IMG/VR virus record: IMGVR_UViG_3300031886_000006
Location: 1 to 49,257 of that record
Length of the DNA: 49,257 bases
DNA from: a virus
Direction: 5' to 3' (one strand)
A program made the position numbers and the translations under genes. Numbering within the stretch: position 1 is the first letter of the stretch; each line of letters begins with the position of its first letter. Positions 1 through 49,257 of the stretch are shown piece after piece. The notes under the pieces were generated by a model that worked only from the letters and a program-made list of their open reading frames with translations, was not told where the DNA came from and made no database searches.

Positions 1-1766
1 TCCCCCTTGCCGGGTGGAGTCCAGTCGTCGTAACCGACATCGTTATCTATGGACTCGTCAAGAGAGTCGACCCATGCGGCTGCTTCTTCGGGTGTATCAA
101 ATACATCTAAGTCATACAGCCATTCGGCCCTATTGCCGAACGTGCCGTCGATGTCGCGGTAGTAACCGGACACCATGAAGCCTTCACCTTCACCCATAAC
201 ATCTGCTTCGGAAACGATTTCAACGTTGACGTTGTCTGTTGAGATTTTGCCGACAGCATCATGACCGGGCCCCATCTCTGATTCGTGCCAGTCCCTCCGG
301 TCATCAGGATCACGAATGTCCCAATCCGGGTTGATGCCATCACTGAATCCGAACTTGCTGGAATAGATCTTCCCAAGGGCGTTTAGTTCTTCTCCGACCT
401 CATCGAGTTTGTTGGTATCACTGTCCCTGATGGCGTTATCCATGTCACGCAGAATGTCGTCGAACACATCAAGATTGTCGTCCCGTTCGTTGCGTTCGCC
501 GCCAAGACCATTTGCCTGCATCCAGCCGGCAACGCCTTCTGGATGACGTGCAAGCCACTCGGGATCGACTTCAGTAGTTCCGTCCGATCGCATGACCGAA
601 GGAGGCGGGTCGTTTTCTGGAGCATATGGATCGTTCCGGGAGGAGCGCATTCCCACGCGTTGGGAACGGCGGTCATGGCCCCCGAAAGCACCGGCCTCGC
701 CTTCCGCCAGACGCCTAGTTCTTGCACGATCAGCCACTTCCCGTCGCCGACTGGGGTCAGTCATTTCAACCCAGCGTCCACCCTTCTTGGGCTTGGCGGG
801 GTCAGTTGCACGGAATTCCCACTCCGACCCATCCGGCTCATGGTGTGGGGTCATGTGAGGTTCGCCCACACGGGTTACTTCGTCGAACTCGCCTCGCGAC
901 CGACGCTCTGCACGGGCTCGAGGACTCTCCCCGTCCCTGTCAGAACGCAGGCCTGGCTTGCGTCGCCCCTGAATGAAATGGGGCTTCCCTGGCATTCCTG
1001 GCGTTTTCGGGCGCTCGAATGGAGTGCCCTCCTGAACCAACATGTCCATGTCGGCGTCGACGGCATCCGGGTCGAACATTTCAGCCCCACGGGCCAACCG
1101 TCTGGCAGCCCGGGCGCCCCCTCCGCCTATTCGGGCACCAAGAACTTTAACTTCCGTTGAGTTGTAGAAGGGCTGACGGGATACGAGGACGTCAGTCTTT
1201 GCCCTCTGGAGTTCCTTGGCGGCGCGGCGCATTGCACTGGTGCCTCCGGCAGCCTCTGTGTAGGTGTATTCGTCGGTGCCTCGACTGCGAAATCCGGTGA
1301 AACTGCGGTTGAATCCTGCGTTCAGGAGTCGTGTTTTGAGTAGAACGCTTGATCGCCTAGCGTCCGTGATGAATGCGCAGGCCTTGTAGTCAACGGCGAT
1401 CTGTCGTGTGACACCGCTAAGTCGATCTAGTCGTCGATCTTTTAGTTGTGGCCCCCTGGACTCGTTCCTTATCCATTGACTGTCAGTACGACGCATGGAC
1501 GAAGGCATCGGGATGTCTCGAGATGTACCGTCGACCGCTCCGTCGAGAAAGATTTTTGTAGAATCTGAAAGTGGACCGAATTGACTGACGATTACGTCTG
1601 AGGGCAGGTGTTCTTCTAGAGACTTGGATTCGCCAGAGTTATAGAGTTCGGCCCACTCTTGTCCAGCAGAATGAAGTCCATAACAGATGTTGTAAGCGCC
1701 ATTCTTGATAACAAATCCGAATTGTTCTTCACGAATGGTGTCGGTTAGGACGGCGTAATGTTTCAC
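1..1766 (-). CDS. Large multi-module head-operon protein, 3' end cut by window edge
   Basis: The frame stays open from a GTG at 1766 to base 1, giving at least 588 residues; the C-terminus lies outside the window. The GTG overlaps the TGA of the upstream gene (GTGA) and has a strong GGAGGG about 7 bases before it, which decides the start. No whole-protein family is recognised. Visible parts: an N-terminal domain of about 200 residues; a Gly/Arg-rich stretch near 208-228; then FDPDAVDADMDMLVQEGTPF from residue 231, a degenerate copy of the calcium-loop module found intact in two other proteins of this operon. Two copies of the G-[LM]-R-S motif follow at residues 272 (GLRSD) and 372 (GMRSS), in a low-complexity Arg/Glu/Pro-rich region, and then an acidic domain. 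The shared modules make it a sibling of the 1267- and 2633-residue proteins. Function unknown; a virion-associated polyvalent protein is my inference. Confidence 0.85.
   Translation of the reverse strand, partial: MKHYAVLTDTIREEQFGFVIKNGAYNICYGLHSAGQEWAELYNSGESKSLEEHLPSDVIVSQFGPLSDSTKIFLDGAVDGTSRDIPMPSSMRRTDSQWIRNESRGPQLKDRRLDRLSGVTRQIAVDYKACAFITDARRSSVLLKTRLLNAGFNRSFTGFRSRGTDEYTYTEAAGGTSAMRRAAKELQRAKTDVLVSRQPFYNSTEVKVLGARIGGGGARAARRLARGAEMFDPDAVDADMDMLVQEGTPFERPKTPGMPGKPHFIQGRRKPGLRSDRDGESPRARAERRSRGEFDEVTRVGEPHMTPHHEPDGSEWEFRATDPAKPKKGGRWVEMTDPSRRREVADRARTRRLAEGEAGAFGGHDRRSQRVGMRSSRNDPYAPENDPPPSVMRSDGTTEVDPEWLARHPEGVAGWMQANGLGGERNERDDNLDVFDDILRDMDNAIRDSDTNKLDEVGEELNALGKIYSSKFGFSDGINPDWDIRDPDDRRDWHESEMGPGHDAVGKISTDNVNVEIVSEADVMGEGEGFMVSGYYRDIDGTFGNRAEWLYDLDVFDTPEEAAAWVDSLDESIDNDVGYDDWTPPGKG
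981..1076 (-). repeat. Degenerate EF-hand-like module, copy 3
   Basis: Within the partial left-edge protein, residues 231-262. It keeps the FDP start, the VQEGTPFERP core and the PGMP end of the intact copies. The loop reads DADMDM rather than DGDGDG, so calcium binding is doubtful. Confidence 0.7.
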
Positions 1767-3703
1767 GAAGTCCCTCCGAGACGAGTCATGACAGCGTTAA
1801 GACTTTGTTTTAGATTGCTTAGACGCGAATCAAAGAGTGTGACTTGAATATCCAAGTGTGCTAGTTCTCCCGCGTTCAGTTCACCATCGTTAGCGACGGA
1901 GTCTCGGTATCCTCGAATGTTGAATCGCTCTGCCCTTGCGATCATTCGGGTTAGGTGCTGCTGAAATAGTTGTCTCTGCGCTGCGCGCAATTCACGGAAG
2001 TATCGTCCGTAAATGCCCTCGTCCATCAGGGAGCGCATTTCTTCGACACGCATGCGCGTTCTCTCGTTGATCTTAAGTTTATCTAAGTCAACGAGTTCTG
2101 AGGGGCTGTCTATTGCTATTGGCTTAGTTGTGTCATCTTCGGCCAGCGATGCAATCGATGATGCTGGTCGGTTCCACACATCTGTCAAAGCATCAGAAAC
2201 AAGCATCGATGCAACCTCATTGGGTTCAAAGTCTGCAATGCCCTTTTTGCGATCTATTTGAGCACCTGGAATAATTGATGCGGCATCCTGTACTAGATGT
2301 TGTCTGCGGGAACCTTTTCCAACAAAAGCAACGTCGGGCGAATCAAGTCCTAAGTGTTTTTGTATTCGTGCCGCGAGGGAGGCATTGAGATGTTCGTAGG
2401 GCTTTTTGGGACTCCTAATAGTGTAGACCGTCTTGTCTGGTGTGGTGATTCGATTCCTACTAACTGTTAGTTCAGTGCGCCTCTTGAGGGCCTGTTGGAG
2501 AATCGACGGTGCGATTTCGGAGAGCGGACCGCCGGCTGAGAGATGCTGAGCGGCCTCTTCGATGCTGCCGATGAGGCCGCTTTCGGAACCCGGCGCTTCC
2601 GGTGTTGCCTTGGGCGGCGCCTTGGTGACCTTGCTGGTGCCCTTTTCAATAATGCTGATACCGTCGCCGGTTTCGTTTGAAACGTGCTTGAGACGGGCAA
2701 GTGGGTCGTTGCTGTCGTCTAACTTCATCGCAGCGTTGACAGTGCGCCCAAGTTTGCGTCGTTCTCCGACGGTGAGTTCTCGAACTTTGGCTAGGGAAAC
2801 ACTCGTACCATCAGGTCGGACGTAGGTAAGTTTTGTAACGCCGGTATTTGACAGGAGACCGAGTTCCTGTTTGCCCATACCCTCGTCGGGCATCGTCATC
2901 AGGTAGGTGGCTCCCTCCATGTCCCTGTTGTCAGGAATGGTTCGGAGTACCGATGGCGTGACGACCGGTTCGAGATGGAAGCCATCCCGGCGAATCATTC
3001 GGTGCGCAGCAATGTTTGGTTGTCCCATCTCGGCAATGAGTTTGTCTATTGCCTGTGCCTGAAGATTTGGATTAGGTGGACCGACCTTGGGGATTTGGGC
3101 TTGGGGTTTACGCGATTGGATAACTGGGTCTCCGCTCGCACCTGCCGTGATGGGAGTTCCCTCCATGGAGGCTGTTGCCCCTCGCGCTGCGCGTCGGAGC
3201 GCGGCGATAGTCGCCCCGAGCGGACCCGGAATACCGAACAGCATCATGCCGCAAGTGGACCATGCGCTGTCGGTAAAGCGACCGCCGTACTGGTAACCCT
3301 CCGGACATCGGTGGGTGCGTTCCCTGCCCCTGATTCCTCGACCCATCCCAGGCATACCCGGGGTGAGGGCCGAGTAGAGGCGTGATCTGACTGGACTCCG
3401 GACCCTGCTGACATTGCCGGGAGTAACGAATGATCCGATTGCTTGAGCAGCCTGTCCAAGTCCGCTGCGAGAACCTACGAGCCCAACCCGTTTAATGCTG
3501 TACTGTTTGGTGTTCCCGTTTCGGCGAGACAACGCCTTGTAGTTGATTATTGCATCTTGGGTTGCCCGCGCACCATGGATAAATCCATTGGGGCGAGTAT
3601 CGGATAAATCAACAGAGATGACACGTTTAACAGAAATTAGAATCTCTGCGGGCTCGTCACCACAACAGGAAACATTTTTAGTGTAGAAGTAACTAGACTC
3701 CAT
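1763..3703 (-). CDS. 646-residue head-operon protein with CPxG/FTD motif and kinase-like region
   Basis: The ATG overlaps the previous stop by one base (TAATG), and the end overlaps the next gene by four, so translation is probably coupled. Residues 133-152 read CPEGYQYGGRFTDSAWSTCG, a motif shared with the 2630-residue protein. A Gly/Arg-rich stretch precedes it. Around residues 415-530 the order of elements recalls HipA/phosphatidylinositol-kinase-like folds: a strand ending YTIRSPKKP near 425, a helix with an LGLDSP turn, VSDALTDVWNRPASS near 500, and IAIDSP near 528. The usual catalytic Asp and metal-binding residues are not all evident, so the domain may be inactive or my reading wrong. 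The C-terminal 120 residues are helical. No G-[LVM]-R-[ST] motif was found here, unlike the neighbouring giants. Function unknown. Confidence 0.85.
   Translation of the reverse strand: MESSYFYTKNVSCCGDEPAEILISVKRVISVDLSDTRPNGFIHGARATQDAIINYKALSRRNGNTKQYSIKRVGLVGSRSGLGQAAQAIGSFVTPGNVSRVRSPVRSRLYSALTPGMPGMGRGIRGRERTHRCPEGYQYGGRFTDSAWSTCGMMLFGIPGPLGATIAALRRAARGATASMEGTPITAGASGDPVIQSRKPQAQIPKVGPPNPNLQAQAIDKLIAEMGQPNIAAHRMIRRDGFHLEPVVTPSVLRTIPDNRDMEGATYLMTMPDEGMGKQELGLLSNTGVTKLTYVRPDGTSVSLAKVRELTVGERRKLGRTVNAAMKLDDSNDPLARLKHVSNETGDGISIIEKGTSKVTKAPPKATPEAPGSESGLIGSIEEAAQHLSAGGPLSEIAPSILQQALKRRTELTVSRNRITTPDKTVYTIRSPKKPYEHLNASLAARIQKHLGLDSPDVAFVGKGSRRQHLVQDAASIIPGAQIDRKKGIADFEPNEVASMLVSDALTDVWNRPASSIASLAEDDTTKPIAIDSPSELVDLDKLKINERTRMRVEEMRSLMDEGIYGRYFRELRAAQRQLFQQHLTRMIARAERFNIRGYRDSVANDGELNAGELAHLDIQVTLFDSRLSNLKQSLNAVMTRLGGTS
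3248..3307 (-). repeat. CPxG...FTD...C motif, copy in the 646-residue protein
   Basis: Residues 133-152: Cys-Pro-Glu-Gly, then GGRFTD, then STCG. The spacing between the two cysteines matches the copy at 15773-15832 exactly (Cys 1 and Cys 19). It could be a disulfide or metal-binding turn. Confidence 0.6.
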
Positions 3704-4359
3704 TAGTCACACCCGCAATCGCTGGGGTTGAAATCTACCTTTAGTGAATTTCCGAAACCGTCATCGCCCACGAGTTCCCAACTATCGTAATCTCGAAGGT
3801 AGGTAGCGAATTCTGGTTCCATGTCCACGAAGTCCCTCAGGACATCCGTGGCGTGTTTGAAATCCTCACGGGTTACTACTGGATTATAGTTGTTCTCACC
3901 TAGGGAATCCTTCACCTCCATGTAGTCTCCGAAGAAGAAATCCTCTTCCATGTTATATCCGAGAAGGTCCTTCTTTCCCTTCTTCGCCCTTTTTTTGAAT
4001 CGTCGAGCCATTCGGCGAGACCATTCCTTATCGGACCAACCCCTTTTCTTAAGTTTCCCCTTGCAGTTCTTCATCCCCGGGTGGTGGCAACCCTCGTTGG
4101 GCCAGAGTCCGGTGGTTTCGTGATGAAGCCAAGCGCAGATTCTTTCTAATGGGTATAACTCCGGATGGTTGGCGAGGATCACACGACAACGTCGGAACCC
4201 ACCACCCTTTCTCATGATGGGCCGCCAGTAGCGAAGCAGCCGTTCGAGATTTCCACGACGAGGACCACGACCACGGGTAATGGAGGTAAGACGTTCCTGG
4301 GGGAGATCCAGAATAATGTCTTGGACGCCCTTGCTCCGGTAGTCGCTATTTGTCGTCAC
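3703..4359 (-). CDS. Basic 218-residue head-operon protein
   Basis: The ATG overlaps the previous gene by 14 bases and the TAA overlaps the next ATG by one. Residues about 40-110 hold a pattern I associate with head-gene proteins of actinobacterial phages: LLRYWRPIMRKGGGFRRC, then a helix, then a His/Trp segment ending HHETTGLWP. In such phages this block often accompanies capsid or protease proteins. Here it stands alone with a cluster HHPGMKNCKGK and a very basic middle (ARRFKKRAKKGKKD). The tail is acidic and ends CGCD. The basic centre suggests contact with nucleic acid or with acidic partners. Function unassigned; the family resemblance is from memory and not searched. Confidence 0.85.
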   Translation of the reverse strand: MTTNSDYRSKGVQDIILDLPQERLTSITRGRGPRRGNLERLLRYWRPIMRKGGGFRRCRVILANHPELYPLERICAWLHHETTGLWPNEGCHHPGMKNCKGKLKKRGWSDKEWSRRMARRFKKRAKKGKKDLLGYNMEEDFFFGDYMEVKDSLGENNYNPVVTREDFKHATDVLRDFVDMEPEFATYLRDYDSWELVGDDGFGNSLKVDFNPSDCGCD

Positions 4360-4747
4360 TCTTGGCCTCCCTTCTCTTCTTGTTGCTCAGGAGCGCATCA
4401 GCAAACATTGACGACCATTCTGAAAGAGGTAAGATTTTTCCTAACTGAGGAGTGACTGGCATTTTTTCAGGAACGTCGCCGTCTGGATCGAGGAAAAACG
4501 CGTTCGTGCTCCAATGGTGCCACAGTGCTAGATCCCGCTCGTCTCTCCAGTCACCGTTCGACATCTTGACAAATATTTCTTCTGCGGGATGGGAGCGGCG
4601 TGGAGCATGTGGATCCATTCCGTCTTCGAGTTCTCGCAGGCGGCCAATGAATTGGTCCAAACTGTCGTATGGAGAAATTTGAATCCTCCCATCAGGGAAG
4701 AGCCGTTCTTTCCGTGCTTGCCAGTGTCGATCTTTAGGTTTAGGCAT
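4346..4747 (-). CDS. Hypothetical 133-residue protein
   Basis: A small gene packed between two larger ones, with an 8-base overlap upstream and 14 bases downstream, so it belongs to the same polycistronic unit. The protein starts with a basic segment (MPKPKDRHWQARKERLFPDG), has a Trp/His-rich middle (DWRDERDLALWHHWSTN) and ends in a Lys/Arg/Asp-rich tail. No signal peptide or membrane segment is visible. I do not recognise a family. A small head-completion or assembly factor is possible only by position. Confidence 0.8.
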   Translation of the reverse strand: MPKPKDRHWQARKERLFPDGRIQISPYDSLDQFIGRLRELEDGMDPHAPRRSHPAEEIFVKMSNGDWRDERDLALWHHWSTNAFFLDPDGDVPEKMPVTPQLGKILPLSEWSSMFADALLSNKKRREAKSDDK

Positions 4748-7700
4748 CCGTCGGCCCCCATTGTGCTTTTGGCTTCATCCACTTCATCAGTTTCTCGATG
4801 ATGGCTTTTTGAGCCGGACTCAATTCGACAAACTCCTTGACCAACTTCCCTTTGTCGTCAATCTTTTCTACTTCGATCATAATCTCTTCTCCGGCGAATG
4901 CCAGCGCAGTGAGTTCAGACATAATCTCCTGGCGTGTCGCGTCTACCGCATAAACCTGGGCGCTGGGGGCACCGTACCGCTTGCCCATATATGGCGAGTA
5001 CCGAGTACCACCGAACCCGGCGACGATCTCTACGAGTGCGTCTTTTTCACCGTCGTCGAGATCGTCGTAGTGTCCCGTCAAGAGGGCGTGAGATTCGAAT
5101 GCATTGGAGAGGTCACCTTGCGCCATAACCTCTCTCCCTTTCGCGATGTCACCTACGACCATTCGATGCAATTCATCTCCGGCCGCCCATGGTTGACCGG
5201 TGCTTGGGTTATCGGGACCCAGGACAGAGTCTCCGGAACCGAGCAGGACAAAACCACCACGGCGGTTGGGTAACCTGACATTAAGCGGGTAATCGACCTG
5301 TTCATGGGGTGGCCCTGACTCTCGGAGAAGAGTGTTTGCTTCGGTCGTATTAAGTTGCGGGCTTGCTCCGGTAGCAAGCAACTGCCTGGCTTTTAGGATA
5401 TCTGTCAGGGAGTTTGCTCCGACACCCTTGCTACGGTCTACTGCTCCTTCGACCTGTTTTTTTGAGAGATCATCAACTTCACGATCCGACAAGGATCTTT
5501 TTACCTCTGAGGGAAGGAAGACTCGCAAGAGATCCTCTGCAGGCAGATCACCCTGAGAGGGCAATTCAATCGATTTCTTCGGGTCAAGGTCCAATGTATC
5601 TTCAGCATCAGTCGCGGTTGACGCATCTCTGTTCGGATTGGCTAACAACCCGGCGACTCGACCTCTGGCTAGGTACAAGCGCTGGATAGTGTCCGGCCCA
5701 ACCTTGTCTATTTTGATGCCACGGCCGTCGTCGTAGCCGAACATTCCCGATTCGTACATCCGCTCTATGGCCTGCATGGAAACCGAATCAACTCGCACCT
5801 TATCCCCTACATCAACGCCTGGAACCGGTACGAACCCCTCCCCGTTCGGTAGGCGATTCTCGATCAGTTCGGAGTCCATGATCGAACCAAGGTTGCCCCA
5901 GGGTTCATGGGTGAATGGCTGCCCTCTCTTGTTATCTTTCTCGCTCAAAAATACTAACGGACTCGTATATATGGCTTGCATTTGCACATTGCCGAACGGA
6001 TCCTGGATCTGGTTGAGAAGCAAGGATGACGGACCGAACAGGAAGTGCAGATCACCCCTAGTCAAGGGCCCTGTATCGACAGGATCGTATTGGAAAGTGA
6101 TCAGCCCCCCTTTAGCCTGCACCGCTTCTTTGGCCTGCTTGAGCAGTTTAGCGATTTCAGGAGTGCGCCTGATCTCTGCTCCGTTGTGATCCAGAATCGG
6201 TTGGCCAAGGGCTTCCGTGTATCTGTCCATATGGTCGTTGAATGCCTGGGTGGCGGCAATAACGTCGGGGTGGTTTCCTTCTAACTGACTTCCAACTGCC
6301 AGGTGCCTGAGGACGAGATTACCTACCTGCCTATGTGCGCTGAACATGTCCGCATCGAATGCCATTCCACCCCGGTGCATGGCGTGGATGGCCGCAAACT
6401 CCAACACTCTTCGTTTCTCTCTACCCGTCATCGCCGCGTGTCGTTTGGTTGCCATGTAATCTGACAGTTTTTTAAAGTTCAATTTTCTACCGACAAGCGC
6501 TCCCGATCGCTTTCCTACGTCTTCGATCATTGCCAACCAGTGATTGGCGTGTCCGAGTTCATGCTGGTTGACGGAGTCATGAAAGATGGCTCGGGCCTGA
6601 TCGTAGACTCGCATGAATCTCTTGGTGTACCTGCCGCCGTGACCGGGGGCTATTGCTCCATCTGTACCTTTTGTGTCAATTTCCTCCTGAGTACGGTTGA
6701 GGTCGTCTTCAAGAGTTTTCATTGTTGCTGCCAGTTGCGTTATTGCAACGTTGTCCGTCTTGGTCAGGATGAGTTTGGGGATCATCGAATGCTCGGTTCC
6801 ATAAGCCTTAACCATTACTGGGTTGCCGGAGGAATCAGTTCTCCCGTCGGTACTCTCTTGTAGCAGGCTAAGTCGTTGGGCTTTGCGGAATTCTGGATCG
6901 AGCAAGGACTGGTCTGGCATGAACTCGGTAACAATTTCTGGCTCGGACGAGTACATAACTTTTAGGTTTGGTTTGTCCCGGGCCTCCTGCCCGCCGCCAC
7001 CTACGTTGAGAACGTACCCGCTGCCAGACGGCTCGAGCCATCCGAGGGATTCCTGGAGGATCTCCTGTGACACCGTGCCGGCTGCGAATATCGGAGCATC
7101 TTCGTCGCCCATGAGTTCGGCCAACTCCTCCGTTGTTGCCCGATCACGTTCGTCAAGTCGCCAGGCATCATCCGTGGCGGCTTCGTATGCAACCTGCCCC
7201 AAAGCGGAAGTGCCGTCGTAACCCCTGACTCCGTGGTCGGCCCGACGATCGTGTTCAGTTTTAGAAACCAGAGCCCAGTTGACTAGGTCGTATCGACCGG
7301 TTTGTATGGAATTGGCCAGCCATGCGTACATCATGTTGCGGTCGTGGACGTCAAACACGTCGTCGTCATCACGGAACTTGACCTTCCCCAGTTTGTATAC
7401 GCCGGTACCGTGCGGAAAGCGCTCTATGAGTTCCCTGCCACCTAGAAAACTGGCCTCGGATCTAGGTGATTCGCCGTTGGGGCCTGGCAGGAATGAGGGA
7501 TTGACCGCCCCCATAACCCTCTTTGCATCAGCGATGGTTTCAATGGGCTGACCGGCATTGAGTTCCTTGTCAACTCGGTCACGGACCCGTTCTTGCCATT
7601 TTTCGTAATGCTTAGGCCCTCTCGCGCGGGCTATCCGTTCGTCGATAACCCGTATCAGTATCTTGGTATCCTTATTAAGTCTCCATACGTCGAACGGTTT

Positions 7701-8543
7701 GGGTGGCGGGTAGGTTCCACCCCTTGGATCTCCGTCGCTGCCAGTCCCCTGGGGTCCGTGTGGATCTGTTCCCGAACGCAATCCCTCCCTCCGCGGCGAA
7801 AACTCGGTACGTCTCGCCATACGTTCGGCACGGCGGCTAGGCATCGGGGTAAGATTTTGATGTTCCCCGACAGCACCCTCCGGCCTGAATCGTCGCATGC
7901 GACTCACATCGGGTTTTGCTTCAAGGATCGGATCCCGAGTATCGTCCGGAAAGTCGGCCGGCTTTGTTGGCGTGTGTGGCATCCCTGGGAGATTCGTATT
8001 GACTCCCGGGATGGCAGGGCGTTCGTAGGGGGTTCCCTCCTGAACAATGCCATCGCCGTCTCCGTCCCATGCTTTGGGATCGAAGACCGAGGACACCCCG
8101 CGAGCAACGCGTCCGATACCGCGACCAAGACCACCGCGCCTGCGACGACCCAAAGCCTTCTCGTGCTGACCCGAACCAGTTAGAGATTTGAATTCGGAAG
8201 CATGATTGCCGCGTGCATTGTTGCGTTCCTTTTTGACGTTCGGGAACTTGGTTACAATGGGAACGCTGGAAAGCATTTCCGTATCAGGCTTGATGAGCCG
8301 TTCGAAAAACATGTTGTTCCAGCGATCAGCCTCATCGCCCTTATGTCCATCCCAAAAGAACTTATGGAATGACGTATTCGTAATCGGCTTTAATGTCTTT
8401 TTACGATCCGCAAACGACCAGAAGTTGATAAACATCGGGTCCTTGTTGGGCAGAACTACTGCTCCATCATGGCCGTCCTCATCGCCGTCCAAGATGTAAT
8501 ACACCCTGGCGTTAGGAACATTTGCGACGTGGATTGCTCTCAT
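4740..8543 (-). CDS. 1267-residue polyvalent-type protein with HELGH zincin-like site
   Basis: The ATG overlaps the TAA of the 2630-residue gene by one base. In order: an N-terminal domain (1-130); a Gly/Arg-rich stretch near 130-150; a perfect EF-hand-like calcium loop module from residue 154 (FDPKAWDGDGDGIVQEGTPY); one GLRSG motif at residue 254 in a Pro/Gly/Arg linker; then globular regions. HELGHANHW at residues 661-669 has the HExxH core of zinc metallopeptidases inside a helix. A later region (near 830-960) and the C-terminal 150 residues are unrecognised mixed alpha/beta domains. Length, mixed domains and placement beside the portal and protease fit the phage polyvalent protein class, thought to enter the host with the DNA. 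Peptidase activity is an inference from the motif. Confidence 0.88.
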   Translation of the reverse strand: MRAIHVANVPNARVYYILDGDEDGHDGAVVLPNKDPMFINFWSFADRKKTLKPITNTSFHKFFWDGHKGDEADRWNNMFFERLIKPDTEMLSSVPIVTKFPNVKKERNNARGNHASEFKSLTGSGQHEKALGRRRRGGLGRGIGRVARGVSSVFDPKAWDGDGDGIVQEGTPYERPAIPGVNTNLPGMPHTPTKPADFPDDTRDPILEAKPDVSRMRRFRPEGAVGEHQNLTPMPSRRAERMARRTEFSPRREGLRSGTDPHGPQGTGSDGDPRGGTYPPPKPFDVWRLNKDTKILIRVIDERIARARGPKHYEKWQERVRDRVDKELNAGQPIETIADAKRVMGAVNPSFLPGPNGESPRSEASFLGGRELIERFPHGTGVYKLGKVKFRDDDDVFDVHDRNMMYAWLANSIQTGRYDLVNWALVSKTEHDRRADHGVRGYDGTSALGQVAYEAATDDAWRLDERDRATTEELAELMGDEDAPIFAAGTVSQEILQESLGWLEPSGSGYVLNVGGGGQEARDKPNLKVMYSSEPEIVTEFMPDQSLLDPEFRKAQRLSLLQESTDGRTDSSGNPVMVKAYGTEHSMIPKLILTKTDNVAITQLAATMKTLEDDLNRTQEEIDTKGTDGAIAPGHGGRYTKRFMRVYDQARAIFHDSVNQHELGHANHWLAMIEDVGKRSGALVGRKLNFKKLSDYMATKRHAAMTGREKRRVLEFAAIHAMHRGGMAFDADMFSAHRQVGNLVLRHLAVGSQLEGNHPDVIAATQAFNDHMDRYTEALGQPILDHNGAEIRRTPEIAKLLKQAKEAVQAKGGLITFQYDPVDTGPLTRGDLHFLFGPSSLLLNQIQDPFGNVQMQAIYTSPLVFLSEKDNKRGQPFTHEPWGNLGSIMDSELIENRLPNGEGFVPVPGVDVGDKVRVDSVSMQAIERMYESGMFGYDDGRGIKIDKVGPDTIQRLYLARGRVAGLLANPNRDASTATDAEDTLDLDPKKSIELPSQGDLPAEDLLRVFLPSEVKRSLSDREVDDLSKKQVEGAVDRSKGVGANSLTDILKARQLLATGASPQLNTTEANTLLRESGPPHEQVDYPLNVRLPNRRGGFVLLGSGDSVLGPDNPSTGQPWAAGDELHRMVVGDIAKGREVMAQGDLSNAFESHALLTGHYDDLDDGEKDALVEIVAGFGGTRYSPYMGKRYGAPSAQVYAVDATRQEIMSELTALAFAGEEIMIEVEKIDDKGKLVKEFVELSPAQKAIIEKLMKWMKPKAQWGPTDA
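7968..8084 (-). repeat. EF-hand-like DGDGDG module, copy 2
   Basis: Residues 154-192 of the 1267-residue protein. It matches the copy at 24656-24772 at 34 of 39 residues, yet the DNA differs at many third codon positions, so the match is kept at protein level and is not a recent DNA copy. The loop DGDGDGIVQE has the DxDxDG spacing of calcium-binding EF-hand/dockerin loops. Confidence 0.85.
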
Positions 8544-11500
8544 TACACTACCGACATTTCTTTAGGAGCCGCGAGTCGAGATTGCGTGGGCCGAAGTTTC
8601 TGTGCAATTTTCGCTCCGCGTTTCGTAACCTGCATCCTGACCAATTGTTGAATCATTTCAATAGCAGCGCCTGCTTCTAGACCCTCTATGGGGAGCGATC
8701 GATATGTCTTTGCGTCAAGAATGTCAACAGCGTCTTCGTTCGGAAAGACTGCATCTACTCCGCGATCATTTAGTTCTGTTTGCTTGGCCTGTGCGGCTTT
8801 GACCTGCCTGAGTCGACTAGTCCAGAATAAACCATGAGGACCCGCTGGGGTGTCGCTATTGATCTTTGCTGGCTTTAATAGTTCCTCAGCAAGTCGCTCA
8901 ATATCATTGTCATCTAGACCCTGTGAACGCAGCGAGGCCAGCACCTCAGGATGATCTAGTCCAAGATCCTCCCTTGACAAGGAAATACTGTTGGCCTCCT
9001 TGTTAAGGGTATGCAGTGGAACCCTGACGTGATCGATGTCGTCTAGATCGAACGCTCCGTGCACGACGGCCTCAACGTAACTGGTGTTATGGGCTCGGGC
9101 TGAAACTGCAACAGAAGTATCGTTGGCGGTGAAACGAGGCCCGGCGTTGGGACCCACTCCCTCCCATTCACCTGTCAGGGAGCCATGCAGAAGTTCGGCC
9201 ACTCGTCCCGGTTCCTGGTTATTGCCATAGGCGTCCGGGTCGCCGTCAAGCGTTGAGGCCAGTAGTTCGCCGGGGTCTGTTGTGTTCATTTTGGCAGGAC
9301 GCCTGGATCCCCTTGCGCTGTCCCCGTGGAGCATCGCTGATCGATGTGATACGTCAGTCCTGAGAACTACTTCTAATTCCCCATAAATTTCAGGCCTAGT
9401 TGCCACACCGGAAGGACGGATCTGGTCGCTATCCGCCAGGAGAGTATGGTCGCGATTCTGAAATGGGAGACGACTGGGCACATCTTCAATGTAAGCCTGC
9501 CTGATCTGATCATGGACTTGATGATTTAAGAAGCCGCTGGCAGGTCGTTCTTCGGCCGGGGTGTCTGGACCATACCCCCATTGCATTTCGACTGTCCTGC
9601 GAGTGCTGGGCGTTGAGTGTTCCGACCGGGCTTCGTGAGTGGTCTTGTAGCGTCCCGATTCGAGTATGTCGGACAGTTCGTCCATTTCAACGGCAACGCG
9701 GACCCTTCTATCGAATCCTGCCGCGTATTCCTGAATGGCCTTTTCGACCGCTGTCGCAACTTCTGCGTCAGTGCTATTGCGGATGAAGTCGATCACTTCA
9801 GGTGTCATCGGTACTTCATTCTCCCCTTCGAACCCGGTACCCGGAATGCCTCCGCTCCCTTCGGTGGCCTCGCGGAGGCTGGTTACCGTTCTGCCGAGTT
9901 GGGTGCGGGCGTCCGCGATGTGTTCTTCCTTGGAGGCCAACCGCCACCCGAATGGTTTAACGCCTCCCGGCTCGAAGAGTTTCCCTTCGATGTTATTAGC
10001 GCTTCCAGCGGCGTTGTAGGTGGCGCGGGACCGTATGTTGGCGATGTGCTCGTCGGTTTGCTCGAAGGGGGTTATGCCCCTGCGCTTTGCGCGCTCGGCC
10101 AGTTTCTTGTTCTTCTTTTCCATTCGGGTTGCTATGGCCTTGTCGCTGCTGCGATGGGACGTGCGAAGTCCGGCTTTCTGGAGTTGCCTCAACTCTTGTC
10201 TGAGGGGGCGTTCCTCTGCGGAAAGTCTGTTGAACTCATCTTGTAGGTCTAGGTGCTCATCCGGGTCATTGGTTGTTTCAATGGCACGCATTTTTGCCTG
10301 TAGGCGAGATTGATATTGGCCTACCGCCTCTTGAAGTTCCTTCTCCCGCTCGCGCCGGCGCTGCGGGCTCATCTTGGATGCCGGGATGGGCGTAGCGGTT
10401 GCACGACGCGCGTCCCTCGTCCGGGTCGTAGCGCTCGGTCGTTCATCGACGTATTTGCCTTGGTCTACATGACGCCAGCGGTCACCACCCGGAGCATGGT
10501 CCCACCCCGGTTTCCGATTTGCCGCTCTGGCATTTTCCGCTTGGACTTCGGGTCGACCGCTTCCATCAAGGGCTTGTGGCCGTTGCGATACGAGCGTGTG
10601 CAATTCGTCCCGCAAAGGGACTTCTTCGCTCAGAACCGTGTCGAACTCGCCCGTCAAGCGGTCTGCTTCGGCGTCATCTCCTCGAAGTCGCGCATCGTCA
10701 ATGGAACGTATTTTGTCAACCACTCGACGGTTGTGTCCGGTGAGTTCATGTTCAAGTTTGCCGATACGGCTTTCTCTTTGGCGTCCACCTTGCCCACGGG
10801 TGCCAGTGGAGGATCGCAACCCGCGGGTTAGTCCCCGGCCATCAGCACGCCTCTCCATTTCTTTGGCGATCTCTTCCAGGCTTTCCACGTCGTCTGGCAA
10901 ACGTTCTCCCTGTCGCCAGCGATGGATGATATTCCCACGCTCTCCAGCGAGATTTTCGTAGGAGACCTCCGAGACCGGAGTTGCCGCATCCCGTATGGCA
11001 CCTCCAGGCTCCTTGCTTGGTGTGGCTGTTTTGCCCGCGCCGGTGAGAGCCTTTTGTTCTGCCCACGCCGTCGGCACGTCGTGCTTCAGTTCTGTGGGAT
11101 GTGGAGCAGCCTCGTCCGGGCCGGCCGGTGCCCGCTGCATGCCCATCTCGTCGGCAAAGGCCACCCCGTAGGCCAAGGCTTCGTTGACGGGCAGGTGGAC
11201 GACAACCACGTTCTTGTGGCCCAAAATTTCGTCTTCGTCTCCTGTGAGGCTGGCGACCGCTACGAGCATCGCCCAGCGGTGGTGACCGTCAAGAATGAAC
11301 CCATCAGCAGTAACCAAAATTGGATCCGAGGAACCCTCGTGTCCCTTGAAGAGCCAATGCTTTGGGTTCTTCTTGTATGTTCCATCGGGGTTTTTTATGA
11401 CGGCCTTCATGGCTTCCTTCATTACCTTGGGCCCGATCAGTTCGGTCTGGCTGGCCTTCAGGTGTAGCAAAGCCCTCATGATCGGGCTCTCTTCGCCAGT

Positions 11501-14500
11501 GGCCATCTCGTCGCCGGGCCGCAAATCTGCTTTGCCGAATCCGCCCTCAACCAGAACTCCGCTTGCCCTCAGTTGATCGATCAACTCGCGAGTGGAATCT
11601 GCTCCAAACTGGGTTGCGTCCGCTGCCTCTTGAAGGATCTCTTCTTCGGACAGTCCACCCTTCTCCCGGAGTTGTCTTGCCTTCTCGTCGAATTGGTCGT
11701 GCCAGAGTTTTGCGGCCTTTGTCGCTGTACCCCCTGCGTCCGCCACCTCTTTGTGGGCCGCTCGCCTAGCAGCCCAACCCTCCACAGACTTGAACCAGTC
11801 TTCGTACTCGTCCGTAGAGGGGTCGGTGTGGCCGGCAACGTTGGCGAGTTTGGCTAGAGCATCGTCGTACAGTTGCTGGTGTTCTCTTGTGTCGAAGTCC
11901 CAGATAGGACCAGAGAACTGAGGCATGCTGTTTCGTAGTATGCCCTGTTGGTCATAGCAGAACATGTTTGATCCTGCTACGGAAACCTTGCACAAATCGT
12001 AATGTTCTTTGCCGAGCAAGAATGGGGTATTGCTAGCCTCCAACTCTGCGATTAAGCGCGCTACCTCAATGTCATCGCCCTTATCCAGTGCCTCTGCGAC
12101 AGGTACTCCATTTTCCAATGCCTCAGCGAATTCCTTATGCAGCAGTGAGGCGACCTCTTCGCCGGTAATCGAATCAGTCGGAACGATTTTGACATTCATA
12201 AGTTTCTTGGAATCAGATTCGCCAGGACTGAGACGGTAATTATCCAGAATCATCCTCATTGCAAGTTCCGTCTGGTCAGCAGTAACAACAAGAGGCTTCC
12301 CGTGGAAGAACTCCAATCTTTGTTCGTCGGTGAGTGCGTTGTAAACTTCTAGGCTCTCAACAAACCTGCCATCAGCCAACGCTTCCTGGATGGCATCAAT
12401 GCTCTCTATGTGCCTCTGCCTGCGCTGTCGTAACTCCTTATCGCCACCAAACCTTGCGAGCAATCGTCCCAACAACGAATCGGGATCAACGCGACCTTCT
12501 GCACCCAGTTCCAGTTCCAGCCTCTCCAGATTCTTTTCCAAGTCATCGAGTATCTCGTGGTCAGCGATCTGCTCGGGAGTAAGACTCACCCCCAAAACAC
12601 CCTTCGAAGAACGCACACCGCCTGGACTCCTCGCCTCCTGAGCCCTGATCGAAAGGTCCACCCCAGCAGCATCCAAGGCTTCACGGAGACGGTCCATTCG
12701 CATTTCGTCGTCCACCGACATCACAGATTCGCCCGCACCCGGTACGGCAATTTCTACGCCCCACCTCTGCCTGAGATCGTTGAATTCATCCAGCATCTCC
12801 TGGTTGGTCATCTCTTCTATCGCCGGAGGTGCGAGATCTGTTGGCCTGATCTCATCATTCCGTGCCTTGAGCCTGAGCCGGTCCTGACTCCCCTGAACCG
12901 TGGCCAACACCCGAGCGCGTTCCCGCCTTACATCAGAGTCAGCCGTACCCGGAAGGTTGATAACGGAACTCTCAATATCCACCAGCACCTGTTCTGCGGT
13001 TTTCTGTTCCCCAAGGGACATGACGATTGTCCCGTCATCGTCTATGCCTTCGACGACAAGTTTGCCGGGAGGCAGCAGGAGCCCCCTGTCCGAGCCGTCA
13101 TGGTCGTCGACATGCATGCCGCGACTCTCTGCGGGGACCTCGATTCTGACAGTGGCGGCTCCAGTGGAGGGCAGCATGCTGGCCATACTCTCGCCCTCTT
13201 CGCTCACAACTGATCCCTGCATGAAGCCGGTGTGTGTGACTTCCTGTCCAACAGTGATCGAATCGGGATCGAGTTCCATTCCCATTCGTACCGTGACTCG
13301 ATCAGTCAATGGATTGTCGTCCATGGCTTCCAGCGCTGGAACCAGACGTTGTTCGATGTCCTGATCCACCCATGGAGTCGGTTGGCCTACATCCACACGC
13401 CCGGTTTCCATAGATGCATCACTACCGAGGCGGCGCGCTGCTGCGGCTCGTGTGATGTTCTCGTCCATTGAAACGGTGTTGACGTGTTCCATGGCGCTTC
13501 GTGCCAGGTCCCGCTGACTGAGCGCTCGAATGGCCTCGGTTTGTTCGGTTGATAGGCCGGTCTCAACGGATGCCCTGTGAGTGGAAGCGCTTGTTGCCGT
13601 GGAGGCTTCGGACACGCTGGCGTGATACCCGAAGAGTGGCGAGGCGTCACGACTGCTAACTGAGTCGCTGGAACCCAACTTCGGGTAAAGATCGTCGAGA
13701 GTGCTACGGATGTCTGCCACTTCATAAATGTCGTAAATCTCATCCGCTGCTTCCAACTCGTCCATCTTGTATTTAGGCAGGTTGCTTGGGACAATTTTCA
13801 TTGGTTCGACGGGTTTTCCCGCTGCGAGGTTGGCTGCCTTCTGTGTGTCGCTGTCCTGAACACGGCGAGCATTGGCGTTGAGGATCATCTCGACCCCCCT
13901 CGCAGCCATGAAGAGGCGTGCCTGTTCGTCCTTGGTGAGTCCGTCAGCACCGTCGAACTTGGTTGCGAGGCGCTCAAATTCATCCGTGAAGACGCCCAGC
14001 CGTTCTTCCAGAACGTCAGGTTCCAGCCAGGTTGGCGAATGGTCTGGGTATCCAAACTCTTCGTTGACGCGGCTGCGCAGTTCGAGCGGCATGGAACGCG
14101 GACCCCGACCCTGCTGGTGCATGTATGAAACCAACGAGTTGAGACGGTCCCATGAGCCGGCTTCCGCTAGGTCTGGGTCAACGTCTGGGGCGCCGGGGTC
14201 TAGGTCTGGAGGGTCTGGGTTGGGCAGGTCGAGGTCTAGGTCCGGGGTGAAGACTTCCGGTGCGTCTGGAGGGTCGGGACTGAGTCGTATGTCCTGGGTT
14301 TCGAGAAGGTCGTCGATTTCCTTGCCTCCGACGATTCCCATCCGTCGTAGGGAGTGGAGTTCTGCTAGGGCTTCTAGGACGAGTAGTTGGGAATGGACGT
14401 CAGCATCTGACGCCCCATATTGGGTCGGGTCCCAACCGGCTTGCTGACTGCCCCACCAATCCCACATATGATCTTGGTAATATTTGCCCGCCAGGACGTG

Positions 14501-16435
14501 GAGCATGCTTCCTTCTACGGCGTGAACGTCTGGTGGGAACTTGATGTCTGAGCCGCGCAGCGCCGTGCTGTTGAACAGGACCGCATGGCTCGCTTGTGCC
14601 CACAGGGCGTTATTCCATTCGTGTGGGGGGTCAGTTATTGTGCCGATCCCGGGGATAAAGACGGAGCGCGATCCTTCCGGGCCACTTTTTTCGTAGGCAT
14701 CGAAGATCTTCGCGTTTACAAGGCTGTACTGCCTGACGTGGGCACCAACCTCGTGGTAGCCGATCTGTCGTGCCCGTGCTCGAACAGATCCGTGCATGGC
14801 TTCAGCCATGTCTTGTCCGTAGTATTCGATAAATTGTTCGAGATATGGCTGTATTTCTGTCTGCCCCCTAAGAAATTGTGCGATCTCCTCCATGATGATG
14901 GACTCGGATATCATTCCCCCTTCGGGGAGCACCACCATCGGTTCAGCATCGACCATGGTGATTTTGTCGCCTTCGACAAGTTCTTGAGTTGCGGCATACG
15001 GTTGTGCAACCAACTGAAAGATGTTGATATCCGACGAAACTCTTTGACCAGTCGTCGGATCGAGTGACTTGTCCGTGTAGGTAAACCCCCCGGTACCCTT
15101 AAAGCCTTCGTCACCGCGGTCAAGTACTCCCAAGCGTCCCTTCGATAGGGCTTGGAAGGCGTCTTGATCTTCGGCTATCTCGTGGAGGATCGACTCGATC
15201 CAACCGCCGATTGAGTCGTGATACCTCTGTTCCAATTCCTCCAGTTTTTCTGCGTATTCCGGACTACCTGGAATGAACTTGTCATCTATGAACTCCTCGA
15301 GACTCGCGAGAAGCATTTTCCGTTGCTCCATGAGATTCCAATAGGTCCCCTTATCTTCGTCCCATGGGTATCGTTTATGCCAGATGTCTGAAAGGAGTTC
15401 AAATCTGATACCCATTTCTTCGCATTTCTTCATGGCCCCATGAATCAACTCGGCGTTCTGTAATGCAATATGATCGATATCAATAGTTGGATCTTTTGTT
15501 AGTTCGTCACCGAGATCACCGAAGACGTTGAGTCCGTCGAGCAATCCGTCGATGGCCTCATGCATCCTGACATCAGCCGCTTCGAGGTCCATGGGGGTGC
15601 CAAGAACCTGCCCTCGTGCGCGGGCCAGCCGCTGGAGTTGACGCTGCTCGTCAGGTGTGGCGTCCACAAACCGGGTTCCCTGCGCCGTCCGTAGCCCGTC
15701 AGTGGCCTGAGAAAGACGTCTGAACGCTCCGCTCATAATCTCAATCGCACCACGGACGATGGCGATAGGTCCGAAACAGTTCGAACCGGTGGCATCAGTG
15801 AACTGGTTGGCGTTGGGCGTGCCGGGCGGGCAGCGCAATTTGCCGAGTTGGTCGACGATCAGCCCTAGGGCAGATGCAGCCCGACCACCAATATCGCCTC
15901 CGGGTGTACTCTGGATAAGCGATGGCCCGAGTGACTTGACTTCTACAGGAGACCCGTTACCCTCCGCCCGCTGTCCGGTTCTGGGGTTAACGTCAAACTT
16001 TCTGACACGAATCTGTGGCCGGGTTCGAAGCCTCTTGAGTTGGTCGGCCTTCTGGGCCGCACGCTCTTCCGGAGTCGGTGGTTTGGGTACATCGACCCAA
16101 CCGAAGTTGGGTTCAGTTCCACCCTCTTTAAGGTCACGGGCAGTGACGTGCAGTTTTAGGGCCTGACCGGGCTTGCGCGTGGCGTTCGGTGCGAAACGAG
16201 GTAATGGATTCTCGTCAGGGACACCGCTGCCCTGTTGACGCTTTCCGGGAGCGCCTCCGTTCCCTCCGAGTTCTTTGCCGAGTGCCTTTACGGCAATATC
16301 GACATTGAGGGCAGGGGACTTGACCAGAAGGCGTTGCTGCTCACGGAAGGTTTTTGCTGCAGCGTCTAAGTCGCGCCGACGCTTGGTCAGCCTTGGAGTG
16401 ACATGTGGACGCCGCAAATGGGGGAAGTCCTCCAT
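8543..16435 (-). CDS. 2630-residue polyvalent-type protein (ParB-like, ADP-ribosyltransferase-like, HExxxH)
   Basis: The ATG at 16435 has GAGAGG about 5 bases upstream and follows the previous stop by 19 bases. Modules seen in order: a CPxG...FTD...C motif at residue 202; YHEVGAH at 560-566, a possible zinc site; an acidic Pro/Asp linker near 740-760; an ADP-ribosyltransferase-like region near 1040-1130 (VRMGMELD at 1049-1056 ... IEVPAESRGMHV ... LLLPPGKLVVEGI), although the expected STS and ExE residues are not clear; GVRSS at 1273; a ParB-like domain near 1500-1760 with MPQ, LKASQ and ILDGHHRW; GLRSS at 1872; GLRTS at 2089; and near 2240-2470 a region like DUF3626/ART (YGELEVVLRTDV, GDSA, YVEAVVHG, DIDHV). 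Several weak toxin- or effector-like domains in one phage protein are the hallmark of polyvalent proteins. Activities are inferred. Confidence 0.88.
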   Translation of the reverse strand: MEDFPHLRRPHVTPRLTKRRRDLDAAAKTFREQQRLLVKSPALNVDIAVKALGKELGGNGGAPGKRQQGSGVPDENPLPRFAPNATRKPGQALKLHVTARDLKEGGTEPNFGWVDVPKPPTPEERAAQKADQLKRLRTRPQIRVRKFDVNPRTGQRAEGNGSPVEVKSLGPSLIQSTPGGDIGGRAASALGLIVDQLGKLRCPPGTPNANQFTDATGSNCFGPIAIVRGAIEIMSGAFRRLSQATDGLRTAQGTRFVDATPDEQRQLQRLARARGQVLGTPMDLEAADVRMHEAIDGLLDGLNVFGDLGDELTKDPTIDIDHIALQNAELIHGAMKKCEEMGIRFELLSDIWHKRYPWDEDKGTYWNLMEQRKMLLASLEEFIDDKFIPGSPEYAEKLEELEQRYHDSIGGWIESILHEIAEDQDAFQALSKGRLGVLDRGDEGFKGTGGFTYTDKSLDPTTGQRVSSDINIFQLVAQPYAATQELVEGDKITMVDAEPMVVLPEGGMISESIIMEEIAQFLRGQTEIQPYLEQFIEYYGQDMAEAMHGSVRARARQIGYHEVGAHVRQYSLVNAKIFDAYEKSGPEGSRSVFIPGIGTITDPPHEWNNALWAQASHAVLFNSTALRGSDIKFPPDVHAVEGSMLHVLAGKYYQDHMWDWWGSQQAGWDPTQYGASDADVHSQLLVLEALAELHSLRRMGIVGGKEIDDLLETQDIRLSPDPPDAPEVFTPDLDLDLPNPDPPDLDPGAPDVDPDLAEAGSWDRLNSLVSYMHQQGRGPRSMPLELRSRVNEEFGYPDHSPTWLEPDVLEERLGVFTDEFERLATKFDGADGLTKDEQARLFMAARGVEMILNANARRVQDSDTQKAANLAAGKPVEPMKIVPSNLPKYKMDELEAADEIYDIYEVADIRSTLDDLYPKLGSSDSVSSRDASPLFGYHASVSEASTATSASTHRASVETGLSTEQTEAIRALSQRDLARSAMEHVNTVSMDENITRAAAARRLGSDASMETGRVDVGQPTPWVDQDIEQRLVPALEAMDDNPLTDRVTVRMGMELDPDSITVGQEVTHTGFMQGSVVSEEGESMASMLPSTGAATVRIEVPAESRGMHVDDHDGSDRGLLLPPGKLVVEGIDDDGTIVMSLGEQKTAEQVLVDIESSVINLPGTADSDVRRERARVLATVQGSQDRLRLKARNDEIRPTDLAPPAIEEMTNQEMLDEFNDLRQRWGVEIAVPGAGESVMSVDDEMRMDRLREALDAAGVDLSIRAQEARSPGGVRSSKGVLGVSLTPEQIADHEILDDLEKNLERLELELGAEGRVDPDSLLGRLLARFGGDKELRQRRQRHIESIDAIQEALADGRFVESLEVYNALTDEQRLEFFHGKPLVVTADQTELAMRMILDNYRLSPGESDSKKLMNVKIVPTDSITGEEVASLLHKEFAEALENGVPVAEALDKGDDIEVARLIAELEASNTPFLLGKEHYDLCKVSVAGSNMFCYDQQGILRNSMPQFSGPIWDFDTREHQQLYDDALAKLANVAGHTDPSTDEYEDWFKSVEGWAARRAAHKEVADAGGTATKAAKLWHDQFDEKARQLREKGGLSEEEILQEAADATQFGADSTRELIDQLRASGVLVEGGFGKADLRPGDEMATGEESPIMRALLHLKASQTELIGPKVMKEAMKAVIKNPDGTYKKNPKHWLFKGHEGSSDPILVTADGFILDGHHRWAMLVAVASLTGDEDEILGHKNVVVVHLPVNEALAYGVAFADEMGMQRAPAGPDEAAPHPTELKHDVPTAWAEQKALTGAGKTATPSKEPGGAIRDAATPVSEVSYENLAGERGNIIHRWRQGERLPDDVESLEEIAKEMERRADGRGLTRGLRSSTGTRGQGGRQRESRIGKLEHELTGHNRRVVDKIRSIDDARLRGDDAEADRLTGEFDTVLSEEVPLRDELHTLVSQRPQALDGSGRPEVQAENARAANRKPGWDHAPGGDRWRHVDQGKYVDERPSATTRTRDARRATATPIPASKMSPQRRREREKELQEAVGQYQSRLQAKMRAIETTNDPDEHLDLQDEFNRLSAEERPLRQELRQLQKAGLRTSHRSSDKAIATRMEKKNKKLAERAKRRGITPFEQTDEHIANIRSRATYNAAGSANNIEGKLFEPGGVKPFGWRLASKEEHIADARTQLGRTVTSLREATEGSGGIPGTGFEGENEVPMTPEVIDFIRNSTDAEVATAVEKAIQEYAAGFDRRVRVAVEMDELSDILESGRYKTTHEARSEHSTPSTRRTVEMQWGYGPDTPAEERPASGFLNHQVHDQIRQAYIEDVPSRLPFQNRDHTLLADSDQIRPSGVATRPEIYGELEVVLRTDVSHRSAMLHGDSARGSRRPAKMNTTDPGELLASTLDGDPDAYGNNQEPGRVAELLHGSLTGEWEGVGPNAGPRFTANDTSVAVSARAHNTSYVEAVVHGAFDLDDIDHVRVPLHTLNKEANSISLSREDLGLDHPEVLASLRSQGLDDNDIERLAEELLKPAKINSDTPAGPHGLFWTSRLRQVKAAQAKQTELNDRGVDAVFPNEDAVDILDAKTYRSLPIEGLEAGAAIEMIQQLVRMQVTKRGAKIAQKLRPTQSRLAAPKEMSVV
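15773..15832 (-). repeat. CPxG...FTD...C motif, copy in the 2630-residue protein
   Basis: Residues 202-221 read CPPGTPNANQFTDATGSNCF. The shared elements with the 646-residue protein are CPxG at the start, FTD at 11-13, Ser at 17 and Cys at 19. Both copies are followed by a hydrophobic and then a basic helix. Confidence 0.6.
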
Positions 16436-16454
16436 TTGGGCCTCTCTCTAATGC

Positions 16455-18128
16455 CTAAAGGGGCTTTTTATCTTCAGCATTCTCTGAGGTCAACAACTCG
16501 AACTCGAGGAGCGAGGCGGCGAAGTCTTCGTCTTCGACCTGGTAAGCCTTGTCGCTACCAGTTACCCAGTTGGCCGGAATCAACTGGCTCAAGCCCAAAG
16601 CCTTTGCCCGCTTCATAATGTGACGCTTGGCCTCATCCTTGTTCTTCGCCCGGCCAAATGCCTGAATGGCATTCTTGAGGTCGTTCTCAGATGCGATTGG
16701 GTATGAGCCGTCAGGAAGGGCTGAGCCCTCCTGTGCCATCTCGCCGCGCTTCTCATCACTGAATGCGCGCTTCAAGGCGATCTCTGCAGCCTCGGCTTCG
16801 ATCTCTTCGGCCTCGTCCGCCTCGTAGGCATCATGGCCAAGAGTGACACCGTCAAGTGCCACGAAGACGTCGTAGGACTTGCCGTCGACGCCGTCGATCT
16901 CGACTGCATAACAATCGAAACCTTCGAACACGTCAGGCTCTACCGAAATAACTTCACCCGGTAGTGACTTGACCGCGATATCCGCAGCCTGAGTGAAATC
17001 GATGAACTCGATGTCGTCTTCCAACGACTTCTGTGCCAGCACGGAGTCGTCCAGTCGGTGATAGCCGAGAACCTCGGCGCTGCTGCCATCGATAAATACT
17101 TCGATGGCGCGGTCATCCTTGGTTGCAAGGTCGACTACGAACATGTCCGCATCCTGGGAGTATCCAGAATCAATTACATCGCCTGAGAACTCTTCCTCAA
17201 CCATGCCCTCGATCTCGAGGAGTCCAGGAAGACCCTTTTCGGAAACGCAACCACCAGGGCAGTCGTCACAAACGGGAGACGTGCCAGGGTATGCCTTGCG
17301 TTCGATAGCGCAGACGTAGCCGTTCATGTTCAGTGTGTCTGATTTCTGACCCATCTTCTCGAGCCGACGCTTACGGTATTCACCGTAGTTCTTCTCATCC
17401 TCGAGGTACTCCTGATGGATGGTGTCTTCGATCCGCCGTTTTTCGTCTTCGTCCTTCTTCTCGGCGGACATTTCCTCCTCTTCATCCTCCATGGGCACGC
17501 GACGTCGCGGCGGAGGAGGCGGCGTCATCGGCCTCGGAGGAGGCCCCCCTTCTTCTTCGGCGGCAGGGGCTGGAGCGGCGGCAGGGGCTGGAGCGGGGGC
17601 AGCCTCTTCTTCGGCTGGTGGGGCAGGGGGAGGACCGGTAGGAGCCGGCGGCGGACCCGGAGGAGCCTCCTCTTCGTCCATAGGCGGCCTGGGACGCCGC
17701 GGCGGGGGTGGAGGTAGTTCTTCTTCCTCTTCTCCCTCTGGGGTCCGATGAACCTTCTCCTCGGCCATGTCGGTCTCCTCGTCTGCACCCTTTTCTTCTG
17801 TCTTTTCTAGAGAAGCAGGAAGGGCACCACATTTGCCACAAACCGTGGCAGCGCTCTTGTAGCCACAGTCGGAATTGCTATAATCCTTGGCGCATCGTAG
17901 GAGTTCGCTCTTATCGTCGACGTGGACGACGCCTGTCTCTTCATACTCCATAAGTTCGGACTCCTTGTAAGCCATGGTGTCAATGATACAACCCTGATGG
18001 TTGCTGCAATCACCACACGGCATAATAGCCTTTAGGCCCGTTAGTGAGCAGTAGTATTTAGATTGTGTATTCCGCGGTCCTCTCTGAGTATTGTATCCCA
18101 CAGGGGTGCTCGGCTGGCCAATAGTCAT
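16455..18128 (-). CDS. 557-residue Cys-rich, Pro/Glu-rich protein with PepSY-like and DUF6582-like regions
   Basis: I chose the ATG at 18128 because it overlaps the previous stop as ATGA; an in-frame ATG at 18161 is the alternative. The N-terminal 105 residues hold eight cysteines (27, 38, 41, 47, 79, 88, 97, 100), some as CGDC and CGKC pairs, fitting metal binding. Residues about 115-215 are low-complexity Pro, Glu and Ala. Residues about 310-445 hold two PepSY-like units, the clearest with KSLPGEVISVEPDVFEGF and then YDVFVALDG. The C-terminus (near 470-525) has the pattern SYPIASENDLKNAIQAFGRA ... HIMKRAKALG, which I associate with DUF6582, a short domain found in capsid-maturation genes of actinobacterial phages. 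Its place straight after the protease gene suggests a scaffold or assembly role, but no assembly function is visible in the sequence. Confidence 0.85.
   Translation of the reverse strand: MTIGQPSTPVGYNTQRGPRNTQSKYYCSLTGLKAIMPCGDCSNHQGCIIDTMAYKESELMEYEETGVVHVDDKSELLRCAKDYSNSDCGYKSAATVCGKCGALPASLEKTEEKGADEETDMAEEKVHRTPEGEEEEELPPPPPRRPRPPMDEEEAPPGPPPAPTGPPPAPPAEEEAAPAPAPAAAPAPAAEEEGGPPPRPMTPPPPPRRRVPMEDEEEEMSAEKKDEDEKRRIEDTIHQEYLEDEKNYGEYRKRRLEKMGQKSDTLNMNGYVCAIERKAYPGTSPVCDDCPGGCVSEKGLPGLLEIEGMVEEEFSGDVIDSGYSQDADMFVVDLATKDDRAIEVFIDGSSAEVLGYHRLDDSVLAQKSLEDDIEFIDFTQAADIAVKSLPGEVISVEPDVFEGFDCYAVEIDGVDGKSYDVFVALDGVTLGHDAYEADEAEEIEAEAAEIALKRAFSDEKRGEMAQEGSALPDGSYPIASENDLKNAIQAFGRAKNKDEAKRHIMKRAKALGLSQLIPANWVTGSDKAYQVEDEDFAASLLEFELLTSENAEDKKPL
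17558..17593. repeat. Two tandem 18-base units in Pro/Ala-coding DNA
   Basis: Two exact copies of an 18-base unit starting CGGCGGCAGGGG. On the minus strand they encode alternating Ala and Pro in the linker of the 557-residue protein. Likely a slippage product; length may vary between relatives. Confidence 0.75.
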
Positions 18129-21100
18129 CGTCCCATTAGTTCCATTCCGACGTTCAGCCACATTTCCAGAAACTGTTCCAATGCCGCGATTCGGATAGGA
18201 GTCATATCCACAGCAGTGTCGTCATCTACTCCTGGTGTTACTCCGCCGCTCCGTTCAATACTTCCCAAATAGCGTGTAAGGGCTTCCTTCCGTGTATCAA
18301 TAGCCCTGCCGGCTCCTGCCGATCTATGCTGGCGATCAAGTACAACGGCCAAGGCTTCGATTAGGCCGTCGACCTGACCGTTTTCAATCCCGATCTCCCC
18401 ATGATCGGTTTGGTTTACATGACGAACTCCGTACCGGAAGGAACGTTTACTGTTCTCTTCCATACTCTTCTTCAACTTTGTTAAAGCGTCAGCCGTGGTG
18501 GAGTCATCGTTTTGCTTTGCTTTAGCAACCTCCACGTCAAGGGAATTGTAAACTATTCTAAATAGACTTGACTTGCCGGCGACCTGAGATCGCTCTTTGA
18601 CCTCATCTCTCTTACTGGTGCGCATCCCCTCGGGCTTATTCATCGGGATTGTCGGCCTCTCCCGCTTGGGTAGTGGCTTTTTCTTTTTCCTGTCCGGATC
18701 AAGGGCGTCCGCTAGCCCTTCGGCAACTCCTGCCAAGCCCTGCGTGATCGGCTCGTAGGCGGCTCCCCGGTCTGGTTTCTCCGAGCGCAGGCCCTTCCGC
18801 CGTCCGGCTTCGCGCTTGTCGAAATAATTTTTGAGTGCCGTTTGAGTCTGCTCCGCAACTCCCTTCATGGCCTCATCAATAAACGCTCTGATATTGGCGT
18901 GCCCTTCGTCCCGCTCCCGTTGCCTGTTCAGACCAAGCCCCCGAATGACTTCATCGGGTCGTTCACTGTCGGCGATGAATGCATCACGCAGGTCGGCCTG
19001 TTCTCGCCGACCCTTGCGTGACCTGACTCCCTTTCGGATGTCCTCGCGTCGCGCCTGTCCCGAACTTCCCTGGCGGGCAGCAATAAAGAGTTTGAGATTT
19101 TCGAGTTCGCGGGTTGGAGTCAGTGTCGGTACGCCACTCTCAGCGTGAGAAGGCGACATGGTCTTTGGAATTCGGGCTCCACCCTTGCCCACGTCCTGTT
19201 CGTCTCCATCACGAATGATTCGTATCGGAACAGCCCGCAAGCCCATTGACTTGGCTATCTGATAACGCTCGGCAGAGTCCCATCCGTTGGCATCCAACGT
19301 TGACTCTGGTCCCGTTTCCAGGCGGTAATCGCCGCTTTCTGGATTGAAACGCAAGACGATGGGAGTTTCGATGCCACGTTTCGCCAACCTGTCATCGTCT
19401 ACTTGATCACCGGGGTTGTTGGCATCCACGGGAGCCACGTCATCAATAAAACTGGTCGGTACCATTTCCGTTTGATCAAACCAGTCGCGATTAGTGAGAG
19501 CCGGATGAGGGTAATTGGGATCGGTCGCGTCTTGGATCCCGTGGGTTTCAATGATCTGCTGTCGCCCGTTCCCAATGAACTCCTTGATTTCGGAAACGGA
19601 CATGGCGTTGATGTCTGGTTTGTCGGGAAGTCTTTGGTCCTCACCGATCCCAACGGGAATGTCACTCTCTGTTGGGTCCCGGCGTTTGCCGACAATTGCT
19701 TCTGCCGCTTCCGCTGCGATCTCGTCCGCCCGAGTCGGCGCTGGGAGGTCGCCGTCTTCACCCTCTTCGTCCCAATTGCGGCCCTGTCCGATTCGTCCTC
19801 TGCCGTCGATTCGTCCTCTCCGGATTCTCTCCCTTTCTCCCCTTGCGACTGCGTCCCTATACCAACTGGCGGGTTGGGCGTCCTCACCCGGGTCGGGCGT
19901 GCTGGAACGCAAACCCTGCCGCTCACGCCTCATGCCGGCAGAAAGAGTTTCGTTCGTGGTGCCCTCGCGCTCGGGCCTCCCCTGTGCGACCCTACGATTC
20001 TGCCCTGCCGTCATGCGGGCCGCGATGCGCTGCTCAGGAGTCATCCTGCTCGTCATACGAGCCTCCAGACGCTCCTCAACGGTCGGTCGAGCAACACGCT
20101 CATAGAAATCGACAGGCAAACTCGTAGAGACCTTGCCATCCCGTTCCTGCTGGAACGCGAAGAGATCTCGAAGTGCCCGCTCGCGCTGAGAACGTCGCGC
20201 CACTCGCTGCTCCGGGGTCATCCGGCTAATTGAGATATCGGGGAGGGACTGTGGTAACGGGGTGATCTCTCCCGCTTCTATCCGCCTCTTGTATTCAGCG
20301 CCGTCGGCCAATTGCTGCTCGCGCCACTGCCGCATGATGTCGCGATTCTTTTTATTGCCCTTGTATAGACCGGTTGCCCGCCCCAGCCTGAGAAGCAAGG
20401 ACTGCTGCTGAAGTTGCAAGTTTCGGTAATCTTCCATGGAGCCGTCGATGTCTCCAAGTTCCATGTCTCGCACGGAGACTCTGGTTTTATTGAGTTCATC
20501 CGACAAGCGAGCAACCCGATTAACCCTGCTGGATAGGCCGTCTACGGCCCGTGCTCCGCCAGTCTCTACCGCATCTTGACCTTCCTCTAGGCCTCCCATG
20601 CGTGGCACGATGTCACTACTGCCGGTCCTATCAATGTCGGGATCGTTCTCGTATTGCTTCAATAGTTTGTCTACATGCTCGCCAAATGTCGTGGCTGCGC
20701 CAACGCTCCTGGCCTCGGCCTTGGAAAGATCCCCTCCGGTGCGCGCCCCTTCAAGGTATTCCTCAATTCGATCACTGAGATCTTCAATGGTGGAAAGCCT
20801 GAAATCTTCCAACTCATCGGCTTCGTCCTCCAAGGTGAAGGTCATGCCGGTATCGAGAGCATCTACCAATGAATCCCAGAACTCCTGGTGCTCAGGAGCA
20901 ACATCGCCCGCCAGGACTCCGTCGGCCATCGAATCCCGATGCTTGTTAACTCGCTTGCTCATTGTTGTGTGTTGCCTGTTTCGGTACACAGCAGTCGCCA
21001 GAACCCGCTCCTCGGGGGTCATCTTCTTTAGTCTCTCCGACTGTTCCGCGATCGGCTTCTTCTTTGCGATGGTGGGTGGGGGTGGTTCTCCCGCATCGCG

Positions 21101-24100
21101 TGCCTTCCTGGCGGCCTCGAATCGCAACTTCCGCCGCTCTGCGAGTTCTTCCTGCCTGTACACGGGGTCACTCTTCATCAGTGCCCTATGAACGGCCTCG
21201 TCGACTTCCTTCATCAGCCGTTGGTGGTCGCCCTCAGATAGCCCACTTTTTGCTGGATGTAGGTTTGTCTGTAGTTCTGCTCGCTTCTCTTCTGGTGTGT
21301 ACAGATCCCAATCTTTGGGCTTGATTTCATCCCATACCTTGCCCCTGAACCGTTCGTCGTTGTGACGCAGATCGCCGCTTCCCACAGTTCCGCTACGCAA
21401 ACCACCCTTTCGGGTGTCGCCATATGGTCGCATTCCCCTTCCGGCTGCACTGTGGTTGACGTAATAGTTGTGAAGACGGATCCAATCCTTGGGTGAGAGA
21501 TTGCCTTCGTCGCGGTCAAAGCGACGGACGATTTCCTGGACATTATGGAACCCGCCCTGCTGACGACCCCAGTACATCAAATCACCCTGGAGCCTCGGAG
21601 AGATGTCGTTGGGGGCACCGCTGTTCAGTCGCCGACCGGAACGCACACCACCCTTGGGGCTCCTGGCGACCTGTGGGGAAACCCACTTGCCCTTTTCCGA
21701 AAGGGCGGCAAACTCGAGATAATCCCTAACCTGCATGTGCACGCCCGCCCCATCCATGACGCGCATGGCGGTAAAGGCATCCATGATGTCCTTGTATTCA
21801 GCGGTGTCGATACGGAACGCCCCATCCTTGGCATCGTCGATTTTCTTGTCGAGCATCTTCATGGCTGACCTGATGCGATCGTTGTCGTTAAACCAGTTCA
21901 TAGCGTTCAAGTGCTGGATGGTTTTCCTGACGTCAACGATTTCAGCCTCGGAGAGTTTGATCTCCATGATCCCGCTGGGGTGCGGATTAATGCGATCACG
22001 GTCACCCGTGGTAAGCCTGTAGCGCGCTTCGTGTAGTCGGGCGGCGGCGGCCGGCTCGTTGATTGATTCCAACTTGCTAGCGAGAAGGTCGATGTCTTGG
22101 ACGGTTTTGAGTCGATCCAGATAGTCGGTTCCCTTCTTCTTGCCTATCAGGACATCATGGGCAGTTCGGTAAGCCTTTTCGTCGTTGGGCATCAGCACCC
22201 TGCCGTCGAGTAGGCGCTTCAGGTCGCCGTCGACGCGGTCGGCCATCGAAGGGGGATCTCCGTCGTATGTGCCGTTGGGCTTTTTGGTGTATGTTGCGGC
22301 CTTTTTAATCTTGTTGATTGCGGTGCCGACCTGTTCGGCAGTTTTAATGTCCTCCACCATCTCCGGAGTGACGCCCCCATAGACATAGGCGTGGGCGATT
22401 GAACCCTCCCCGGTGGTCTGGCTGGCCTGCCTAAACCAGACCTGCAATTCCTGATTGCCGGCATCGAAGAATACGCGCTTGACAGCGGCACTTTCATGGG
22501 ATTTGCCATCCCCGGGATAGACCTCATGGTCATGTCCCAATCCGGCACCAGCGGTAACAATTTTCGGCTGTGCCCGACGTTCATTTTCTTGACGGCGAGC
22601 CTCGCGCCTGTCTCTGCGGGATTCCCTTTTACGGGAACCCAGTCCGCCTCGACGAATCTCCCGGGCGTTTTTCACCATTTGTTTGACTTCGTCTAAATCG
22701 TGACCGTGTCGCCTGTGTTCGTTGATTTCACCTTCGAGCCGCTCCCAGTCTTTATAGGTCTCGAAGATGTCGTCCATCGTGTCTCTGGCGGAACCAAAGA
22801 TGCGTTCCATTTCGTCGACCGTGTTGTCATCCCAGCCCTCATCACGGAGTTTCTGGAGGTAGCCCTCTTTATCGTTTTCCAGGAGATATGGCTCGATGTC
22901 ACCTTCGCTGTGTCCAATCCACCCTTTAAGACTCTTTTGGTCCTTGATGATCGTTTTGGATACCTCACGTTGTTCCGCGAAGATCTCTTCTAGGTCGTCA
23001 TGCTCGTCCTGGTAGAACGCAACCATGTCATCGACTTCTTGCTCGATGCCGATGCGTTCTTCCCACTTGTCTCCCCATGCGTCGAGTTCGTCGCTGTAAC
23101 CCTTGGGGCCCGCATCCGGGGGGTTGTCGATATCGAAATCAGGATTGGCGTCTTCCCAATCCTGTTCACGCTCGAGTGTTTCTGCCAGGGCTGCGAGGTT
23201 TTCTTCCAGCGTATGAGAGGCCAATTCTTTGCGTTGATCGGTATGGTTCTCACGCCTGGAGGAGCGGAGTCCCACCTTCTTCTCCAATTCGGCGGCAAAT
23301 GAGCCGTCGTCTGCTGGAAGGGGCGCCTCTTCCTTGGGTGCTGGTACACCCCCTGTTAGGAGGTCCCTAAGATCTTCGACTTCTTCGTCCTTGTCAGGGA
23401 TGTCATCTCGATGTGTCCCCCATACGTTTGTGTCTGGCTTGGGTCGACGTCGAGGTGCTTGGCCTGCGGGGATGTCGCCCTCATCGAGGATCGTGTCATC
23501 GAGTAGGGCGCGGATTTCGACAGCCTCGGTTTCGGCATCCGCCCGACCTTGGTCGAAGATGTTCTGCCGGTCCCACATGTCGAGAAGGAAAAAGAGGTTC
23601 AGGTCTCCGTCCGTGCCAACCTCGTATTCCCGTTCTATTTCGTCCCATGGGATGGGATCTATTTCGTATTTGGGAATTGGTGGAACGGTCATCTGCATGC
23701 CCACTTGTCTGCGGGCACGGGTGGGGGTTCCCTCCGGGAGGTCCGCCCTGGCTCCGTTGATGGTCAGGGCTCCCAATATGGCGTCAATGGTTTCATCGTC
23801 ATAGCCCCTCTCCCGTAGGAGTAGCGCTCCCTTGAACCATGACAGTTCACGTTGACCCAACTTTGGCAGGATTGGTTCAGGGTCAACGCCTGGAGGAAGG
23901 TCGGCGGGGTCTGTAATGAGGTTGCCGTCTGCGTCTCGATATAGGGGATTAACGGTTTTGGGATTTCCAACGATTCCGCCAATGCCAGATTCAGGGCTTG
24001 GCGATGCGTCGTGCCACCTTGCGACTTGTTTCAGATATTTGGATGCTCCCGCATCATCTCTATTGCCTTCCCTGATCCTGGTGACGGCACGTCCAAAGCG

Positions 24101-26026
24101 GACATGGAATTCGTCTTCGTTTATGCCAAACTCTGCAAGGACTTCGGAGAGTTTCTTGGGTTCGTCTGATACTCCGAATGATGCGTCGAAGATGCGATCG
24201 TCTAGTTCGGTGTCCTCTAGGTATGGTCCGACGATGTCAGAATCAGCCAAGTAGTACCTGCTGCGCAAGCCATCCCTGTAGACGTCATTGACTGCCCGCT
24301 CGCCACGTCCCATAAGGCGCCGTTGCCGGTCTGCTAGCGCATCCAAATCCCTCTGACTTCCTATCTCCTCGAGGGGACGAAGGATGCGTTGTAAGCGAGT
24401 GCCATCAGGAAGCATCTCCCCGGGGTCATGCAGCACTCTTCCGTCGGGCCGGAGACGCCGACTTCCGTCGGGGTTGAGACGCGGATCGCCGCCGATGGTC
24501 GGCCAATGATCGGGGTCGAAATGGCCGGATGGATATAAGGGGTCCGTGGGAGCCAACCGGTCAAGGGCCCCACCCCACTCGGCGGTGGGTTTCTTCGGTT
24601 CGCCGAGGCCGTCACCGCGCTTGCGGTGGTCATCTGGATAGTCGGCCGGCTTGACACGCGTCTTGGGCATCCCGGGAAGGTTCGTATTGATCCCGGGGAC
24701 GGCGGGTCGTTCGAACGGGGTGCCCTCTTGGACTATCCCGTCGCCATCACCGTCCCAGGCCTTTGGGTCAAATACTGCTACGGCGCGCCCTGCGCGCCGC
24801 ACTTTTCCCAGGCCACCACCACCCCCGCGGCCCGGCCCGATTCTTCGGCCGAGGCCTTTGGTGGCCGTTTCCACGGCGGTGATGAATTCGGGAGTTGCGC
24901 CCGAGTGGATAAAGATTCCTTCGTCAACCACTTCGGCAACTGCGCCGTGGTAGTCGATGATTGGATCCAGAAGGGACTTTGTAGCGAATGCACTTTCAAT
25001 CGGAACCTCAATAAGTAGGTCCTCTGGCTCCAACGACTTCTGATCATCGCTCAACTTCTGAACGATGCGCATAACCCGCGGCATCATGTCATTTTCGTGG
25101 CTGTACCTACTGCTGGGGTTGACCTGCGGCTTTACCCGCATCGTGGGCGGCTGGTTTACGGGTTCGTACACCACCTGTGGCATAACGCGCTCGGGACGTC
25201 CAAGCATAAACCCGCATTGTGGGTTGTACTGATAATGAACCCGGAAGACGGCTGATCCGTTGTCGGACCGCACCACCTGGAAAACGGCTACTCCGTTCTC
25301 CGCACTGATAAGTCGTATCGGCTGGGGCGAGCGCGACATCAACTCGAGTTCCAACTTGCGGTCCATCTGATCTGACGAGTTGTCTCGTGGAGTCTCGACG
25401 GGCATCATCGCGAGCATTCCGTCCTTCTCGCTGAAGTCGTCGAATCTGAAGTCGAGACCGTCCTGAGTGTCAAAGTGCGTCTGCTCGTGCTCCATAACCT
25501 GGCCTGCGCCCTTGACCGAAATCGTTCCCGTCAGTTGGTTCGCACCGTGGAGAACGGGGGAGCATTCGTAAAGTTCCACTTCTCGCAGAAGGTTGGCCTG
25601 TCGTACCGGGTCCTGTGAGGCGTTGATTGTCTTGTAGCCGATCGACCATTCCTGTTCTTCTCCGAAGAATGAGACGCTGGCGAATGCCTCTCGGCCCTTT
25701 TCGGAACCCAGATTGAATTGGACCCGTGCGTAGAGTCCTCCAACGCCGCCTTCCTTCATCTTCGCCGGCAGGCGGTTATCGCTGGGTCCGACTTCGTAGA
25801 TTTCAAGGACTTTGCCGATGGGGTCATTCCAGTTGTGGCCCCAGACGACGCGCGGCTTGCGGCGCTGCAGGCTGCCTGCAAATGCTCCCGGCTGAATAAT
25901 GTCGCCGACTGAGTCCTTGTTGCCGATGCCGGCTACAAAGCACTCAACAATGCCCTGTTTTTCATCTACGCTGACCTGCCCATTCGTGGCTTTGGTCAGG
26001 ATGTTGTCCATAACAGTAGCGGGCAT
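18125..26026 (-). CDS. 2633-residue polyprotein: HK97-type prohead protease fused to a giant multi-module tail
   Basis: The ATG at 26026 has GAGGAG 5 bases upstream. Residues 1-190 match the HK97-type prohead protease (peptidase S78): WGHNWNDPIG with the likely catalytic His64, and EWSIGYKT with the likely catalytic Ser128. This family is normally about 200 residues and cuts capsid and scaffold proteins during head maturation. Here about 2400 more residues follow: a Gly/Arg-rich stretch; the calcium-loop module from residue 419; G-[LVM]-R-[ST] motifs at 586, 919, 1460, 1542, 2038, 2333, 2412 and 2467; a coiled-coil acidic region (930-1140); a KTSC-like domain (about 1175-1245); three MTPE[EQ]R repeats between about 1660 and 1990; and a degenerate ParB-like region near 2220-2260. 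It starts 115 bases after the portal. I see no frameshift or stop between protease and tail. Confidence 0.9.
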   Translation of the reverse strand: MPATVMDNILTKATNGQVSVDEKQGIVECFVAGIGNKDSVGDIIQPGAFAGSLQRRKPRVVWGHNWNDPIGKVLEIYEVGPSDNRLPAKMKEGGVGGLYARVQFNLGSEKGREAFASVSFFGEEQEWSIGYKTINASQDPVRQANLLREVELYECSPVLHGANQLTGTISVKGAGQVMEHEQTHFDTQDGLDFRFDDFSEKDGMLAMMPVETPRDNSSDQMDRKLELELMSRSPQPIRLISAENGVAVFQVVRSDNGSAVFRVHYQYNPQCGFMLGRPERVMPQVVYEPVNQPPTMRVKPQVNPSSRYSHENDMMPRVMRIVQKLSDDQKSLEPEDLLIEVPIESAFATKSLLDPIIDYHGAVAEVVDEGIFIHSGATPEFITAVETATKGLGRRIGPGRGGGGGLGKVRRAGRAVAVFDPKAWDGDGDGIVQEGTPFERPAVPGINTNLPGMPKTRVKPADYPDDHRKRGDGLGEPKKPTAEWGGALDRLAPTDPLYPSGHFDPDHWPTIGGDPRLNPDGSRRLRPDGRVLHDPGEMLPDGTRLQRILRPLEEIGSQRDLDALADRQRRLMGRGERAVNDVYRDGLRSRYYLADSDIVGPYLEDTELDDRIFDASFGVSDEPKKLSEVLAEFGINEDEFHVRFGRAVTRIREGNRDDAGASKYLKQVARWHDASPSPESGIGGIVGNPKTVNPLYRDADGNLITDPADLPPGVDPEPILPKLGQRELSWFKGALLLRERGYDDETIDAILGALTINGARADLPEGTPTRARRQVGMQMTVPPIPKYEIDPIPWDEIEREYEVGTDGDLNLFFLLDMWDRQNIFDQGRADAETEAVEIRALLDDTILDEGDIPAGQAPRRRPKPDTNVWGTHRDDIPDKDEEVEDLRDLLTGGVPAPKEEAPLPADDGSFAAELEKKVGLRSSRRENHTDQRKELASHTLEENLAALAETLEREQDWEDANPDFDIDNPPDAGPKGYSDELDAWGDKWEERIGIEQEVDDMVAFYQDEHDDLEEIFAEQREVSKTIIKDQKSLKGWIGHSEGDIEPYLLENDKEGYLQKLRDEGWDDNTVDEMERIFGSARDTMDDIFETYKDWERLEGEINEHRRHGHDLDEVKQMVKNAREIRRGGLGSRKRESRRDRREARRQENERRAQPKIVTAGAGLGHDHEVYPGDGKSHESAAVKRVFFDAGNQELQVWFRQASQTTGEGSIAHAYVYGGVTPEMVEDIKTAEQVGTAINKIKKAATYTKKPNGTYDGDPPSMADRVDGDLKRLLDGRVLMPNDEKAYRTAHDVLIGKKKGTDYLDRLKTVQDIDLLASKLESINEPAAAARLHEARYRLTTGDRDRINPHPSGIMEIKLSEAEIVDVRKTIQHLNAMNWFNDNDRIRSAMKMLDKKIDDAKDGAFRIDTAEYKDIMDAFTAMRVMDGAGVHMQVRDYLEFAALSEKGKWVSPQVARSPKGGVRSGRRLNSGAPNDISPRLQGDLMYWGRQQGGFHNVQEIVRRFDRDEGNLSPKDWIRLHNYYVNHSAAGRGMRPYGDTRKGGLRSGTVGSGDLRHNDERFRGKVWDEIKPKDWDLYTPEEKRAELQTNLHPAKSGLSEGDHQRLMKEVDEAVHRALMKSDPVYRQEELAERRKLRFEAARKARDAGEPPPPTIAKKKPIAEQSERLKKMTPEERVLATAVYRNRQHTTMSKRVNKHRDSMADGVLAGDVAPEHQEFWDSLVDALDTGMTFTLEDEADELEDFRLSTIEDLSDRIEEYLEGARTGGDLSKAEARSVGAATTFGEHVDKLLKQYENDPDIDRTGSSDIVPRMGGLEEGQDAVETGGARAVDGLSSRVNRVARLSDELNKTRVSVRDMELGDIDGSMEDYRNLQLQQQSLLLRLGRATGLYKGNKKNRDIMRQWREQQLADGAEYKRRIEAGEITPLPQSLPDISISRMTPEQRVARRSQRERALRDLFAFQQERDGKVSTSLPVDFYERVARPTVEERLEARMTSRMTPEQRIAARMTAGQNRRVAQGRPEREGTTNETLSAGMRRERQGLRSSTPDPGEDAQPASWYRDAVARGERERIRRGRIDGRGRIGQGRNWDEEGEDGDLPAPTRADEIAAEAAEAIVGKRRDPTESDIPVGIGEDQRLPDKPDINAMSVSEIKEFIGNGRQQIIETHGIQDATDPNYPHPALTNRDWFDQTEMVPTSFIDDVAPVDANNPGDQVDDDRLAKRGIETPIVLRFNPESGDYRLETGPESTLDANGWDSAERYQIAKSMGLRAVPIRIIRDGDEQDVGKGGARIPKTMSPSHAESGVPTLTPTRELENLKLFIAARQGSSGQARREDIRKGVRSRKGRREQADLRDAFIADSERPDEVIRGLGLNRQRERDEGHANIRAFIDEAMKGVAEQTQTALKNYFDKREAGRRKGLRSEKPDRGAAYEPITQGLAGVAEGLADALDPDRKKKKPLPKRERPTIPMNKPEGMRTSKRDEVKERSQVAGKSSLFRIVYNSLDVEVAKAKQNDDSTTADALTKLKKSMEENSKRSFRYGVRHVNQTDHGEIGIENGQVDGLIEALAVVLDRQHRSAGAGRAIDTRKEALTRYLGSIERSGGVTPGVDDDTAVDMTPIRIAALEQFLEMWLNVGMELMGR
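24656..24772 (-). repeat. EF-hand-like DGDGDG module, copy 1
   Basis: Residues 419-457 of the 2633-residue protein, beginning FDPKAWDGDGDGIVQEGTPF. It has the same Gly/Arg-rich lead-in and the same PADxPDD tail as the copy in the 1267-residue protein. Confidence 0.85.
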
Positions 26027-26104
26027 GGGTGCTCCTCGATGTCCTTACGCCATAATAGGTCACAAAGGGGGCGTGAAACTGTAAAGTGATGAGGAAAATA
26101 TCAA

Positions 26105-26139
26105 AGTTTCAGTAAATGGAGCCCTTGTTTACTGAAACT
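26105..26139 (-). terminator. 12-bp perfect inverted repeat between portal and protease genes
   Basis: The arms AGTTTCAGTAAA (26105-26116) and TTTACTGAAACT (26128-26139) pair perfectly around an 11-base loop, 3 bases after the portal stop. On the transcribed (minus) strand the hairpin is followed by TTGATATTTTCC, a loose T-rich run. The stem is AT-rich for a strong terminator. It could be a partial terminator, an RNA-processing site that sets portal and protease levels apart, or an operator. Confidence 0.5.
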
Positions 26140-26141
26140 GT

Positions 26142-28133
26142 TTACCGGCTTGGCAGGTTCCACGCCCGGCGTGCCTCGTCGGCAGCGAATTGGGGCCGAG
26201 TTTTGGCGAGAAGGTGGGTGAAATGGCCGATCAGATTGCTTCTGAGCGTTGTAACGCGCTCTTCGGGGTCTTTGGTGTCAAGGGATTGCAGGATCTGATT
26301 GGTGATTGTCTCCCGGCTGGAGGTATTGATCGACTTAATGCGATCCATTTGAGAGTTCACATGGGAGGCGATGTCGTCGGGTGACAGATTTTTGTAGTTT
26401 TCCGACTTGGCTGAGTAAGTTTCCGTAGCGTCTTTGACGATGGCGTTGAGGACCGGGCGAATGTCTTCGTCCACCTGCTTATCCCATACGTCCTGCGGCA
26501 TGATTGTGTCCACTTCGAGGGTGCCATCGGTCAAGGCTTTCCGAGCCTTAGCGCCGCTAGCCTTTTCCAGCACTACACGCTGCTGTCGCTCGAACAGACG
26601 TTCGAGTCCACGATCGAGAATCTCGGTCCAACGCTCCAATTCGGAGGTCTGTCCTATGGACTTGTAGGACATGGACTCAGGTTCACCTGACATCTGTCCC
26701 GGCGCCGGTTGACCCTGCTGTGCCGCGAGAGCACCCTGCATGGTATTAGGGTCAAGTGGCTGTTCTGGGCCCGGCGGCATTCCTGGCATCTGCGGTGCGC
26801 CTGGGGCTCCCGGCTGTGGTGCGCCCGGCATACCCGGTGGGGGCATGCCCGGAGGTGCGCCACCGGGTCCACCCATTTCAACGTTGGGCGTTTCCATTAC
26901 CTTATGGGTATTGCCGATTGGCGTCAGGTTCGGGTTCTGGAGAAGAGAGTCGCCCAACTCCGAATGGACGATCTTCCGACCGGAGGCCTCACGATATTCG
27001 TTGGCACTGATCAGCCCGGTTTGGAACTCTTCCTTTACATAGCGGTTCCGCTCCTGCTCATATAGAGCGAGACTGGGAACAGCACTGATGTCGAAGTCGA
27101 TGTAATGCTTCTCGTCTAGACCATCAAACGCACGAGCGAGATGCTCGAGGTGGGGCATCATCGTTTCGCTCCAGAAGACCCGAATTTCTTCCCCGGCGTT
27201 ACTGAAGGTTCTTCCTGAGGCATTGCCGATGACCGATTCTGGAACACCAAACGAGGCCAGAATCTCTTCTTTGGTGATCTGACGCATCTGGATGTAGGCA
27301 GCATCGCGGGGACTTGCCGAAGTGTCGACGTAGTCAACTCCGTCGTCTGCAGCAATTACTGTCGTTGAGCCGACCGTCCCGAGGTTGGCCCTAAACCGAC
27401 TGCGCAACTCCATCTTGTCGTCATCGTCAATGTCGCCCTTGACTACGAGGAGCCCACCCGGTCGACCGTCGTTGAGTAGATAGTTCCGGTTGTACAACTT
27501 GGCGAGGTTCTCGATCTCGATTGCTACGCCGGCAGATTCCATGGGGGTAAGTGAGAGGTACGGGTCCAGAGGGTGTGGGCGTCGAATCCAAACCACGCTG
27601 TCAGGCTTCATGATGATCTTCTTGCCGTCCGGCATCTGCACCTCGTAGCCGGATACGAAGGTCTTTGGATGCGGGATGGGGGCAGTGGACTGTGGTGGCA
27701 GCAGGTTTAGCCCGATGATGCGTCCGTCGCGGCCCCTCAACTTCTCAATGAAGGCTCCCCTGGTTCCCATTAGAAGTTGAGAGGACAGGCGGTATCGGAA
27801 GATGAAAGAGTTCTCTCCGATGTTGGATTTGGAGTTCAGGATGTCAAGGATCGAGTCTTTGGATCGTTTACTCTTGACGATTTCCCCATCTGGGGAATTG
27901 TTTTTTCGGAGGACAATGGGGAGGCGGGCCTGGTTGCCGGAGATTGCGTCGATGCATCTGGCGACCCAAGTGACCTTTTGGACCCCTTGGCGATAAGCCT
28001 GCTCGATGTCCCATTGGTCGCGATATGCCCGGCCGGCGAAATTGGGATTTTGGGCGACAGGCGCTCCAGGGCCGATGGCCGTTTTCACTCCGGTATTTCT
28101 GAGATCTTTGTTCTGTGAAGAGTTCCAAGCCAT
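26142..28133 (-). CDS. Portal protein (HK97/SPP1-type) with MuF-like C-terminal tail
   Basis: 663 residues; the family is usually 400-550. The portal ring sits at one capsid vertex, where DNA enters and the tail attaches. Residues 1-400 show portal features: AYRQGVQKVTWVARCIDAIS near the start, LLMGTRGAFIEKLRGRDGRI, the LNLLPP turn, PLDPYLSLTPMESA, YLLNDGRPGGLLVV, and ILASFGVPESVIG. A Gly/Pro/Met-rich linker follows near 425-490. The last 150 residues are helical and end INTSSRETITNQILQSL ... RPQFAADEARRAWNL, which resembles the end of a MuF (SPP1 gp7-like) domain. The start is 2 bases after the stop of a small membrane protein gene. The portal call is secure; the MuF-like tail is a weaker call. 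Confidence 0.93.
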   Translation of the reverse strand: MAWNSSQNKDLRNTGVKTAIGPGAPVAQNPNFAGRAYRDQWDIEQAYRQGVQKVTWVARCIDAISGNQARLPIVLRKNNSPDGEIVKSKRSKDSILDILNSKSNIGENSFIFRYRLSSQLLMGTRGAFIEKLRGRDGRIIGLNLLPPQSTAPIPHPKTFVSGYEVQMPDGKKIIMKPDSVVWIRRPHPLDPYLSLTPMESAGVAIEIENLAKLYNRNYLLNDGRPGGLLVVKGDIDDDDKMELRSRFRANLGTVGSTTVIAADDGVDYVDTSASPRDAAYIQMRQITKEEILASFGVPESVIGNASGRTFSNAGEEIRVFWSETMMPHLEHLARAFDGLDEKHYIDFDISAVPSLALYEQERNRYVKEEFQTGLISANEYREASGRKIVHSELGDSLLQNPNLTPIGNTHKVMETPNVEMGGPGGAPPGMPPPGMPGAPQPGAPGAPQMPGMPPGPEQPLDPNTMQGALAAQQGQPAPGQMSGEPESMSYKSIGQTSELERWTEILDRGLERLFERQQRVVLEKASGAKARKALTDGTLEVDTIMPQDVWDKQVDEDIRPVLNAIVKDATETYSAKSENYKNLSPDDIASHVNSQMDRIKSINTSSRETITNQILQSLDTKDPEERVTTLRSNLIGHFTHLLAKTRPQFAADEARRAWNLPSR

Positions 28134-28135
28134 AT

Positions 28136-28312
28136 TTACTCAAGCCCTAGTAGGAAGCCAAGGAGACCACAGGTTGCGCCAGCGACTATAAGCCCCAAGG
28201 AGGGACGGATCATCCACGCACCTGTGCTGGTGCATATGATAAAGGATACCATCAGCAGATTTGCAGCGTTTGCTCGATTGAGTACCGAGCGCAACCGATC
28301 CAGCAGCGACAT
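28136..28312 (-). CDS. Small protein with two predicted membrane segments
   Basis: 58 residues from the ATG at 28312, with AGGGTGG a few bases upstream; a GTG at 28321 would add three residues. After a short basic start (LLDRLRSVLNR) come two hydrophobic stretches, roughly residues 16-34 and 38-56, separated by RPS. It is the first gene of the minus-strand operon and ends 2 bases before the portal start. A holin-like or membrane-anchoring role is possible, but no lysis enzyme gene is next to it, so function is open. Confidence 0.7.
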   Translation of the reverse strand: MSLLDRLRSVLNRANAANLLMVSFIICTSTGAWMIRPSLGLIVAGATCGLLGFLLGLE

Positions 28313-28340
28313 GGGCGCCACCCTATCGCACGGGCGCGTC

Positions 28341-28349
28341 TACAATGTA
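28341..28349. promoter_or_regulatory. Symmetric TACAATGTA, possible overlapping -10 boxes of divergent promoters
   Basis: The gap between the two divergent operons holds TACAATGTA, read as TACAAT on the plus strand and TACATT on the minus strand. Both resemble a -10 box and both lie a suitable distance from the first start codons (28364 and 28312). No good -35 box is visible on either side, so an activator or a phage-specific polymerase factor may be needed. Confidence 0.4.
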
Positions 28350-28363
28350 TAAGGACTGGAGTT

Positions 28364-29674
28364 GTGCCTGTGATCGATTGGGATGAAATCTTAGAGTTCC
28401 TCCAGCCGAGGGATTCCCCGTATTGTCCGGAGGCGCCTTCGCTGACGCAGAAGGTCTTCCTGCGCACCTACGCCCTCGAAGCGCTTTTTGGTGGTGCAGC
28501 CGGGGGCGGCAAATCCTCTGCCCTCCTCATGTCGGCTCTCCAGTATGTAGATGTGCCCGGCTATAACGCCATTATTTTCCGTCGGACTTACGCCGACCTC
28601 GCGCTCCCCGGCGCCATCATGGATCGCTTTACTTCGTGGATTGAAGAAGTTGAGGACGTCAGATGGAACGGCTCAATGTATGTTGCAACATTCCCATCGG
28701 GAGCGAGGGTTTCGTTCGGTTATTTGAATAACTCGCAGGATTATCTCCGCTACAAAGGCGCCGAGTTCCAGTTCATTGGAATGGACGAGGTCACCGAGAT
28801 AAGGGAGCATGACTATCGTTACCTGTTCTCCCGTTTGCGGCGGCCGGCAACGGGTCCTGTTTCCAAAGTGCCGCTCAGGATGCGGGCGGCGTCCAACCCT
28901 GCACCCAATTGGGTCAGGCAGCGCTTCATTGTCGAAGGCTCAGACAACAGTCGAATTTTCGTGCCATCCAAACTCGAAGACAATCCCGGCATCGATGCCG
29001 ACTCATATCGCCAGTCGCTACAAGCGCTTGATCCGGTGGAGCGCAAGCGCCTTGAAGAGGGCGATTGGTGGTCCACGACCTTGGGGACCATGTTCAACCG
29101 TGAGTCAATTGTGATTATAGAAAACGACGAAGTGCCGACGTTGACCCCGATGGCCCGGGCCGTGCGCTTCTGGGATCTAGCGGCAACCGAGCCGAGCCAG
29201 TCCAACCCGGACCCCGACTGGACCGTTGGCACGCTAATGCTGTTCGATCAGGGCGTTGCCTACATTCTCGACGTGAGACGGCACCGAGGTAAGGGGCAGG
29301 ACATCGAGCGCTTCATCGCCCAGACGGCCTATGAGGATGGAGGACAGATACCAATTCGCATAGAGCAAGAGCCAGGCTCATCAGGCAAAGCGCTGATTGA
29401 TCAATACGCCCGGTACATCTTGCCGGGGTTCGATCTCATGGGCATCAGGGCCACCGGGGACAAGGTGACGAGGGCTCGTCCGCTCGCGGCAGCCGTGGCC
29501 AACGGCAACGTGCGTCTGGTAAGGGGGGCGTGGCTTACCGACTGGTTGGACGAGGTGTCCGCGTTCCCCGAAGCCTGCGCCCATGATGATCAGGTCGACT
29601 CGGCCACGGGGGCTTTCTCGCATGTCACGGGCATAGGCTTGCCTCAACGCAAACGGGCCGCTATTGTAGTTTGA
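28364..29674 (+). CDS. Terminase large subunit
   Basis: 436 residues, the usual length. It is the DNA-packaging motor: the N-terminal ATPase pumps DNA through the portal and the C-terminal nuclease cuts the concatemer. The Walker A motif GGAAGGGKS is at residues 43-51 (Lys50). FQFIGMDE at 135-142 is Walker B with the catalytic Glu142. RFWDLAATEP with Asp271, EQEPGSSGK, and HDDQVDS with Asp408/409/412 form the RNase H-like nuclease. The start is a GTG with AAGGA 8 bases upstream; a GTG at 28370 is also possible. It heads the plus-strand operon, pointing away from its partner the portal. No small terminase subunit is recognised in the window. Confidence 0.96.
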   Translation: MPVIDWDEILEFLQPRDSPYCPEAPSLTQKVFLRTYALEALFGGAAGGGKSSALLMSALQYVDVPGYNAIIFRRTYADLALPGAIMDRFTSWIEEVEDVRWNGSMYVATFPSGARVSFGYLNNSQDYLRYKGAEFQFIGMDEVTEIREHDYRYLFSRLRRPATGPVSKVPLRMRAASNPAPNWVRQRFIVEGSDNSRIFVPSKLEDNPGIDADSYRQSLQALDPVERKRLEEGDWWSTTLGTMFNRESIVIIENDEVPTLTPMARAVRFWDLAATEPSQSNPDPDWTVGTLMLFDQGVAYILDVRRHRGKGQDIERFIAQTAYEDGGQIPIRIEQEPGSSGKALIDQYARYILPGFDLMGIRATGDKVTRARPLAAAVANGNVRLVRGAWLTDWLDEVSAFPEACAHDDQVDSATGAFSHVTGIGLPQRKRAAIVV

Positions 29675-29706
29675 AATCCCCTCCCCACCTAATGCCCGGA
29701 GGCCTC

Positions 29707-30204
29707 ATGACCCCTGATGATGTTCGTTCACTTCGCAACCACCTCGCGGAAATCGACGCCAAGATCAAGGCGTTCACCGACATTGACCGCGAGGTTGATG
29801 AGATGGCTGAACTGCTACTTGAGATGAATCTCGCCAAGCGAGACATGGCTACCGTCTATGACGCGCTGGCCAGCCGGCTCGGCGAGTACATGGACAGCAA
29901 CCAGATCGTCGCTTTGAGGGATGGGGCGCAGATCGAACGCAAGATGGCAGCCAACCGATCCGGATGGCGTCATAAAGACCTTGCCGTCGACGTGGCTGAC
30001 CGAATCTCCCAGTCTTCAATCGACATGGAAACTGGCGAAGTGGTGTTGTCTCCGAGGGAAATGATGGTGCAATTCCTCGATTATCTCCAGCCGTCATATT
30101 GGCGAGTTGGCGAATTAAATAAGATCGGACTGAATCCAGATAATTATTGCAATTCGTCCGAGCCGAAGATAAGCGTAATCGTTAGAAGGGGTGACGCAAT
30201 ATGA
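29707..30204 (+). CDS. Hypothetical 165-residue protein before the recombination genes
   Basis: I chose the ATG at 29707 because GGAGG lies 4 bases upstream; in-frame ATG 29692 and TTG 29671 are alternatives. The first 70 residues are helical and probably coiled coil (LRNHLAEIDAKIKAFTDID). The middle has ALRDGAQIERKMAANRSGWR, and the end has YWRVGELNKIGLNPDNYC followed by a short strand. The last codon overlaps the Rad52-like gene as ATGA, so the two are probably made together. Possibly a partner or regulator of the annealing protein. No family name can be given. Confidence 0.8.
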   Translation: MTPDDVRSLRNHLAEIDAKIKAFTDIDREVDEMAELLLEMNLAKRDMATVYDALASRLGEYMDSNQIVALRDGAQIERKMAANRSGWRHKDLAVDVADRISQSSIDMETGEVVLSPREMMVQFLDYLQPSYWRVGELNKIGLNPDNYCNSSEPKISVIVRRGDAI

Positions 30205-30842
30205 ACCAACTCGAGCGGCTTTCCGAGCCATTTCCTGCGGAGGTCGAACGAACCCTCCGCAAGGGCGGGACATCGTTGACCTACATTCCGGTCAGCGAAG
30301 TCATCGCTCGTCTTAATAACGTGCTGGGGGTTAACGGCTGGTCCTACTCCGTCAAGGATTGCGGGCGCGATTCGGAGTCAAAGGACTGGATCATCGCCCT
30401 CGTCACTCTCGCCGCCACCATCGACGGGCAGGAAGTCCATAAGGACGGCTGCGGTGGTCAGGAAGTCAAGTACATGAAGGGCGGCGAAAAGCCGGTCGAT
30501 CTCGGGAACGAGTTCAAAGGGGCGGTTAGTGACGCCCTGAAAAAGGCCGCTCAGTCAATCGGGGTTGGGCTCTATCTCGCTCGCTCCGAAGAGGCCCTAA
30601 TCCACGAGCAGCAGGAGCCTCAAACGGACGCCGACATTGAGGTCGCGGCGCTGTGGGGCAACTTCAAAGGCTTTACCAGCAAGTTCAGCCCAGAGCAGAA
30701 GGCCGCATTGGGAGAGTTCTGGAACGAGTACGGAGGTGGTCGGGAAAAGCCCACCGAATCCACTGCCACCATGGAGGACCTAACGGCCCTGCTTGAGAAG
30801 TGTGTACAGATCAACCTCGGTGCAGAAGATGTCACAGAATAG
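30201..30842 (+). CDS. Rad52/Rad22-like single-strand annealing protein
   Basis: 213 residues. Such proteins bind single-stranded phage DNA and anneal complementary strands in recombination and repair. Family signs: the start PFPAEVERTLRKGGTSLTYI, the fold core WSYSVKDC ... TLAATIDG, and the diagnostic VDLGNEFKGAVSDALKKAAQ (99-118) followed by IGVGLYLAR. The C-terminal 80 residues (Glu/Gln-rich, then helical) probably contact partners such as a single-strand binding protein. The ATG overlaps the previous stop (ATGA). Nearby Fe-S nuclease and RuvC-like genes complete a recombination set. Confidence 0.9.
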   Translation: MNQLERLSEPFPAEVERTLRKGGTSLTYIPVSEVIARLNNVLGVNGWSYSVKDCGRDSESKDWIIALVTLAATIDGQEVHKDGCGGQEVKYMKGGEKPVDLGNEFKGAVSDALKKAAQSIGVGLYLARSEEALIHEQQEPQTDADIEVAALWGNFKGFTSKFSPEQKAALGEFWNEYGGGREKPTESTATMEDLTALLEKCVQINLGAEDVTE

Positions 30843-30981
30843 GACTTGGCCCAAGGACGCCTATTGGAAATGCCCGTCATGCAAGCGCCACTTCATGGGC
30901 GGCTTGGCATTGCGTCGATACGACGGGCAGTGCAACCTGTGCGAGACAGAGATCGATCATGCGTCTGATCGGGTGAAGTGA
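30829..30981 (+). CDS. Small zinc-ribbon protein
   Basis: 50 residues from the ATG at 30829, overlapping the end of the Rad52-like gene by 14 bases in another frame. WKCPSCKRHF and GQCNLCETEI give two CxxC pairs, the layout of a zinc ribbon. The TGA overlaps the next gene's ATG (TGATG). It may bind nucleic acid or a partner in the recombination set. Longer upstream starts (TTG at 30793) exist but lack support. Confidence 0.7.
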   Translation: MSQNRTWPKDAYWKCPSCKRHFMGGLALRRYDGQCNLCETEIDHASDRVK

Positions 30982-31469
30982 TGAACACTCCCGAACCGAC
31001 ACCCAACACCTTCGAGCAGATGGTTGAGCGCTTCGCGGAACGAGCGAAAGCCGTCAAGGCCGGTGGGATGCCCCCGCTGGAAGGACAGATGCGCCGCGAG
31101 TGGATTAAGCAGAAGGAACTGGATTTCCAAGACTTCTTGCTAATTGCCGATTGTGACATCACGTTCGAGAACGGCATCTTGAATCTGTCGCTTGACCTTC
31201 GGCCCGCGATCTGTGACGCCACGATCCGGAAATCACCTAACGGGATCACCGACAAGAGCCCAGAGCGGGAAACCCAGGTCGCCATGGAGAACATCGCCAG
31301 CGCCCTCCCAACCGACGGTGCCAAGATCACTCCCAAAATGCTTGACTCCAAGTCCGACCTTCAGGACTTGATGGACGGGAGTGAAATGTTCAGGACAGTA
31401 GAGACCATCGAACCTATTGACGTGAAGGCATGTCCCGGTCTTAGTTTGACCCACGGGTACTTGGTATGA
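30981..31469 (+). CDS. Hypothetical 162-residue protein in the recombination cluster
   Basis: The ATG at 30981 shares its A with the stop of the zinc-ribbon gene. The first 80 residues are helical and charged (FEQMVERFAERAKAVKAGGM ... RREWIKQKELDFQDFLLIAD). A beta segment follows (CDITFENGILNLSLDLRP), and the second half has few strong features. The stop overlaps the nuclease gene as ATGA. No family recognised. Its place between a single-strand annealing protein and a nuclease suggests a DNA metabolism accessory role. Confidence 0.8.
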   Translation: MNTPEPTPNTFEQMVERFAERAKAVKAGGMPPLEGQMRREWIKQKELDFQDFLLIADCDITFENGILNLSLDLRPAICDATIRKSPNGITDKSPERETQVAMENIASALPTDGAKITPKMLDSKSDLQDLMDGSEMFRTVETIEPIDVKACPGLSLTHGYLV

Positions 31470-32230
31470 CAGCCATACCGCCCCCGCACCTGTCGCCCTC
31501 GTCAATGGGGACCTTCCGTCAGTGTCCGCTCAAGTTCAAGTACAACAAGATTGACAAGATCCCCGACCCCTCCGGCAAGGAGGCGTTGATGGGGAACTTT
31601 GTCCATGACGTTCTTGAAGAGTTGTACAAAGTGGAACCCACGGATCGCACACAGGATCGGGCCAAGACTCTGGCTAGAGAGATGTGGGGCAGCGGCAACT
31701 GGGAGGGACGGGTGAAACCTCTCGTTCCGGATGCAGGGGAATACCGGATGTTCCGCTGGAAGGCCTGGTGGTGCATCGAGAATCTGTGGAAAATTGAAGA
31801 CCCGGAAGAGATTGAGCCTGACGGGATTGAGTACGAACTCAACGGAGAAGTATCTGGTATAACCATCAAGGGGTTCATCGACCGGTTCACGTTAGACGAA
31901 GACGGCGGGGTTGTCATCTCCGACTACAAGACCGGCAAGGTGCCACGCGCCGAATATGTGGACCAGCGATTCCTACAACTCCGTATCTACGGCACGCTGA
32001 TCGACATACTGGGGATAGGGCAAACCACCAATCTAGAACTTCTGTATTTGAAGGACGGAATCAAGCATGAGGTTCCGTTCGGTCCTGCTGACGCAGCGGA
32101 AACAACGCAATACATTCAAGACGTTAAGCGTGACTTAGATCACGCCTGTGAAACCGATGACTTCCCCGCACAGAAGTCTGTTCTGTGTGGCTGGTGTAGT
32201 TACAAGGGGATTTGTCCAGAATGGACCTGA
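31466..32230 (+). CDS. PD-(D/E)XK nuclease with Fe-S cysteines (Cas4/AddB-type)
   Basis: 254 residues. It opens with the typical LSPSSMGTFRQCPLKFKY. The nuclease core has His47 (GNFVHDVLEE), Asp139 (GFIDRF), Asp153 and Lys155 (ISDYKTGK), and a Gln/Tyr helix (RFLQLRIYG). One cysteine at 20 and three at 241, 244 and 250 (CGWCSYKGIC) match the four-cysteine Fe-S staple of Cas4, AddB and Exo5 nucleases. These cut or resect DNA ends to give single strands. With the Rad52-like protein upstream, it likely makes the single strands that are then annealed. No cas genes or repeats are nearby, so a CRISPR role is unlikely. Confidence 0.9.
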   Translation: MTAIPPPHLSPSSMGTFRQCPLKFKYNKIDKIPDPSGKEALMGNFVHDVLEELYKVEPTDRTQDRAKTLAREMWGSGNWEGRVKPLVPDAGEYRMFRWKAWWCIENLWKIEDPEEIEPDGIEYELNGEVSGITIKGFIDRFTLDEDGGVVISDYKTGKVPRAEYVDQRFLQLRIYGTLIDILGIGQTTNLELLYLKDGIKHEVPFGPADAAETTQYIQDVKRDLDHACETDDFPAQKSVLCGWCSYKGICPEWT

Positions 32231-32757
32231 AAGGGAATCTAGTGAGCAACATTCCTGATGAGTTTTTTGCCAGAATGGTGGCTGACGATGTAAAAAATCG
32301 CGCTTCCGTACAACAACGTAAGACCCTGTTGGAACCAGAGAATTGGAGTCGCTGGCAGCGAGCCCTGTTGGCTCTCGTCAACAACCTTGAGGAACAGATC
32401 GAAGGTATCGCGGCAGACGCTGAAGCCGATTCGGTCCGATATGGAGCGATGGGACGACAGGGGAAGAGGTTGGCCGACGAGGCTGAACGAGCCTACGGCA
32501 ATAAGAAAACTCGAGTTGAGCGATTCAAATTTCATGTCGACCGTCGGTTGGATCAGGTCGCATCCATGGTTGAATCTGGCGAACCCTTAGACGAGAATCC
32601 ATGGGAGACAGTGGATTTCTATCGTCGGGCGATCAGCACCCACAGGAACATGCTCCGTGATTTCGACTTGGAAGACACCGCTGTCGATCGGGCGTTATGG
32701 GCGACCCTCGACAACAAGTGGGAGTTTGATCGAGTCGATTCTCTGTCGCTCCAGTGA
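32221..32757 (+). CDS. Hypothetical helical 178-residue protein
   Basis: The start is uncertain: ATG 32221 overlaps the previous stop, while GTG 32242 has AAAGGGAA 6 bases upstream. The protein is mostly helical and charged, with RWQRALLALVNNLEEQIEGI and a long probable coiled coil (LADEAERAYGNKKTRVERFK). The ending FDLEDTAVDRALWATLD is acidic. No catalytic motif, metal site or membrane segment is seen. It sits inside the recombination cluster. Function unknown. Confidence 0.8.
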   Translation: MDLKGNLVSNIPDEFFARMVADDVKNRASVQQRKTLLEPENWSRWQRALLALVNNLEEQIEGIAADAEADSVRYGAMGRQGKRLADEAERAYGNKKTRVERFKFHVDRRLDQVASMVESGEPLDENPWETVDFYRRAISTHRNMLRDFDLEDTAVDRALWATLDNKWEFDRVDSLSLQ

Positions 32758-32772
32758 GAGTAGGCTTCAGCC

Positions 32773-33075
32773 ATGCGTAGGCGAAGCAAGAAGAAGCAAC
32801 GAGAATATGTTGAGCGTCGGAAGTTGGTCCGACGGATGCTCGAAGATCGCCCCTACTGCGAAGCCTGTCCAGTATGGGCATCACATGACGGCAAGAAGTC
32901 TTACGTCAGAAGCGGGAGTGTCGACATCCACGAGTTGAAACGTCGGTCTCAGGGTGGATCGATTCTGGATGAAAGCAACTGCATGGCGGTCTGTCGTCGA
33001 TGTCACGATCGAATCGGTCGAGAACCACAATTGGCAGTAGATCTTGGTCTGGCTAAAAGGAGTTGGATGAAATGA
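32773..33075 (+). CDS. HNH endonuclease
   Basis: 100 residues. After a very basic start (MRRRSKKKQREYVERRK) come Cys29 and Cys32, then DIHELKRRSQGG with His53, the loop asparagine Asn69, and CRRCH at 74-78, a full HNH layout with zinc-binding CxxC pairs. In tailed phages an HNH protein often works with the terminase in packaging cuts, but this one sits among recombination genes, so it may cut branched or host DNA. Its end overlaps the RuvC-like gene as ATGA, arguing against a freestanding homing endonuclease. Confidence 0.9.
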   Translation: MRRRSKKKQREYVERRKLVRRMLEDRPYCEACPVWASHDGKKSYVRSGSVDIHELKRRSQGGSILDESNCMAVCRRCHDRIGREPQLAVDLGLAKRSWMK

Positions 33076-33623
33076 TCCTTCTCGGCCTAGACCCCTCGCT
33101 TACCTCAACGGGAGTATGTATTGGTGAAGGTTCCGGCGTTGCTTACCACTCATACGAGCAAGACGTGGGACGGTTGGTGGACATTCGGAATTATGTACTG
33201 AGTGCCTGTAGCGAACAAAACGTCCAATGCGTAATCATGGAGGGCTATTCCTACGGCTCACGCACCCGGGCGCACGCTTTGGGAGAACTCGGTGGTGTGC
33301 TGAAGGTCGCATTTGACGAAGCATGGATTCCCTATGTGGTTGTGCCTCCTACCTCGCGAGCCAAATTTGCTACTGGTCGTGGAAATGCCGGCAAGGCCGA
33401 AGTCATTTCGGCGGTGTCGTTTAAAACGCAACAGTCGTGGTCGGGCAAGGGTATCGAGGATCGCATCGACGCATGGGTGCTTCGCGAGATGGGCCTACAG
33501 CGATTAGGTCTAAGCCAGTATGACTGGCCCGCTGAAAACCTTAAGGCTCTTGACGGAGTCGAGTGGGAGCCGCTATTAGTTGCGGCAGGATTGGAGAATG
33601 GTGAACCGATCACAACCGATTAG
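33072..33623 (+). CDS. RuvC-like Holliday junction resolvase
   Basis: 183 residues from ATG 33072, with AAGGAG 9 bases upstream. The RNase H-like core has LGLDPSLTSTG (Asp7), VIMEGYSYG (Glu57) and IEDRIDAWVL (Asp130, Asp133), the four acidic residues of RuvC-type resolvases. Residues PPTSRAKFATGRGNAGKAEV match the family's DNA-contact segment. It would resolve branched recombination or replication DNA before packaging. It completes an anneal, resect and resolve set with the Rad52-like and Fe-S nuclease genes. Confidence 0.92.
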   Translation: MILLGLDPSLTSTGVCIGEGSGVAYHSYEQDVGRLVDIRNYVLSACSEQNVQCVIMEGYSYGSRTRAHALGELGGVLKVAFDEAWIPYVVVPPTSRAKFATGRGNAGKAEVISAVSFKTQQSWSGKGIEDRIDAWVLREMGLQRLGLSQYDWPAENLKALDGVEWEPLLVAAGLENGEPITTD

Positions 33624-33945
33624 TCAGGTCGACATTGAGCATCAACTCATGCACCTGATCGAATCGCTAGAAGAGGAGACCGAGGCTTTCGAGCAGTTGG
33701 CGGAAGACGCAGCGAAGAAGGAAGCCCGTTACAAGGCTGCTTGGGCCAAAGAGTATCTGTCTGCGAAGGGGTCGATCAAAGAGCGAGAGTCGTGGGCTGA
33801 TTACAAGTTGGCCGACACACAGTTTGATTTCAAGTGTGCGGAAGCACTGGTCAAGGCAAAGCGGGAAAAGTTGCTGTCGTTACGGACCTCGATTGATGCC
33901 ATGCGAACGCTTAATGCAAATGTTCGCTTCCAGGTCGGTCCGTGA
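33598..33945 (+). CDS. Hypothetical coiled-coil protein
   Basis: 115 residues from ATG 33598 (GTG 33601 also possible). It overlaps the end of the RuvC-like gene by 26 bases and the start of the ParB-like gene by one. The protein is nearly all helix: EHQLMHLIESLEEETEAFEQ, a Lys/Ala-rich middle, and a C-terminal helix ending in SIDAMRTLNANVRFQ. Proteins of this shape occur beside RuvC-like and annealing genes in other phages, as far as I recall. A structural or accessory DNA role is a guess. Confidence 0.8.
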   Translation: MVNRSQPISQVDIEHQLMHLIESLEEETEAFEQLAEDAAKKEARYKAAWAKEYLSAKGSIKERESWADYKLADTQFDFKCAEALVKAKREKLLSLRTSIDAMRTLNANVRFQVGP

Positions 33946-34724
33946 TGGAACACAATGTAAGCGAGTCCCTAAAGGGCTTGTTGATGCCCGTTGATTCGCT
34001 CATTCCGTTGGAACGCAACCCACGGGTGGGCAACATCGAGGCGATTATGGCCTCCTATGCAGAATTCGGTCAAGTTAAACCGGTTGTGGTGCGGCCGAAT
34101 GATGACGGCACCTCGACTGTTGTCGCGGGAAACCATCAGGTCGAGGCGGTTAAGCGTCTTGGGTGGACCCATATTGCTGCAGTTCCAATTGATGCCGACA
34201 ATAAGCGAGCGGTGGCTTTTGCCTTGGCGGACAACCGAACGATGGAGTTGGGCTATACCGATCTGGCCCAAGCGTCGCAAATGATTGTTGAGATCGCCGA
34301 GGAATATGACGACCTATTGAACAGTCTTGAGTGGGACGATTATGAGATCGCCTACTACGAAGAGCAGGTTGTCGATCCGGCAACAATTGAGAACGAGGGA
34401 TTCGTTCGTCCGATATTGGCTGAACTGGCCGGAAGGGCTGCTGAAACCATTGCCGGCATGGTGAGGGAAGACGAAGACGGAACGCGCAAGATAATTGCTG
34501 ATGATTCGGTCGACCATGAAGAGATTGCCATTCAGGGAAGTACGGCAGTTGTACCGGGGGCTGCGCCGCGTGCTGTAGTTCAGTACACGATTGTTTTCGA
34601 TGATCCGGACCAACAGAAGCGTTGGTACGAGTTCATACGTTGGCTCCGCAATGAGCCCGGTTACGAGGGAAGCACGACTGGCGAGAAGTTGGTGTCATAT
34701 ATCGACGCTCATTCAGAGGCATGA
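33945..34724 (+). CDS. ParB-like nuclease/NTPase-fold protein 1
   Basis: 259 residues from ATG 33945 (TGATG overlap). The N-terminal ParB-like domain shows PLERNPR (21-27), a helix, VKPVVVRPNDDG and the core AGNHQVEAVKRLG (61-73), where most family members have G-x-H-R. Replacement of Arg by Gln may matter. The C-terminal part has a beta/helix segment, VVQYTIVFDDPDQQKRWYEF. The gene is joined to a PP-loop (PAPS reductase-like) gene by an ATGA overlap. Such pairs resemble IbrB/IbrA of enterobacteria and recur in phages with DNA-modification genes. A role in modification or transcription control is an inference. Confidence 0.88.
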   Translation: MEHNVSESLKGLLMPVDSLIPLERNPRVGNIEAIMASYAEFGQVKPVVVRPNDDGTSTVVAGNHQVEAVKRLGWTHIAAVPIDADNKRAVAFALADNRTMELGYTDLAQASQMIVEIAEEYDDLLNSLEWDDYEIAYYEEQVVDPATIENEGFVRPILAELAGRAAETIAGMVREDEDGTRKIIADDSVDHEEIAIQGSTAVVPGAAPRAVVQYTIVFDDPDQQKRWYEFIRWLRNEPGYEGSTTGEKLVSYIDAHSEA

Positions 34725-35851
34725 GCCGGCAACGAATGTTTCTCGACATTTCGTGTGTCGATGCAGCCCGCCAGAGAATTCGTCATGTTTATGACACCTT
34801 TGACACGGTCTGCGTGCAGTTTTCTGGCGGGAAGGACAGCACCGCCGTCCTGTATCTGGCTAAGGAAATCCACGAAGAGCGAGGACTCGGCCCAGTTAAA
34901 GTCATTTTTCGTGACGAAGAGATGGTTAGCCCCATCGTGTTGGACTACGTCAAGATGGTTAAGGATTTCGATTGGGTCGACATGGAGTGGTATTGCCTCC
35001 CCAGCGGTGCCGAGATTTGGGTCCTAGGTAGGAGGCAATCGGCAATCCTGTGGGGAGAGAAGCGAATGAAGGAGGGACGGCTGGTTCGAGAAATTCCAGA
35101 ATGGGCAATAACTGGTTACCACTTTGGTCTTGACCATGCGCAGGGGCTTCCCAAGTCGATTGATCATTACACGATGCAAGGCAAGACGGGAAGCGTGGCC
35201 TTTATCACGGGTATCCGTGCAGCCGAATCGATGGTGCGGTATCGCTCCGTGGTCCAGAAGTTGCATGAGAACTACATCAACCATCCTTACAAGTTGAGCA
35301 AAAGCGTGCCGCTGAAGTTTGCCAAAGTGATCTATGACTGGAACGTCAATGACGTCTTGAAGTTCATCTCCGAGGAACACAACGCGCCCTACTGTGAGTA
35401 TTACGACCGAGCGGCCATGACGGGATCAAACACGAGAGTTGGAATCCCTCTGCACTCGGTAGCGATACGTCGCATTGGAGACCTGGTTGCTACTGAGCCA
35501 GATTTCTACGATCGTCTTTACGAATGTTTTCCTCAGATCGACGCACAGCGTCGCTGGTGGAAGGACTTCGATGTTGAGAAGTTCATAGCGGAGTACACGC
35601 AGGCCGGGTGGGATGGGGTCGCGGAGTTCATTAGGGTTTACATGATTGGCCAAGTCAAGACCCAGCGGGCCAAGGCATTCGTGGCAGAGTTTCGAAAAAA
35701 GCACGCCAGGGACCCCCATTCGTATCCTTTTGAGAACTTGATACGACATATGTTGCTCAAGGAAGTCAACCGTGCGGCCTCCGTAACTCCGGTTGGTCCC
35801 AAGACGAGGGCACACACTCTACGCATGAAGGAGTTAGACAATGGAGATTGA
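34721..35851 (+). CDS. PAPS reductase-like PP-loop protein (IbrA/DndC-related)
   Basis: 376 residues. FSGGKDSTAVL holds the PP-loop SGGKDST at 35-41, which binds ATP or a sulfonucleotide. Other family signs are IFRDEEMVSP, the ITGIRAAES turn, and PLKFAKVIYDWNVNDVLKFI near the middle. Length and the long C-terminal extension fit the IbrA/YbdN-like branch better than true sulfate-assimilating CysH. Related PP-loop proteins include DndC, which helps place sulfur in the DNA backbone, but no other dnd genes are seen here. It is flanked by two ParB-like genes with overlapping starts and stops, so the three probably act together. Confidence 0.9.
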   Translation: MSRQRMFLDISCVDAARQRIRHVYDTFDTVCVQFSGGKDSTAVLYLAKEIHEERGLGPVKVIFRDEEMVSPIVLDYVKMVKDFDWVDMEWYCLPSGAEIWVLGRRQSAILWGEKRMKEGRLVREIPEWAITGYHFGLDHAQGLPKSIDHYTMQGKTGSVAFITGIRAAESMVRYRSVVQKLHENYINHPYKLSKSVPLKFAKVIYDWNVNDVLKFISEEHNAPYCEYYDRAAMTGSNTRVGIPLHSVAIRRIGDLVATEPDFYDRLYECFPQIDAQRRWWKDFDVEKFIAEYTQAGWDGVAEFIRVYMIGQVKTQRAKAFVAEFRKKHARDPHSYPFENLIRHMLLKEVNRAASVTPVGPKTRAHTLRMKELDNGD

Positions 35852-36404
35852 ACAAGTTGAGTGTGGGTCACTCAACATTCCCGACTGGCACGCCACCTAC
35901 ACCCTAAAGCCGGATCTGTCAGTGCTGGCGAAATCAATTTCACAGTATGGAATCCTGTCACCGCTGGTTGTTCAACGCGAGGGAGTCAACGTCATCGACG
36001 GTGGACATCGGTTGCGACTAGTTCTGGCGGGAGATCCCGAAAGCACGGTTCCCGTGGTGTGGGTTGATTGCGGCACAACGGAAGCAATGATGCTTCATAT
36101 CCAACTCAATCGCGGTCGCGGAACACTTCTGGCTCACAAATTATCAAAATTGATAAAAACCTTGGATCGGGTTACGGGAATGACCCCGGCTGACTTCAAC
36201 GACCATTTCGCAATGAAGTTCGACGAATTGGAACTCCTGCTGGATGGTTCAATTCTCAAGCGTCGTAAAGTTGCCGACCACAATTATTCCCGAGCCTGGG
36301 TGCCGGTTGAGGCTCCCCCGGGATCAACGGATAGCGAGTTGGCACGCAAGCACAAGGTGGCTGAGGAAATCGTTATCGAGAAGCCACCCAACCCTGATCG
36401 CTAA
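35841..36404 (+). CDS. ParB-like protein 2
   Basis: 187 residues. The ATG overlaps the PP-loop gene by 11 bases and has AAGGAG 6 bases upstream. The domain has a helix SISQYGILSPLVVQ followed by VIDGGHRLRLVLAG (51-64), which keeps the canonical G-x-H-R core that protein 1 lacks. HIQLNRGRGTL and a helical segment follow, then a basic patch KRRK. It is the last gene of the cassette; a gap with promoter-like sequence follows. It may be the active ParB-like partner, while protein 1 is a diverged one. Confidence 0.88.
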   Translation: MEIEQVECGSLNIPDWHATYTLKPDLSVLAKSISQYGILSPLVVQREGVNVIDGGHRLRLVLAGDPESTVPVVWVDCGTTEAMMLHIQLNRGRGTLLAHKLSKLIKTLDRVTGMTPADFNDHFAMKFDELELLLDGSILKRRKVADHNYSRAWVPVEAPPGSTDSELARKHKVAEEIVIEKPPNPDR

Positions 36405-36468
36405 ACTCTGTAAGGCATACCACCAGTGCTAAACTACAGATGGGTTCCTATCCGACTGGAGTGGTGTT
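36405..36468 (+). promoter_or_regulatory. Gap with repeated GCTAAACT, possible promoter of the connector/tail genes
   Basis: This 64-base gap has two copies of GCTAAACT (at 36401-36408 and 36428-36435), the second followed by ACAGAT. TAAACT resembles a -10 box. The first tail-side gene starts at 36469 with GGAGTGG upstream. No clear -35 box is visible. Confidence 0.3.
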
Positions 36469-36615
36469 ATGCCGATGACAGATCTTGGTGACGAAGACGA
36501 ACGCGTGCAACCTGGACGAGTTCGTCAGGTCCTTGGTCGCGCACTTCGTGGCGCTCGCCGACTCTTTGGTACCGGCGGCGCAACAGGTGGGCGCGTTCGA
36601 CGAGCCCGTCGCTAG
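36469..36615 (+). CDS. 48-residue Arg-rich peptide
   Basis: An ATG with GGAGTGG upstream opens a 48-codon frame ending TAG. The first 12 residues are acidic (MPMTDLGDEDER). The rest holds 11 more arginines with Gly and Ala, as in RVRQVLGRALRGARRLFGTG. It resembles the Gly/Arg-rich stretch that comes before the EF-hand-like modules of the minus-strand giants, but stands alone. A DNA-binding or capsid-internal peptide is possible. The coding call rests on the ribosome site, the fit between neighbours and the strongly biased composition. Confidence 0.6.
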   Translation: MPMTDLGDEDERVQPGRVRQVLGRALRGARRLFGTGGATGGRVRRARR

Positions 36616-36639
36616 CCACCTTTTGGGGAGGCTAGATAA

Positions 36640-37287
36640 ATGGCCCTAGTTACGATTGCTGATATAAAAACCTTCATGGACATCTCCCTGTCCCTCACGC
36701 AGGAAGATGCATGTCAAATTGTCTTGGACGGCCTTCAGTCCGAACTGGAGACCTACCTGAAGCGTCCTGTCGAGAATCAGGCATTTACTGAGACCTACAT
36801 CATGCCCTCGGATCATGTGGGTGTCCCGATGGGGTCTTTCTTCTATGACCATGACTCAACGGAGATCGCTGCTGGGGCGTCTGTAACGGATCACATCTTC
36901 ACAGAACCCCCTGCAACGGTTTATCTACGCAATAGCCCTGTAACGACCGTCACGACCGTTACACGGACTCCAGCGACGGTTGGCGCTAGTACGACCACTC
37001 TCGCTGAGAGTTCCGATTACGTCGTTCATCGCTATGGGTTAGATATTTACGGTAGTTATGCAAACGACAAGATCGTGGTCACCTACAACGCTGGATTGGC
37101 GGGGGCCGACATCAAGATATTCAAGTTGATGATCCTGCGTGCAGCCACTCGAGAAATGCAGAACATGCACGATGACGTTGTAGGAGTAAAGGATTTGGAA
37201 CCACGCAACGTTGCCCCAATGGAAACTGGTTTTCTCGAAAGGGAACTGTTGGCGGTTAAGAAGTATCGCCGGGCAAGAGTGTCCTAA
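36640..37287 (+). CDS. Head-tail connector protein (gp6-like)
   Basis: 215 residues with a strong GGGGAGG upstream. The opening LVTIADIKTFMDISLSLTQE and the helix VLDGLQSELETYLKRPVENQ are typical of head-tail connectors that bind under the portal. Between the N-terminal helices and the last helix (FKLMILRAATREMQNM) lies an unusually long beta-rich insertion with a tandem-like TTVTTVTRTP. The C-terminus is basic (LAVKKYRRARVS). It starts the head-tail joining genes, and its stop overlaps the next ATG (TAATG). Confidence 0.85.
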   Translation: MALVTIADIKTFMDISLSLTQEDACQIVLDGLQSELETYLKRPVENQAFTETYIMPSDHVGVPMGSFFYDHDSTEIAAGASVTDHIFTEPPATVYLRNSPVTTVTTVTRTPATVGASTTTLAESSDYVVHRYGLDIYGSYANDKIVVTYNAGLAGADIKIFKLMILRAATREMQNMHDDVVGVKDLEPRNVAPMETGFLERELLAVKKYRRARVS

Positions 37288-37763
37288 TGCCTCGCATTAA
37301 AATTAATGCGGACTTCGACAACCAAGGGATGCATGACGAGATTGATGGCATGCAGCGCCGCGCTCGGGACTTCAGGCCGGTCTTTCGAAAGATTCGAGAA
37401 GAATTGCGGACGGCCTGGTCGGCCAACTACATGTCCAATGGTCTTGCTGTGGGCGGTTGGGCTCCCTTGGATGCAGAGTATGCGGCATGGAAGGCCACCC
37501 GCTTCCCGGGAACTCCACCGATGATTCAAACGGGCCGGCTGTTTAGAAGCATTTCATCCATAAACGCGACCAATGTCGAAATGGATAGGAAGTCGGTTCG
37601 ATTTTCTCTGCCTGACATTCGGTATGCGAAGTTCCATGAATACGGGACCACCAAGATGCCGAAACGCGAGATGATTTTTGAGCCCGTCGGTGCAGCCAAG
37701 CAGTGGGCTGAGTGGATGGCGAAGCACGTCAACGAAGGCCTTGGATTGAGGAGGCGCTTCTAA
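37287..37763 (+). CDS. Virion morphogenesis / head-tail joining protein (Mu gpG/HK97 gp10-like)
   Basis: 158 residues. GWAPLDAEYAAWKATRFPGT, then MIQTGRLFRSISS, then YAKFHEYGTTKMPKREMIFE follow the order of the phage virion morphogenesis family: a Lys at the tyrosine-lysine helix, the TG-x-L-x-x-S turn, and the FHxYGT...MPxR loop. These proteins finish the tail end or join tail to head. Overlaps on both sides (TAATG) suggest fixed protein ratios with its neighbours. Confidence 0.88.
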   Translation: MPRIKINADFDNQGMHDEIDGMQRRARDFRPVFRKIREELRTAWSANYMSNGLAVGGWAPLDAEYAAWKATRFPGTPPMIQTGRLFRSISSINATNVEMDRKSVRFSLPDIRYAKFHEYGTTKMPKREMIFEPVGAAKQWAEWMAKHVNEGLGLRRRF

Positions 37764-38422
37764 TGGCGACAATCACCACATACGACCTGATGCATGGCAG
37801 TCAATTTGCCAAGGAGTACGTCACAACCTACCTGACGGCGGACCTGCCTACCCGTCTAGTTGAATATCGCAACGGGTGGCAGTTGGATGATGCGGACTTA
37901 CCGGGTCCAGCAAAATTTCTAAGTTATGAGCCAATCGCGATTGATGCTTGGCCCACCATTATCACGGTGGCGATTTCCACAAGCAACATGGAACAGATAG
38001 GACACGGAGGAAAGTCCGGAGTGGATCCGCTGTATCGGATGACCTACTCCATGCGTACCTATGTGTGGGTTCGAACGTCTGGATCAGAAGCGACCACCCT
38101 GATGCGTGATCGTCTAACAACTGCCGTTCGTTCCGCCCTACTCGATCGACCCTGTTTGAAGGCAACTGATCCTAGGGAGACATGGAATGCTTCCATCGAA
38201 CCAACCTCATTGCGCGAAGAGTTTTCCGACTTAACCCTCTTGAAGGGTGAGCGTGTTATGGCTGGCGCCTATCTTGGTTACGACCTGCAAATTGATGAGA
38301 TTGTGGCACGAGCCGACTTCGGCACAGTGTCTTCAATCAAGTTGGGAATCCTAAATACTGCAGTTGGAGATACGACGCTTGACATCCCCGCAGAATCTGA
38401 CCTATTTCAGGTAGTGCCATGA
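37763..38422 (+). CDS. Probable tail terminator / head-tail joining protein
   Basis: 219 residues from ATG 37763, which overlaps the previous TAA and has GAGGAGG upstream. It has a helix (LPTRLVEYRNGW), a beta-strand core with YRMTYSMRTYVWVRTSGSEA, a helix with RDRLTTAVRSALLDR, and a final strand region. This helix-strand-helix layout and the place between morphogenesis and sheath genes suit a tail-terminator-like protein. I do not see a diagnostic motif, so the role is inferred from position. Confidence 0.75.
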   Translation: MATITTYDLMHGSQFAKEYVTTYLTADLPTRLVEYRNGWQLDDADLPGPAKFLSYEPIAIDAWPTIITVAISTSNMEQIGHGGKSGVDPLYRMTYSMRTYVWVRTSGSEATTLMRDRLTTAVRSALLDRPCLKATDPRETWNASIEPTSLREEFSDLTLLKGERVMAGAYLGYDLQIDEIVARADFGTVSSIKLGILNTAVGDTTLDIPAESDLFQVVP

Positions 38423-38676
38423 GTGACTGCATGTGTCAGCGGCTGAATGCGCCCCTTGACGCGGTGGCTTTTGACTGGTCGCGGAAGAACGCTGTTGTGA
38501 TTCACAACAGGAGCAACATGGTTATCGATCTTTGTGATCGTCCACACCGAATAGAGCCCTACGAGTACTATCTCTGTTCTCCAGAACAGCCGAATGTGTC
38601 TACCGGAATCGCCAGTCAACGGCTACGCGTGGTGACCCGATTCGACAGTTCTCAACACCCCACTAACCAGGAATAA
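38419..38676 (+). CDS. Hypothetical 85-residue protein
   Basis: The ATG overlaps the previous stop (ATGA). It has a Cys pair at the start (MSDCMCQRL) and a beta-rich body with NAVVIHNRSNMVIDLCDRPH. The VIHN[RS][ST]N element recurs in the next protein, so the two may be diverged copies. No signal or membrane segment. It lies just before the tail sheath gene. Confidence 0.8.
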   Translation: MSDCMCQRLNAPLDAVAFDWSRKNAVVIHNRSNMVIDLCDRPHRIEPYEYYLCSPEQPNVSTGIASQRLRVVTRFDSSQHPTNQE

Positions 38677-38678
38677 GG

Positions 38679-38684
38679 TACAAT
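38679..38684 (+). promoter_or_regulatory. TACAAT 6 bases before an ATG, possible leaderless promoter
   Basis: TACAAT is followed by six bases and then the ATG at 38691. A transcript starting at that ATG would be leaderless, a common form in actinobacteria. AAGG at 38675-38678 could instead serve as a weak ribosome site. No clear -35 box. Confidence 0.3.
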
Positions 38685-38690
38685 CATCAT

Positions 38691-39008
38691 ATGAGCACAA
38701 TCTCTTACAGACTACTTGAGCATTCGGACGTCGAGCAGGCCGTTTCTGATGGGCGAGATATTGTTATTCACAATTCTACTAACCACAGCGTGCAGGTCGA
38801 TGAGGACGGTCGAAATCTCGCCTCCAAATGTTATGGGGCAATATCATCCCTCGATGCCCAAGGGCAGAGGATGGTAGACGAAGGGCAGATACATATTCAT
38901 GGCGATGTCCCTGCATCAGCAAAAAGGACATCCCCGCCTCCAGCGTCCAAGACGAAGGTGAAGGCGAAGACCGACAACGAGGATTCCGAAGCACCTGCCT
39001 CTGACTGA
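38691..39008 (+). CDS. Hypothetical 105-residue protein before the sheath gene
   Basis: The first 75 residues look globular (SYRLLEHSDVEQAVSDGRDI, then VIHNSTNHSVQV). The last 30 are a disordered Pro/Lys/Asp tail (TSPPPASKTKVKAKTDNEDS). It shares the VIHN[RS][ST]N element with the 85-residue protein upstream. Possibly a small structural protein of the neck or tail. Function unknown. Confidence 0.8.
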   Translation: MSTISYRLLEHSDVEQAVSDGRDIVIHNSTNHSVQVDEDGRNLASKCYGAISSLDAQGQRMVDEGQIHIHGDVPASAKRTSPPPASKTKVKAKTDNEDSEAPASD

Positions 39009-39065
39009 GCAGGGATGGTATTCTTTATCATTAGTAGGTTGCACGAGGGCCTAGCAAGGTCCTTG

Positions 39066-39071
39066 TACAAT
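39066..39071 (+). promoter_or_regulatory. TACAAT, possible -10 box for the sheath gene
   Basis: GTACAAT occurs here and at 38678-38684, and CTACAAT at the divergent promoter. It lies 50 bases before the chosen sheath start, leaving room for a leader. The 112-base gap before the sheath gene fits a separate promoter for a highly made protein. Confidence 0.35.
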
Positions 39072-39120
39072 ACAAATAGCCGCAATGTCGGGTGGTTCGA
39101 CAACTAACGGGACGGTTTTT

Positions 39121-40578
39121 ATGCCTGGCGTAACGATTACAACTGCAACTCGGACAGGGCCTACCAGTACTACTGTCCGCCAATCTTCTCAGGCCTTCTT
39201 TTGTGGCTTGGCCGACAGGGGGCCGACAGCCTCGGCTACCCTGATCACCAGCCAGGAGTTGTTTGAGCAGACCTATGGTGGATACCAGTCGTATTCGTAC
39301 CTGCATCCCACCGTTCAGACCTTCTTTGAAGAGGGTGGGACCCAGTGCTACATCAGCCGAGTTGTAGGCCCTTCGGCGACAACCGGCACACTCACACTGG
39401 ACGACGCGTCGTCTGCTGACGCCTTGAAGTTCGACGCGGTCGGTGCCGGCGCCTCAAGCGCCAACCTCAAGATTCTGGTTGCAGCCGGCTCAGTTGCCGG
39501 CACCATCAACGTGACCCTTTCGCTCAGCGATGTCAACCAGTTCTCCACCGGAGACTGCGCCACCAATGCTGCGGTTGTCGGCAAGTTCGCTCTAAGCGCA
39601 GTTGCTTCGCGGCTCGTTACGGTTAGCGACGAAGGTGGCGCTATCTGCGCCGCCGCCGCCGCGACCGCCCTGAGCGCTGGTTCGGACGACCGCTCCAACA
39701 TCACCTCTGCCCACTACACGGCCGCCCTGACGCTCTTCAACGATGCTTACGGCACCGGAGCAGTTGCAAACCCCGAATCGGCCGCTACGGCGGTCTATCA
39801 GGGCCTCATCGCACATGCGAACTCTTACAACAGGGTGGCAATCCTTCATACCGCAGCCGCGACGACAATCGCTAATTCAATTGTCGCTGCTCGCACAATG
39901 GCTACCGAGTCGCATACGGAGCATGCCGCGTACTACTTCCCGTGGGTTTACCAGCCGACCTCGGTAGAGGGCGTGACTCGATTGATCCCACCGGTCGGTT
40001 ATGCGTGCGCGTCTCGGGCGCGAGCCCACAACCAGATCGGCCCGCACCATCCGGGTGCCGGCATCATCTCGAATGCTCGTTACATCACCGCTTTGGAAGT
40101 TGAGGTTGACGGAACAAACGGCAACCTGATGGACGTCGATGGCGCTAACGCCCTTAGGGTGATTAATGGCACTATCCGCGTCTACGGTGCCCGCTCGCTG
40201 TCAAGCGATTCGGCGAACTTCCGCTATATCACAGCGCAGGATGTTGTAAACGGCGTCGTCATTGATGCCAACAAGTCCCTGGAGGATCTAGTCTTCGCTG
40301 TGATCGACGGACGCAGTACCTTGTTTGCTTCGATTTCGGCTCGACTGGCATCCATCTTGGAGCCGTTGAGGAAGGCTGGGGCGCTCTACGAGGCGTTCGA
40401 CGTAAACGGTAAGCGCATGGACTACGGCTACAGCATCGTTTGCAACTCCGGCATCAACCCCGTCGTCCAGTTGGCCACTGGTTTGGTCAAGGCCAAGATT
40501 GGCATGCGGGTTTCCAGCGTCGGCGACAAGATCGAAGTCGACATCACTAAGAGCAACCTGACCACCTCAGTGGTGTAA
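39121..40578 (+). CDS. Tail sheath protein
   Basis: 485 residues; this defines a contractile tail. The sheath surrounds the tube and shortens to drive it through the host envelope. Family signs: the start MPGVTITTATRTGPTSTT, TFFEEGGTQCYISRVVG, the ATTIANSIVAARTM helix followed by YYFPWVYQPT, PPVGYACASRARAHNQIG ... HHPGAG, and the C-terminal fold IDGRSTLFASIS to GLVKAKIGMRV. I chose ATG 39121 over the in-frame ATG at 39085 because the family usually starts MPGV and GGGACGG lies 5 bases upstream. Confidence 0.95.
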   Translation: MPGVTITTATRTGPTSTTVRQSSQAFFCGLADRGPTASATLITSQELFEQTYGGYQSYSYLHPTVQTFFEEGGTQCYISRVVGPSATTGTLTLDDASSADALKFDAVGAGASSANLKILVAAGSVAGTINVTLSLSDVNQFSTGDCATNAAVVGKFALSAVASRLVTVSDEGGAICAAAAATALSAGSDDRSNITSAHYTAALTLFNDAYGTGAVANPESAATAVYQGLIAHANSYNRVAILHTAAATTIANSIVAARTMATESHTEHAAYYFPWVYQPTSVEGVTRLIPPVGYACASRARAHNQIGPHHPGAGIISNARYITALEVEVDGTNGNLMDVDGANALRVINGTIRVYGARSLSSDSANFRYITAQDVVNGVVIDANKSLEDLVFAVIDGRSTLFASISARLASILEPLRKAGALYEAFDVNGKRMDYGYSIVCNSGINPVVQLATGLVKAKIGMRVSSVGDKIEVDITKSNLTTSVV

Positions 40579-40592
40579 CGGAGGTATAGATA

Positions 40593-41081
40593 ATGCCATC
40601 AAAGGTTTCACAGCGGCAAGTTCTGGCGAAGATCGTTCCGCAGACGGCGCAGGCCGAGATTCTTCCCAAGTGGGGAGAGTTCAGGTTTGCCCAGTTGTCT
40701 GGCGGTGAGATCACCGCATCGGTGGAGAAGATCTATCAGGGTGGGGACAAGCATCCAACCGTCCTGTGTGCCCCCTACGAAATTGGTGACATTACGCTTA
40801 CCGCCCATTTGGACGACGATTACACGGAAAGCACCGACGCAGCGGGTCTCGCTTGGAAGGTCGCCGAATTGCGACCTTTGGTGGGTCAGGCCTACTACGA
40901 CATCCACGTCGACGTGTACAACTGCGACATTCAGGACGCGAAGAACTCTCGGCAGTACATCGACGCGCTGCTGGTGGGCATCACTGAGGCTGAAGGTGAT
41001 GCCTCGTCGGGTGCCCCAGCGACCTTCTCGATGACATTCGCCATCCAGGACGTGTCGCCCGGGAACGTATTCAGTTCCTAA
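40593..41081 (+). CDS. Tail tube protein
   Basis: 162 residues with a strong GGAGGT 6 bases before the ATG. It is rich in beta strands: WGEFRFAQLSGGEITASVEK, then DITLTAHLDDDY, and a C-terminal SMTFAIQDVSPGN. This is the usual tube layout, and the gene lies straight after the sheath, as in most contractile-tailed phages. It would form the inner hexameric tube through which DNA passes, and match the ruler length of the tape measure. Confidence 0.9.
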   Translation: MPSKVSQRQVLAKIVPQTAQAEILPKWGEFRFAQLSGGEITASVEKIYQGGDKHPTVLCAPYEIGDITLTAHLDDDYTESTDAAGLAWKVAELRPLVGQAYYDIHVDVYNCDIQDAKNSRQYIDALLVGITEAEGDASSGAPATFSMTFAIQDVSPGNVFSS

Positions 41082-41130
41082 TCAGTAGGGGTTGCAGCCG
41101 TTAAGCGGCGAATGTGCTAGTTTCACGCCC

Positions 41131-41649
41131 ATGGCCGATGAACTGTATACCCCAGAAGTGTCCGACAAGCCCGCTCCCAAGAAGGCTAAGTCGAGCGAGT
41201 CTCCTCTCGACAAACTGAAGGCGACTATCGCTGAAGAGGTCGAGCGACCCGTGGTGCTGCTTGAAGTGCCCGCCCGAGAGGGCGTCCAACTGCGCATCAG
41301 TCCGAACATTTCTCAGAGCCAGATGCGCCATTGGCGTAAGCAGGCTGGCGAGGAAAGTAAGAACGGGTTGGATCCGACCAAGTTCGCCTGTTATGTCATT
41401 GGGCATACGACCACCGGTGTCGAAATTGACGGTCAAGAGGTGTTCGACGACGACGGTGTCTTCTTGAACTTCGCTCATGCCGACATTCTCCAGATGACTG
41501 GAGAGACGCGTCCGGTCCCTGACGCTGTCAGGTCATTCTTTGGCACTGATCCTCACATCGAGGCAGCGGCACTGGCCGTATTGGAGGCTGCCGGGTATTC
41601 CGACACGGTCGAAACGGTGGACCCTACGAATCTGTCTTCGACAATTTAG
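41131..41649 (+). CDS. Tail assembly chaperone (G-type product)
   Basis: 172 residues from ATG 41131. The usual place between tube and tape measure, acidic character and medium size fit the tail assembly chaperone. It has a charged linker (DKPAPKKAKSSESPLDKLKA), a beta/helix core with LRISPNISQSQMRHWRKQ, and ends TNLSSTI. A second open frame continues past its stop in the -1 frame, giving a G/GT pair as in phage lambda. It probably coats the tape measure while the tube forms. No good ribosome site is seen before the ATG. Confidence 0.85.
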   Translation: MADELYTPEVSDKPAPKKAKSSESPLDKLKATIAEEVERPVVLLEVPAREGVQLRISPNISQSQMRHWRKQAGEESKNGLDPTKFACYVIGHTTTGVEIDGQEVFDDDGVFLNFAHADILQMTGETRPVPDAVRSFFGTDPHIEAAALAVLEAAGYSDTVETVDPTNLSSTI

Positions 41650-41822
41650 TAGAAAATAACTACGTCGTTTCGGCAGCCCGTCTATCTGAAGTCTTTCATA
41701 CCAGCCCCATAGAACTCCTCAAAAGTGATGAGGACGAATGGCTGATTTTGATGGCCTGTGCTAAAGTTATACAGGATGACCGCGCCAAACAGGAACGCGA
41801 ACGGGAGTCAAATCGCCCCTGA
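41643..41822 (+). CDS. -1 frame extension of the tail chaperone (GT-type product)
   Basis: The -1 frame is open from at least 41559 to a TGA at 41820-41822 and has no start codon except a late ATG at 41751. Beyond the zero-frame stop it reads DNLVENNYVVSAARLSEVFH ... ELLKSDEDEWLILM and ends in a charged helix rich in Arg and Glu, a believable GT-type domain. A ribosome slipping -1 before the stop would join it to the chaperone. I see no classic slippery heptamer. CCCT at 41622-41625, giving ...DP then YESVFDN, is a possible slip point, unproven. Confidence 0.7.
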   Translation, partial: NLVENNYVVSAARLSEVFHTSPIELLKSDEDEWLILMACAKVIQDDRAKQERERESNRP

Positions 41823-41850
41823 TTGATCGGTCTAAAGTGGTGGAGCACTT

Positions 41851-44800
41851 ATGGCCGATGAAACTGCTGACCTTAAAGTCAGAGCCAGATATACTGGCGA
41901 ACGAGAGATGCGCAAGGCAAAGCGCGATCTCATTGGCATCACTGCTGCTGCGGCTGCTGCGGACAGGAAACTGTCCAAGTTGGGTCTGTCCTCTGGCAAA
42001 CTCGAAAAGAATCTAACGCAGTCCACTCAAAAGTTTAAGCGCGTTTTCGACGATTTCCACAAAATGATCAGAGGCTTCGGCACGGTCATTACCAAAACCA
42101 TTTCGATGTCCGCCAAATTGTTCATTGGCGAATTTGCCCTGATGTCCGCCGCAATGATTGGTCTGCACGGCCTGTTTGGCATTGGCAGATGGTTGATGAA
42201 GGGTTACCACGGCGCGATCAAGATGGTCGCTGCTGCCGCCGCTGGGGCAACAGCCGCTCTCGCTGCCCTGTCTGCCGCCCTTCGGGAACAACAGACCGCG
42301 ATGTTCGGCTACCAAGGCCTCAATCTGGGGTTCAAAGAACTTGGTTCGAACATCAGCAGCGTCCGCGCTGTAGTGCGGAGTCTCCACACGGACGCCAACC
42401 TCGCTGCTGCCGGCATGGCGAACCTCAACGCTGCATTTGCCGCAGTGAATCAGAAGTCCACGTTCACCTCTGGGTCGCAACGCCTGTTGACCGACTTGAT
42501 GGATTTTGCTTCTGCCGGTCAGCCACTCGACAAGGGTATTAAGTCTGCTGGTGAATTTATCGGGGTGCTGCAGGATGTTGATTCAACTTGGAGCGAAATC
42601 ATACAGTCCGCAAAGGCTATGGGCCCAGCGATGGAGAAGGCGCTGAAAGAGGGCCAGTTTAAGAACGCTGCTGAACTGAGGAAAGCAATCACCTCAGGAG
42701 AGTTGGCTATTGCTGGGGGCGTTGCCGGTCAATGGGACAATGTAAACGACACCTTGATATCTAGGTTTAAAGCGACATTTGCGGTACTTAGAACCGATTT
42801 TGCGGATCTTGGTGACACGTTCATGGCCCCACTGAAGGACGGCCTAGAAGAGGTATCCCACATTCTTCGTCGCCTGATGTTCCGCATCCGAGGCGACATC
42901 GGCGCGTTTGGTGCCGGCTCGTTTGTCGATGTCATGGTGGCGGCAGCGGAGAAATTGGAAAGCGGGATGACCAGACTCATCCACCACTGGCTACCGCTGG
43001 CAACAGGCATGTTTGGCCGTATCGGCGGATGGTGGGAACGCTTCGGGGCGGGGTGGGACAGGGTAATTATTGGGCTAAGGCCGTTGCTGAAGGGCGCGGA
43101 AGTCCTGGAAGACATGTTCATGAACATCCTTCGTCCTCTTGGCGAATATTTTAGCGACACTTTCGGATCGTTCAATAATTTGCTCCAGTCCAACAGGGAC
43201 GTATTCCTGGAGTTCGGCGATGCGCTCGGCGAGTTGTTGACGGCGTTCCTTTCTTTGCAGTCCTTCTTCAAGGAACTGATGATCGACTCGATGCCGTTCT
43301 TCATGAAGATCATGAGGGGTCTTGCCGGCATTATCGGCAATATAGAAAGTGGCCTTCGGGGCATCAGCAAGGTTGTTGGTGGTCTTGGTGGCGCGTTGGG
43401 TCCGTTCATGATGCTGATGGGCCTCCAGTTGGCTGGCCGTCAGATGAGGTCAAACAAGGGTGGTTGGCTCGGACAGCCCATGACCACGCAGTCGATGAAC
43501 GTGACCGCTAACGGACCTGTATCAATTGGTGGTGCTGCTGTGAGCGGCATCACTCAGAAGGGGCAGATCAGTTCATCGGCTGCCGGTTCGGGCGCTGCGT
43601 TCTACGGCGGTGGTGCTGCTGCTGGTGGTGGTGGTCACGGCCCCTTGCCTCCCGGAGGGCGACTTCAGCATCCCAGTGGCCTTCAAGTCCCGGGTAAGTA
43701 TTTTCAGCACACCGGTGGTGGCCAGTACAAGATGATGCCCATGCCGATGGGCGGTGCTGGCGCTGCTGGCGACGCTGCTACGGGTGGCCTCAAGTCTTGG
43801 AAAGGAGACATGGCAGCGTCTAAGGCGGAGAGGACAGCCGGCAGGACGGCTCCAGGCCAAACGGGCCCCAAGGGTCGATTTGGACGCTGGGGAGCAGCAA
43901 ACGCTGGAGCGCGGGCATCGACCATCGGGCAACGACTGTCGGGCCTTGATAAGGGGTTCGGCGGAAGGATGGGCACTGGTCTGGGTCTGGGCTTGGCAGC
44001 ACAATATGGCCCAGAAGAGATGAAAGGGGCATTCGGTCTCGGCTCCATGGTGGGCATGTTCAACGCGCGTGGCGGGCTCGCCGTGGGCGGTCTCGGTGCT
44101 GCAATGCAGGCAGAAAGCATTGTCGGCGGAGTAGGTGCCGGTGCAATGGGTGGCGCTGCTCTTGGTTCATTGGTCAATCCCATTGTGGGTGCCCAGGTCG
44201 GTGCCGTTTTGGGTGGCGTCATGGGCGGTGTCATGGGCGCCTTGAACAAGTTCGGAGCAGAGAAGAGAAGGGTCAGAGAGTCGGCAAAGGAGGCGGCCAA
44301 ACAAGTAGTCGATTCGATGACTGAGGGTCTCAACCAGGTTATTGCAGAATTTGGACGCGTGGGAATGACTGCGGAACGCGTGCGAAAGGGATACGGACTG
44401 GATAAGCAAAGACGGCTGCTCGACAGGATGAAGGGCGCCATGGGGGATCAGGGTCTCGGTCCGGGAATTGTCAACAGGGGTGGCACTCCCATGAGAGACA
44501 ACGGAGACGGAACGTTCACTCCCGTTAACACAATGGATTTTGAGACCATGCAGCCGAAGCACCAGTCAAAAGTGGCTGCAATGGTGGTTAACGACGTACT
44601 TAAAGATCCTGGTAAATATGGGATCGAACTGACTGGGAAACAGATCGAAGAGGCTGCCAAGAACCCCATAGAATTCATGAACGAGTATTCAAAGGAAATG
44701 AAAACTCAACTTGATGCACGCACGAATGTTATAGACAAGTACCAGAATCGTATTGATGACCTAAGTGACACGTTCGGCATAAGTGAGCAACGAGCCAGAG

Positions 44801-46044
44801 AACTCGCTGAGGCAGCCGGAGTTAATCTATACGACGCTTTTGGCAACATGACCGAGATGACCCGGGACATGGCCCGGCAGATGAACATTACGCAAGCATC
44901 GATGGAATCTGTGTGGGGCAACTTTATTGCGGATGTGATCTTCAATCCCCTTCAAAGCATTGAGAAGGCCGCAGCAGCGCCTAGCGCGATGAATGAACGG
45001 GCGCGCGCCTTCAGGGAAGAGGGCCTGACGGCCGAGACCCGGACAGTGGAATCGGTTGTCCAGTTCCTGTCGGGAATGATGGGGGACATGATCGATTACG
45101 GCGGCAACGACTGGGCCGCGAACGAATTCCTCAGGCAGTTCGGTCCCGAAGGGGTCGCATTCACGGATCCCACCGGACCCTTGTATGGCCAGCAGGACAT
45201 GATGGATAATCCCATGCTTCAGCGCATGGTCGATAATGCCCTACAGGTGCACACAGAAACGTTGGAACGGACGCTTCAGGAGTTCAGTGGCGGCAATCTC
45301 GCAGCAGCCGGTTTCCGCCTGAGCGGAGTAAGCGGACAAGACCTGGCGGGTGTCGATCAGGAAGCGCTACGGGCATTCCTACAGAGTCCGGCACTAAACA
45401 TTACTGAGGGGGCGTCTGGACAAATGCAAGACGCGCAGCGCCAGCACATCGAAAACACGCTCAGAGCCCTGGGTCTAGAGGGCGCCATGGTTGGCATCAT
45501 GGGGCCAACCGCCGAAGAAAAATTGGGTACCGCTGCTCAGTCTCTCGCAGACACCAGCGCAGTAATCAAGGACGCCATGGACTTGGTGATTCAAGAGTTG
45601 AGCCCTGGCGACACTAAGAGGCCCATCGGAGACGTTGGCTCCACGCTTGGAAGCACCATGAACAAATACAACATGCTCAACGGTCAGTTGCCGGGCACAC
45701 GCATGATCACATCCGGTTATCGAAACTACGCGTTGGGTTCAATCAACTCCGATCACGTCATGGGGCGCGCCCTCGATGTAGTCGGTTCGAACCTGAATGG
45801 GCTACAAAGCCTCACTCAGGCCAATGGTGGATTTGCTGAGTTCCATGGCTCGGGTAGCGGCAGGCACCTCCACATGGTTCCGAATGCACAGGGGGACACG
45901 GCGGGTCCAGTAGGTGGCGGAGGGAGCACCTACAACTACAACATCAACGTTGAGGGTGGTCCTAATGCGCATCCTCAAGAAGTGGCAAGATTGGTGATGG
46001 ACGAGATCGAACGGACTTCACGAAATCGTAGGGAGAGGGCCTGA
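41851..46044 (+). CDS. Tape measure protein with embedded M15-type peptidase
   Basis: 1397 residues. The tape measure sets tail length; at about 1.5 angstrom per residue this predicts a tail near 200 nm. The N-terminus is basic and helical, with hydrophobic segments between about residues 85 and 145. A Gly/Ala-rich stretch at 540-600 and a long Gly/Ala/Met-rich hydrophobic block near 745-800 could insert in the host membrane. Near 1280-1345 lies a zinc peptidase of the M15/VanY type: ITSGYRN, SDHVMGRALD (His1302, Asp1309) and HLH (His1339, His1341), which would cut peptidoglycan crosslinks on entry. GGTGGAG precedes the ATG. Its stop overlaps the next ATG. Confidence 0.94.
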   Translation: MADETADLKVRARYTGEREMRKAKRDLIGITAAAAAADRKLSKLGLSSGKLEKNLTQSTQKFKRVFDDFHKMIRGFGTVITKTISMSAKLFIGEFALMSAAMIGLHGLFGIGRWLMKGYHGAIKMVAAAAAGATAALAALSAALREQQTAMFGYQGLNLGFKELGSNISSVRAVVRSLHTDANLAAAGMANLNAAFAAVNQKSTFTSGSQRLLTDLMDFASAGQPLDKGIKSAGEFIGVLQDVDSTWSEIIQSAKAMGPAMEKALKEGQFKNAAELRKAITSGELAIAGGVAGQWDNVNDTLISRFKATFAVLRTDFADLGDTFMAPLKDGLEEVSHILRRLMFRIRGDIGAFGAGSFVDVMVAAAEKLESGMTRLIHHWLPLATGMFGRIGGWWERFGAGWDRVIIGLRPLLKGAEVLEDMFMNILRPLGEYFSDTFGSFNNLLQSNRDVFLEFGDALGELLTAFLSLQSFFKELMIDSMPFFMKIMRGLAGIIGNIESGLRGISKVVGGLGGALGPFMMLMGLQLAGRQMRSNKGGWLGQPMTTQSMNVTANGPVSIGGAAVSGITQKGQISSSAAGSGAAFYGGGAAAGGGGHGPLPPGGRLQHPSGLQVPGKYFQHTGGGQYKMMPMPMGGAGAAGDAATGGLKSWKGDMAASKAERTAGRTAPGQTGPKGRFGRWGAANAGARASTIGQRLSGLDKGFGGRMGTGLGLGLAAQYGPEEMKGAFGLGSMVGMFNARGGLAVGGLGAAMQAESIVGGVGAGAMGGAALGSLVNPIVGAQVGAVLGGVMGGVMGALNKFGAEKRRVRESAKEAAKQVVDSMTEGLNQVIAEFGRVGMTAERVRKGYGLDKQRRLLDRMKGAMGDQGLGPGIVNRGGTPMRDNGDGTFTPVNTMDFETMQPKHQSKVAAMVVNDVLKDPGKYGIELTGKQIEEAAKNPIEFMNEYSKEMKTQLDARTNVIDKYQNRIDDLSDTFGISEQRARELAEAAGVNLYDAFGNMTEMTRDMARQMNITQASMESVWGNFIADVIFNPLQSIEKAAAAPSAMNERARAFREEGLTAETRTVESVVQFLSGMMGDMIDYGGNDWAANEFLRQFGPEGVAFTDPTGPLYGQQDMMDNPMLQRMVDNALQVHTETLERTLQEFSGGNLAAAGFRLSGVSGQDLAGVDQEALRAFLQSPALNITEGASGQMQDAQRQHIENTLRALGLEGAMVGIMGPTAEEKLGTAAQSLADTSAVIKDAMDLVIQELSPGDTKRPIGDVGSTLGSTMNKYNMLNGQLPGTRMITSGYRNYALGSINSDHVMGRALDVVGSNLNGLQSLTQANGGFAEFHGSGSGRHLHMVPNAQGDTAGPVGGGGSTYNYNINVEGGPNAHPQEVARLVMDEIERTSRNRRERA

Positions 46045-47693
46045 TGGCGTACCTGGGTACCTACGAAGATACGTCAACCATCGAGACTGACAGTTACACG
46101 GCATGGCCCATCGACACGATGATTACCCGGCTTTCACCTAATGACTTCAATCCGCAGGTTATATGGAATGACGTTACTCATATCATGACTGAGCGGGTTG
46201 GGGTGGTGGAACTTGACAATATCTTGTATCGGGTTCCTCTATGGAATCGCTTGACTGAAGATGGAAACCTGTTGTTGTCTGCGGATACGCAAAGACTTCT
46301 GGTTTATCAGGTTGGTGATCAGTGGGATGAAACCACTCCCGTTCAATTTAGATGGTATCCAGGCCAGTACGTCATCAAAAGTATCAATAGTGAGATGACT
46401 TGGATGGAGATGGTCAATAGGGGGGTTGATCCGAATGATCCACGGTATGCAGAACTGAGTGGCGAGGCAGCGGGTCGACGAGGGCATCTTGGTGGAAGTC
46501 GTAGCACTGGGACTGGCCGGAAGGGTTCAGCCGCCCGGGCCTCGACTGAAATCTATGAGGCCGCATTGAACGTGGGGAACTACTTAGATTCGTATTACAA
46601 CTCGCTGATGCCCAAAATGCAGATTGTTGCTGATGCCGTTCTGAGGGAGCGTGCGTCGCAGAGTGACAATTCGGCTTGGATGCGTGGTGGGATTATTACT
46701 AATTCTATTAAGCAAAGGTTGCTTGATAGAGGCTTCACCAGTGGGCAGACCGACTGGTTTATGGCTAGGGGCAGATTGACGCTACCTGACCAATTTTCTC
46801 CAGAACGGGGAAAAAGGGTCGGGCCAGGCACCGGCTCTGTTCCTCTGCCGGACGAGTCGGTTCCTGAACTCGCTCCCGTTAAGGCGGCAACCGTTATTAC
46901 GGTCAAGGCTCCATTCGGTTACCTCAGACCTGACCCATCGTTGATTCCTGACCTGAGGCCCCAGTTGGTGCAGTACCACTCGTCCTATCCAAAGGGGCGT
47001 GTCGACAGTCGGTTTGGAGCAAGGGATCCGAATCGTCCTACCGTTAATGAAAGGATGATCCCTCAGGTGGAAGTATTTCACTTCCCTTACATACCGCAGG
47101 ACATCCAGTATTCAGGTTTGGGATCGGAGTGGACTGAGATTCCGCGTGCGGCAGACATGCCTGCCGTGGAATGGAGTCGGTGGCACCTGATGAAGGCCAC
47201 CATGGAGTTTCTCATTGCCGAACGTGGCGACGGAATCTTCCAAAGCGTCCATGAGGAACTAGAAAAACTTCGGAGAATGGCACAGCGCCCTTATCCGATA
47301 TCAGTGTATGGCATGGATTCCCTATTGAGGATATCAATGAGGCGGGCAGAGCAGACAGGAAAGCCTCTCGAGTTCGTGATTGCCGACCTTTCGTTGGGTT
47401 CCTTGCGACGCACCATGCGGGCCGGCGATAAGGAAATCACGGCTGCTCAGGTCAAACTCACATTACAGGAGATTCCGGTAGAGGAAATCCGTTTGGCCAG
47501 ATTCCCGGTGCCGGGATTTACGGAAGACGTCGATGTCAGCGCCCCTGACGATACTGGTGAGTGCCTGGGCTTGTTTACGGACAACATATCCGACCTTAGT
47601 GACTACCATAAAGTCGCTGGTCAGGAAAGTACCATCATTGACGCCGGCGATGGTTGCACTCCTACCGGCTTCTACCCCCCACGCCCACGCTAA
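46044..47693 (+). CDS. Baseplate / tail hub-associated protein
   Basis: 549 residues, overlapping the tape measure stop by one base. The N-terminal 150 residues are beta-rich, with DDNILYRVPL-like strands and QFRWYPGQYVI. A Gly/Ser/Arg linker follows near 150-170, then a helical region. Residues about 330-480 recall the hub-linking proteins near the tape measure in contractile tails: FHFPYIPQDIQYSGLGSEWT, then EFLIAERGDGIF ... LEKLRRMAQRPYPISVYGMD, and FVIADLSLGSLRRTM with VKLTLQEI. No clear LysM repeat was found. A baseplate role is based on gene order and this pattern. Confidence 0.8.
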   Translation: MAYLGTYEDTSTIETDSYTAWPIDTMITRLSPNDFNPQVIWNDVTHIMTERVGVVELDNILYRVPLWNRLTEDGNLLLSADTQRLLVYQVGDQWDETTPVQFRWYPGQYVIKSINSEMTWMEMVNRGVDPNDPRYAELSGEAAGRRGHLGGSRSTGTGRKGSAARASTEIYEAALNVGNYLDSYYNSLMPKMQIVADAVLRERASQSDNSAWMRGGIITNSIKQRLLDRGFTSGQTDWFMARGRLTLPDQFSPERGKRVGPGTGSVPLPDESVPELAPVKAATVITVKAPFGYLRPDPSLIPDLRPQLVQYHSSYPKGRVDSRFGARDPNRPTVNERMIPQVEVFHFPYIPQDIQYSGLGSEWTEIPRAADMPAVEWSRWHLMKATMEFLIAERGDGIFQSVHEELEKLRRMAQRPYPISVYGMDSLLRISMRRAEQTGKPLEFVIADLSLGSLRRTMRAGDKEITAAQVKLTLQEIPVEEIRLARFPVPGFTEDVDVSAPDDTGECLGLFTDNISDLSDYHKVAGQESTIIDAGDGCTPTGFYPPRPR

Positions 47694-47696
47694 CAA

Positions 47697-48788
47697 ATGA
47701 AAACTCGACAGCAGAGAGGCCCGGGTCTGACCTGGACGGAGGGGGATATCGACTCCGTCATAGATGACGCAATTCTGACCACGAGTGTCAGTTATTCCAT
47801 GGACATGGCAACAGAAATTACTGTTTCCGTGTTGGATCGCAACTTTGAAATGGCCCGCCGAAATTACTTCTGGGTCACTCGTGATGTTTGGTGGACGTCT
47901 GACACGGTTCACGGGTTCAGCGAGTATTCCTACCAGGGGGGATCCAAGCAGCATGTCCAACAGTTGATGGAGATTGCTTCTGCCGGCGTCAACCAGGGTC
48001 CAGCCGCAAGTCCTGTCTGGGAACTTCAGTTACGAACGAAGGCCATCCAGCAGATGAAACGCGATCGTAGTAGAACTAAAGAATATGTTGACAATGCTGC
48101 TACGGGATATGTAAAAAGAACGGCTGAAGAATTTGGTTTGATTCCGGTCATCCAGTATTCAAACGAGGGCCATGCACACTTTGGCAATTTTGGTGATATC
48201 AAACAGTTCAAATACGGGGAAGAGCGTGGGGAATCTACATGGGATGTAATCGCCAGGTTGAAGGGTTCTGCTAAGGGCGACGAAAGTGATGCTAAACAGA
48301 GAACCAACTATGTGGCATTCGAAGCCAATGGTTATTTCTTTTTCTGCTCACAAGCGTGGCTGTTGGGCAAGTGGGGTACAGAAACCGCAACAGGTGGTTG
48401 GATGAATCCGAAGACAAGCCAGCGCGAATTGAGAGAGTTCACATACGTTCCGGCGGAGTGGCCGAGTCCAGCGCATCACCTGATTCAACTACACCAAATT
48501 CCAAATATCAGAAGGTCAGACAATGATCCGCTAGAGGTCACCGGGAGCATGCAGGTGGATAGGGCAAACGGAACCTCGCTGCGCCCAGGTATGACCATAC
48601 ATTTAACTTTGAAAGATGACACAGGGGCACCAATCGATGGATTGGGTGGGTTCTTCCTGATCGACAGAGTCGACTACACGCAAATGAGTAGCGATTCGGT
48701 CAGTGTGAACTTCAGGTCACCCGAACGAGCCGAAGGTTATATCCGAGAATACGCCCTAGAGGGCATGACAAGCGCTACACGACCATGA
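47697..48788 (+). CDS. Baseplate hub protein (gpD/XkdQ-like)
   Basis: 363 residues. It opens with WTEGDIDSVIDDAILTTSVS and MATEITVSVLDRNF, typical of hub proteins that begin with a ring of beta strands. A middle part with YVKRTAEEFGLIPVIQYSNE and ESTWDVIARLKGSA resembles the hub helix region. The end (GMTIHLTLKDDTGAPIDGLG ... FFLIDRVDYTQMSSDSVSVN) is the beta-rich part of XkdQ-like hubs. The stop overlaps the next ATG. It would hold the spike under the tube. Confidence 0.82.
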   Translation: MKTRQQRGPGLTWTEGDIDSVIDDAILTTSVSYSMDMATEITVSVLDRNFEMARRNYFWVTRDVWWTSDTVHGFSEYSYQGGSKQHVQQLMEIASAGVNQGPAASPVWELQLRTKAIQQMKRDRSRTKEYVDNAATGYVKRTAEEFGLIPVIQYSNEGHAHFGNFGDIKQFKYGEERGESTWDVIARLKGSAKGDESDAKQRTNYVAFEANGYFFFCSQAWLLGKWGTETATGGWMNPKTSQRELREFTYVPAEWPSPAHHLIQLHQIPNIRRSDNDPLEVTGSMQVDRANGTSLRPGMTIHLTLKDDTGAPIDGLGGFFLIDRVDYTQMSSDSVSVNFRSPERAEGYIREYALEGMTSATRP

Positions 48789-49257
48789 GTTTCTACAGCA
48801 CCGCTGGCGGTTCGAGTGACGTCATCCCGCCCGGCGGCCTCTATGTGGGCGTGGTTCTCGAGGTGGGGAAGGAAGACCCCCTCAGGGGCTACAGGGGCAA
48901 CGTGGGTGCTGTCAGAGTCAGCATTCAAGAACTTGGAGTGACTTTCGACTACACCCCCGTGGTGAGGGGGCCGGAAACGAATCCATACGTTAAGGACGAT
49001 CGGGTAATTTGCGCGTTTCTTAATAGCAGGCTTGAAGAAATCGTTATTTTGGGACGAATCAACCGCCTACCGATTGAACGTATGGTTGGTATCAACGTCG
49101 AAGAGCCGGCCTATCCGGTGCACATTGGTGGACAAACCACGCAATACGGCGTGACTCTCAAGATCGATCCAACTTCTTACTCGGGGTCGAACCGTGCTTC
49201 TATCCAGATGCACGAAACAATAATGGGGGCAGGCGCTACCACCACCGAGGAAGGGGA
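48785..49257 (+). CDS. Baseplate spike / OB-fold protein, cut by right edge
   Basis: The ATG overlaps the hub stop (ATGA), and the frame is open to the last base, giving at least 157 residues. PPGGLYVGVVLEVGKEDPLR, GAVRVSIQELGV, NPYVKDDRVICAFLN and EEIVILGRI follow the strand order of the gp5/VgrG-type OB-fold at the top of baseplate spikes. The part beyond (VGINVEEPAYPVHIGG ...) probably leads into the spike body outside the window. Called from fold pattern and gene order. Confidence 0.75.
   Translation, partial: MSFYSTAGGSSDVIPPGGLYVGVVLEVGKEDPLRGYRGNVGAVRVSIQELGVTFDYTPVVRGPETNPYVKDDRVICAFLNSRLEEIVILGRINRLPIERMVGINVEEPAYPVHIGGQTTQYGVTLKIDPTSYSGSNRASIQMHETIMGAGATTTEEG

Follow-up and report, generated by a model that had tools for sequence, protein, structure and literature searches.

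The window, a virus record of 49,257 bases, carries three overlapping genes of a tailed-phage genome that make up a conserved module, or operon, common to many unrelated and deeply diverged viruses. The outer genes (A and B) encode ParB-fold proteins and the middle gene (P) a PP-loop protein of the PAPS-reductase family. Our first choice among the explanations considered, which we hold tentatively, is that the three products form a complex that modifies phage DNA on a base or the backbone. The record also encodes a terminase, an HK97-type portal, a prohead-protease-like protein, a recombinase, an exonuclease and a RuvC-like protein. The features referred to below are as follows.

28364–29674, plus strand: terminase large subunit, on the same strand as the trio and ~4.3 kb 5′ of it
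32773–33075, plus strand: HNH endonuclease, a conserved neighbour (13/42 groups)
33063–33623, plus strand: RuvC-like resolvase, a conserved neighbour (15/42 groups)
33580–33945, plus strand: PHROG 1389 upstream neighbour, kept beside the trio in the window's clade
33945–34724, plus strand: A, ParB-fold protein (Pfam, fold overlay, motifs)
34721–34724, plus strand: A/P stop/start overlap, ATGA, 4 bp (ORF coordinates)
34721–35851, plus strand: P, PP-loop (PAPS-reductase family) protein (Pfam, PHROG, profile alignment, fold)
35841–35851, plus strand: P/B overlap, 11 bp, with an AAGGAG ribosome-binding-like sequence just 5′ of the ATG of B
35841–36404, plus strand: B, IbrB-type ParB-like protein (PHROG, profile searches, motifs)

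A preliminary description had read this region as a ParB-like/PP-loop/ParB-like cassette with overlapping starts and stops, and the three ORFs do lie on one strand with overlaps of 4 and 11 bp. The longest ORF for A (33942–34724) gives 260 aa from a GTG at 33942; an alternative ATG at 33945, which overlaps the stop of the upstream gene by one base, fits the conserved start of relatives and is the predicted start used here. P and B are 376 and 187 aa long. A megablast search of positions 28000–49257 against phage records returned no match. Elsewhere in the window, the minus strand encodes two giant proteins of ~2,630 aa each: one (18125–26026) has an HK97 prohead protease-like domain at its start (6.9e-12), and the other (8543–16435) has no Pfam or NCBIfam match.

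We surveyed 131 viral loci fetched by scans with P. B lay 3′ of P in 121 of the 122 loci with room of 700 bases or more, and in 105 of the 110 with room of 900 bases or more A was found within 5 kb 5′ of P. Where A was found, the gap to P was at most 50 bases in 63 cases, 51–500 in 13 and longer in 33. The trio thus clearly recurs elsewhere, one of the two points on which the preliminary description had let its reading depend. At 85% identity the P proteins fell into 42 groups. Distance matrices were correlated between A and P (0.89), P and B (0.77) and A and B (0.63), values to which shared phage ancestry contributes. All three genes are under purifying selection, with dN/dS of ~0.04–0.11 against the nearest relatives (unsaturated synonymous sites only). 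Because dN/dS is low and the arrangement recurs in more than 100 viral loci, the trio is not a chance grouping.

The trio is present in sequenced Arthrobacter, Mycobacterium, Bacillus and Rhizobium phages, where its genes are already annotated singly, and to call it less familiar, as had been done, was too strong; we found no paper in the open-licence literature that treats it as a unit. In Arthrobacter phage Kovu the trio is genes 5-6-7, prophi79-1 has two A genes, and in Bacillus phage 031MP002 the order is A-P-methyltransferase-...-B. One gene of Rhizobium phage L338C (L338C_088; L138:5974–6702) is labelled a DNA methyltransferase and is actually a ParB-like A homolog with GHGR. In 12 of the 42 P groups a CxxC...CxxCHxxH protein of 132 aa (L128:7489–7887 and relatives) is encoded close to B on its 3′ side; it looks HNH-like by eye and has no Pfam match.

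P matched the Pfam family PAPS_reduct (PF01507, 1.3e-9), as did all of the 52 P proteins examined, and the PP-loop SGGKDS was invariant (52/52). The closest fold was human FAD synthase (Z 16.4, 169 aligned, rmsd 3.5), followed by the ATP sulfurylase CysD (Z 13.9) and PAPS/APS reductases (Z 12.7–13.9). These matches all handle an adenylate, and we infer that P is an ATP-using PP-loop enzyme. The Pfam name would suggest a CysH of the auxiliary metabolic kind, which would enhance sulfate assimilation in the host, and PAPS-reductase-domain genes of viral contigs are widely reported as such cysH genes (PMC8319345). This reading of P is nearly refuted, and we regard it as highly improbable: the catalytic ECGxH motif is missing in 138 of 138 proteins, no cysH model reaches E ≤ 0.01 with the window's P and the matches of those relatives that do have one are weak (best 2.7e-7), and P is locked to two ParB-like genes. 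Since an abundant family carries the domain without the CysH catalytic motif, part of the viral cysH claims may be wrong.

Conserved cysteines are few in P: C225 is conserved in 51 of 52 members, C92 in 38 of 52, and C31 in the window's clade only. A sulfur relay through C92 and C225 was rejected: distant trios do not keep C92, and IbrA has Asn where P has C225. In one lineage (L114:4759–6861; also L115 and L116) the PP-loop gene of the trio is interrupted, exactly before Cys92, by an in-frame intein with N- and C-terminal intein motifs and a LAGLIDADG_3 domain. The C92 site is the kind of place favoured by inteins.

If P resembled DndC or SspD, the trio could be a phage phosphorothioation system. 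DndC ranked among the stronger of P's sub-threshold matches (26 bits; 51/52 members), PADLOC reported a DndC match of 6.6e-8 over ~70 residues, and DndB, a ParB-superfamily protein, occurs in Dnd loci (PMC10853773). The window's P nevertheless scored 26.2 bits against an equivalog cut-off of 290, about a tenth, and the three 4Fe-4S cysteines required in DndC (PMC10853773) are missing, with one Cys conserved across P. PADLOC found no DndD, DndE, SspB/C or desulfurase among ten neighbouring window proteins, in a record that may be a fragment. We rejected membership of P in DndC and consider phosphorothioation quite improbable. Any sulfur chemistry by P is doubtful, because P lacks the DndC cysteines and only C225 is nearly invariant.

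The two ParB-like proteins differ in the residue that contacts phosphate. B matched Pfam ParB_N weakly (0.0033, under the curated cut-off) and PHROG 2159 clearly (7.6e-20), and its family profile matched PDB ParB chains at 4e-8. Its DGxxR motif, GGHR in the window, was invariant in 45 of 45 aligned proteins; further motifs are an invariant NR(G/A)(R/K)G and a C-terminal HxYSxAWxP. Since B keeps the phosphate-binding Arg of the ParB fold, it is probably an NTP-regulated DNA-binding subunit.

A matched ParB_N (PF02195) at 2.4e-7, and its residues ~11–102 overlay Myxococcus xanthus ParB (Z 12.7, rmsd 1.5, 89 aligned). N98 in its DNR motif is invariant among aligned members, and the domain is followed by a flexible linker and a conserved C-terminal stretch, VQYTIVFDDPDQQKRWY...WL; for this C-terminal part we saw no PDB fold match, from which a new fold does not follow. 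Box II of A reads GNHQ, with Gln replacing Arg, so that the preliminary description was right about the two proteins of the window. It had also set one altered member beside one canonical ParB-like member; as the hallmark of the trio this pairing did not hold up. Across non-redundant A proteins the fourth GxxR residue is Gln in the window's clade and Thr or Arg elsewhere, while B always has Arg: on the P tree, seven of the sampled trios have Thr (actinophages, L092, L130 and L107), and a large number that are otherwise alike have Arg. As A and B both carry Arg in some trios, an unequal pair is not defining. Mapped on the P tree, the GxxR state of A changed at least three times.

The Arg is missing in all sampled A proteins of the window's clade. 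Its absence is a fixed trait of this clade and not damage; decay of A was rejected, since Gln is fixed there and dN/dS is ~0.07–0.08 where measurable. A published survey used Arg-to-Ala at GxxR as its non-binding control in ParB-fold proteins (PMC12704722), and because the same Arg is missing here, A of this clade has probably lost the usual NTP binding. No ParA was present among the window neighbours scanned, which were part of the window genes.

The link to IbrB/IbrA pairs drawn earlier was borne out. A profile alignment joined P to bacterial IbrA along most of the length (371 columns, E 1e-58), and the B profile matched annotated phage IbrB at 1e-20 to 1e-25. DUF3440 was found by Pfam in none of 52 P proteins at E ≤ 0.01; three phage IbrA-type proteins matched it at 1e-86, 6e-55 and 2e-9. 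We compared the trio with 84 IbrA-type loci, namely bacterial relatives of P (80 genome loci) and four phage controls. DUF3440 was present in 82 of the 84; for the 80 genome loci this was judged by a search for similarity to three seed proteins and not by Pfam itself. An IbrB-type gene stood beside the DUF3440 gene in 81 of these 82 loci, and an A gene in none of the 82. Both loci without DUF3440 carry an A-like gene; in the Kribbella locus (L144) P lies at the end of a contig and is partial, and the Streptomyces locus (L145) is not a clean trio. Because P lacks DUF3440 yet is homologous to IbrA over 371 columns, and because A accompanies the trio but none of the DUF3440 loci, we place the trio on sequence grounds as a branch of its own within the IbrA/IbrB family, A being a predicted extra subunit, and not as a member by domain definition.

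Several of these comparison loci have features of their own. Streptomyces sp. MP131-18 (L145:2303–6308) has an island in which a class II glutamine amidotransferase stands in a row with two PP-loop genes and an A-like ParB gene. Ammonia chemistry is a lead from this amidotransferase and not support, as the enzyme was seen at this single locus, where there are two PP-loop genes and a separate B is missing. Gene 104 of Mycobacterium phage Nebkiss (L143:6317–7216) encodes an IbrB-type ParB domain fused behind a cupin domain; the cupin part matches ectoine synthase (1.3e-32). A conserved ~135-aa protein with no Pfam match lies 5′ of the IbrA-type gene in L212 and eight other, mostly Bacteroidota, loci. 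Just upstream of the IbrA/IbrB-type pair, 18 of the 84 loci (L140, L141, L142 and 15 bacterial loci among L146–L197) have a gene for a SNF2-type helicase of ~400 aa. This adjacency suggests that IbrA and IbrB act on DNA together with a translocase.

Homology of P and B to annotated IbrA and IbrB also raises the possibility that the trio is a regulator, co-activating phage or prophage genes as IbrA/IbrB do, with A as an added DNA-binding subunit. Rhizobium phage L338C and Streptococcus phage records do call them co-activators of prophage gene expression, but this label is inherited by similarity. Pfam gave no helix-turn-helix domain in A or B, and a catalytic PP-loop invariant in 52 of 52 proteins is unexpected if the function is purely regulatory. 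We consider a regulator somewhat unlikely, but a serious rival to DNA modification.

The surroundings of the trio concern the handling of DNA. Terminase, RuvC, HNH and recombinase genes are neighbours of trio loci, and some P relatives lie beside methyltransferase or GNAT genes. The trio adjoins terminase in mycobacteriophage Phlyer, Kovu and prophi79-1, and TerL-type genes are near it in up to 20 of the 42 groups. Such positions would also suit A and B acting as nickases or clamps in DNA recombination, partition or packaging, with P as a non-enzymatic, regulatory ATP sensor. Nicking by ParB-fold proteins is documented in other contexts (PMC5512222), but for the proteins considered here 'nuclease' is no more than an annotation label, and the conserved PP-loop enzyme would be left unexplained; we judge this explanation unlikely.

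DNA modification is our first choice because P has an intact ATP site and two ParB-fold partners, and because the neighbours cut, recombine and package DNA. P would use ATP to adenylate its target, B would be the NTP-regulated DNA-binding subunit, and A would serve as a ParB-fold scaffold or DNA-positioning subunit whose phosphate-binding Arg was lost in the window's clade. We infer that the three act as one complex. Modification might be timed around recombination and packaging and would protect phage DNA from host nucleases. DNA as the substrate, like the kind of modification, is a guess. The choice of DNA rests on gene neighbourhood: it fits the SNF2-type translocase beside IbrA/IbrB relatives and the methyltransferase or GNAT genes beside some P relatives, and terminase adjacency may be mere phage gene order. 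None of the papers found demonstrates modified DNA in a trio phage. In a more specific version, which we think rather unlikely as a whole, the trio would be a DNA-modification system, widespread yet undescribed, that joins a PP-loop enzyme to two unlike ParB-fold subunits, B as the NTP switch and A nucleotide-blind in several lineages; its modification would be neither methylation, phosphorothioation nor deazaguanine. As phages of several host groups have kept it so widely, the trio is a good target in the search for a new phage DNA modification or regulator, and the mycobacteriophages among them can be grown on a laboratory strain.

Compared with known systems, P shares the PAPS_reduct domain and overall fold of CysH PAPS reductase, whereas its family lacks the catalytic motif throughout. 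With DndC/SspD it shares the PP-loop PAPS-reductase family and, in Dnd loci, a ParB-superfamily partner (DndB), but P is without the Fe-S cysteines, scores far below the DndC cut-off and has no DndD/E-like neighbour that we found. A and B have the fold of the ParB-CTPase proteins (ParB, Noc, KorB, DndB and sulfiredoxin), and B keeps GxxR; A differs in lacking the GxxR Arg and in its own C-terminal stretch, and Pfam found the helix-turn-helix in neither. The likeness to IbrA/IbrB lies in two adjacent homologous genes, P with IbrA and B with IbrB. P, however, has no Pfam-recognisable DUF3440 and its C-terminal end is shorter or diverged, and the trio has a third, ParB-fold gene, whereas the pair is without a second ParB-like gene. 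The annotated phage trios (Arthrobacter phages Kovu and Salgado, Mycobacterium phage Phlyer and relatives, and Bacillus phage 031MP002) differ from the window in P (33–38% identity), in extra genes that intervene in some, and in A, which has Thr (actinophages) or Arg (Bacillus) and not Gln, yet they represent the same module.
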